A stretch of DNA of 33,811 nucleotides, taken from NCBI GenBank assembly GCA_945877355.1, contig CAMCRT010000021.1, positions 1 to 33,811 on the forward strand, written 5' to 3'. Under the pieces are notes generated by a model. It saw only the letters and a program-made list of their open reading frames with translations, did no database searches and was not told where the DNA came from. Origin of the DNA: an uncultured Mitsuokella sp. (GTDB lineage Bacteria; Bacillota; Negativicutes; Selenomonadales; Selenomonadaceae). Made by a program: the position numbers and the translations under genes. This document shows, one piece after another, positions 1 through 33,811 of this stretch; position 1 is the first letter of the stretch, and each line of letters opens with the position of its first letter.

Positions 1-256
1 CCGTGGTGAAGTAGATCATCTCCGTGCCGCACTGGCCGATGTCCACCACGTCGCAGCCTGCCTCGGTGAGCCCCTTCACGAGGGCATCCCGGAGTGCCGG
101 GCCCGAGAGGCGGATATCGTGGCCCACGGCGACCTTCTTCGCCGAGAAGAGCTCCGGGAAGGAGCGGCCGATGCGATATGCCAGCTCTTCATTGACATCC
201 TCCGGGTACACGCCGCGGATATCGTATGCGCCGAAACCTTTGTTGCTGACCTTCAT
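1..256 (-). CDS. manB: Phosphomannomutase/phosphoglucomutase, N-terminal part (runs off the window edge)
   Basis: The 85 visible codons start at the ATG at 256 and read MKVSNKGFGAYDIRG followed by a YPEDVNEELAYRIGRSFPELF segment and a GHDIRLSGPALRDAL segment. This is the start of domain I of the alpha-D-phosphohexomutase family, which interconverts hexose 6- and 1-phosphates for sugar-nucleotide and envelope polysaccharide synthesis. The catalytic serine loop lies beyond the edge, so substrate preference cannot be judged. A GGAAAGG ribosome-binding site precedes the start. The about 265 bp between this start and the MATE gene show no further gene. The family call is firm; manB versus pgm is inferred. 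Confidence 0.88.
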   Translation of the reverse strand, partial: MKVSNKGFGAYDIRGVYPEDVNEELAYRIGRSFPELFSAKKVAVGHDIRLSGPALRDALVKGLTEAGCDVVDIGQCGTEMIYFTT

Positions 257-521
257 GCAAAACACCCTTTCCAAACGAGACAAATACAACGGAGAGGCGC
301 GCCCCTCCACATAAAATGCCCTTCGGCAGTATTTTTCGTCCCTGCCGATGAGGCAAACGGAAATTAAATGGGATTTCTATACTTGTCTCTATTCGTCACG
401 CTTGCCGACTTTTCCTTTTTGTCTTGCAAGAAAATTTCGTCAGAATTGGTATTTTTTACAAAGTCGTTTGGAGTGTCTGGAATCCTGCACCGATTGAAAG
501 CTTCCGCCGGTACGAAAGCCC

Positions 522-1856
522 CTATTCCTCCTCCCGGAGGCGCTTGCGGGTCCAGCCGTAGGCGATGGCGAGAGGCACGCAGGAGCCGAGCCAGGCCATG
601 GGGTTCGCCAGGCACGCGCCGAAGTAGCCGATCCAGCCGCAAAGGAAGATGGCGGCGCCAGAGCGCATGAGGAGCTCCATGATGCCCGCCACCGTGGGCA
701 CGACGCTCTGGCCGAGGCCCTGGAGTGTGTAGCGGAAGATAAAGAGGAAGGAAAGGATCCAGTAGCAGACGCCGTTCACGATGAGGTAGGTGTGGCCGTA
801 CTCGATGACATCCGGGTGGCCGTCCCCCACAAAGAGGTGCAGCATGGCTGGGCCAAAGGCGATGAGAAGTGCCCCGGCGGCGAGGCTGAAGGAGACGCTC
901 ATGTAGCAGCACTTCCGCACGCCCTCCCGGATGCGGGAGAGCTTCCTCGCCCCGTAGTTTTGCGCCGTGTAGGCCGCCATGGCGATGCCGAAGGACATCA
1001 TGGGCATCATGGCGATGGACTCGATCTTCTGGGCCGCCGCATAGGAGGCCACAGCCACGGGCCCCAGCCCATTTAGCGCGATCTGGAGGATGACGGCGCC
1101 TATGGCGATGATGGAGCCCTGGAAGCCCATGGGAAGGCCGATGCGCAGGTGCTCCGCGAAGATGCGGAGGGGTACGCGGAAATCCTCCCTATGCACATGG
1201 AGCTGGGGCACGAAGCGATAGATGTAGAAAAGACAGCAGGCATTGGCGCAGAGCTGGGCCGCGATGGTGGCAAGGGCCGCCCCGGGGATGCCCCAACCAA
1301 AGACGAGGATGGCAATGGGCTCGAAGACGATGTTGAGCCCGAGCCCGATGGTCTGGAGCACGAGGGGGCCCTTGCTGTCCCCCAGGGCCCTTATGAGGTT
1401 CACCCCCGTCTGGAGGAAGATGAAGGCCGCGATGCCGCTGTAGATGAGGGAGATAAAGGAGTAGGCGCCGTCTAGTATCTCCGGCGGCGTCTCCATGAGG
1501 AGCAAGAGCTCCCGGCAGGAAAGGACGCCGAGGGTCGTCAGGACGACACTGGCGAGGGCCGCAAGGATGGCGCAGGTGGCCCCGCTCTGGCGCACCCCTG
1601 CCATATCCCCGGCGCCGAACCGCTGGCCCGTGTAGATGGAGATGCCACTGGTGAAGCCGATGATGAAGCCCAGCATGAGGAACATGAGGGCACCGGTGCA
1701 GCCCACCGCCGCCAGGGCCTCCACCCCCAGGAACCGTCCCACGATGAGGGTGTCCACGAAGGCAAAGAGCTGCTGCATGATATTGCCCGCCAAGAGCGGC
1801 AGCGTGAAGAAAAAGATGAGCCGCGCCGGGCTCCCCTCCGTCATATTCTTGACCAT
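522..1856 (-). CDS. MATE-family multidrug/sodium antiporter
   Basis: This 444-residue, almost entirely hydrophobic protein has about twelve predicted membrane helices in two similar halves, the normal size for MATE exporters. Typical family segments are visible: a start with P-R-L-I-F-F-F-T-L-P-L-L-A-G-N, D-T-L-I-V-G-R-F-L-G in helix 1-2, and A-A-Q-K-I-E-S-I in the second half. Members use Na+ or H+ gradients to expel cationic compounds across the inner membrane; the substrate cannot be predicted here. The gene starts 4 bp after the DUF218 gene ends, and its GGAG site lies inside that upstream end, so the two are probably co-transcribed and coupled. The downstream side (257-521) shows no obvious strong terminator. 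Confidence 0.93.
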   Translation of the reverse strand: MVKNMTEGSPARLIFFFTLPLLAGNIMQQLFAFVDTLIVGRFLGVEALAAVGCTGALMFLMLGFIIGFTSGISIYTGQRFGAGDMAGVRQSGATCAILAALASVVLTTLGVLSCRELLLLMETPPEILDGAYSFISLIYSGIAAFIFLQTGVNLIRALGDSKGPLVLQTIGLGLNIVFEPIAILVFGWGIPGAALATIAAQLCANACCLFYIYRFVPQLHVHREDFRVPLRIFAEHLRIGLPMGFQGSIIAIGAVILQIALNGLGPVAVASYAAAQKIESIAMMPMMSFGIAMAAYTAQNYGARKLSRIREGVRKCCYMSVSFSLAAGALLIAFGPAMLHLFVGDGHPDVIEYGHTYLIVNGVCYWILSFLFIFRYTLQGLGQSVVPTVAGIMELLMRSGAAIFLCGWIGYFGACLANPMAWLGSCVPLAIAYGWTRKRLREEE

Positions 1857-1860
1857 ACAC

Positions 1861-2619
1861 TCACTCCAGATAGCGGGTCACAAGGGTCCGAAGCGACTCC
1901 TGCAGCACGATGGCATTTTGCAGCAGCGCATCGGCGCTGGGCCGAAGCTTCGTATAGTGGAACTCCGGATGCTTTGGCACCAGGTAGTCCGTGGGAAAGG
2001 GGGTGACCTCGATCCCCTGCTTCTCAAAGTTCAGCACGGAGCGCTTCATGTGGAAGGCGCTCGTCACGAGGATGGGATGGGTAAGCCCCTGCTCCCGCAG
2101 GATCTCGGCGGAGTAGCGGGCATTCTGCCCCGTGGTGAGGCTCCTCGTCTCCACGAGGATCTTCTCCTCCGGGATGCCGAGGCTCATGAGGACGCGCTTT
2201 GCGATCTTCGCCTCCTCCCCCGTGTCGCCAAAGACCTGGCCGCCGGAGAGCAGCACCGGCACGCCGAGCTTTCGCTGGAGCCGGGCTGTGGCGAGGAGCC
2301 GGTTCGCCGGGCTCGCGCAGAGGGTCCCCTCGCCGTCCACATCCGGCGTATCGGAAAAGGCCCCGCCTCCCAGCATGATGATGACATCGCCCGCAGGCTC
2401 CGCCGGCGGATCGTAGGCAGCCTCCAGGCTCCCCAATGCACGCTCCGACACGAGGCTCGTGGAAAAGAGATAGAGCACGAAGGTCAGCCCCGCGAGGAGC
2501 TTTGCCGCCCGCTTCTCCCCCCGCCGCCGCCAAAGATACCAGGCGAGGGCGAAGAACGCCACGTAGAAGATGCCCGGCGGCAGCACCCAGCTGGCGCCGA
2601 ATTTCAAAAGATATATCAT
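1861..2619 (-). CDS. DUF218 (YdcF/SanA/ElyC-like) membrane protein
   Basis: The 252-residue protein begins with two hydrophobic segments (about residues 10-30 and 40-55) followed by a cytoplasmic or periplasmic DUF218 domain: DVIIMLGGGAF, the SPANRLLATARL segment, VPVLLSGGQVFG, E-S/T-R-S-L-T-T-G-Q-N-A and an ILVTSAFHMKRS block. DUF218 proteins are linked to envelope polysaccharide metabolism, but no reaction can be assigned here. I chose the ATG at 2619 because GGAGG sits 5 nt upstream. The same frame is open much further upstream (to 3168, through the divergent cupin gene), but that extension is antisense to a real gene. The ATG at 2646 is a weaker alternative. Confidence 0.85.
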   Translation of the reverse strand: MIYLLKFGASWVLPPGIFYVAFFALAWYLWRRRGEKRAAKLLAGLTFVLYLFSTSLVSERALGSLEAAYDPPAEPAGDVIIMLGGGAFSDTPDVDGEGTLCASPANRLLATARLQRKLGVPVLLSGGQVFGDTGEEAKIAKRVLMSLGIPEEKILVETRSLTTGQNARYSAEILREQGLTHPILVTSAFHMKRSVLNFEKQGIEVTPFPTDYLVPKHPEFHYTKLRPSADALLQNAIVLQESLRTLVTRYLE

Positions 2620-2763
2620 CCAAGCCTCCGACCCTCCGAGGGACATCGTCCAAAAAGAGGATTCCGCAAAAAAAAATCGAATACAGCAAAAGTAGGGCCG
2701 CTTCCTGCGGCAAACCCTAGTGTATTCTATCAGACTTGCAAGGAAAAGAAAAGGAGAGACATC

Positions 2764-3111
2764 ATGGCAGTACTCGAACCGGAAGTCATCCAGGCGGAAA
2801 AGAAGGCCGGCGGCAACGGCACCATCACCATCGTAAAGCTCCTGGCACCAAAGGAGCTGGCTGGAAAGTGCGACATGTACGCAAAGGTCATCCTGCCCCC
2901 TACCACCTCCATCGGCGACCACACCCACAAGGGCAATACGGAGACGTACCACATCCTCGAGGGCAAGGCGATCTACAACGACAACGGCAAGAAGATCGAA
3001 ATCGGCCCCGGCACCACCACCTTCTGCCCCGACGGCGAGATGCACGGCATCGCCAACGCCTCCAAGACGGATAACCTCGTCTTCATGGCTCTCATCATCA
3101 AAAACGACTAA
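2764..3111 (+). CDS. Small cupin-domain protein
   Basis: This 115-residue protein is a single beta-barrel cupin. The first motif is visible as GDHTHKGNTETYHILEGKA (G-x5-H-x-H-type metal ligands with a glutamate), and the second as PDGEMHGIANAS (P-x-G-x2-H). His and Glu ligands are retained, so it likely binds a divalent metal. Proteins of this size act as sugar-phosphate isomerases, dioxygenases or binding proteins; the substrate is unknown. It is one of very few plus-strand genes here and is divergent from the DUF218 gene. GGAGAG precedes the ATG, and a strong hairpin terminator follows 15 bp after the stop. Confidence 0.88.
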   Translation: MAVLEPEVIQAEKKAGGNGTITIVKLLAPKELAGKCDMYAKVILPPTTSIGDHTHKGNTETYHILEGKAIYNDNGKKIEIGPGTTTFCPDGEMHGIANASKTDNLVFMALIIKND

Positions 3112-3126
3112 GCTGAAAACAGGCAC

Positions 3127-3153
3127 AAAAAAACGGGCGAAAGCCCGTTTTTT
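3127..3153. terminator. Bidirectional intrinsic terminator
   Basis: A six-pair stem ACGGGC/GCCCGT with a GAAA tetraloop is flanked by A-runs and T-runs on both sides, so it can stop the plus-strand cupin gene and also the minus-strand methylase gene that ends at 3155. Confidence 0.9.
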
Positions 3154-3154
3154 A

Positions 3155-4396
3155 TTACAGCAAAACAATTTCGTAAAAGCGATTGTCGGCGCCGAGATCG
3201 TGGAGGGAACTTAATAGCGCCTCGCCGAAGCCCTCCGTGTGGTTCATCTGCAGGGCGAGGTAGCGGACGGCATCGAGAACTGCCGCCTCCCCTGGCGTGG
3301 GAGCGTCCCCGAAGTCCTCCCCCGCCTCCGGCACTGCCAGCACCCGCACATCCGTCATGACGAGGAGCTTCAGGAGCTTTGCCTGGAGGACGAAGGCCTC
3401 GTAGCCACCCATGGAGTCCTGCCCCTCCCGGCTGAGATAGCTCCCTGACCAGAACTCGTTCACGAGGAAATTTTCCAGCACGTGGGGGCAAATCCCAGCG
3501 ATATTCTCCGCAAAGGCCGTGCGCCGCTCCCGGAAGGTGCGGAGCATCTCCTCCCCTGTCCCATCGCCGAATATGGCATGGATCTGGGTCACATACATGC
3601 GCGTGAGCGAGTGGCTGTCCTCCCGGACTCTAGCCAGGTACGGCAGGAGCTCCGCGTAGAAGGAAAGGGAGGCCTCCTCGTCAAAGGGATACTGCGCCCG
3701 GACCGCCTTTGCCACGGACAGGGCCTGGGAGACCAGGCGGACCACATGATGCTCCACCTCCTCCGTCTCCCAAAGATCCATCTCCCGGGATACGTCGCTC
3801 AGGAAGAGGCCGAGGGCCACGAGGCGTGCGTCGAAGTCGAGGCTGCGCTCCTGTAGAATGAGGATGCAGGCACTGCGAAGGATAGGGAAGGCCTCCGCGA
3901 TGGCAGGCGAAAGATCCATGCGCTGATAGTAGTGGGGCCGCTCAAAGGTATCGACGCGCCGCACGAAGGTCATGGGCTCCTTCGGCAGGAGCGCGAGACG
4001 CTCGGCGACGGGGCAGGTCATGCACAGCGTCCGCTCCGCATGATCCCCCACGAGTCGCGTCCTGCGCGGGTACTCCGCACAGACATCGGCGAGGGCCACG
4101 GAGCCAAAGCGCTTCTGGAGGGAGCAGAGCCCATCCTTTTGGAGAAAGATGCAGCTCTCCTCCCTCTGGCGTATGGCCCAGGCCCCGGAGGAGGGCTCCC
4201 GCACGATGGCCGCCCGGAGCTCCTCCCCGAGGGTGCCGCCCGCATCCCGGTACCTTGCGAGGGTGTCCTCGTCCACGACAGCCGCCCAGGACTTGCAGCA
4301 GAGAGAGCCACAGGCCTCCCCATCGCAGGAAAACGCCGCCACATACGAGGGCTCCAAGACCACCAGCTCCGCATCCTGCTTCTCGCCAAACAGCAC
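3155..4396 (-). CDS. fliB: FliB-type flagellin lysine-N-methylase
   Basis: The 413-residue protein carries the cysteine pattern of the FliB family: C-x4-C-x3-CC near the N terminus (FSCDGEACGSLCCKSW), a second C in C-IFLQKDGLCSLQ, CAEYPRR and CMTCPVAERLAL. FliB transfers methyl groups to lysines of flagellin; the cysteines probably hold a metal cluster. The start is taken as the GTG at 4396 because AAAGGAGGA lies 6 nt upstream; the longer open frame to 4474 lacks such a site. No flagellin gene is in the window, but cheV at 25.9 kb also indicates motility. It stands alone between two terminators. Confidence 0.8.
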   Translation of the reverse strand: MLFGEKQDAELVVLEPSYVAAFSCDGEACGSLCCKSWAAVVDEDTLARYRDAGGTLGEELRAAIVREPSSGAWAIRQREESCIFLQKDGLCSLQKRFGSVALADVCAEYPRRTRLVGDHAERTLCMTCPVAERLALLPKEPMTFVRRVDTFERPHYYQRMDLSPAIAEAFPILRSACILILQERSLDFDARLVALGLFLSDVSREMDLWETEEVEHHVVRLVSQALSVAKAVRAQYPFDEEASLSFYAELLPYLARVREDSHSLTRMYVTQIHAIFGDGTGEEMLRTFRERRTAFAENIAGICPHVLENFLVNEFWSGSYLSREGQDSMGGYEAFVLQAKLLKLLVMTDVRVLAVPEAGEDFGDAPTPGEAAVLDAVRYLALQMNHTEGFGEALLSSLHDLGADNRFYEIVLL

Positions 4397-4483
4397 GCCT
4401 ACTCCTCCTTTATTGCTCTTCACGCCAGGACTGCCGCCTAGGCGGCTGGATCCTGCTCCTTGCTCCATTGCCACGTGCGACGG

Positions 4484-4508
4484 AAAACGCCCACCATAGT
4501 GGGCGTTT
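4484..4508 (-). terminator. Intrinsic terminator of the GGDEF/EAL gene
   Basis: A perfect ten-pair stem (4485-4494 with 4499-4508) closes a four-base loop just past the stop codon at 4514, followed by TTTT on the minus strand. Confidence 0.85.
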
Positions 4509-4513
4509 CTACT

Positions 4514-6532
4514 TTATGCGTTGCGCTCCAGGCACTCCCGTCCATAATATTTCTCGACGAAATCCGGGACAGGCATGGGCCGATCGAAGTAGAAGCCCTG
4601 GAAGGCATCCGTACCAAGCTTTTCCAGGAGCTTCGCCTGCTCCTCATGCTCCACGCCCTCCGTGATCGTCGGCATGCCCAGGGTCTTTGCCATGTCGATG
4701 ACCGACTTCAGGATGAGTGCACCCCGATCATCCTCCTCCGAGGGCATCAGGAAGCCCAAGTCCAGCTTCAGGATATCCGCATGGATGTCCTTCAGCATGG
4801 CAAGGGAGGAGTAGCCGCTGCCGAAGTCGTCGATCTCCACCACATAGCCCTGCTCCCGGAACTTGTCGATGAGCTCATTGTACTGGATGCGATCCGACAT
4901 GAGCGCCGTCTCCGTGATCTCCAGATGCATGCGCGTGGGGTCGATGCCGAGCTTTCGCACATAGGTGGTGATGGTCTGATAGATGTCGATGTAGTAGGCA
5001 TCCCGGGCCGAAATATTGACGGATACAGGAAGATCCTCCATGGGCGTGCCCTTCCAGGTGGAAAGGAGCGCCGCCACAGCCCCCCACATGTAGGCGTCGA
5101 GCTGGTAGATGAGCCCCGCATTCTCCAGGAGCGGGATGAACTGGCCCGGCATCAAAAGCCCTCGCTTCGGGTGATTCCAGCGGACAAGGGCCTCTGCACC
5201 GCATATCGTCCGATCCTTTGCAATCTGCGGCTGGAGATACACCTCGAACTCATGATGCTCCAGGGCGCTGGTGAAGGAGCTCAGGATCTCCGAATCCTGC
5301 AGGGCCTTTTTGAGGAGCGAGTCCTTATAGACCGCCATCTGATTGACCCGGACATTCTGGATGGTCTCGATGGCGAGATTTGCCCTATCGCACATGAGGG
5401 AGACCGGCAGGCTCACGTCCGTCACCTCGTAGACGCCCAGATGCACGCACAGCTTGAAGGAGGGGCTGTCGAACTTCGAGGTGATCTCACTGATGCGCTC
5501 CATGATCGCATTCGGCATCAGCTCATCCCGGGGGATGAATACGACAAACTGATCCCCGTGCAGGCGGCCTGCGACGCCATGCTCTCCCGCCAGCTCCCGA
5601 TAGTATTTCCCCAGGAGGCGGAGGATCTCGTCGCCCTTCTCCTTCCCGAACAGGCTGTTGACGAATTTGAAGTCTTTGATATTCGACGCGACGAGCACAT
5701 ACTCCGGATGAACCGCGCAGCGGAGGATATCGGCCACCTTCTGGAAGAAGCACTCCCGCGGCATGAGCCCCGTCAAGGGATCGACGAGCTCCACTCCCTC
5801 CTCCGGGAAGCCTCCCATCAGAGGATCCGCCTCATCGTAGATTTCATAATAGTAGCCCGAGAAGCGGCCCTCGCCGTCAAAGAGCTTGTGGTAGCCCACA
5901 TCGCACATACGCTTCTTGCTGCCGATATTGCACTCCTGCTTCCACTCGGCATCGGAGAGGAGAGCGATATCGCCGCTCTCCCCCATGCGGCTGTCATCCA
6001 CCCAGGTCAGGAAGAACTCCTTCAGGAGGGCCAGCTCCCCATGGGGCACCCGGAAGATCTGGAACACCTCCGGGTTGGCATAGACGCACTCGTCCTCTAT
6101 ATTGAAGCAGACGACGCCCCGGCGGATGCCGCCCGTCTTCGCCACGAGAAGCTGGATGAGCTCCCGGTCCCGCATGACGCGCATCTCTTCGCTGCGCACA
6201 TTGCTGGAGATGAGCTCCATGACGCAGGAGCAGGCAGTGCCATCCGCCTGCTCCACCTCTACGGGTGCCGACAGGATATGGCAGATCTTGCCCTCGTGCA
6301 CCTCGTCCTTCTCCATGTTGTGAGCCGCAGCCAGCGCACAGGAGCTGGAGCAATGGCGGCAGCGGGTCTGCTTCCCCCAAAAGCCATAGCAGGAAGCGGC
6401 CGCATGCACCATGCCATCCTCACCGCACTGGAGGACCGTGCACTTTCCAGGATCCACGATGCGCGCCGCATCGTAGATGATGGAAAGTCTCCCCAGCATC
6501 TCCTTGATTTCCTCAATACGAAATCTCGCCAT
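4514..6532 (-). CDS. GGDEF-EAL protein, probably a c-di-GMP phosphodiesterase
   Basis: The 672-residue protein has three parts. About 170 residues are cysteine-rich (CYGFWGKQTRCRHCSSSC), a sensory module seen in related signalling proteins. A PAS-like stretch follows. Then come a GGDEF domain and a C-terminal EAL domain of about 245 residues. The cyclase motif is degenerate: HGDQF replaces GGDEF, so cyclase activity is unlikely. The EAL domain keeps EALVRW, NISARD, EITETAL, DDFGSGYSSL, LKLD and TEGVE, so it should hydrolyse c-di-GMP. The ATG at 6532 is preferred because GGAAGGA is 8 nt upstream; longer starts at 6541 or 6607 are possible. It is monocistronic, with its own promoter and terminator, and probably acts on motility or attachment. 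Confidence 0.9.
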   Translation of the reverse strand: MARFRIEEIKEMLGRLSIIYDAARIVDPGKCTVLQCGEDGMVHAAASCYGFWGKQTRCRHCSSSCALAAAHNMEKDEVHEGKICHILSAPVEVEQADGTACSCVMELISSNVRSEEMRVMRDRELIQLLVAKTGGIRRGVVCFNIEDECVYANPEVFQIFRVPHGELALLKEFFLTWVDDSRMGESGDIALLSDAEWKQECNIGSKKRMCDVGYHKLFDGEGRFSGYYYEIYDEADPLMGGFPEEGVELVDPLTGLMPRECFFQKVADILRCAVHPEYVLVASNIKDFKFVNSLFGKEKGDEILRLLGKYYRELAGEHGVAGRLHGDQFVVFIPRDELMPNAIMERISEITSKFDSPSFKLCVHLGVYEVTDVSLPVSLMCDRANLAIETIQNVRVNQMAVYKDSLLKKALQDSEILSSFTSALEHHEFEVYLQPQIAKDRTICGAEALVRWNHPKRGLLMPGQFIPLLENAGLIYQLDAYMWGAVAALLSTWKGTPMEDLPVSVNISARDAYYIDIYQTITTYVRKLGIDPTRMHLEITETALMSDRIQYNELIDKFREQGYVVEIDDFGSGYSSLAMLKDIHADILKLDLGFLMPSEEDDRGALILKSVIDMAKTLGMPTITEGVEHEEQAKLLEKLGTDAFQGFYFDRPMPVPDFVEKYYGRECLERNA

Positions 6533-6639
6533 TTCTTTCATCCTTCCGCTGTCCGAGCGTACTCTCCCAGGCACCACGCATGGTTCCGTCCTCGCATGGA
6601 AGTCCAAAGGCCCAGAGAGACATAATTGCTATTTTATCT

Positions 6640-6648
6640 ATTATATCA
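6640..6648 (-). promoter_or_regulatory. Extended -10 promoter of the GGDEF/EAL gene
   Basis: On the minus strand TGATATAAT forms a perfect extended -10 element (TATAAT at 6640-6645) about 107 nt before the chosen start codon. No good -35 is visible. The untranslated leader is G+C-rich and does not match a c-di-GMP riboswitch that I can recognise. Confidence 0.6.
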
Positions 6649-6722
6649 TAATCTTTCAAATATGCCATACTCGCTAAAATCTTTTTCTATCTTGCTGATT
6701 GCTCCATGGCGACAGGCATAGC

Positions 6723-6764
6723 AAAAGCCCCTGCCCTCGAGAAGATTCCGAGGAGCAGGGGCTA
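6723..6764 (-). terminator. Intrinsic terminator after the lacI-type gene
   Basis: AGCCCCTGC pairs with GCAGGGGCT (6726-6734 with 6756-6764), extended by an inner CTCG/CGAG pairing. A TTTT run follows on the minus strand, about 34 bp after the regulator's stop codon. Confidence 0.85.
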
Positions 6765-6797
6765 TTGTTTCAGCTATTGTTGCGGCTTGCCTTGCTT

Positions 6798-7823
6798 TTA
6801 TGTCGTTTGCTTTGCAGGAGCCGTGGTCTTTCGGAGGACGAGGGTGTTCTCAAGCTCCACATCCTGGGGCGTCTCTCCCTGGATGGACTTGCACAGCACA
6901 AGGGCGGCGGCGAGGCCCAGCTTTTTCATGTTTTGATCCACCGTGGTGAGGGGCGGGTCGATGAGGCGGGACAGCAGCACATTGTCAAAGCCAATGATGG
7001 AGATATCCTCTGGGATATTGAGGCCGACATTTTCTGCCGCACGGACGGCGCCGGAGGCCATGAGGTCATTGCAGCAGAGGATGGCAGTCGGAGCCTTCTT
7101 CTTGAGCTCCTTTTCCACGGTCCGCTCGGCGGCCTGGACCGTCTCCACGCTATTGCCCTCGCCGATGTTCACGATGCGGGGCGCAAGCTCCCGCTCATCG
7201 CAAAAGGCGCGATAGGCCTCCTCCTTGACCGTGTAGGAGTCGGAGTGCTCGCCGCAGAGGAACAGGATCTCCCTGTGCCCGTTTTCATAGAGATGCATGA
7301 GTGCCTTATAGGTGCCGCCGGCCTCGTCGTTTGCCACGTAGGACACGCCCGGGACCCGATGGTAGCCATTGATGAAGACAAGGGGCATGCGGCGGGCGAT
7401 GCTGCTGTAGAAATTCTCGTCGATGTCCTTCGTATTGGGGCTGATGACGATGAGCCCCGCGATGTTGCGGGTGACGAGCTGGCGCACGCAGTCCATTTCC
7501 TGCATGGGGTCATTTTGGGCGCAATTCAGGATCAGAGAGAGCCCAGCACTCCGGATGCCCTCCTCGATGCCGCCAATGACCTCGGCAAAAAACATATTGT
7601 AAAGCCCAGGGACGACGACGCCGATGGCAGAGGAGCGCTTCGTGTTGAGCTCCCGGGCCTGGACGTTTGGCACATAGTGGAGCTGACGAATGGCCTCCTC
7701 GACACGGGCGCGCGTGGCGGGGCGGACGGGATAGTTTCCATTGACGACGCGGGAGACAGTGGCGACGGACACGCCAGCCGCTTCCGCCACGTCAACGACG
7801 GTTGCGTTTTTCTTTTCTTCCAT
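6798..7823 (-). CDS. LacI-family transcriptional regulator
   Basis: This 341-residue repressor has the standard LacI layout. Residues about 7-30 form the helix-turn-helix (ATVVDVAEAAGVSVATVSRVVNG), a hinge helix follows (VPNVQARELNTKRS), and then a periplasmic-binding-protein-like effector domain with AIGVVVP and DISIIGFDN segments. The effector is probably a sugar, not determined. The ATG at 7823 is chosen from the family N terminus. It has no Shine-Dalgarno sequence, and the best promoter would start the message about 3 nt upstream, so the mRNA may be leaderless. A site with core AAACGATT overlaps its -35 and also occurs in the leader of the gal/lac operon, which suggests autoregulation and control of that operon. 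Confidence 0.92.
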   Translation of the reverse strand: MEEKKNATVVDVAEAAGVSVATVSRVVNGNYPVRPATRARVEEAIRQLHYVPNVQARELNTKRSSAIGVVVPGLYNMFFAEVIGGIEEGIRSAGLSLILNCAQNDPMQEMDCVRQLVTRNIAGLIVISPNTKDIDENFYSSIARRMPLVFINGYHRVPGVSYVANDEAGGTYKALMHLYENGHREILFLCGEHSDSYTVKEEAYRAFCDERELAPRIVNIGEGNSVETVQAAERTVEKELKKKAPTAILCCNDLMASGAVRAAENVGLNIPEDISIIGFDNVLLSRLIDPPLTTVDQNMKKLGLAAALVLCKSIQGETPQDVELENTLVLRKTTAPAKQTT

Positions 7824-7832
7824 AATACTAAA

Positions 7833-7871
7833 AGAATACCATGTCAAACGTCCTAAGTCAATCGTTTCTTG
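7833..7871 (-). promoter_or_regulatory. lacI promoter with overlapping LacI-type operator
   Basis: On the minus strand TTGACT (7856-7861) and TATTCT (7833-7838) are 17 bp apart. The sequence AAGAAACGATTGACTT (7856-7871) overlaps the -35 box and shares AAACGATT with the palindromic operator at 25663-25682. The predicted start of transcription is within about 3 nt of the ATG. Confidence 0.55.
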
Positions 7872-7956
7872 CAGCTCCAAGGCAATATGAAAGCTCCTTG
7901 CCATGCAAGGCGGCGGGCTTTCCTTTCCTTGCGGGCTCCAGGAATGGGTTGAAATC

Positions 7957-7999
7957 AAAATCCCCCTTGCAGGGCATGACTTGCCTGGTCCGGGGGATT
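7957..7999 (-). terminator. Intrinsic terminator after the zinc-ribbon gene
   Basis: AATCCCCC (7959-7966) pairs with GGGGGATT (7992-7999), and on the minus strand the hairpin is followed by TTTTGATTT. It lies 5 bp past the stop codon at 8004. Confidence 0.75.
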
Positions 8000-8003
8000 G
8001 CTT

Positions 8004-8669
8004 TCAATTCTGGAGATGGATCAGCACGCGGAGAAAGGCGAGCACCTTCTGGGCGAAGGACTGCATATCCTTGTAGACCGCCCTCTCCTTGTCGATGCGG
8101 TCGACAAGCGCGCCTTCCCCCACAAAATGGATTTCCTCTAGCGGGGCATCGAGGTCATCAAAGGTCAGCAGGATCTTCAGCTCTGTGCAATAGTCAAAGA
8201 TCGTATACCCTGCCAGGCGGCTGCCTTCCCGCACCTGCTTGCCATCCTCATACAAATCCGCCTGGATGAGCTGGGACACCTGTCGGACATGTCCATCCGG
8301 GAACAAGAGAAGCCCATGCTCCTCGTCGTACTCAAAGAGGAATGTATCATCCGCGCCATTGAGAAAACCGAGCGTCACGCGATAGGCCGTCACCCGCCGG
8401 ATCATGTGGAAATCAGCAGGCGACGGGAACCCGTGCGCCACGGTGGCAGCGGAAACCTCCTCAAAGGTATGGCCCTGCACCTCCTCCTTTCTCAGATGGC
8501 GCATCTTGCGGCAACGGTCACAGAGAAATTCCCCATCCGAAAGCTGCCACTTTGCAGGCGAAGCGATGGTGCCATCCTCGTATACCTTCTCCGTCACGTC
8601 CTCGTCACAGAGAAAGCACTTCCCAACCGGCCGCGCCTCCTGTTTGCGAAAGAAATCAAAGAACCCCAT
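8004..8669 (-). CDS. Zinc-ribbon protein of unknown function (DUF4428-like N terminus)
   Basis: The 221-residue protein starts MGFFDFFRKQE and has paired cysteines KCFLCDED and FLCDRCRKM about 30 residues apart, a likely zinc ribbon similar to DUF4428 domains. The rest is a mixed alpha/beta region (YRVTLGFLNGADDTFLFEYDEEHGLLLF) with no motif I recognise. The ATG at 8669 is chosen because GAGGTG lies 6 nt upstream; a GTG three codons earlier is possible. A perfect 8+4+8 palindrome sits just upstream of the ribosome-binding site and could be an operator. The gene has its own terminator. Function is not assigned. Confidence 0.75.
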   Translation of the reverse strand: MGFFDFFRKQEARPVGKCFLCDEDVTEKVYEDGTIASPAKWQLSDGEFLCDRCRKMRHLRKEEVQGHTFEEVSAATVAHGFPSPADFHMIRRVTAYRVTLGFLNGADDTFLFEYDEEHGLLLFPDGHVRQVSQLIQADLYEDGKQVREGSRLAGYTIFDYCTELKILLTFDDLDAPLEEIHFVGEGALVDRIDKERAVYKDMQSFAQKVLAFLRVLIHLQN

Positions 8670-8683
8670 GTGAATCACCTCTT

Positions 8684-8703
8684 AAAATGAATTCGTTCAT
8701 TTT
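8684..8703. promoter_or_regulatory. Perfect 20-bp palindrome upstream of the zinc-ribbon gene
   Basis: AAAATGAA and TTCATTTT flank a TTCG centre. The position, between a TATGAT-like -10 and the ribosome-binding site of the minus-strand gene, fits a repressor operator or a stable leader hairpin. This is seen directly; the role is inferred. Confidence 0.5.
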
Positions 8704-8719
8704 TATCATAGGTTCGACG

Positions 8720-8748
8720 AGAAGCATCCCTTCAGGTGTGGGGCCTAC
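8720..8748. repeat. Solitary degenerate type I-E-like CRISPR repeat
   Basis: It matches the consensus of the repeats at 11.5-13.3 kb at 22 of 29 positions, including GGGGCCTAC at the end. It is the outermost copy on the left, about 2.8 kb from the main cluster (about 1.3 kb if the insertion sequence is removed). Confidence 0.6.
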
Positions 8749-8987
8749 TGTATCGCAATTTCTATGTACCCGTGAAAATAAGAGATGAAATAAAAGCCGT
8801 CCGAGTTGTTGTGGAGGAACGGCGAGGGAACGAAGGGTTGAAACCAATCCGGGCAAATCCCTATGATGTTTTGATAAATAAAGAAGGGAACGCCCCCGCA
8901 ACCCACGTTTTACGGCGGGATAACGCGGAAGGTGCTCCTTCATCTATCCCTTTACTCGATTTGCTGCGCGGTGTCAAGGATAGAAAC
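8749..8987. other. Non-coding stretch with no recognised gene
   Basis: No convincing reading frame is present on either strand. Small hairpins occur (GAAGG/CCTTC at 8927-8944 and CCCGC/GCGGG near 8900). A TTGACA-like box at 8972-8977 on the minus strand has only a poor -10 at the right distance. It may be a decayed member of the structured-RNA cassettes found further right, but I cannot support that. Confidence 0.3.
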
Positions 8988-9026
8988 GGGGCTGTTTCAC
9001 GTCGTATTTGGCATGAAACAGTCCCC
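8988..9026 (-). terminator. Hairpin terminator after the Rpn pseudogene
   Basis: GGGG-CTGTTTCA pairs with TGAAACAG-T-CCCC with one bulged base and a 14-nt loop. It lies 27 bp past the pseudogene's stop and is followed by GTTTCT on the minus strand. Confidence 0.6.
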
Positions 9027-9052
9027 TCCGTACATACGTCATGTCAGTCATG

Positions 9053-9510
9053 TCATTCAATGCCAAATTCCTGATAAAGAGCAGAACGCCTCTCAGCATC
9101 CTTCATCGCCACAGGAAGCTCATTCATGCGCCCTGCTTGCTGCAGATGAATAGCAAGCTTTGCCATTCGTTCCGCCCCTCTTGCCTCTCCTCTTGCTTCT
9201 CCCCGACGTTCTCCCCGTTCTTCCGCCAGTTGCTGGCCTTCCACAAAGTTTGCATTGTAGTCGAGGATGGCGGATTCACGGGCTAGATATTCCTGGTATT
9301 CTTTATTCGAACGGGCAAATTTATCCGCCGCCTCAAATACATCCCGGTATGCCACATTCATCATCGCCAATTCCTCCTTTCCCGCATCGTCGAGAGTATC
9401 CAAAAGACACGTTTGCGCTCATTCTGCCCGAAAATATACTTGAACACAAGATCATTCGTTAGATTCAGCTTTCGTCTCCCCGACACACTAACACCTCCAG
9501 CCGACAGCAT
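9053..9510 (-). pseudogene. Rpn-family (PD-(D/E)XK nuclease/putative transposase) remnant with internal deletion
   Basis: The 5' piece (from ATG 9510 or, with GGAGG 7 nt upstream, GTG 9486) reads RRKLNLTNDLVFKYIFGQNERKRVF, the typical N terminus of Rpn recombination-promoting nucleases. At about 9405 it runs, out of frame, into LDTLDDAGKEELAMMNVAYRDVF and a long charged tail ending at 9053, which is the typical C-terminal region of the same family. The central nuclease core of the usual about 280-300-residue protein is missing, and the two parts are in different frames, so the gene is inactive. The promoter and a terminator hairpin are still intact. The family assignment comes from recognised termini. 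Confidence 0.75.
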
Positions 9511-9521
9511 ATTCTATTCCT

Positions 9522-9549
9522 ATTATACCGAAAACAAGAGGGAAATCAA
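9522..9549 (-). promoter_or_regulatory. Promoter of the Rpn pseudogene
   Basis: On the minus strand TTGATT (9544-9549) and a perfect TATAAT (9522-9527) are 16 bp apart, just upstream of the pseudogene start. Confidence 0.65.
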
Positions 9550-9552
9550 GAA

Positions 9553-9604
9553 AAGTAAGTGAAAATCCCCGCGAGTGTAAGTAAGCGAAAATCCCCGCGA
9601 GTGC
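9553..9604. repeat. Two tandem 26-bp copies derived from a CRISPR-like repeat
   Basis: 9553-9578 and 9579-9604 differ at only two positions. Each ends in ATCCCCGCGAGTG, the core of the 29-nt repeat seen at 11.5-13.3 kb with one change. The second copy continues into CGGGGCC, so 9585-9613 aligns to the full repeat at 22 of 29 positions. The first copy looks like a partial tandem duplication of it. Confidence 0.7.
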
Positions 9605-9630
9605 GGGGCCCCATGCCCCCCTTTCTGTGT

Positions 9631-9636
9631 TATACT
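9631..9636 (+). promoter_or_regulatory. Extended -10 upstream of the small cysteine-rich gene
   Basis: TGTTATACT gives an extended -10 (TATACT at 9631-9636) 43 nt before the start at 9679; no clear -35 is present. It starts 18 bp after the degenerate repeat at 9585-9613. Confidence 0.5.
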
Positions 9637-9678
9637 AATTAAAAGAGATATTCACCCGTTTTAAAGGATGTGATTCTC

Positions 9679-9918
9679 ATGTTTCAGCCTTGGAAAAGTC
9701 CTTTCAAAATCAGTCCCGCGCCAGATTCTGTTCGCGCCTGTGAGATTGGCAGGTCTAATCGAAATTATGATTGCCGACACTGTGAGCATTTCCATGTAGA
9801 TTGCGAGGTTGGGGACATTATCGAACGTGCCCTCGGTAATGACCCAACCGATGAGGATTTTAGAGATATGGGCCGCCTTCCCATCGCTGCCCAGCTCTTT
9901 ATCAACGACCATATATAA
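9679..9918 (+). CDS. Small cysteine/histidine-rich protein, unknown function
   Basis: This 79-residue protein starts MFQPWKSPFK and contains a C-x10-C-x2-C-x2-H-x-H-x2-C cluster (CEIGRSNRNYDCRHCEHFHVDC), likely a metal site, followed by an acidic helix and GRLPIAAQLFINDHI. The ATG at 9679 is preferred, with AAAGGATG upstream. It is preceded by its own -10 and degenerate CRISPR-like repeats, and its natural terminator (9925-9947) was the target of the insertion sequence. It is not part of the insertion sequence, because it lies outside the inverted repeat and target duplication. I do not recognise the family. Confidence 0.6.
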   Translation: MFQPWKSPFKISPAPDSVRACEIGRSNRNYDCRHCEHFHVDCEVGDIIERALGNDPTDEDFRDMGRLPIAAQLFINDHI

Positions 9919-9924
9919 TTCCAT

Positions 9925-9947
9925 AGCCCTGTATAGGGCTTATTTGT
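9925..9947 (+). terminator. Terminator of the small gene, cut by the insertion sequence
   Basis: AGCCCT-GTAT-AGGGCT (9925-9940) forms a hairpin. The original T-rich tail TTATTTGT is now duplicated on either side of the insertion (9940-9947 and 11479-11486). Confidence 0.75.
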
Positions 9948-10001
9948 GAGGCTTCGGGCATGATTGTGGGTGAATGCCCTGCCCCTGACTGAAATTTGCT
10001 A

Positions 10002-10030
10002 TTGAAAAGCCATGTTGGTTCCTGTAAAGT
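10002..10030 (+). promoter_or_regulatory. Transposase promoter
   Basis: TTGAAA (10002-10007) and TAAAGT (10025-10030) are 17 bp apart, placing the transcript start near 10037, about 32 nt before the transposase ATG. Confidence 0.55.
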
Positions 10031-10089
10031 ATCAGTGACCAAACCTAACTAACAAGGAGATAACCAACATGGCCTCAGCTGATACTTTA
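10009..10089 (+). promoter_or_regulatory. Interlocked inverted repeats covering the transposase start
   Basis: GCCATGTTGGTT (10009-10020) is the exact complement of AACCAACATGGC (10062-10073), which contains the start codon. TAAAGTATCAG (10025-10035) is the exact complement of CTGATACTTTA (10079-10089). The order A-B-A'-B' gives two competing hairpins or a pseudoknot. A and B lie in the promoter, so only read-through transcripts from outside carry them; these would hide the start codon, whereas the element's own transcript would not. Confidence 0.6.
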
Positions 10090-11430
10090 TGCAAAAAACT
10101 GCTCAATGTCAAGCATACTGTTGTAGAATCTCACGATTTTTACACAGGTGCTAACGGTGTTGCCCACCTTCGCATCAAGGCTCGTCCCAATGCGTGGCAT
10201 CAGGATGACTGCCCGTTCTGCGGAAGGCGCTGCCCCGGTTACGACCATCCGGCAAAGCACCGGAAAATTTGGCGCGGACTGGATTTCGGCGGCATCCTTG
10301 TGGAAATCGAGGGTGACACCCACCGGATCCGGTGCCCAGAGCACGGTGTCGTTACGGCGGCTGTCCCTTGGGCTTATCCCGGCAGCAGTTTCACCAAGGA
10401 TTTCGACCTCACCGTTGCATGGCTCGCCGAATACATCCCGAGGAGTGCCGTCGCAAGCTTCATGCGCATCGACTGGCAGACGGTCGGGAACTGCATCTCA
10501 AGAAGCCTGCAGGATCTCGAGCCGGAGCGCTCAAGACGCCTCGACGGCCTTGTCCGCATAGGAATTGACGAGACAAGCTACCGCAAGGGGCATAAGTACA
10601 TCACCGTGATTGTCAATCATGATACCAACACGGTCGTCTGGGTTGCCGATGGCCACGGAAAATCTGTCCTCGAGCAGTTCTACCGGGCGCTGAGCGACAA
10701 GCAGCTGGCCAGCATCGAGGTCGTCACCGGTGATGGTGCCCGTTGGATTACAGACTGCGTCAACGAGTTCACGCCGAACTGTGAGCGTTGCGTCGATCCA
10801 TTCCATGTCGTTGAATGGGCTATGGACGCCTTGGATCAGGTCCGCAAGGATCGTTGGCGCGCGGCATATGCAAAGGCGAGCGAGCTTGCCAAGGAGGCGC
10901 CTAAGAAGCGCGGCAGGGTCAGATCCGATGACCGGGCTGCACAGAAAGCGCTTGCAGCCCGCAAGGAAGCATCCGAAATCAAGAAGTCAACCTACGCCCT
11001 TGGCAAGGCCCCGGAAAATCTTACCGATAACCAGCGGATCCGCCTGGAAATGATTCAGGCAAGAGATCCACAACTGTACCGGGCATATCGCCTGAAGGAA
11101 TCCCTGCGAACGCTCCTGAAATCGTCTGATGTGGATCAGGCCGAAGCTGATTTGAAGCACTGGCTCTGGTGGGCGAGTCATAGCAGGATTCCTGCGTTCC
11201 ATGACCTGTATGAAAAGATCAAGCGGCACAGGGAGCATATCCTGAACACCATCCGGTTGGGATTGAGCAATGCTAGGATTGAAGCAACAAACAACAAAAT
11301 CAAGTTGATAATCCGCAAGGCATATGGCTTCCGGAACATACAGAACATGATGGATATGGTGTACCTCGTATGCTCAGATATCCGGATTCCACTTCCTAAC
11401 AGAAAACCTATGCTAGAGGAACCGGCTTAG
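10069..11430 (+). CDS. tnpA: ISL3-family transposase
   Basis: The 453-residue protein has the ISL3 layout: an N-terminal zinc ribbon (CPFCGRRCPGYDHPAKHRKIW then RCPEHG), a helix-turn-helix region, and a DDE domain with GIDETSYRKG (first D), VTGDGARW (second D) and NARIEATNNKIK (E) followed by RKAYGFRN. A lysine/arginine-rich insertion of about 60 residues (near 285-345) separates D2 and E. It catalyses cut-and-paste or copy-out transposition of the element. The start has AAGGAG 10 nt upstream. Length and motifs look complete, so it is probably active. Confidence 0.95.
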   Translation: MASADTLCKKLLNVKHTVVESHDFYTGANGVAHLRIKARPNAWHQDDCPFCGRRCPGYDHPAKHRKIWRGLDFGGILVEIEGDTHRIRCPEHGVVTAAVPWAYPGSSFTKDFDLTVAWLAEYIPRSAVASFMRIDWQTVGNCISRSLQDLEPERSRRLDGLVRIGIDETSYRKGHKYITVIVNHDTNTVVWVADGHGKSVLEQFYRALSDKQLASIEVVTGDGARWITDCVNEFTPNCERCVDPFHVVEWAMDALDQVRKDRWRAAYAKASELAKEAPKKRGRVRSDDRAAQKALAARKEASEIKKSTYALGKAPENLTDNQRIRLEMIQARDPQLYRAYRLKESLRTLLKSSDVDQAEADLKHWLWWASHSRIPAFHDLYEKIKRHREHILNTIRLGLSNARIEATNNKIKLIIRKAYGFRNIQNMMDMVYLVCSDIRIPLPNRKPMLEEPA

Positions 11431-11553
11431 TTACAGGGGAAATCGGCATTTCTTGCCCACAGGGATGCCCGAAGAGCCTTATTTGTTTGCGCTTTTCGTG
11501 GCTTTCATTTCTTCGTTTTCCCGCTATATCTCCTCGTCTATGAGCTTCTTCCA

Positions 11554-11582
11554 GGGATCACCCCCGCGGGTGCGGGGCCTAC
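11554..11582 (-). repeat. Type I-E-like CRISPR repeat copy a
   Basis: 28 of 29 positions match the copy at 12036-12064. The central palindrome CCCCGCGGGTGCGGGG and the minus-strand start GTAGGCCCC are kept. It directly follows the terminator tail of the small RNA at 11586-11680. Confidence 0.85.
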
Positions 11583-11585
11583 TTG

Positions 11586-11680
11586 AGCAAACGAAAAGAG
11601 CACCAATCGGCGCGGAGGTTGTCAGGCGTCCCGCGTCTACTGCCGGTAGACCGTCCTCTACCGGAGCTGATGCTCTTTCC
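11586..11680 (-). ncRNA. Structured small RNA 1 (class A)
   Basis: A strong minus-strand promoter, TTGACA (11710-11715) and TATATT (11687-11692) with a 17-bp spacer, predicts a start near 11680. Within a few bases the transcript begins AAAGAGCATCAG, which pairs over 12 bp with its own 3' end (11595-11606), including two G-U wobbles that would be A-C mismatches on the other strand. A TTTTCGTTT tail follows. Inside are an eight-pair hairpin CCGGTAGA/TCTACCGG and a CGCGG/CCGCG hairpin separated by CAGTAGAC. The transcript would end at repeat a. No open reading frame with a ribosome-binding site is evident. Function unknown. Confidence 0.7.
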
Positions 11681-11728
11681 AATCACAATATAGCGCGGCC
11701 CAGCGAAAATGTCAATAATAGTCCTCTT

Positions 11729-11757
11729 GGGATCATCCCCGCGGGTGCGGGGTCTAT
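11729..11757 (-). repeat. Type I-E-like CRISPR repeat copy b
   Basis: 27 of 29 positions match the consensus; the changes are at the GTAGG end (ATAGA on the minus strand). It lies directly after the small RNA at 11771-11879 and 14 bp before the -35 of the small RNA at 11586-11680. Confidence 0.85.
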
Positions 11758-11770
11758 ATTGACTGGATTC

Positions 11771-11879
11771 AAAAAAATAGAAGAAGCTACGAGTGAACGC
11801 GGTGAAGGATTTGATTCATCCGCGCCTACTGTCCGCACGCCTACACAAACGCGTCGTGCGGAAGCCGTAGCTTCTTCTA
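11771..11879 (-). ncRNA. Structured small RNA 2 (class A)
   Basis: The minus-strand promoter is TTGACG (11908-11913), a 17-bp spacer and TATATT (11885-11890); from -35 to -10 it is nearly identical to that of RNA 1. The transcript starts near TAGAAGAAGCTACG (11866-11879), which pairs perfectly over 14 bp with 11778-11791 and is followed at once by seven Ts (11771-11777). The interior has an eight-pair hairpin TCCGCACG/CGTGCGGA, then CAGTAGGC and a CGCGG/CCGCG hairpin, the same order as RNA 1, although the outer stem sequences are unrelated. This points to a maintained fold. Function unknown. Confidence 0.75.
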
Positions 11880-11974
11880 AAATCAATATAGCGCAGTCCA
11901 GCGAAAACGTCAATGCAAATCCTCTCGTTCACAGCGATTCTAACGCGCCCGTGAAGCCCGCGCGCGAAGAACGT

Positions 11975-12064
11975 GGGAACATCCCCGCGGGTGCGGGGCC
12001 TACGTCATCTGGGAGTTTATGACAGCGATTGCGCTGGGATCATCCCCGCGGGTGCGGGGCCTAC
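11975..12064 (-). CRISPR. Minimal type I-E-like CRISPR array: repeat-spacer-repeat
   Basis: Two 29-nt repeats (12036-12064, consensus, and 11975-12003, one difference) enclose a spacer of exactly 32 nt (12004-12035), the standard type I-E geometry. The repeat read on the minus strand begins GTAGGCCCCGC and ends GGGGATGATCCC, as in known I-E repeats. A promoter (12081-12089) drives it from the side of the perfect repeat. No cas gene is present in the window, so it would need Cascade made elsewhere. Confidence 0.85.
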
Positions 12065-12080
12065 CTGCCTCCTTTTCTCC

Positions 12081-12089
12081 AGTATACCA
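12081..12089 (-). promoter_or_regulatory. Leader promoter of the minimal CRISPR array
   Basis: TGGTATACT on the minus strand is an extended -10 whose start would fall about 10 nt before the first repeat. The surrounding GATTC-GTGGTATA sequence is shared with the promoter at 13040-13048. Confidence 0.55.
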
Positions 12090-12304
12090 CGAATCCCCCG
12101 AGTGGTCATGTCTCTTGGGGTGGGATTTTTCGTGGGAGAGATTTTTGTCAATGCCCTTCGAGACCTCGATAACTTCATCGAGGACATCCTCTTGCGAGTC
12201 TGCCGCTTTCAGTACAAGGCCGCAAGCATTTTCCTGTCCGCGCTCTCTATGGAGCCGAGAATACTGTCCTCTACCCTCGAATTGCTCTCGCTTTTTCCTG
12301 CCCC
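12090..12304. other. Stretch without a recognised gene
   Basis: Both strands have coding-like fragments in shifting frames (for example NACGLVLKAADSQEDVLDEVIE on the minus strand) but no start, ribosome-binding site or continuous frame, so it may hold a decayed gene. No repeat copy is seen here. Confidence 0.3.
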
Positions 12305-12307
12305 TTG

Positions 12308-12466
12308 TGCTACACTAGGGTAGAAAGATCGCTTGATTTATCGGAAGTAGAGGCACCCCCACGGTTATCGGCTCCAACATTTTTGCCGACGTGGAGACCG
12401 CTCCAGCGTTGGACTCGGAGGCAGTATCTAAGCTCGGGCTGCTATAAATCAGGTGGTCTTTTTTTT
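12308..12466 (+). ncRNA. Structured small RNA 3 (class B)
   Basis: The RNA itself spans about 12323-12466 (144 nt); the feature includes its extended -10, TGCTACACT (12308-12316), in the motif TTGTGCTACACTAGGG. The 5' end AAAGATCGCTTGATTTAT pairs with 12444-12461 over 18 continuous bp, with three G-U wobbles valid only on the plus strand, and runs into eight Ts. An internal hairpin TCGGC/GCCGA carries a 12-nt loop TCCAACATTTTT, and an outer CCACG/CGTGG stem supports it. It shares promoter, length and loop with RNA 4. Function unknown. Confidence 0.75.
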
Positions 12467-12568
12467 GTTTGTCTTTTAGGATTCGTGTCACTCTTTGGAA
12501 TAGCAGGTATCGTGACATAGCAGCCACCATGTCCATCATCCTCAAGATTGAGATAGATGGGGGCATAG

Positions 12569-12592
12569 AAAAACCGCCCTTGTCAGAGCGGT
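12569..12592 (-). terminator. Terminator of the first small paralogue
   Basis: ACCGCTC pairs with GGGCGGT around a TGACAA loop and is followed by five Ts on the minus strand, 13 bp after the stop codon at 12605. Confidence 0.8.
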
Positions 12593-12604
12593 CTTCTTTG
12601 CTTG

Positions 12605-12799
12605 TTACATGGTCTGCGCTTGTCTCGCCCGTCTCATTTCCCCGCCAAGACGGACTGCCGCCACGAACGCGTCCGTGTTCCTATCCTCGTCCTCGATCCA
12701 TTCCCCTGGTTTCCGGGGATGTTTCTTGTCGTATTCCTCTTGAACTTTCGAGAGATATCGGAGGATCTCCGAATTCGTCATCGTTACTCCATGCTTCAT
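12605..12799 (-). CDS. Small conserved protein, paralogue 1
   Basis: This 64-residue soluble protein shares the segment LRYLSKVQEEYDKKHPRKPGEWIE and a following AAVRLG with the gene at 13768-13953, so both are real and duplicated. It is rich in charged residues and has no membrane segment. The promoter is TTGAAA and TACACT with 17 bp between them (12817-12845). The start MKHGVTMTNSE at 12799 is preferred because it aligns with the paralogue. Its ribosome-binding site (GGCGG) is weaker than that of paralogue 2 (GGAGG). Family and function are unknown; proteins of this kind next to repeats could be antitoxin-like, but nothing proves it. Confidence 0.7.
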   Translation of the reverse strand: MKHGVTMTNSEILRYLSKVQEEYDKKHPRKPGEWIEDEDRNTDAFVAAVRLGGEMRRARQAQTM

Positions 12800-12816
12800 A
12801 CGAATCAACCGCCTTC

Positions 12817-12845
12817 AGTGTATCATGATTCTGATCCGGTTTCAA
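12817..12845 (-). promoter_or_regulatory. Promoter of paralogue 1
   Basis: TTGAAA (12840-12845), a 17-bp spacer and TACACT (12817-12822), with TGA before the -10. The same arrangement is conserved upstream of paralogue 2. Confidence 0.65.
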
Positions 12846-12868
12846 TCCAACAATGCGCACAAAGGCTT

Positions 12869-12897
12869 GGAATCATTCCCGCGTGTGGCAGGTCTAC
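12869..12897 (-). repeat. Degenerate CRISPR-like repeat copy e
   Basis: 22 of 29 positions match. The central palindrome is broken (CCCGCGTGTGGCAGG). It follows the small hairpin transcript at 12923-13033 in the same order as the other RNA-repeat pairs. Confidence 0.65.
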
Positions 12898-12922
12898 TTT
12901 TCTCGAATTGGATGTATTCGGA

Positions 12923-13048
12923 AAGCCTGCGGAGTTGATGAAGCGCACTGACAACGCTTCCTCCGCAGGCTTAGAAGACTCAACTCAAAAGGACTGGCAG
13001 GCCAGTGCAACCAGCGCCGAAGAGCCTCCCTCCACCTCTAATATACCA
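12923..13048 (-). ncRNA. Possible structured small RNA 5
   Basis: The extended -10 TGGTATATT (13040-13048) on the minus strand resembles the leader promoter at 12081-12089. Downstream, ACTGG-CCTG-CCAGT forms a small hairpin, and AAGCCTGCGGAG pairs perfectly over 12 bp with CTCCGCAGGCTT (12923-12934 with 12961-12972), with an inner AAGCG/CGCTT stem. The 5' end of the predicted transcript (near 13033) is not part of the long stem and no strong T-run follows, so this is less certain than RNAs 1-4. Confidence 0.4.
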
Positions 13049-13097
13049 CAGAATCAGAAGAATAGCGCAGAGAAAAAAGGAAAATCTTCAGATTAGA

Positions 13098-13126
13098 AGG
13101 ATCATCCCTGTGGGTGCGGGACTTAC
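13098..13126. repeat. Degenerate CRISPR-like repeat copy f
   Basis: 24 of 29 positions match. CCCTGTGGGTGCGGG replaces the perfect palindrome. It lies 15 bp before the -35 of the small RNA at 13177-13246. Confidence 0.7.
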
Positions 13127-13141
13127 TCATTTAGCATATCA

Positions 13142-13246
13142 TTGACACGAGCCAGCATTTGCCATATACTGATTTCAAGAGGGAGGGTTCCTTCTCTACT
13201 ATCCTGCGATAACAAGCGGGCTTGAGGAGAGGAGCCCTCCTTTTCC
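13142..13246 (+). ncRNA. Structured small RNA 6 with its promoter
   Basis: TTGACA (13142-13147), a 17-bp spacer and TATACT (13165-13170) form a near-consensus promoter with a start near 13177. GGAGGGTTCCTTCTCT (13182-13197) pairs with 13225-13240 in 15 of 16 positions; three pairs are G-U and valid only for the plus-strand RNA. TTTT follows. The loop is 27 nt. The transcript of about 70 nt ends 20 bp before repeat copy g. There is no sign of coding. Function unknown. Confidence 0.65.
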
Positions 13247-13266
13247 TCTGCCATTACATCGTACAA

Positions 13267-13295
13267 GGGATCATCCCCGCGGGTGCGGTACTCCC
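13267..13295. repeat. CRISPR-like repeat copy g with a degenerate end
   Basis: The first 22 bases are identical to the consensus; the GGGCCTAC end is replaced. Such one-sided decay is common in terminal repeats of arrays. Confidence 0.75.
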
Positions 13296-13348
13296 CTGCT
13301 CATAGCGTGTGCCCACGCCAAGGGGACGACGGTTCATATAGTTTTTGT

Positions 13349-13386
13349 ATTTCTTTTCCGAACTTTTTTTATTTCTTCTCCGAACT
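13349..13386. repeat. Two direct copies of a 16-bp T-rich sequence
   Basis: ATTTCTTTTCCGAACT (13349-13364) and ATTTCTTCTCCGAACT (13371-13386) have a 22-bp period and end 27 bp before the -10 of small RNA 4, a place where an activator could bind. Confidence 0.45.
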
Positions 13387-13410
13387 GTTCTGGATTTTTT
13401 TTAATTCTTG

Positions 13411-13567
13411 TGCTACGCTAGGGATAAAAGGAACGTTGTTCTTCCCATGGGTGGTCGGGGATGAGCTGACTCCGCCTTTGTTGTCAGCCTCCTCTAGAAG
13501 GGTGCCGTCGGCGGTAGCGGCAGACGGATTCACACTCCCGTCAAAGAGCAACGTTCCTTTTATTTTT
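13411..13567 (+). ncRNA. Structured small RNA 4 (class B)
   Basis: The RNA spans about 13424-13567 (144 nt, the same as RNA 3); the feature includes the extended -10 TGCTACGCT (13411-13419) in the shared motif TTGTGCTACGCTAGGG. The 5' end ATAAAAGGAACGTTGTTCTT pairs with 13544-13563 over 20 continuous bp with one G-U wobble, and five Ts follow. An inner hairpin GCTGAC/GTCAGC carries the 12-nt loop TCCGCCTTTGTT, which resembles the loop of RNA 3 although the stems differ; a second hairpin CCGTC/GACGG follows. A 60-codon frame on the opposite strand has no support. Confidence 0.78.
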
Positions 13568-13664
13568 CGTTATGCAGCATGACAGAAACTTGCAGAACAC
13601 GCTTGATTTCGTTCACTGCCCCAGGCTTCTTATCATCTAAGAATCCGTGATCCCCCTCTTTCAT
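13560..13664 (-). pseudogene. Possible gene remnant or small ORF
   Basis: A frame of 34 codons (MKEGDHGFLDDKKPGAVNEIKRVLQVSVMLHNEK) looks coding and continues upstream without a start codon (ERGSFDVTQDSSIDAAKRD) to a stop near 13737. No ribosome-binding site is seen. It ends inside the terminator of small RNA 4. It may be the tail of a decayed gene. Confidence 0.25.
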
Positions 13665-13767
13665 GTCGCGCTTAGCCGCATCGATGGAAGAATCCTGCGT
13701 TACATCGAAGCTCCCTCTTTCGCTGGTGGGATATGCTCATGCTTGCTTTCCTTGGTCGTTATACGGT

Positions 13768-13953
13768 CTATACTTGCTTCGCTTTGCGTTCTTCCATCCC
13801 AAGACGGACTGCCGCCATCCACGATTCGTGGCTGCGTTCCTCGTTCTCGATCCATTCCCCCGGTTTCCGAGGATGTTTCTTGTCGTATTCCTCCTGAACT
13901 TTCGATAGGTATCGGAGGGTCTCCAAATCCGACATTGTTGCTTCATGCTTCAT
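13768..13953 (-). CDS. Small conserved protein, paralogue 2
   Basis: This 61-residue protein starts MKHEATMSDLETLRYLSKV and shares the central EEYDKKHPRKPGEWIE stretch and the C-terminal AAVRLG-MEERKAK region with paralogue 1 at 12605-12799. It has a strong ribosome-binding site (AAAAGGAGG 9 nt upstream) and a promoter conserved in both copies. In both cases a class B small RNA lies on the plus strand a short way past the gene's 3' end, so protein gene and RNA may have been duplicated together. Function unknown. Confidence 0.75.
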   Translation of the reverse strand: MKHEATMSDLETLRYLSKVQEEYDKKHPRKPGEWIENEERSHESWMAAVRLGMEERKAKQV

Positions 13954-13980
13954 ACGAATCAGCCTCCTTTTGTTACCTTC

Positions 13981-14009
13981 AGTGTATCATGCTTCTGCTT
14001 CGGCTTCAA
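13981..14009 (-). promoter_or_regulatory. Promoter of paralogue 2
   Basis: TTGAAG (14004-14009), a 17-bp spacer and TACACT (13981-13986), with the same surrounding bases as the promoter of paralogue 1. Confidence 0.65.
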
Positions 14010-14121
14010 GCCAACGCTTCGTGAATATATCAATGTTCTCAGTTTACCACAGTGCCGCTGAGCTGATTCAAGAAGCGAAGGATGAATTCCATGCTGAAGG
14101 CAACGTGGAATTGTAAAAAAG

Positions 14122-14163
14122 AAACTCCAGCTTCCCCTCAAATCGGGGTTCGCTGGAGTTTTC
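14122..14163. terminator. Terminator of the gal/lac operon
   Basis: AAACTCCAGC (14122-14131) pairs with GCTGGAGTTT (14152-14161), with an inner CCCC/GGGG pairing and A/T-rich flanks on both sides. It lies 28 bp past the galT stop and also closes the accessory island. Confidence 0.85.
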
Positions 14164-14190
14164 TTTCTATAGGGGAAAGTAGAACAGCCT

Positions 14191-15702
14191 TCAGAGCTGG
14201 TCGTCGTTTATGGAAGCTGCGAAGCGGTCGAAGGCGGTGAGACCCGCTTCGTCGCGCTTGAAGACGCCGGCGTCCGTTAGGACCTGGCTGAATACCTGGC
14301 CGATCTCGTCCCGGAGGATTTCCTGGACCTTGTCCTCTGAGACCTGGCCGTATTTCTCGTGGAGCATGTCGTACCAGTCGGCGTGGGCGGCGATGGCCTT
14401 GTTCTCGCGGATGGATTCGTCGCCGCGGGTGAGGGCCTCTCCCACCAGGCGCATTTCTTCCTTCAGGCGACCGGGGAGGACGGCGAGGCCCATGACTTCG
14501 ATGAGGCCGATGTTTTCCTTTTTGATGTGGTGGACCTCGGCGTGGGGATGGAAGATGCCCAAGGGGTGCTCTTTGCTTGTGCGGTTGTTCCGGAGGACGA
14601 GATCGAGCTCGTACTGGCTGCCCCGGCGACGGGCGATGGGCGTGATGGTGTTGTGGGGCGTGTGGTCAGTCTCCGCGAGGATGCCGACGCTTTCATCGCT
14701 GTAGTTCCGCCATTTCCCGAGAATCTTCGTGGCAAGCTCCACCAGCTCCTCCCGGTCGTCGCCTGCGAGGCGAAGGGCGGACATGGGCCACTTGATGCGG
14801 CCGGCGGTGATACCGTCGAAGCCCTCGAACTTGTAGGGCTTTTCCACCGGGGCCTTTGCCATAGCGAAGGTGTAGCGGCCGCCCTGGTAGTGGTCGTGGG
14901 AGAGGATAGAGCCCCCAACGATGGGGAGATCCGCATTCGACCCCAGGAAGTAATGGGGGAAAATCGTGACGAAGTCCAGAAGGTTCTCGAAGCTCCGGCG
15001 TGTCACCTGCATGGGGATATGCTTCCGGTTCAGCACGATGCAGTGCTCATTGTAGTAGGTATAGGGGGAGTATTGGAGGAACCAGCGGTGGCCGGAGAGG
15101 CGCACGGGGATGAGGCGATGGGTCTCCCGGGCCGGATGATGGGCGTTGCCGGCGAAGCCCTCGTTTTCCCGGCAGAGCAGGCACTTCGGATAGCCGGAGG
15201 ACGGGGCGCTCTTTGCCTTGGCGATGTCCCGGGGGTCCTTCTCGGGCTTTGACAGGTTGATGGTGATGTCGAGGTCGCCGTACTCCGTCTTTGTCTGCCA
15301 GACGATGTTCTTCGCGATGCGGTCGCTGCGGATGTAGTTCGACGCGATGCTCAGCTTATAGAACCGGTCCGTCGCCGCCTTCGGGCTGCGGGCGTAGTCA
15401 TTCTGGAAGCGGCGCACCACCTCGGTGGGGCGGGGCATGACCGCGTCCATGAGGCGGGTGTCGAAGAGATCCCGCTCGTTCTGCGTGTCCTCGATAATCC
15501 CCTTTTCTGCTGCGAAGGCCAGGAGGTTCTCGAGAATGGGGGCCGGGGATGTGAGCTGTTCCTCCACCTCCTCGGGCACATACTCCACCACGCCCAGGAG
15601 GTCGATGAGGCGGTTCGCCGCGTAGTAGGTGTCGTCCTCGCTGATGAGCTCGTGGGCCCTTGCAAAGCTCAGGAGCCTGTTTATCTCATGCTGGATATCC
15701 AT
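14191..15702 (-). CDS. galT: UDP-glucose--hexose-1-phosphate uridylyltransferase, type 2
   Basis: GalT exchanges UMP between UDP-glucose and galactose 1-phosphate in the Leloir pathway. The 503-residue length and the segments CLLCRENEGF, ILSHDHYQGG and GIFHPHAEVHHIKKENIGLIE identify the Firmicutes-type (family 2) enzyme; the HPH triad with the nucleophilic histidine is present. The ATG at 15702 (MDIQHEINRLL) is chosen: it lies 1 nt past the galE stop with GGTGAT 4 nt upstream. The ATG at 15714 is an alternative that overlaps galE. It is the last gene of the operon and is followed by a terminator. Confidence 0.95.
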   Translation of the reverse strand: MDIQHEINRLLSFARAHELISEDDTYYAANRLIDLLGVVEYVPEEVEEQLTSPAPILENLLAFAAEKGIIEDTQNERDLFDTRLMDAVMPRPTEVVRRFQNDYARSPKAATDRFYKLSIASNYIRSDRIAKNIVWQTKTEYGDLDITINLSKPEKDPRDIAKAKSAPSSGYPKCLLCRENEGFAGNAHHPARETHRLIPVRLSGHRWFLQYSPYTYYNEHCIVLNRKHIPMQVTRRSFENLLDFVTIFPHYFLGSNADLPIVGGSILSHDHYQGGRYTFAMAKAPVEKPYKFEGFDGITAGRIKWPMSALRLAGDDREELVELATKILGKWRNYSDESVGILAETDHTPHNTITPIARRRGSQYELDLVLRNNRTSKEHPLGIFHPHAEVHHIKKENIGLIEVMGLAVLPGRLKEEMRLVGEALTRGDESIRENKAIAAHADWYDMLHEKYGQVSEDKVQEILRDEIGQVFSQVLTDAGVFKRDEAGLTAFDRFAASINDDQL

Positions 15703-15703
15703 A

Positions 15704-16693
15704 TCAATCACCATACCCTGTCGGATGCTTCTTCGCAAAGGCCCAGGCGGTGCCAATGACCTCCTCCACATCCGTGAACTTCGGCTGCCAGCCAAGGATC
15801 TTGCGGGCCTTTTCGCTGGAGGCGATGAGCTGGGCCGGGTCGCCGGCGCGGCGGGCGCCCTTTGTCACGGCAATCTTCTCCCCCGTGGCCTTCTCGGCGG
15901 CCTTTATCATCTCGTTGACGGAGAAGCCCTTGCCATTGCCCAGGTTGAAGATATTGCTCTCCCCGCCCTTCCTGAGGTAGTCGATGGCGAGCAGGTGTGC
16001 GTCGGCGAGGTCGAGGACGTGGATGTAGTCCCGGAGGCAGGTGCCGTCCGGCGTCGGGTAGTCCGTGCCGAAGACCGTGATGCTCTCGCGACGGCCTTGG
16101 GGCACCTGGAGGATAAGGGGGATGAGGTGGGTCTCCGGATTGTGATCCTCGCCGAGGGTCCCGTCCGGCAGGGCGCCCGCCGCGTTGAAGTAGCGGAGTG
16201 ACACGTAGCGGATGCCGTTGGCTCGGCTCACCCACTTCATCATCTTCTCCATCATGCGCTTCGACTCGCCGTAGGGATTCGTCGGATTCGTCTCGTCATC
16301 CTCCTGGATGGGGATGCGCTTCGGCTCGCCGTAGACGGCCGCCGTGGAGGAAAAGACAATCTTGTCCACGCCATTTCGCACCATGGACTCCAGGAGGATC
16401 TGCATGCCGTAGACATTGTTGTTGAAATACTTCAGCGGCTTCTCCACGCTCTCCCCCACGAGGGAGTTTGCTGCAAAGTGGACGACGGCCTCAATCTTGT
16501 TCTCCGTGAAAATCTTGTCAAGGGCCGCCCCGTCGCGGATATCCGCCTCGTAGAACCGAGCCTTCGGGTGAATCGCCGACCGATGCCCCGTCTGGAGGTT
16601 GTCCACGATGACGACATCTTCGCCCTTTTCGATAAACTGATGCACGGCATGGGAGCCAATATAGCCCGCCCCACCGCAAACAAGGATTGCCAT
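15704..16693 (-). CDS. galE: UDP-glucose 4-epimerase
   Basis: This 329-residue short-chain dehydrogenase-type enzyme interconverts UDP-galactose and UDP-glucose with bound NAD. Visible are the Rossmann motif GGAGYIGS near residue 7, the catalytic serine region SSTAAVYG, and YGESK (Tyr-x3-Lys) near residue 145, then RYFNAAG and the C-terminal GWQPKF segment. Its stop lies 1 nt before galT, so the two are translationally linked. Upstream there is a 251-bp gap to galK holding a long imperfect palindrome. GGAAAGGAAG precedes the start. Confidence 0.97.
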
Positions 16694-16754
16694 GATATAT
16701 GCTTCCTTTCCTTTGTGGAGATTATGGAAAAACTATCTTGATTGGAGGCCCTAG

Positions 16755-16933
16755 CGTGCGCATACGTGCCCCTAAGCGAACCTTTAAGCGGAGCAAGCGA
16801 GGAAAGTGCGCGTTCTGCCCCCCGGCCGGAATTCACCGTTCAAACGAAGTGCGTTTTGAATGGAGGCCGGTATTTAGGCAGAAAAGCGCACGGTCGCTTG
16901 CGGAGACGGGTGAGCGTGGGGCTCGTATGCGTC
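16755..16933 (-). repeat. Long imperfect palindrome between galK and galE
   Basis: The 179-bp stretch folds end to end: GCGCATACGTGCCCC (16758-16772) with 16918-16932 (two mismatches), GCAAGCGA with TCGCTTGC (16793-16800, 16894-16901), GTGCGCGTTCTGCC with GGCAGAAAAGCGCAC, CGGCC with GGCCG, and CCGTTCAAAC with GTTTTGAATGG around a seven-base loop. It could be a MITE-like element or an mRNA structure that uncouples galK from galE. There is no coding potential here; it occupies most of the gap. Confidence 0.7.
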
Positions 16934-16944
16934 ACTCTGCTTCT

Positions 16945-18129
16945 TTAGAGCTCAATGCGCCTTGTGCCGTCGGAGATGCCTGCCACTACGAAGCTGGGGG
17001 CGTAGCCGATTTTTTTCGTGTACTCCGCCTCCACCTGTTTCTTGAAGCTCTCAATCGCCTCATTCTTCACCAGGCTCACCGTGGAGCCGCCGAAGCCGGC
17101 GCCGGTCATGCGGGAGCCGATGACCCCCTCCACGCCCCAGGCGATCTCCGCCAGCGTGTCGAGCTCCACTCCCGTCACCTCATAATCATCGCGAAGCGAG
17201 TAGTGGGAGGCATTCATGAGACGGCCAAAGGCCGCCACATCATTCGCCTCCAGCGCCTTCACCGCCTCCAGCGTCCGGGTATTTTCGAACACCGCATGGC
17301 GGGCCCGATGGCGCTCCAGCACCTCCGTCACATGGCCCGCAATCTGCTCGAACTCCTCATTTGAGAGCTCCCCGAGGGCCCCGAGCTCCGGACGGACCTC
17401 CTTCAACTCGTTCAGCGCGTGCTCGCACTGGGCCCGGCGCACATTGTAGGCGCTCGAGGCCAGGCTGTGGGGCTTGTTCGTATTCGTGATGACGATGGAC
17501 GCCCCCTTGAGGGCCAGCTTGCTGTAGCGATACTCCAGCGTGTTGCAGTCCAGAAGAATCGCATGATCCTTCTTGCCCATGCCCACGGCGAACTGGTCCA
17601 TGATGCCGCAGTTCACGCCCACGAACTGGTTCTCCGCCTTCTGGGAGAGCTTCACCATCTCCACCATGTCGAGGCCGAAGCCGAAGGCTTCATTGAGGAT
17701 GACGGACATGAGCACCTCGAGGGAAGCCGACGACGAAAGCCCCGCCCCCGCCGGGAGCGTGCCGTACACGAGGATGTCAAAGCCATGGGAGGCCTTGTGG
17801 CCTGCCTTCTCAAAGACATCGACGACGCCCATGGGGTAGTTCGCCCAGTCCTTCGTCTTGTCCTTCACGAGCCCCGTCATGGGGAACTCCACCACGCCCA
17901 CCTTCGGCAGGTTCATGGAGTACATCCGCGTCACCTTGTCCTCCCGGTCCGCCACGAGGGCGTAGGTACCGAGGGTGATGGCGCAGGGGAAAACATGCCC
18001 CCCATTGTAGTCCGTATGCTCGCCGATGAGATTGACGCGCCCCGGCGAAAAATACGCCCGCTCCGGCTGCGTGCCGAAGGTCTTCTCAAAGGCGGAGCGC
18101 ATCTCCTGTATGATTTCCATAAGTTTCAC
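16945..18129 (-). CDS. galK: Galactokinase
   Basis: The 394-residue GHMP kinase phosphorylates galactose to galactose 1-phosphate. The three family motifs are visible: the galactose signature GRVNLIGEHTDYNGG near residue 30, the ATP loop LPAGAGLSSSASLEV near residue 125, and GAGFGGSTVSL near residue 345. The length is normal. A GTG at 18129 has AAGGG 5 nt upstream; the ATG three codons later (18120) with GGTGA is an equally plausible start. It begins 24 bp after the alpha-galactosidase gene, and its product feeds GalT. Confidence 0.97.
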   Translation of the reverse strand: MKLMEIIQEMRSAFEKTFGTQPERAYFSPGRVNLIGEHTDYNGGHVFPCAITLGTYALVADREDKVTRMYSMNLPKVGVVEFPMTGLVKDKTKDWANYPMGVVDVFEKAGHKASHGFDILVYGTLPAGAGLSSSASLEVLMSVILNEAFGFGLDMVEMVKLSQKAENQFVGVNCGIMDQFAVGMGKKDHAILLDCNTLEYRYSKLALKGASIVITNTNKPHSLASSAYNVRRAQCEHALNELKEVRPELGALGELSNEEFEQIAGHVTEVLERHRARHAVFENTRTLEAVKALEANDVAAFGRLMNASHYSLRDDYEVTGVELDTLAEIAWGVEGVIGSRMTGAGFGGSTVSLVKNEAIESFKKQVEAEYTKKIGYAPSFVVAGISDGTRRIEL

Positions 18130-18153
18130 CGAAACCCTTCTATATTGTAAATT

Positions 18154-20403
18154 TTATTTTTTCCGAAGCACCCAAAGATATGCGGCGAAGTCCGTGTCGA
18201 TCTTTTCGGGCTCGATGCCGCTCTGCATAAGTTCGTCCCCGTAGAACGCGCGCCCCTTGAGGCTCGTGCCCTTGTTCCCTGCCCCGTCGTGGGACAGGCC
18301 CTTTGCCGGGTAATACTCCGCCACCTCATACTCCGCGTCTGCCGCAAGCGCCACCGGGAAGAACCGCCGGAGCTCCGTCTTCGGTGTCGCCAGCGTCTTG
18401 AAATACAGGAGCACCACCTCGCGCCCGTCCGCACTCACGAACTCCCAGGCCGTCTCATTGCCCGTGCCCTCAAAGGGCGAAACGAGTCGGTGGAATGTGC
18501 CCAGCTGCATGGTCTCGCGTATCTTCTTGTAAAGGGCCACGTGCTCCCTGACCTCCGCCTGCTCCTCCTCGGTGAAGCGGGTGATATCCAGCTCGTAGCC
18601 ATAGCAGCCCATCATGGCGCAGAAGGCCCGGGTCTGCAGGGGTGTGACGCGCCCCACCTGATGGTTCGGCACCACGGAGACGTGGGCGCCCATGGTGATG
18701 GGCGGGAAAACCATGCTGGTGCCCGTCTGGATCTTCAGCCTCTCGATGGCGTCCGTATCGTCGCTGGTCCAGGTCTGGGGCATGTAGTGGAGAATGCCCA
18801 GGTCAAAGCGCCCACCACCGCCAGAGCAGCTCTCAAAGAGAATCTCCGGGTGGCGGCTCGTCAGCCGCTCCAGCACATCGTAGAGGCCGAGATAGAACCG
18901 GGTCTTGACCTCCCCCTGCTGCTCTGCCGGGAGAGCTGCCGAGAAGGCATCCGTCAAATGGCGGTTGAAGTCCCACTTCACATAGTCCACATCGGACTCC
19001 GTGAGCACTCTTGACACGGACTCCACAATGTAGTCGCAGACCTCCTGGCGCGAGAGATCCAGCGCCAGCTGGTTCCGCCCGAAGGTCATGGGATAATTCG
19101 GCGACCGCAGCACCCAGTCGGGATGGGCCCGGTAGAGGTCGGACTCGGTGCTCACCATCTCCGGCTCGAACCAAAGGCCGAACTTCAAGCCCCGCTTGTG
19201 GGCGCTCTGGGCTACGGTCTTTAGGCCGCCCTTGAGCTTTTCCTCATTGCAGACCCAGTCGCCGAGGGAAGAGTTGTCGTCGTTTCGCTTGCCGAACCAG
19301 CCGTCGTCCAGCACCAGCATCTCGATGCCGAGATTCTTCGCACACTCGGCCAGATGATCCAGCTTCTCCGCGTCAAAGTCGAAATAGGTAGCCTCCCAGT
19401 TATTGACGAGGATGGGCCGCACCCGGTCCCGCCAGGGGCCCCGGAGGATGTGGCGGCGCACGGCACTGTGGAAAGCCTGGCTCATGCCGTCGAGCCCCTC
19501 GCTGCTATAGGCGAGGAGCGCCTCCGGCGTCTGGAAGGAGGCGCCGGGGGCCAGCTGCCACGTAAAGCCTCTAGGATTGATGCCCCCCACGAGGCGGAGC
19601 GTGCCGAACTGCTCCACCTCCGACTGGAAGGCGAACTCGCCACTCCACACGAGGGCAAAGCCAAAGACCTCCCCCTGACGCTCATCCGCCGTCTTCCTTG
19701 CCAGGGCAAAGAAGGGCGAGGTCTGGTGGGAGCTGGCGCCCCGGCGGCTCTCGGCGGAGAATACCCCATGGGTCACGGGCGTGCGCTCCACATGGCGCTC
19801 CGCCGCATGGCCGCCAAAGAGGGCCACCTTGTCAAAGTCGTGATCCGGAAAGTCCAGGGCGAAGCTGGCCGCCCCCGTGAGGGACAGGGTCTCCTTCCCC
19901 GTGTTCTCCAGCCGGACGCTACGGGCGAGGATGGCGCTATCGGCAAAGACAGAGTAGGAAAGCTCCACCGCGAGAGCCCCTGCCGTGTCCTCCAAACGAA
20001 TGACGAGGGTCTCCGCCTCATTTTCCTCCGCCAGGGCCGAGGGCAGCCCCGTGAGGCGCGGCTTTCCCTTCTCGATGCGATGGGAGGCATAGCGAAGCTC
20101 CGTGGAGGTGGTGCCGTCCGGGAGCCGCACGCTGTAGGCAGGGAGGCGGTAGTCCACATGGCCTGCCGCCGGGTACTCCTGGGGCAGCACGTCGAGGGAG
20201 AAGGTACGCTCCTCCCTCGAGGCCTCCGGCTGGGGCGAGAAGGCTCGGTCGAGGGGCTGGAAGGGCCGCGTGTCCCGGAAGGCCCTAAGGGGCTTGCCCC
20301 AGTAGCGATGGAGAAGATATTTCCCCTTTGCGATTTGCAGCACATAGCTGTAGTGGTCGTTCTTCAGATGGAAGATGCCCGTTTCCTTGTCGAATGTAAT
20401 CAT
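18154..20403 (-). CDS. Alpha-galactosidase, GH36
   Basis: This 749-residue enzyme removes alpha-1,6-linked galactose from melibiose, raffinose and related sugars. GH36 features are complete: an N-terminal beta-sandwich, LVLDDGWFGKR in the barrel, the nucleophile aspartate in VDYVKWDFNRH (about residue 475) and the acid/base aspartate in TSDDTDA (about residue 540), plus the SCSGGGGRFD motif. There is no signal peptide, so it acts inside the cell. It begins 1 nt after the lacZ stop, which indicates tight coupling. Confidence 0.96.
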   Translation of the reverse strand: MITFDKETGIFHLKNDHYSYVLQIAKGKYLLHRYWGKPLRAFRDTRPFQPLDRAFSPQPEASREERTFSLDVLPQEYPAAGHVDYRLPAYSVRLPDGTTSTELRYASHRIEKGKPRLTGLPSALAEENEAETLVIRLEDTAGALAVELSYSVFADSAILARSVRLENTGKETLSLTGAASFALDFPDHDFDKVALFGGHAAERHVERTPVTHGVFSAESRRGASSHQTSPFFALARKTADERQGEVFGFALVWSGEFAFQSEVEQFGTLRLVGGINPRGFTWQLAPGASFQTPEALLAYSSEGLDGMSQAFHSAVRRHILRGPWRDRVRPILVNNWEATYFDFDAEKLDHLAECAKNLGIEMLVLDDGWFGKRNDDNSSLGDWVCNEEKLKGGLKTVAQSAHKRGLKFGLWFEPEMVSTESDLYRAHPDWVLRSPNYPMTFGRNQLALDLSRQEVCDYIVESVSRVLTESDVDYVKWDFNRHLTDAFSAALPAEQQGEVKTRFYLGLYDVLERLTSRHPEILFESCSGGGGRFDLGILHYMPQTWTSDDTDAIERLKIQTGTSMVFPPITMGAHVSVVPNHQVGRVTPLQTRAFCAMMGCYGYELDITRFTEEEQAEVREHVALYKKIRETMQLGTFHRLVSPFEGTGNETAWEFVSADGREVVLLYFKTLATPKTELRRFFPVALAADAEYEVAEYYPAKGLSHDGAGNKGTSLKGRAFYGDELMQSGIEPEKIDTDFAAYLWVLRKK

Positions 20404-20404
20404 A

Positions 20405-23400
20405 TCAGATACCCCTTATGCAGAAGGTAAAGGTCTTCGTTTCGTTCTTTGCCCGGTACTCGGGAAGCACCTGGCTGCCCCAGGAGTCATCGCCTCCCAC
20501 CCCCGACTGGCCAGCAGAGGCCCGAAGATACGTGTGGTGAATGGGCGGCAGCTCGTAGGCATGGCGCGCCGTCTCCAGCTCATGGGCGCTATGGGGAAGC
20601 GCCGAGGCCTCAAAGGGTACATCGCCGAAGATCCGGACACCCCGGCCCCGATGATCCGTGACCTCCAGCCAGCGGACACCCGTGTGGTTGCCGCACTCCT
20701 GGGGCAGGAGATAGGGGGTGAGCTCCTTCGTCGTCTCCGTCTCGTAGAGACCCAGGCGAGCCCCCTCCTGCCGATCTACATAGCACTCCTGGGGCCCGTA
20801 GCCATAGAAGCGGATATGGGAGTAGTCGGCGGGGATGGTGAAGACAACCGCGAAGTCCGGCAGCTCCTCCGGGAGCCCAGCGACCTTTTCATAGCCCAGG
20901 GTAACGGAGAGGGCTCCGTCCGCTGCCACCTCATAGGTCACGGTGCAGGAGGAAAGGGGGTTCGTCGCCAGCTCGTAGGTAAAGCGAAGGGCAAAGGACT
21001 CGGCCCTCTGCTCGCACTGGCCCAGCTCGCCGTAATATCGGCATTCCTGCCAGGACTCGCCGACCCGCACTTCCTTCTTCACGCAGCGTCGGTAGAGGCT
21101 CGCCAGCTTCCACTGGGCGAGCTGGAAATCCCGGCGGGCGCCGTAGTCGTTGTCCACGGGGGCCCGCCAGAAGCTGGGGGCCGGCATGGCATCGAGCAGC
21201 TCCACCCCGTCCACCCGGAAGGAGGTGAGGTTCCCATGGGCGCTGGAGAAGAGGTAGGAAAAACCTGTGCCGTGGATGCCGATGGTGTTGTCCCCCTGGA
21301 CAATGCGAAGGGGCACGACCGTCTCAAGGGGCACGGCCACCGACCGATGGTAAAGGGTGCTGGGCCCCGTGAGCTCCGTGGCCTCCACCGCATCCTCTGC
21401 GGGAAGCTCCACCTCCTCCACCTGCCAGACCCCCTGGCCGAAGGCCACAGCGTGGCCGGCCCTCGCCCAGAGAGTGTCCGTGCGGAGAAGGAGCTCTGCC
21501 GTCACCGCCTCCTCCCCGGCATCCGTCACCGGGAGATTCTCAAGGGAGACCGTGCCGGTCTCTCCAGGGGCGATGTGCCCCATGGGGAGCTCGCCCCGCC
21601 AGATTTCCGTGCCATCCAAGGCGATAGTAACGCGGAGCGCATACTCCTCCGCCTCCGTGAAGAGGCTGCGGTTCTCGATGGTGATTTCCTCTGGCGAGAC
21701 CTGAAGCACGAAGTTCTGGTAGCAGTACTTGACCTCCTGGAGCTTCGGCGTGGGGGTCCTGTCGGCGAAGACGATGCCATTTCCGCTGAAGTTGTAGTCC
21801 GTGGGCCGGTCGCCGAAATCGCCGCCGTAGGCCAGGTACTCCTCCCCATAGCGGTTCTTTGTGCGGATGGCCTGATCCACAAAGTCCCAGATAAAGCCCC
21901 CCTGATACCGGGGGTTCCGATAGGCCAACTCCGTGTAGTGGGAGAGGTCGCCGTTGGAGTTGCCCATGGAGTGGGCATACTCGCAGCAGATAAAGGGCTT
22001 CTCGGGATTTTCCGCCAGAAACTTCTCGATGTTCTTCGCAGATGTATACATCTGGCTCTCCACATCGCTGGTGGCGGGATAGCGCCGATCCCAGAAGATA
22101 CTCTCGTAGTGGACGAGGCGGCTGCCGTCCGCCTGGCGGAAATAGTCGCTCATGGCCGCAAGCGTCGAGCCGCCGTAGGACTCGTTGCCGCAGGACCAGA
22201 AGAGGATGCAGGCGTGGTTCTTGTCCCGCTCCACCATGGACCTTGCCCGGTCGAGGACGGCCGCCTTCCAGTCGGGGCGGTCGTTTGGCAGGGAGTGCTC
22301 ATCGGCCATGGCCACGCCGTCCCGCATCCAGCTGCCGTGGGTCTCCAGATTCGTCTCGTCGATGACATAGAGGCCGTAGCGGTCGCAGAGGCGGTAGACC
22401 TCCGTGGCATTCGGATAGTGGGAGCAGCGGAGGGCGTTGATATTGTTCTGCTTCATGAGGGCGATGTCCCGCTCGATGGACGCAAGATCCAGCGCCCGTC
22501 CCCTGTCGCAGTCGAACTCGTGGCGGTTGACGCCCTTGAAGACCACCCGCTTGCCGTTGACCTTCACGAGGCCGTCCTCGATGGCGATGGAGCGGAAGCC
22601 GATATCCTCCGCCACGATCTCCGCCAGATGCCCTGCCTCGTCATAGACGAAGAGCACGGCCCGGTAGAGATGGGGCTTCTCCGCGCTCCAGAGTTGTACG
22701 TGGGAAAGCTCTGCGGCGAAGGAATACTCCGCCCCTGCCTCCTCCAGCTCCTGCAGGAGCACCTGGTCACCCGCCGGCGAGTAGAGCTCCAGGCGCAGGC
22801 GGCGCTTTGCCTCCTCCGCGAAGCGGGCAGTGATAGAGAGGCTTCCGTCCTGATAGTCGTGAACAGGCTCCGCCTTTACGGCGAAGTCCACAACGTGATG
22901 GGCGGATTTTTTCACGATACGCACGTCCCGGAACAGGCCCGAGAACCGCCAGAAATCCTGGTCCTCCAGCCAGCTGCCCGAGCTATAGCGGAAGACCTCG
23001 AGGACGACCCGGTTGCGCCCCGGATGGAGCGCCCCCGTGATGTCGAACTCCGCCGGCAGGAAGCTGTCCTCGCTGTAGCCGATGTAGGTGCCATTGACAT
23101 AGACGGCAGCCGCGCTGTCAGCCCCGAGGAGCTGCAGCGTCGCCCCCTCCCAGTCCTCCGGGAGCTCCAGATCCCGCAGGTAGACGGCGACGGGATTGTG
23201 GCGGGCAGGGTTCTTGCCCTGCTGCACGTCCTCATGGCCGTCCCAGGGATAGGTGATGTTCGTGTACTGGGGCGCGCCGTAGCCCTCCATCTGGATATGG
23301 GCGGGCACCCGGATGGTCTTTAGCCAATCCAGGGGGAAGTCCTCGGCCGTGAAGCCCACCGGCAAAAGGGACGGGTGATCGGCGTAGATCACATGCCAGA

Positions 23401-23539
23401 CGCCTGCGAGGCTCCGAACGAGGGAGCTCTCCCCGGAGGCCAGCTCCAGGCCATCGGCGAAGAAGGCGTGGTCGCTGTGGGCCGGCAGGCGGTTCTCCTG
23501 GAAAATCTCCGGATTTGATAGTTTTGCTTCATCAAACAT
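20405..23539 (-). CDS. lacZ: Beta-galactosidase, GH2
   Basis: The 1044-residue protein has the full LacZ architecture: sugar-binding and jelly-roll domains, a central TIM barrel, and a C-terminal beta-sandwich. The acid/base glutamate is in FWSCGNESYGG (about residue 450) and the nucleophile in FICCEYAHSMGNSNG (about residue 525); NRHEFDCDRGRAL and CSHYPNATEVYRLCD precede them. It cleaves lactose to glucose and galactose in the cytoplasm. AAGGGGAG precedes the ATG. It lies 20 bp after the symporter gene, which likely supplies its substrate. Confidence 0.97.
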   Translation of the reverse strand: MFDEAKLSNPEIFQENRLPAHSDHAFFADGLELASGESSLVRSLAGVWHVIYADHPSLLPVGFTAEDFPLDWLKTIRVPAHIQMEGYGAPQYTNITYPWDGHEDVQQGKNPARHNPVAVYLRDLELPEDWEGATLQLLGADSAAAVYVNGTYIGYSEDSFLPAEFDITGALHPGRNRVVLEVFRYSSGSWLEDQDFWRFSGLFRDVRIVKKSAHHVVDFAVKAEPVHDYQDGSLSITARFAEEAKRRLRLELYSPAGDQVLLQELEEAGAEYSFAAELSHVQLWSAEKPHLYRAVLFVYDEAGHLAEIVAEDIGFRSIAIEDGLVKVNGKRVVFKGVNRHEFDCDRGRALDLASIERDIALMKQNNINALRCSHYPNATEVYRLCDRYGLYVIDETNLETHGSWMRDGVAMADEHSLPNDRPDWKAAVLDRARSMVERDKNHACILFWSCGNESYGGSTLAAMSDYFRQADGSRLVHYESIFWDRRYPATSDVESQMYTSAKNIEKFLAENPEKPFICCEYAHSMGNSNGDLSHYTELAYRNPRYQGGFIWDFVDQAIRTKNRYGEEYLAYGGDFGDRPTDYNFSGNGIVFADRTPTPKLQEVKYCYQNFVLQVSPEEITIENRSLFTEAEEYALRVTIALDGTEIWRGELPMGHIAPGETGTVSLENLPVTDAGEEAVTAELLLRTDTLWARAGHAVAFGQGVWQVEEVELPAEDAVEATELTGPSTLYHRSVAVPLETVVPLRIVQGDNTIGIHGTGFSYLFSSAHGNLTSFRVDGVELLDAMPAPSFWRAPVDNDYGARRDFQLAQWKLASLYRRCVKKEVRVGESWQECRYYGELGQCEQRAESFALRFTYELATNPLSSCTVTYEVAADGALSVTLGYEKVAGLPEELPDFAVVFTIPADYSHIRFYGYGPQECYVDRQEGARLGLYETETTKELTPYLLPQECGNHTGVRWLEVTDHRGRGVRIFGDVPFEASALPHSAHELETARHAYELPPIHHTYLRASAGQSGVGGDDSWGSQVLPEYRAKNETKTFTFCIRGI

Positions 23540-23559
23540 AGCGTTTTCTCCCCTTGGGC

Positions 23560-24981
23560 TTACTTGCTCATCTTATCCCAGTTGCGCTCCAGCTCCTCCA
23601 CGATGCGGGCATGCTCATCCTCGGTCAGCGTGACCTTTGCCCGATAGAGGAGCGTGGCAAGCAGGATGAGGACGATGGGCGCGGCGAACATGATGAGCTG
23701 GAAGTGGAAGAGGGACTCCGCCGTGATGTCGGCTGCAGAGGCGCCGCCCGTCATGCCGACCCAGACGGCCACGAAGCCGATAATGCCGGAGGAGACAGCG
23801 CCGCCGAACTTATCCACCAGGGGACGGACGCAGAGGCAGACCGCCTCGTCGCGATGGCCCAGCTTCAGCTGGCCGTACTCCACGGAGTCCGTGATGGTCA
23901 TGAGCACCACCAGGAAGATGAGGGGCTGAGGCAGGGCAAAGAGGCCTGCACCGATGAGGGCGATGATGACATTCGTGCCGCTGGAGGCGTAAATGAGGAG
24001 CGCGACCACCATGATGGCGATGGAGGCGAAGAAAAGGCTGCGGCGGCTGAACTTCGCCGTGATGGCCGGGAAGAGGGAGACCGCCAGGAGGCCGATGACC
24101 GTGTTGATGACGCCGAGGCCGGAGAACATGGTGGCGTCGCCCACCACGTAGATGAAATAGTAGAGGTTGAAGTTGTTGACGATGTTGATGCCGATTCCGT
24201 AGATGAGGTAGGCGATAGCCACCCAGAGGAGCTGGTCATTCTTCATGAGGACCTTGAACACGTCCTTTGCGGAGGTCTCCGTCTTGTTCTCACGAAGGGC
24301 CGACTCCTTTTCCTCCGTGCCGATGCCGAGAATGATAGCGCCGAGGGTCGCAATACCGCCGCCGATGCAGGCGAAGGCGAACCAGCCGCGAGGATCGCCC
24401 GCACCGCCATTGGCATTCAGGGAGAAGAACAGGACGACGGGCATGACGATGACCGCCACGAGGTTGCCGCCAAAGACAGAGCCGATACGGGCGATGGTCG
24501 CCGTGATATTGCGCTCATGGGAGTCGAAGGAGAGCGCCGGGAGCATGGACCATATCGCCACATCCTTCGCGCTGTAGAAGATATCCATGATGAAGTAGAC
24601 GATGGCGAACAGCACGAGGTAGAGCATGGGGTCCGACGCTGCGAGGCCGCCGAAGTCCGTGTAGAGCAGGGCGAGCGTGATGGCTGCCACGAAGGCACCC
24701 ACGAGGACCCAGGGCTTGAAGCGGCCCCAGCGGGTCTTCGTCTTGTCGATGAGGTTGCCGATGAAGGGATCCACGAAGAGCTCCACGATGCGGAGCACCA
24801 TGATGATGCCCGTAACGAGGCCGATCATGTACTGGTCGTGGGATGGATTGCCCGAGTTGAAGAGATTGCTCGTGACGAAAATCATGAAGTAGGTCGCGAG
24901 CATGCCATAAAACATATCATGTCCGAAGGTGCCGCAGGCATACGCGATGCGCGGCCATACACTGCCCTTTGATTCTGCCAT
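23560..24981 (-). CDS. Glycoside-pentoside-hexuronide (GPH) family sugar:cation symporter
   Basis: The 473-residue protein has about twelve hydrophobic helices and the GPH N-terminal signature (FGHDMFYGMLATYFMIF, then DPFIGNLIDKTKTRWGRFKPW with the conserved D-x3-G-x4-R-x4-R-x3-P pattern between helices 2 and 3). It lacks the C-terminal IIA domain of LacS. MelB and LacS relatives import melibiose or lactose with Na+ or H+. With lacZ and an alpha-galactosidase downstream, either sugar is possible. GGAGGAACTATCC leads to the ATG. Confidence 0.92.
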   Translation of the reverse strand: MAESKGSVWPRIAYACGTFGHDMFYGMLATYFMIFVTSNLFNSGNPSHDQYMIGLVTGIIMVLRIVELFVDPFIGNLIDKTKTRWGRFKPWVLVGAFVAAITLALLYTDFGGLAASDPMLYLVLFAIVYFIMDIFYSAKDVAIWSMLPALSFDSHERNITATIARIGSVFGGNLVAVIVMPVVLFFSLNANGGAGDPRGWFAFACIGGGIATLGAIILGIGTEEKESALRENKTETSAKDVFKVLMKNDQLLWVAIAYLIYGIGINIVNNFNLYYFIYVVGDATMFSGLGVINTVIGLLAVSLFPAITAKFSRRSLFFASIAIMVVALLIYASSGTNVIIALIGAGLFALPQPLIFLVVLMTITDSVEYGQLKLGHRDEAVCLCVRPLVDKFGGAVSSGIIGFVAVWVGMTGGASAADITAESLFHFQLIMFAAPIVLILLATLLYRAKVTLTEDEHARIVEELERNWDKMSK

Positions 24982-25043
24982 GGATAGTTCCTCCTGTTTT
25001 CCGATAACCTTGCGTCTATCGCATTTCCTCTAAAACGCGCGAA

Positions 25044-25649
25044 TCAGCCGCGCACGGCCTTGATGTAGGCGAGGACACCCTCGGCGATCTGCTCGAGGCT
25101 CGCTCCCCGGCCCGTATTGACCACGAGATCGTAGTGCTGGGGGTCGCCCCAGGTACGGCCCGTGTAGTAGTTGTAGTACTGGGCCCGCTTTTTGTCCTCC
25201 CTGTCCAGCTCCTTGAGGCTCTTGCCGTCGTAGACCGCCTTGCCGCGGGCCTCCCGGAAGTCATCGTCCGCCATGACGAAGATATCGAAGTGGTTCTTCT
25301 CCTCCCGGAGCGCATAGTCTGCGCAGCGGCCCAGGAATACGCAGGGACCGTCCTTTGCAATCTTCCGGATGGCTGCCGACTCCGACAGGAACATCTCATT
25401 GCTGGAGCCCCCCATGCGGGTGCCGAAGGAATGGAAGGGCAGGAAGCTCATGGAGAGGGGCTGCACCTCGTTTTCCATCTGGGAGAGCTCCGCCTCCGAC
25501 AGGTCGTTGATGCCCAGCTTCGCCGCCGCGATGTGGACGATCTGCCGGTCATAGAGCTTCACCCCCAGCTTCTTCGCCAGGATTCCTGCCAGCTCACGCC
25601 CACCAGTACCATACTGGCGTCCCACGGTCAGAATCAGATTTTCCATCAT
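25044..25649 (-). CDS. Cytidylate kinase-like family protein
   Basis: The 201-residue protein matches the cytidylate-kinase-2 family: MENLILTVGRQYGTGGREL contains the P-loop-like G-x4-G-G/K variant, followed by GVKLYDRQIVHIAA, an FLGRCADYAL segment and DYNYYTGRTWGDPQHYDLVVNT near the end. Members are widespread in anaerobic gut Firmicutes, and their true substrate is unknown. It is the first gene after the promoter and LacI-type operators and lies 62 bp ahead of the symporter, so it appears to lead the gal/lac operon. Two adjacent ATGs (25649 and 25646) follow GGAGGG; the second has better spacing. Confidence 0.85.
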   Translation of the reverse strand: MMENLILTVGRQYGTGGRELAGILAKKLGVKLYDRQIVHIAAAKLGINDLSEAELSQMENEVQPLSMSFLPFHSFGTRMGGSSNEMFLSESAAIRKIAKDGPCVFLGRCADYALREEKNHFDIFVMADDDFREARGKAVYDGKSLKELDREDKKRAQYYNYYTGRTWGDPQHYDLVVNTGRGASLEQIAEGVLAYIKAVRG

Positions 25650-25662
25650 GTTCCCTCCTGTA

Positions 25663-25728
25663 AAAAGTAATCGTTTACTTTTCTCTACAAAAGAAAAAGC
25701 GCTTTTGTTTTTATCGGTAAACGCTTTC
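25663..25728 (-). promoter_or_regulatory. Three LacI/CcpA-type operator-like sites in the gal/lac leader
   Basis: Site 1 is a perfect palindrome, AAAAGTAA-TCGT-TTACTTTT (25663-25682). Site 2 is AAAAGCGCTTTT (25695-25706). Site 3 is GGTAAACGCTTTC (25716-25728), similar to a catabolite-responsive element. All three lie between the promoter and the first start codon, where a bound repressor would block transcription. Site 1 read on the minus strand contains AAACGATT, also found at the lacI promoter. Confidence 0.7.
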
Positions 25729-25743
25729 TTTCTTATAAATCCG

Positions 25744-25772
25744 ATTATACAATAAGAAGCACGATTGTGCAA
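25744..25772 (-). promoter_or_regulatory. Promoter of the gal/lac operon
   Basis: TTGCAC (25767-25772), a 17-bp spacer and a perfect TATAAT (25744-25749) on the minus strand. Transcription should start near 25737, immediately upstream of the operator sites. Confidence 0.8.
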
Positions 25773-25820
25773 GGCTTTTTATTGTATTCAGAAAAATATT
25801 TTATTTTTCCCCCATAAGAG

Positions 25821-25857
25821 AAAAAAGCAGGGCTGCTTCACGTGAAGCAACCCTGCT
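25821..25857 (-). terminator. Terminator of cheV
   Basis: AGCAGGG-TTGCTTCACGTGAAGCA-CCCTGCT type stem (25826-25857) followed by six Ts on the minus strand, 13 bp after the cheV stop. Confidence 0.9.
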
Positions 25858-25869
25858 GGAGTTTTACGA

Positions 25870-26862
25870 TCAGCCTTCAAAGGGCAGGCCCTGATCCTCT
25901 GCCAGCTTCTGGTTGCGGATCGGAGTCTTGAATACGAGATGGTCAAGAAGCTCGATGAGCTGGTTGATCTCCGGCTTTGCGATCTGGCCGGAGGCGCCGA
26001 GCTCCTTGCCCTTGCGGCGCATCTCCTCGTTGATAAGGGAGGAGAAGAGCACGAGGGGGACAGTGCCCAGGCGCTCGTCCTCGCGAACGAGCTTCAGCAG
26101 GCGATGGCCGTCCATCTTCGGCATCTCCACGTCGGAGACGATGATGGCCACCTGGTCCTCGATGGGGCCCTCTTTCTTTGCGAGGGTCTGGAGGTAGTCC
26201 CAGGCATCCTGGCCATTGCCGAAGTCCCGGACGAACTTGTAGCCCGAGTCGTGGAGCGTCTGCACGAGGAGGTCCCGGAGGAGCGGCGAGTCCTCGGCCA
26301 CGACCACGTGGGCCTTGCCGCGCTTGTCCTTGATATTCTCGGAAGCTTCCTCAACGGTCGTGAGTTTCTGGTTGATCTCCGGATTGATCTCCGCGATGAT
26401 GGTCTCGAAGTCCAGCAGGAGGACGATGCGGTCCTTCATCTTGATGATGCCCACGACGCGGGTCTGCTCGCCCACCTCTGGTGCCGGCTCCATTTCCTTC
26501 CAGGAAATACGATGAATGCGCGAAACATTGTCCACCAGGAAGCCAATGTTGTAGTTATTGATTTCCGTGACGATGATGTTACGCGGCTCCTTTTCTGCCT
26601 GGATGCCAAGGCAGCGCGGGAGATTGACGAGCGGAATCGCCTTGCCGCGAAGCGTGAAAAGACCGTCGATGTACGGATGTGCCTGCGGCATCTCCGTCAC
26701 CGGCACGCGGGTGATGACCTCGCGCACCTTTGCCACATTGATGCCATAGTTGACGCCACCAATGCTGAATTCGACAATCTCAAACTCATTCGTGCCTGTC
26801 TCCAGGAGAATACCCTTCTGATCGCCTTTTGTCTCTGGCTCTTTGCCTTTGGTATCTGCCAT
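25870..26862 (-). CDS. cheV: Chemotaxis coupling protein CheV (CheW-REC)
   Basis: The 330-residue protein joins a CheW domain (about residues 25-175; FSIGGVNYGINVAKVREVI, PYIDGLFTLRGKAIPLVNL) and a C-terminal receiver domain with acidic pair in VVAEDSPLLRDLL, phospho-acceptor aspartate in IIVSDVEMPKMDG, threonine/serine in LFSSL and lysine in QIAKPE. CheV couples receptors to CheA and aids adaptation through phosphorylation. The ATG at 26862 is chosen because GGGGGCG lies 6 nt upstream; an ATG five codons earlier has no such site. It is monocistronic and ends at a terminator. With the FliB gene it supports a motile host. Confidence 0.95.
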   Translation of the reverse strand: MADTKGKEPETKGDQKGILLETGTNEFEIVEFSIGGVNYGINVAKVREVITRVPVTEMPQAHPYIDGLFTLRGKAIPLVNLPRCLGIQAEKEPRNIIVTEINNYNIGFLVDNVSRIHRISWKEMEPAPEVGEQTRVVGIIKMKDRIVLLLDFETIIAEINPEINQKLTTVEEASENIKDKRGKAHVVVAEDSPLLRDLLVQTLHDSGYKFVRDFGNGQDAWDYLQTLAKKEGPIEDQVAIIVSDVEMPKMDGHRLLKLVREDERLGTVPLVLFSSLINEEMRRKGKELGASGQIAKPEINQLIELLDHLVFKTPIRNQKLAEDQGLPFEG

Positions 26863-26972
26863 TCTATTCGCCCCCATGGTCCAGGGAAGCCGCCCAGAGG
26901 GCTGCCTCCAACAATAATCCTAAAAGAATCAAGTACAATTACTCTCTTATGGTGCTATATTCTACTTTATTG

Positions 26973-27002
26973 AAAAAATTCCTTCTAATCACGTGGGAAT
27001 TT
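26973..27002 (-). terminator. Terminator of the obg-to-cvfB operon
   Basis: AAATTCC (26976-26982) pairs with GGAATTT (26996-27002) and the minus-strand transcript ends in TTTTTT, directly after the stop codon at 27004. Confidence 0.75.
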
Positions 27003-27003
27003 C

Positions 27004-27927
27004 TCACGGGTTTTCTATTTTATCATTCTCCCCGCCGAAATCCTCCCCATTTTTCAGGTAGGTCCACCCATCCCGCTGCTCGATGCGGCCCTCCTTCAGA
27101 AGGTGTCCCAGAGCCCGCTTGAAGGCGGCCTTCGAGATGTGGAACTTCCCCTTTATGACCTCCGGGGAGGACTCGTCGCTGTAGGGCATTTTGCCCTCCC
27201 GCTCCGAGAGAAACGAGAGGATTCTTTCCGCATCCGTCACGAGGGCCTTTTCCTTTGACTCCAGAAGGGACGCATTGAGCCTGCCATCGGGCCGGACGAA
27301 GGTCACCCGGGCCGTGACCACCTCGCCCACCCGGGGGCGCTCCCGCATCTCCTTGTTGGCGATAAAGACGATGTAGCGCTCCTCGGAAAAGAGGAAGGCG
27401 CCAGCGTCCGTATAGTTGTAGATGGCCCCTGTCACGTGGCTGCCCACATGGACATCCTTCGCGGGCCTTGATGCCCTCCGAAGCTCGTCCTCCACCTCCA
27501 TGGTGACGGCGAGGCGGCCGGACTTATCCGTGTAGAGCTTCGCCCAGACGGTCTCCCCCACCTGGGGGCGGCCCCGCATGCCGGCGTAGGGCAGGAAGAT
27601 GCCCCGCTCCGCCCCCACGTCGAGGAAGGCCCCGTCCCGGCTCACATTGATGACGCGAAGCCTCGCAATCTGCCCCTCCTTCATCTTTGGCGTGCGCATG
27701 CTGGCGGTGAGGCGACGCTTCGGGTCCAGGTAGAGGAATACCTCCACCCGGTCGCCGATTTTCACCGGATGGGTCTGCTGGGTCTTATGGAGGAGGATGT
27801 CGTCACTCGTATTTCCCGTCTCGGCGTCGAGGAAGGCTCCCATGTCGGACTCTCGGACGACCGTGAGGATCGCCACACTGGAGGGGCCGTATTTCTTTGG
27901 GCGGCGCGTCTCCCGTTCCTGCTCCAT
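27004..27927 (-). CDS. S1-domain RNA-binding protein, CvfB/YitL-like
   Basis: The 307-residue protein has repeated S1-like modules (RESDMGAFLDAETGN, VINVSRDGAFLDVGAERGIFLP, TDAGAFLFSEERYIVFI) and a C-terminal winged-helix segment (KGKFHISKAAFKRALGHLLKEGRI), the arrangement of CvfB. Relatives in Staphylococcus influence virulence gene expression, probably through RNA. The ATG at 27927 is one base past the rsfS stop with GGAG 7 nt upstream; the open frame further upstream is antisense-like overlap with rsfS. It is the last gene of the operon. Confidence 0.88.
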   Translation of the reverse strand: MEQERETRRPKKYGPSSVAILTVVRESDMGAFLDAETGNTSDDILLHKTQQTHPVKIGDRVEVFLYLDPKRRLTASMRTPKMKEGQIARLRVINVSRDGAFLDVGAERGIFLPYAGMRGRPQVGETVWAKLYTDKSGRLAVTMEVEDELRRASRPAKDVHVGSHVTGAIYNYTDAGAFLFSEERYIVFIANKEMRERPRVGEVVTARVTFVRPDGRLNASLLESKEKALVTDAERILSFLSEREGKMPYSDESSPEVIKGKFHISKAAFKRALGHLLKEGRIEQRDGWTYLKNGEDFGGENDKIENP

Positions 27928-27928
27928 C

Positions 27929-28276
27929 TCAGTGCTCCTCGTAGACCGTGAGCTTCGCATCGCCCCAGAGACGCTCCAGAGCGTAGTACTCCCGCTGGTC
28001 TGTCCTAAAGACATGGGCGATGGCGTCGCCGTAGTCCAGGAGCACCCACTCGCCCTCCCGGTAGCCTTCCCTCCGCTGGAAGGCGACGCCCGCCTCCGCC
28101 AGCTTCTCCTCGATGTTATCGGCGATGGCCCGCACCTGGGTCCCCGTGTTGGCAGAGCACACGACGAAGAAGTCCGCCGAGTCCATGACGCCCCGCATGT
28201 CCATCGTCACGATGTCCGAGGCCTTTTTCTCTGCTGCAGCCCTAGCGATCGCAAGGGCCAGTTCCTGTCCTGTCAT
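27929..28276 (-). CDS. rsfS: Ribosomal silencing factor
   Basis: This 115-residue RsfS/Iojap protein binds ribosomal protein L14 and keeps subunits apart under starvation. The typical blocks are present: ADFFVVCSANTGTQVRAIADNIEEKL, the GYREGEWVLLDYGDAIAHVF motif with conserved W and DYGD, and REYYALERLWGDA. AGGAGGCATAT precedes the ATG. It sits between the lcp and cvfB-like genes; yqeK-lcp-rsfS is a common Firmicutes/Negativicutes order. Confidence 0.96.
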   Translation of the reverse strand: MTGQELALAIARAAAEKKASDIVTMDMRGVMDSADFFVVCSANTGTQVRAIADNIEEKLAEAGVAFQRREGYREGEWVLLDYGDAIAHVFRTDQREYYALERLWGDAKLTVYEEH

Positions 28277-28313
28277 ATATGCCTCCTGATTCTATCAAAC
28301 GCGCTATCGCGCT

Positions 28314-29381
28314 CTATTCCTTATTGTCTTTGCTATCCTTGTCATCACTTCGCGAGGCGGGGGAGAAAAGCTCCCCCATCTTTTCCTCGATCTCGCCCTT
28401 GTCCGGCACCCACTCGCCTTCGCTTCCGAGACTGCCCGGGAGCATGAGGCTCGTGGGCTGCTCGCTGGAGAGAGCGCGCACCACATTGGCGAGATGCGCC
28501 GAGTCGAAGATCTCCGCGCTCGTATCGACTTCCTTTTTGAAAATCTCCGCAATGGCGGGAAGCCGCGGTATGGTGTCCACCTGCAGGAGCTCCTCATAGA
28601 GGGCCTTGGCGAACTTCTGCTGCCGCTGGATGCGGCCCGCCTCCCCCAGCTCCGGGCTCACATAGCGGATGTACTCCTCCGCCTGGGTGCCGGTGAGGTG
28701 CTGGTAGCCCTTTTTCAGGTGAATCGACGTGTCCCCTGCCGGGTCATCGTAGTTCATATCGCTTTCCACGTAGACATCGATGCCCCCGAGGGCGTCGATG
28801 AGGTCTGACATGGCCTTCATATCCAGCGTGATGTACTGGTGGATGGAGACGCCGAGGAGGTGGCTGACGGCCCGCACCATGGCAGGCGCCTCCCCGCTGG
28901 CGTAGAGATTGCCGAGGCGCCCTGAGCCCCCCTCCGGGTAGCTCACCCAAGTGTCCCGGGGGATCGTCACGATGCGCACCTTCCCCGTCTCATTCTCCGT
29001 GCTCAGGAGGAAGATGGTATCCGCATGCTTTTCCCCAGGCGACTCCTTATCCGCGCCCTCGTCGAGGCCCAGCACCAGCACATTCGTATAGCCATCGAAG
29101 CGGGGGTCGATTTTCCCTCGCCGGGCCTCCTGCCGGAGCTCATAGCCGGATCGGGCTGACTGGTAATCGTGGTAGAGCCCCACGGTCCAGTTTACCAGCG
29201 TGTAGCCGATGAAAAGCACGAAGACCAGAAAGACAAGGCCCAGAATGAGGAGAAAGAGGCAGCCAAAGAGGCGCCGTCGCCGTCGCCTCGCGATCTCCCG
29301 CCGCTTTTGCCGGATGACCTCCCGGGTGAGCGGCGCCTCGCTCTCCAGGCGCTCGAGGGCTTCGCGGTCACGGGCGTCCAT
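28314..29381 (-). CDS. LytR-CpsA-Psr (LCP) family cell-wall polymer transferase
   Basis: The 355-residue protein has an arginine-rich cytoplasmic N terminus (RQKRREIARRRRRR), one membrane helix (about residues 38-65) and an extracytoplasmic LCP domain: NVLVLGLDEG, RTVTIPRDTWV-type IVTIPRDTWVSYP, the KAMSDLIDALGGIDVYVE segment, and RIQRQQKF. LCP enzymes attach glycopolymers to peptidoglycan. The ATG at 29381 overlaps yqeK by 14 bp and has AAGGGTGG upstream; a GTG at 29390 is less likely. A 37-bp gap leads to rsfS. Confidence 0.93.
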   Translation of the reverse strand: MDARDREALERLESEAPLTREVIRQKRREIARRRRRRLFGCLFLLILGLVFLVFVLFIGYTLVNWTVGLYHDYQSARSGYELRQEARRGKIDPRFDGYTNVLVLGLDEGADKESPGEKHADTIFLLSTENETGKVRIVTIPRDTWVSYPEGGSGRLGNLYASGEAPAMVRAVSHLLGVSIHQYITLDMKAMSDLIDALGGIDVYVESDMNYDDPAGDTSIHLKKGYQHLTGTQAEEYIRYVSPELGEAGRIQRQQKFAKALYEELLQVDTIPRLPAIAEIFKKEVDTSAEIFDSAHLANVVRALSSEQPTSLMLPGSLGSEGEWVPDKGEIEEKMGELFSPASRSDDKDSKDNKE

Positions 29382-29952
29382 GGGCCCCACCCTTCAGGAG
29401 AATCTCATTGCGGGCGCGGATCGTCATGGGGTGCAGGAGCCTCCCCTGCTGGGCCACAAAGAGAATGGAGTCCGTGAGCCCCACCAGGACCATCTCATCG
29501 AGGCTCGCCTCCCGGGAAAGCTTTCGGAGCTTCTCCACCTCGGGGTAGGCGCGGCCGGGCTCGATCATGTCGGCGAACCATATAATCTTATCGAGGTCCG
29601 TCATATTCTCCCCGCCCACCGTGTGGCGGCAGATGGCCTGAAGGATTTCCTTCTCCTCGATGCCGTAAAACTCTCGGGCCCTGTCGGCGCCGATGTAGGC
29701 GTGGAGGAGGAGCGGCATGGCCCGCTCGACGGGATCTATGGGAATCCCGCGCCGCTCGGCCTCAGAAAGAAGCTCCCCATTGGGGTACTCCCGGCCGCAG
29801 TCGTGGAGGAGCCCCGCGAGCCGCGCCTTTTCCTCGTCCACGCAAAAACGCCGGGCGAGGAACACAGCCGTCTCCATGACCCCCAGGGAGTGCCTATACC
29901 GCTTTTCCCCGAGCCTTTTTGATAGCTCCTTTTTCATTTCCTCTAACGTCAT
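29368..29952 (-). CDS. yqeK: YqeK-type HD-domain Ap4A hydrolase
   Basis: The 194-residue protein has HD-superfamily ligands: RYRHSLGVMETA (first H), LLHDCGREYP (HD), LLLHAYIGADRA (H), ICRHTVGGENM and WFADMIEPGR (D), a pattern of the YqeK family, which splits Ap4A symmetrically into two ADP. The start overlaps the nadD stop by 4 bp (ATGA), and the nadD-yqeK pairing is a standard context. It likely limits dinucleotide alarmones. Confidence 0.94.
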   Translation of the reverse strand: MTLEEMKKELSKRLGEKRYRHSLGVMETAVFLARRFCVDEEKARLAGLLHDCGREYPNGELLSEAERRGIPIDPVERAMPLLLHAYIGADRAREFYGIEEKEILQAICRHTVGGENMTDLDKIIWFADMIEPGRAYPEVEKLRKLSREASLDEMVLVGLTDSILFVAQQGRLLHPMTIRARNEILLKGGAHGRP

Positions 29953-30545
29953 GTATAGAGTCCCTCCTCCCGTATATAGCGCTCCACTGCCTGTGGAACG
30001 AGATAGCGTATGGATCGCCCTCGCCTGACCCTCTCCCGGATATCCGTGGAGGATATCTCTAGGCCCGGCACCTCGAGAAAGTCGATATTTTTTGCCAGAG
30101 CTCCGAAGTCCCGCTGGAGGGCCGACTGGTCCACCGGATCCCCGGGGCGCGTCGTGCCAATGAAATGGCAGAGGGAGAGAAGCTCCTTTGGGTGATACCA
30201 GGTATGGAGCTCATTGATGGAGTCCATGCCCGTGATGAAGTAGAGCTCCTTGTCCCCCGGGGCCGCCAGCTCCTGGATGGTCAGGAGGGAGTAGGAGGGG
30301 CCCTCTCGCCGCTTCTCCATGTCGCTGATGGAGAAGGCATCGTTTCCCGCGATGGCAAGCTCTGTCATGCGGTAGCGATGGTGGTAGGGCGTGATGGGGC
30401 GCCCCTGCTTGTGGGGCGGGTCCGCGGCGGGGATAAAGAGGGCACACTCGAGGCGGAAGGCCTCCCGCGCCTCCTCCGAGATGCGAAGGTGGGCCAGGTG
30501 GGGCGGGTCAAAGGTGCCCCCCATGATGCCGACGCGCTTTGCCAT
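29949..30545 (-). CDS. nadD: Nicotinate-nucleotide adenylyltransferase
   Basis: The 198-residue enzyme adenylates nicotinate mononucleotide in NAD synthesis. The nucleotidyltransferase signature GGTFDPPHLAHLRI is at residue 9, FIPAADPPHKQGRPI follows, and SSTDIRERVRRGRSIRYLVP is the second ATP-binding motif. GGAGGCGGG precedes the ATG. It starts 17 bp past the small membrane-protein gene and overlaps yqeK. Confidence 0.97.
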   Translation of the reverse strand: MAKRVGIMGGTFDPPHLAHLRISEEAREAFRLECALFIPAADPPHKQGRPITPYHHRYRMTELAIAGNDAFSISDMEKRREGPSYSLLTIQELAAPGDKELYFITGMDSINELHTWYHPKELLSLCHFIGTTRPGDPVDQSALQRDFGALAKNIDFLEVPGLEISSTDIRERVRRGRSIRYLVPQAVERYIREEGLYT

Positions 30546-30562
30546 ATTTCCCGCCTCCTGCC

Positions 30563-30733
30563 CTAGAAAAGCTGCTCTGCCAGTAAAAGTGCGACCGCAC
30601 AGGTCAGGGCGATGAGCCCCGCCGCCCGCGCGTAGTCCCGTATGTCGTGGGCGCCCTTTTTCGTGTGGGCGTAGTCCGACGCTGCCCGGATGTAGCCCCG
30701 GAGGAACTCCCAGGGGGCTGGGGACTTACTCAC
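30563..30733 (-). CDS. Small single-span membrane protein, unknown function
   Basis: This 56-residue ORF starts with GTG at 30733, overlapping the proA stop by 8 bp, with GAGGGACAG as a possible ribosome-binding site. The N terminus is polar (SKSPAPWEFLRGYIRAASDYAHTKKGAHDIRDYA) and the C terminus forms one hydrophobic helix (AAGLIALTCAVALLLAEQLF). The spacing and overlap suggest a real gene in the pro-nad operon. No family is recognised. Confidence 0.5.
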   Translation of the reverse strand: MSKSPAPWEFLRGYIRAASDYAHTKKGAHDIRDYARAAGLIALTCAVALLLAEQLF

Positions 30734-31991
30734 GGATCTGTCCCTCACCGTACACGAGATACTTTGTCGTGGTAAGGGCCATGAGGCCCATGGGGCCCCG
30801 GGCGTGCATCTTCTGGGTGCTGATGCCGATCTCCGCCCCGAAGCCGAATTCCTCCCCGTCCGTGAAGCGGGTGGAGGCATTCACATAGACAGCCGCCGCA
30901 TCCACCTCCCGCTGGAAGCGATGGGCCGAGGCGATGTCCCGGGTGATGATGGCCTCCGAGTGGCCTGTGCCATAGCGGTTGATGTGCTCGATGGCGGCGG
31001 TGAGATCCTCCACCACCTTCACGGAGAGGATGAGGTCACCGTACTCCGTGCTCCAGTCCTCCTCCGTTGCCTCCTCCATGTCGGAGCAAATAGCCCGGGC
31101 CCCCTCGTCACCCCGCAGGGTCACATGGGCCTTTTTCATGGCCTCTGCCATCTTCGGCAGGAACTCCTCCGCCACAGCCCTGTGGACGAGGAGCGTCTCC
31201 ATGGCATTGCAGACAGAGCAGCGGCTTGCCTTCGCGTTGACGGCGACGGAGGTGGCCATGTCAAGGTCCGCAGAGGCGTCCACATAGGTATGGCAGACGC
31301 CCGTGCCCGTCTCGATGACAGGGACGGAGCTCGTCTCCACCACGTGCTTGATGAGGCCTGCCCCGCCCCGGGGGATGACGAGGTCGATGGCCCCGTGCAT
31401 GCGCAGCATCGCATCGACGGCCTCCCGCTCCGGCGTGTCGATGAGCTGGATAGCGCCCTCCGGAAGCCCTGTCTCCTTCGCCGCCCGCGCCAGGAGCCCT
31501 GCCACCACGATATTCGTCCGGAGTGCCTCCGAGCCGCCCCGGAGGATGACCGCATTGCCGGACTTCAGGCAGAGGCCTGCCGCGTCGCTCGTCACATTGG
31601 GCCGGGCCTCATAGATGATAGCGATGACCCCCATGGGCACATGGATGCGCCGGATCTCAAGGCCGTTCGGCCGCACCGTGGAGAAATCCCCCCGGTAGAC
31701 AGGATCCGGCAACAGGGCGATTTTCCGAAGCCCCTCCGCCATACCGTGGATGCGCCCCTCGTCCAGCATGAGGCGATCGAGATAGGAGCGCTTCACATTC
31801 GATTGGCGCGCCTCTCTGAGGTCCTCTGCATTTGCCTGGAGGATCGCCTCGCTATGGTTTTCCAGCACATCTGCCATGTGGCGAAGCGCCGCATTTTTCT
31901 TCCCTGTGGACACCTGGGCCAGCACGCGGCTCGCTGCCCGCGCCGTCTCAGCCTTTTTCCGAAGCTCTTCTACAAAGTCCATACCATTCAC
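30726..31991 (-). CDS. proA: Glutamate-5-semialdehyde dehydrogenase (gamma-glutamyl phosphate reductase)
   Basis: The 421-residue enzyme catalyses the second step of proline synthesis with NADPH. Recognisable blocks are VPMGVIAIIYEARPNVT, GNAVILRGGSEA, the catalytic cysteine in ASRCSVCNAMETLLVH (about residue 265), and FGFGAEIGISTQKMHARGPMGL near the end. The length is typical. The ATG at 31991 is used; an ATG three codons later (31982) would match the usual MDFVEEL start and has GGGTGA 5 nt upstream. proB lies 48 bp upstream. Confidence 0.97.
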   Translation of the reverse strand: MNGMDFVEELRKKAETARAASRVLAQVSTGKKNAALRHMADVLENHSEAILQANAEDLREARQSNVKRSYLDRLMLDEGRIHGMAEGLRKIALLPDPVYRGDFSTVRPNGLEIRRIHVPMGVIAIIYEARPNVTSDAAGLCLKSGNAVILRGGSEALRTNIVVAGLLARAAKETGLPEGAIQLIDTPEREAVDAMLRMHGAIDLVIPRGGAGLIKHVVETSSVPVIETGTGVCHTYVDASADLDMATSVAVNAKASRCSVCNAMETLLVHRAVAEEFLPKMAEAMKKAHVTLRGDEGARAICSDMEEATEEDWSTEYGDLILSVKVVEDLTAAIEHINRYGTGHSEAIITRDIASAHRFQREVDAAAVYVNASTRFTDGEEFGFGAEIGISTQKMHARGPMGLMALTTTKYLVYGEGQIRE

Positions 31992-32039
31992 CCAGTCCCC
32001 TTCCCGGGAAGCCCCGGGAAAACTTGCTATAGTACGCCA

Positions 32040-33164
32040 TCAGATCATCAGCACCATATTGTCCCGGTGGATGACCTCCCCCTCTGTGGCGGTGCCGAGG
32101 AGCTCTTGGAACTCCTCCGTGCGATGGCCGAGGATGCGCGATAGCTCCTCGTCTTTATAATTCACGATGCCCCGGGCGATTTCCTGCCCGCTTTCGTCAA
32201 GAACCCGCACGGCGCTCCCCCGGTCGAAGCTCCCCTCCACCGAGAGGATGCCCGCCGCGAGGAGGCTGGAGCCCCGCTCGAGGGCCCGTCTGCAGCCCGC
32301 ATCCACCACGAGCTCCCCCACGAGGCGCTTGCCGAAGGCGATCCAGCTCTTCCGCACCTTCAGGTGGGACTCCTTCGCCGGGAAAACCGTGCCGATGGGC
32401 TCGCCGGCGAGGATGCGGCGCACATTGCCGTCCTCGCTCCCCGAGGCAATGACCATGGACGTGCCTGCATTCATGGCGACCTGGGCCGCCTCCAGCTTCG
32501 TCGCCATGCCGCCGGTGCCGAGGCTGGAGCCCGCGCCCCCGGCGAGGGCCCGCACCTCCGGGGTGATCTCCGCCACCTCGGGGATGAGGGTCGCCGATGG
32601 GTCCGTGCTGGGGTTTGCCGTATAGAGGCCGTCGATATCCGTCAGAAGGATGAGGGCATCCGCATCGATGAGGGTCGCCACCACGGCGGAGAGGTTGTCA
32701 TTGTCACCGATCTTGATCTCATCCACGGATACCGCATCGTTCTCATTGATGATGGGGAGCGCCCCCATGGCGAGAAGCGCCAGCAGCGCATCCCTGGAGT
32801 GGAGATATTGGTGGTGGCGCACGGCGTTCTCCTTCGTCAGGAGCACCTGGCCGATGGTCACGCCGTACTCGGCAAATATCTTTTCATAGATATGCATGAG
32901 GACGCCCTGTCCGATGGCGGCGATGGCCTGCTTCTTCGGAATGTCCGTGGGCTTTTCCGCAAGGCCTAGCTTCCCGAGGCCCGCGGCTATCGCCCCCGAG
33001 GACACGAGGACAATTTCCTTCCCCGCGTTCTTGAGGTCCGCTAGCTCCCGCAGCAGGTGCTCGATGCGCCCCAGGTTCAGCCGCCCCGTGGCGTGGGTCA
33101 GCGTGCTGGTCCCCACCTTGACGACGATGCGGTTCGCCTCTTTCAGACGGCTTCTGGCATCCAT
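32040..33164 (-). CDS. proB: Glutamate 5-kinase with PUA domain
   Basis: The 374-residue protein has an amino-acid kinase domain (VVKVGTSTLT, LVSSGAIAAGLGKLGL, INENDAVSVDEIKIGDNDNLSA, GTGGMATKLEAA) and a C-terminal PUA domain (about residues 280-370; KSWIAFGKRLVG, GSSLLAAGI, RGIVNYKDEE). It makes gamma-glutamyl phosphate, the first and feedback-controlled step of proline synthesis. GGAGAACGCC precedes the ATG. A repeat element separates it from yhbY. Confidence 0.97.
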   Translation of the reverse strand: MDARSRLKEANRIVVKVGTSTLTHATGRLNLGRIEHLLRELADLKNAGKEIVLVSSGAIAAGLGKLGLAEKPTDIPKKQAIAAIGQGVLMHIYEKIFAEYGVTIGQVLLTKENAVRHHQYLHSRDALLALLAMGALPIINENDAVSVDEIKIGDNDNLSAVVATLIDADALILLTDIDGLYTANPSTDPSATLIPEVAEITPEVRALAGGAGSSLGTGGMATKLEAAQVAMNAGTSMVIASGSEDGNVRRILAGEPIGTVFPAKESHLKVRKSWIAFGKRLVGELVVDAGCRRALERGSSLLAAGILSVEGSFDRGSAVRVLDESGQEIARGIVNYKDEELSRILGHRTEEFQELLGTATEGEVIHRDNMVLMI

Positions 33165-33183
33165 GGCGTTCTCCTCACTTTTT

Positions 33184-33346
33184 AAGAACCGCTGATTAAA
33201 TGAGGTGCTCCGGATTTGCGTGGATACGCTGTATCTCCCTAGGAGACAAACCGGAGGCGTAGCAGAGCTACGCTGAGGATTTGTCGACGACGGGAGGACA
33301 GTGCAGACGCGTGAAGACGGAGTGTCGAATTAATCAGTGGTTTCTT
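33184..33346. repeat. MITE-like element between yhbY and proB
   Basis: About 163 bp are flanked by imperfect terminal inverted repeats: AAGAACCGCTGATTAAAT on the left and, read inward from the right, AAGAAACCACTGATTAAT. The interior contains GCGTAG-CAGAG-CTACGC and is non-coding. The right end touches the yhbY stop codon. No target duplication is obvious. It is probably transcribed in the operon. Confidence 0.65.
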
Positions 33347-33651
33347 CACTTGGGCAGGTTGATTTTCGGCGCGTCGAAGTTCCGCTTGAAGAGGAGCCCG
33401 TTGCGCCCGATGAGCTGGACGAGATTGGCATCGACCCGCTCCGCCAGCATGGTGATGGCCTCCTCCGGAGTCATGAGGGCGTTCTGGTTCACCCGCACCT
33501 TGATGAGCTCCCGCTTCTTGATGGCGTCTTTGGCAGAGGTCACCACAGATGGGGTCACCCCCTCCTTCCCGATGGGCACCACTGGCTCCAGCGTCATCCC
33601 CATGGACCGAAGAAAGCTCTTCTGCTTCCCCGTCAATGAATTTCGTATCAT
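33346..33651 (-). CDS. yhbY: CRS1-YhbY (CRM) domain RNA-binding protein
   Basis: The 101-residue protein begins LTGKQKSFLRSMG and contains VVPIGKEGVTPSVVTSAKDAIKKRELIKVRV, then VQLIGRNGLLFKR with the GxxG loop, the single CRM domain of YhbY, which associates with pre-50S ribosomal particles. Its start lies 2 bp after the obgE stop, a common pairing of ribosome-assembly genes. Its stop abuts the MITE-like element. Confidence 0.94.
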   Translation of the reverse strand: MIRNSLTGKQKSFLRSMGMTLEPVVPIGKEGVTPSVVTSAKDAIKKRELIKVRVNQNALMTPEEAITMLAERVDANLVQLIGRNGLLFKRNFDAPKINLPK

Positions 33652-33653
33652 AT

Positions 33654-33811
33654 TTACTCCCTATATTCAAATTCCATATCACCGATGCGGACGGTCTGGC
33701 CCTCTTTGATGCCCCGCTCCTTCAGCTTCTCGTCGATGCCCTTGATGCGCCAGATATACTGGAAGCGGCGCACGGCCTCGTCGTTGTTGAAGTTCGTCAT
33801 GATGACCAGCT
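33654..33811 (-). CDS. obgE: GTPase Obg, C-terminal end (runs off the window edge)
   Basis: The 52 visible codons read VIMTNFNNDEAVRRFQYIWRIK, then LKERGIKEGQTVRIGDMEFEYRE, the OCT domain at the C terminus of Obg. Obg is a GTPase in late 50S assembly. The GTPase domain lies beyond the window. It is the first visible gene of the operon running to the cvfB-like gene. Confidence 0.93.
   Translation of the reverse strand, partial: LVIMTNFNNDEAVRRFQYIWRIKGIDEKLKERGIKEGQTVRIGDMEFEYRE

Follow-up and report, generated by a model that had tools for sequence, protein, structure and literature searches.

Four of the five small units found in the window (the whole stretch of DNA analyzed here, 33,811 nt) belong to covarying RNA families, whose relatives lie beside nuclease-type domains of phage proteins. 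U2 is a member of family A, with U1 as its subtype A′, and U3 is a member of family B, with U4 as a look-alike. We lean, without strong confidence, to the explanation that phage nuclease-RNA modules have left their RNA halves here as these units, kept without the nucleases and probably acting as antitoxins. A preliminary description, made from sequence alone, had interpreted the units as structured small RNAs. This interpretation is supported; the phage nuclease context had not been seen.

Structured units and their promoters

The window is contig CAMCRT010000021.1 of an uncultured Mitsuokella sp. (assembly GCA_945877355.1), and the genome is coded G000. The source bacterium is of the gut type. 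The coordinates and strands of all five units in the preliminary description were confirmed, as were the structured units as a whole (Table 1).

Table 1. Coordinates of the units, promoters, domain remnant and repeats in the window
Feature	Coordinates	Strand	Remarks
U1, structured RNA, subtype A′	11586..11680	-	relatives adjoin PBECR1b nuclease domains
U1 promoter	11687..11715	-	-35 TTGACA (11710-11715), 17-nt spacer, -10 TATATT (11687-11692); sequence reading, scan
U2, structured RNA, family A	11771..11879	-	relatives adjoin PBECR1a nuclease domains
U2 promoter	11885..11913	-	-35 TTGACG (11908-11913), 17-nt spacer, -10 TATATT (11885-11890); sequence reading, scan
U3, structured RNA, family B1	12323..12466	+	end stem and three hairpins, kissing loop CCAAC/GTTGG
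U3 extended -10 promoter TGCTACACT	12308..12316	+	
U4, structured RNA, type B2	13424..13567	+	CCGCC/GGCGG loops at kissing position
U4 extended -10 promoter TGCTACGCT	13411..13419	+	sequence reading
U5, short stem-closed RNA with promoter	13177..13246	+	fold z -5.2, scan
U5 promoter	13142..13170	+	-35 TTGACA (13142-13147), 17-nt spacer, -10 TATACT (13165-13170); sequence reading
Family B partner-domain remnant, decayed (FYAPIYLNLEDDGHGGCYVTIPAIPKSDTNPKRQ)	12469..12570	-	3 nt from U3, antisense
Type I-E CRISPR repeat	11554..11582	.	
Type I-E CRISPR repeat	11729..11757	.	with 11554..11582 brackets U1 and promoter, 146-nt "spacer"
Type I-E CRISPR repeat	11975..12003	.	with 11729..11757 brackets U2 and promoter, 217-nt "spacer"
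Type I-E CRISPR repeat	12036..12064	.	61 nt from 11975 repeat, normal 32-nt spacer
Degenerate CRISPR repeat	12869..12897	.	
Degenerate CRISPR repeat	13098..13126	.	
Degenerate CRISPR repeat	13267..13295	.	with 13098..13126 brackets U5 and promoter, 140-nt "spacer"

The outer stems comprise 13, 14, 19, 20, and 20 bp in U1 to U5, respectively. The earlier count of their G-U pairs (2, 0, 3, 1, and 3) held in part, since our recount gave 2, 0, 4, 1, and 4. The claimed agreement of the fold strand with the promoter strand held: the promoter strand was more stable than its complement in all five units (-41.5 versus -37.7 kcal/mol for U1, -52.9 versus -48.4 for U2, -51.3 versus -38.7 for U3, -62.8 versus -55.3 for U4, and -39.3 versus -26.3 for U5). 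The z-scores of the folds against dinucleotide shuffles were -3.0, -7.6, -3.1, -5.1, and -5.2 for U1 to U5.

A blind scan for the combination of promoter, pairing transcript ends and T-run was performed. Positions 11401-14200 gave five matches (U1 twice, U2, U3, and U5), corresponding to four of the five units, and 60 shuffles averaged 0.05 matches and never gave more than one. U4 was not recovered because its -10 is TACGCT. Three more matches appeared in the remaining 31 kb of the window, one of them the end of an ISL3 element.

The outer stems had been described as unrelated, with only the fold shared. The outer stems do differ, yet the units are not all unrelated: the core CAGTAG..CGCGG is common to U1 and U2, and the kissing-hairpin layout and the promoter are common to U3 and U4. 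Four of the five units thus form two related pairs. No relatives of U5 were found.

The promoters, which the preliminary description had taken to drive the units, are conserved in homologues. TGnTAnnnT was kept in 18 of 30 homologues, where 1.4 were expected, and the T-run was kept as well. Transcription itself is only inferred, and there are no transcript data. The family A copies in contig C18 of the window's genome and in G004 had no recognizable promoter; some orphan RNAs, including these two, may be decaying.

RNA families and their linkage to nuclease domains

Covariance model R1 was built from family f1 alone. U1, one of its eight seeds, matched at 11593-11681 with 59.9 bits (E 2.5e-14). 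U2 scored 114.9 bits with R1 and U3 scored 143.3 bits with model R2; both are seeds, and the match of U2 is by construction. Relatives of U4 were found by BLAST in G181, G101, and contig C18 of the window's genome. In family A, compensatory changes occurred at 29 of 30 pairs, and 92.4% of the cells remained paired, compared with no more than 49% in slid controls. In family B, they occurred at 25 of 39 pairs, the kissing loop included. The preliminary description had stated that homologues with independently varying arms would refute it; homologues were found, and their arms covary. Its statement that it knew of no described RNA family with this arrangement also held for Rfam: no covariance model there matched at gathering score, and lax thresholds gave only sub-threshold matches at chance level. 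A loop-loop contact between P2 and P3 of family A fits some members, with no single register throughout, and is not claimed. In pattern scans of IMG/VR, the B-type patterns gave chance matches only and the A pattern gave none; the A pattern matched four Selenomonadaceae records in GTDB, one of them named Mitsuokella jalaludinii. In strain DSM 13811 of M. jalaludinii, the putative RNA gene lies at about 899-996 on the minus strand of contig NZ_JNKR01000041.1 and would yield an RNA of about 100 nt. A retron msr-msd RNA was rejected, as a scan of 20 window proteins, the neighbors of the cluster among them, showed no reverse transcriptase.

The relatives lie antisense to nuclease-type domains, at a distance of 0-20 nt from the 3′ end of the domain. 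Mostly they sit in the linkers of giant phage polyvalent proteins, which carry LPD38, LPD23, ddrB-ParB, SNF2, and SLT domains. The domain next to the RNA in loci homologous to family A is PBECR1 (PF18809), which is absent from the window. All 14 PBECR1 domains above the Pfam cut-off in 380 Negativicutes genomes adjoin such an RNA in antisense orientation. Thirteen of these RNAs were detected by R1 (E ≤4e-4), with gaps of -7 to +20 nt to the domain; those of G129 and G224 are intact. The 14th, in G190, was recognized by eye and has a TTGACT-17-TATAAT promoter, a 14-bp end stem and two hairpins. The G190 reading frame stops ahead of the RNA; therefore, the RNA is not retained merely as coding sequence. 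Outside family f1, five of nine R1 matches in four other families again adjoin PBECR1, and in one viral contig with three copies of PBECR1, every copy has an RNA to itself. Across 15 modules, the similarity of the RNAs correlated with that of the domains (Mantel r 0.61; none of 20,000 permutations was as high), although physical linkage alone could equally produce this correlation.

PBECR domains are predicted RNases that are believed to be packaged, and then injected, together with the phage DNA (PMC5512222). The RNase activity of PBECR1 remains a prediction, not a demonstrated activity, and Foldseek with a PBECR1 model gave only weak RelE-like matches. R1 found no adjoining match at the PBECR1 of Bordetella phage BPP-1 and of a Helicobacter phage, and most of 37 PBECR1 loci in IMG/VR had no adjoining RNA detectable by the model. 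Thus, Negativicutes are the only group in which the partner is established. In viral loci, a duplex-energy test lacked the sensitivity to detect an end stem behind PBECR1, and no PBECR1 was found in plasmids.

The partner of family B is an unnamed domain, with three occurrences in 189 genomes, all beside a B RNA. One of the three is the decayed remnant FYAPIYLNLEDDGHGGCYVTIPAIPKSDTNPKRQ beside U3, which matched this domain in G180 and G183 by protein search (E 5e-6, 52% over 33 aa); there the domain adjoins family B RNAs.

Orphan RNAs, the repeats and their interpretation

The window's genome contains four family A matches and at least six B-type units (contigs C3, C18, C21, and C34), at least ten such RNAs in total, and no PBECR1 profile match was found in it. 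Among the 16 family A matches, 11 have no adjoining PBECR1, and U3 is retained beside a dead partner domain. These observations show loss of the partner with retention of the RNA. No decayed PBECR1 was found beside the orphan family A RNAs. The genomes were sampled one per species and include many MAGs, and G000 is 93% complete; an absent nuclease may possibly be an unassembled one.

The repeats around the units, called CRISPR-like in the preliminary description, are genuine type I-E repeats, nearly identical to those of an intact array with a 61-nt period in the same genus (G002, contig C6). The conserved, palindromic repeats of about 29 nt keep this period at 11975/12036, and the other intervals are oversized. 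Cse1 was not found in the window's genome, with some doubt left by its completeness, and its Cas1 genes are not the weak-scoring kind neighboring the I-E arrays of G002 and G039. The repeats are the relic of a dead array.

In the polyvalent proteins of Negativicutes phages, an RNase-type domain is followed by a small opposite-strand gene with its own promoter, usually within the next protein linker. PBECR1 is paired with family A and the unnamed domain with family B. The RNA is closed by a 5′-3′ stem and folds into two or three hairpins, to which family B adds a kissing loop. In the mechanism we propose, the RNA would most likely bind and block the adjoining nuclease, like type III RNA antitoxins and RCd22 of AbiF, and making it would let a lysogen or host survive the nuclease delivered by an incoming phage. 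The window's host would have gathered several such RNAs, some of them between the repeats of the dead array. Binding, inhibition and the protective role are inferred, with no binding or toxicity data. A bolder reading is that an orphan repertoire of phage-derived antitoxin RNAs protects bacteria from phage-injected RNases, with part of the repertoire kept between CRISPR repeats in the form of whole RNA genes. We are inclined to doubt this joint claim rather than to believe it; if true, it would be the RNA-encoded counterpart of orphan immunity-gene arrays.

Other explanations were considered. The RNA might be an antisense or transcription-interference regulator (type I-like) that lowers expression of the phage polyvalent gene in the lysogen, since it is always encoded opposite the nuclease gene and directed toward that gene. 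This is unlikely: the conserved feature is a fold with compensatory changes and not complementarity to the domain, the RNA stops at about the domain border without covering the domain, orphan copies retain the fold and promoter without a target gene, and the G190 RNA sits past the stop codon. Alternatively, the RNA might serve the nuclease as cofactor, substrate or cargo instead of inhibiting it, for example by being bound within virions or by aiming the enzyme. The strict one-to-one pairing of RNA and domain is in its favor, and the elaborate fold could suit a stable RNP. However, a cofactor would serve no purpose in the absence of its enzyme, yet orphans are common, and U3 persists next to its dead partner; this alternative is also improbable.

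Much less plausible is an element active at the DNA level, a palindrome for recombination or insertion that helps to shuffle polyvalent-protein domains, on the model of MITEs or of the in-frame palindromic elements of Rickettsia. It would explain why the units lie where domains meet in proteins of known mosaicism (PMC5512222) and why they recur in many contexts. However, loop-loop covariation is an RNA feature, the promoter and T-run are retained, and the interior is conserved while the ends vary, the reverse of MITE terminal inverted repeats. The MITE reading was rejected on this comparison of ends and core only, and the match to a MITE family that would have refuted the preliminary description was not met. 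Equally implausible are CRISPR-linked RNAs with functional repeats, such as the CreTA toxin/antitoxin RNAs. CreTA is a degenerate repeat unit near cas genes whose spacer guides Cascade to the promoter of the RNA. U1, U2, and U5 do each occupy one type I-E inter-repeat interval, but most homologues are distant from CRISPR repeats and lie within phage genes, and the findings on Cse1 and Cas1 also speak against this explanation, with spacer-promoter complementarity given only a cursory look.

Comparison with known systems

If the antitoxin reading is true, RNase domains in phage polyvalent proteins have an RNA partner dedicated to them, and an RNA that hosts collect without the toxin can provide immunity to phage-delivered toxins. 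The predicted function is now directly testable, with 14 nuclease-RNA pairs named by coordinates. The families are absent from Rfam, and many members are antisense within coding sequence, where intergenic searches would miss them. No description of RNA control of polyvalent-protein RNase domains was found in the literature searched.

The type III toxin-antitoxin systems (ToxIN, CptIN, and TenpIN; PMC5086642) combine an endoribonuclease with a small pseudoknotted RNA that blocks it directly; here such a block is only proposed. The PBECR1 domain, whose RNase activity is a prediction, adjoins an RNA in 14 of 14 cases. The type III RNAs are short tandem repeats that precede the toxin gene within a single operon, transcribed from one promoter and behind a terminator. 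In contrast, one single-copy RNA of about 90-145 nt accompanies each nuclease domain here; its gene lies downstream in convergent orientation, has a promoter of its own on the opposite strand, and goes with a nuclease that forms one domain within a huge phage protein. In AbiF/RCd22 (PMC12373285), a prophage-encoded toxin is neutralized in cis and in trans by direct binding of a structured RNA. The protein family is unrelated (Abi_2, not PBECR) and the RNA is different, the present families having no Rfam match; the present case is also marked by nesting within another gene and by clusters of orphan RNAs.

As for the nuclease domain, it is of the very PBECR family (PF18809) described for polyvalent proteins in PMC5512222. 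The text of that report does not mention a noncoding RNA, and the RNA partner of PBECR domains is new. The MuF polymorphic toxins of temperate phages (PMC5576092) also have a small presumed immunity element directly downstream of the toxin; theirs is thought to be a protein, whereas here it would be an opposite-strand RNA. The ToxI-mimicking RNA of phage phi-TE (PMC3475682) is likewise a stand-alone antitoxin-like RNA on one side of a phage-host conflict. That RNA is a phage mimic of a host RNA, whereas here the host seems to retain phage RNAs.

Five structured RNA units and their families

All five promoter-driven RNA units (U1-U5) reported in the preliminary description were present at their positions, and their 5' and 3' ends paired as claimed, with outer stems of 13-20 bp. 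In folding, each was more stable than dinucleotide shuffles, and the promoter strand folded better than the opposite strand in 5/5 units. A location-blind scan, which required a -10 box with an extended -10 or a -35 and pairing of the 5' end with the sequence before a T-run, recovered U1, U2, U3 and U5 within 2.8 kb, whereas the shuffles gave 0.05 matches. Thus, the original observation is well beyond chance. Relatives of U5 were not found, and its fold and its promoter are the only support for it.

Coordinates of the RNA units and neighboring or comparable features
Feature	Location	Positions	Strand
U1 (subtype A')	window	11586-11680	-
U2 (family A)	window	11771-11879	-
U3 (family B)	window	12323-12466	+
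U4 (B2)	window	13424-13567	+
U5	window	13177-13246	+
Family B partner fragment	window	12469-12567	-
ISL3-family transposase	window	10069-11430	
Duplicated block	window	12638-12851; 13792-14015	-
Inter-repeat open frame	window	12898-13098	
Chromosomal RNA cluster	L038 (G000:C18)	1765-3100	
Family A RNA beside apparent B RNA	L224 (G232:C26)	4916-5016	
Three RNA units	L042 (G135:C1)	4444-4943	
Giant-interval array	L048 (G039:C41)	12-5537	
Giant-interval array	L054 (G041:C6)	6-4030	
Giant-interval array	L001 (G000:C65)	12446-12864	
Two further RNA units	L048	4380-4762; 5374-5511	

Relatives of U2 and of U3/U4 were detected by BLAST in 189 Selenomonadaceae genomes. Family A consists of an outer stem (P1), hairpin P2, a conserved GCAGTAG motif and hairpin P3; U1 is its subtype A'. 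In family B, P1 is combined with three inner hairpins, and two further pairings occur: the P2 loop kisses the P3 loop, and a short contact joins the 5' strand to the P4 loop. U4 (B2) is a more distant look-alike.

The preliminary description had proposed covariation in homologues as a check, and the paired arms do change together in both families. In the first alignments, both-sided changes occurred at 24/31 pairs (family A) and 15/30 pairs (B1). The larger family A alignment (25 distinct rows) showed them at 29/30 pairs, with 92.4% of cells paired against at most 49% in slid controls. For family B, they occurred at 25/39 pairs, pseudoknots included, with 96.4% paired; the kissing helix was 100% paired and underwent AU-to-GC and CG-to-UA changes. 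CCGCC/GGCGG and CCACC/GGTGG occupy the kissing position of the B2 sequences, as judged by eye. Model fitting biases the larger alignments toward the structure; covariation was already visible in the plain MAFFT seed alignments. The Rfam search gave no match for the unit RNAs, and the claim that no described family fits held to that extent.

TGnTAnnnT was found within 30 nt upstream in 18 of the 30 family members (shuffles expect 1.4, maximum 6 in 2000), and a T-run of at least four at the 3' end in 23/30. Some orphan RNAs, which have no adjacent nuclease, lack a recognizable promoter.

Linkage to PBECR1

Many relatives lie antisense within long open frames (953, 1356, 1898, 1345 and 3080 codons), several of which are phage polyvalent proteins by their LPD38, LPD23, ddrB-ParB, SNF2 and SLT domains. 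A nuclease-type domain is directly followed by the RNA; for family A, it is PBECR1 (PF18809). A PF18809 search of 380 Negativicutes genomes, run independently of the RNA, gave 14 domains above Pfam's cut-off. With R1, the family A covariance model (filters off), an abutting opposite-strand RNA was detected for 13 of them (E 8.5e-30 to 3.6e-4; gap -7 to +20 nt). In the 14th (G190), missed by R1, a consensus promoter, an end stem (AAAGAGCTTTGAAG/CTTCAAGGCTCTTT) and two hairpins occupy the equivalent place. Since the protein's stop precedes this RNA, it is not explicable by protein coding. At the sole match below the cut-off (G064), no comparable RNA was visible. R1 was trained on family f1 only, and 5/9 of its matches in four other families again abut PBECR1. 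A viral contig (L194) carries three PBECR1 copies, each followed by an RNA.

PBECR1 subtypes track RNA subtypes in Selenomonadaceae (4/4 in either case), and RNA similarity correlates with domain similarity (Mantel r 0.61 over 15 modules). This agreement could also stem from physical linkage alone. No abutting RNA was found for PBECR1 of Bordetella phage BPP-1 or of a Helicobacter phage. R1 matched at the right place in only 5/37 IMG/VR PBECR1 loci; by eye, L169 appears to be a sixth. Since R1 detects no abutting RNA at most of these other loci, the evidence establishes the pairing only within Negativicutes.

Orphan RNAs and CRISPR repeats

The 60-residue stretch preceding the B RNA in G183 had three matches in 189 genomes, two of them adjoining known B RNAs. 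The third lies 3 nt from U3, where only the fragment FYAPIYLNLEDDGHGGCYVTIPAIPKSDTNPKRQ remains. Thus, U3 represents the RNA half of a module in which the protein has decayed, whereas the RNA's stem, core and promoter are intact. No PBECR1 was found in the window's genome, which carries four RNAs of family A and six or more B-type units (contigs C3, C18, C21, C34), besides further promoter-stem units. PBECR1 was not adjacent to 11/16 family A RNAs tested.

At the chromosomal locus L038, close to an argininosuccinate lyase-like gene, at least five promoter-stem units (A, B1, B2 and two unassigned) are clustered without CRISPR repeats. In L224, from a different bacterial family, a family A RNA lies directly beside an apparent family B RNA; mixed orphan clusters are therefore not unique to the window's genome. 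L042 carries A, B1 and A' units within 500 nt; a resolvase gene adjoins them, and a PcfJ-like mobile-element gene lies in the vicinity.

The CRISPR-like repeats of the preliminary description were identified as type I-E, nearly identical to an intact same-genus array (G002:C6). U1 with its promoter fills an inter-repeat interval of 146 nt, U2 one of 217 nt and U5 one of 140 nt. Cse1 was not found in the window's genome. In Mitsuokella jalaludinii DSM 13811 (G039:C41), intervals of about 1488, 1785, 619, 379 and 556 nt contain polyvalent-type gene pieces, including PBECR1 with its own RNA; the origin of such large phage DNA between repeats is unexplained. Because most homologues occur without any repeats close by, the repeats do not belong to the RNA system.

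In the type I-E arrays of L048, L054 and L001, intact repeats are separated by giant intervals (about 247 to 1785 nt), which contain fragments of phage genes, complete small ORFs and RNA units. No description of such arrays was found in the literature searched, and how their contents were acquired is unexplained. Two more promoter and end-stem units in L048 are unlike A or B, one of them behind a 126-codon ORF (..VYVRTAFYSTDQNLDAWLEKNKR..); further RNA families with other toxin domains may exist.

In the window, the cluster is immediately preceded by an ISL3-family transposase. A block present in two copies (83-88% identical) contains a small ORF (MTNSEILRYLSKVQEEYDKKHPRKPGEW...) and, beside it, by eye only, an apparent zeta-toxin C-terminal remnant; a similar pair was seen, also by eye only, in L049 (G120:C519). 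One inter-repeat interval holds an open frame ending in STSNIPQNQKNSAEKKGKSSD and a stop, with an antisense -10 box and hairpin, possibly another linker-nested RNA; no model covers it.

Putative antitoxin function

PBECR domains are RNases by prediction, and their packaging and injection have been proposed (PMC5512222). The RNA beside each PBECR1 would be an antitoxin that blocks the enzyme. We lean modestly toward this reading because the RNA is dedicated, separately promoted and end-paired, adjoins each PBECR1 and outlives it in host genomes. The fold, promoter conservation, linkage and orphan retention are shown; transcription, binding, inhibition and protection are inferred, without expression data. 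The proposed logic, an RNA antitoxin, is common to AbiF-RCd22 (PMC12373285) and to type III systems (PMC5086642), where it blocks an enzyme. However, PBECR1-RNA modules differ from both in gene order, RNA architecture and protein, and therefore we do not file them as type III.
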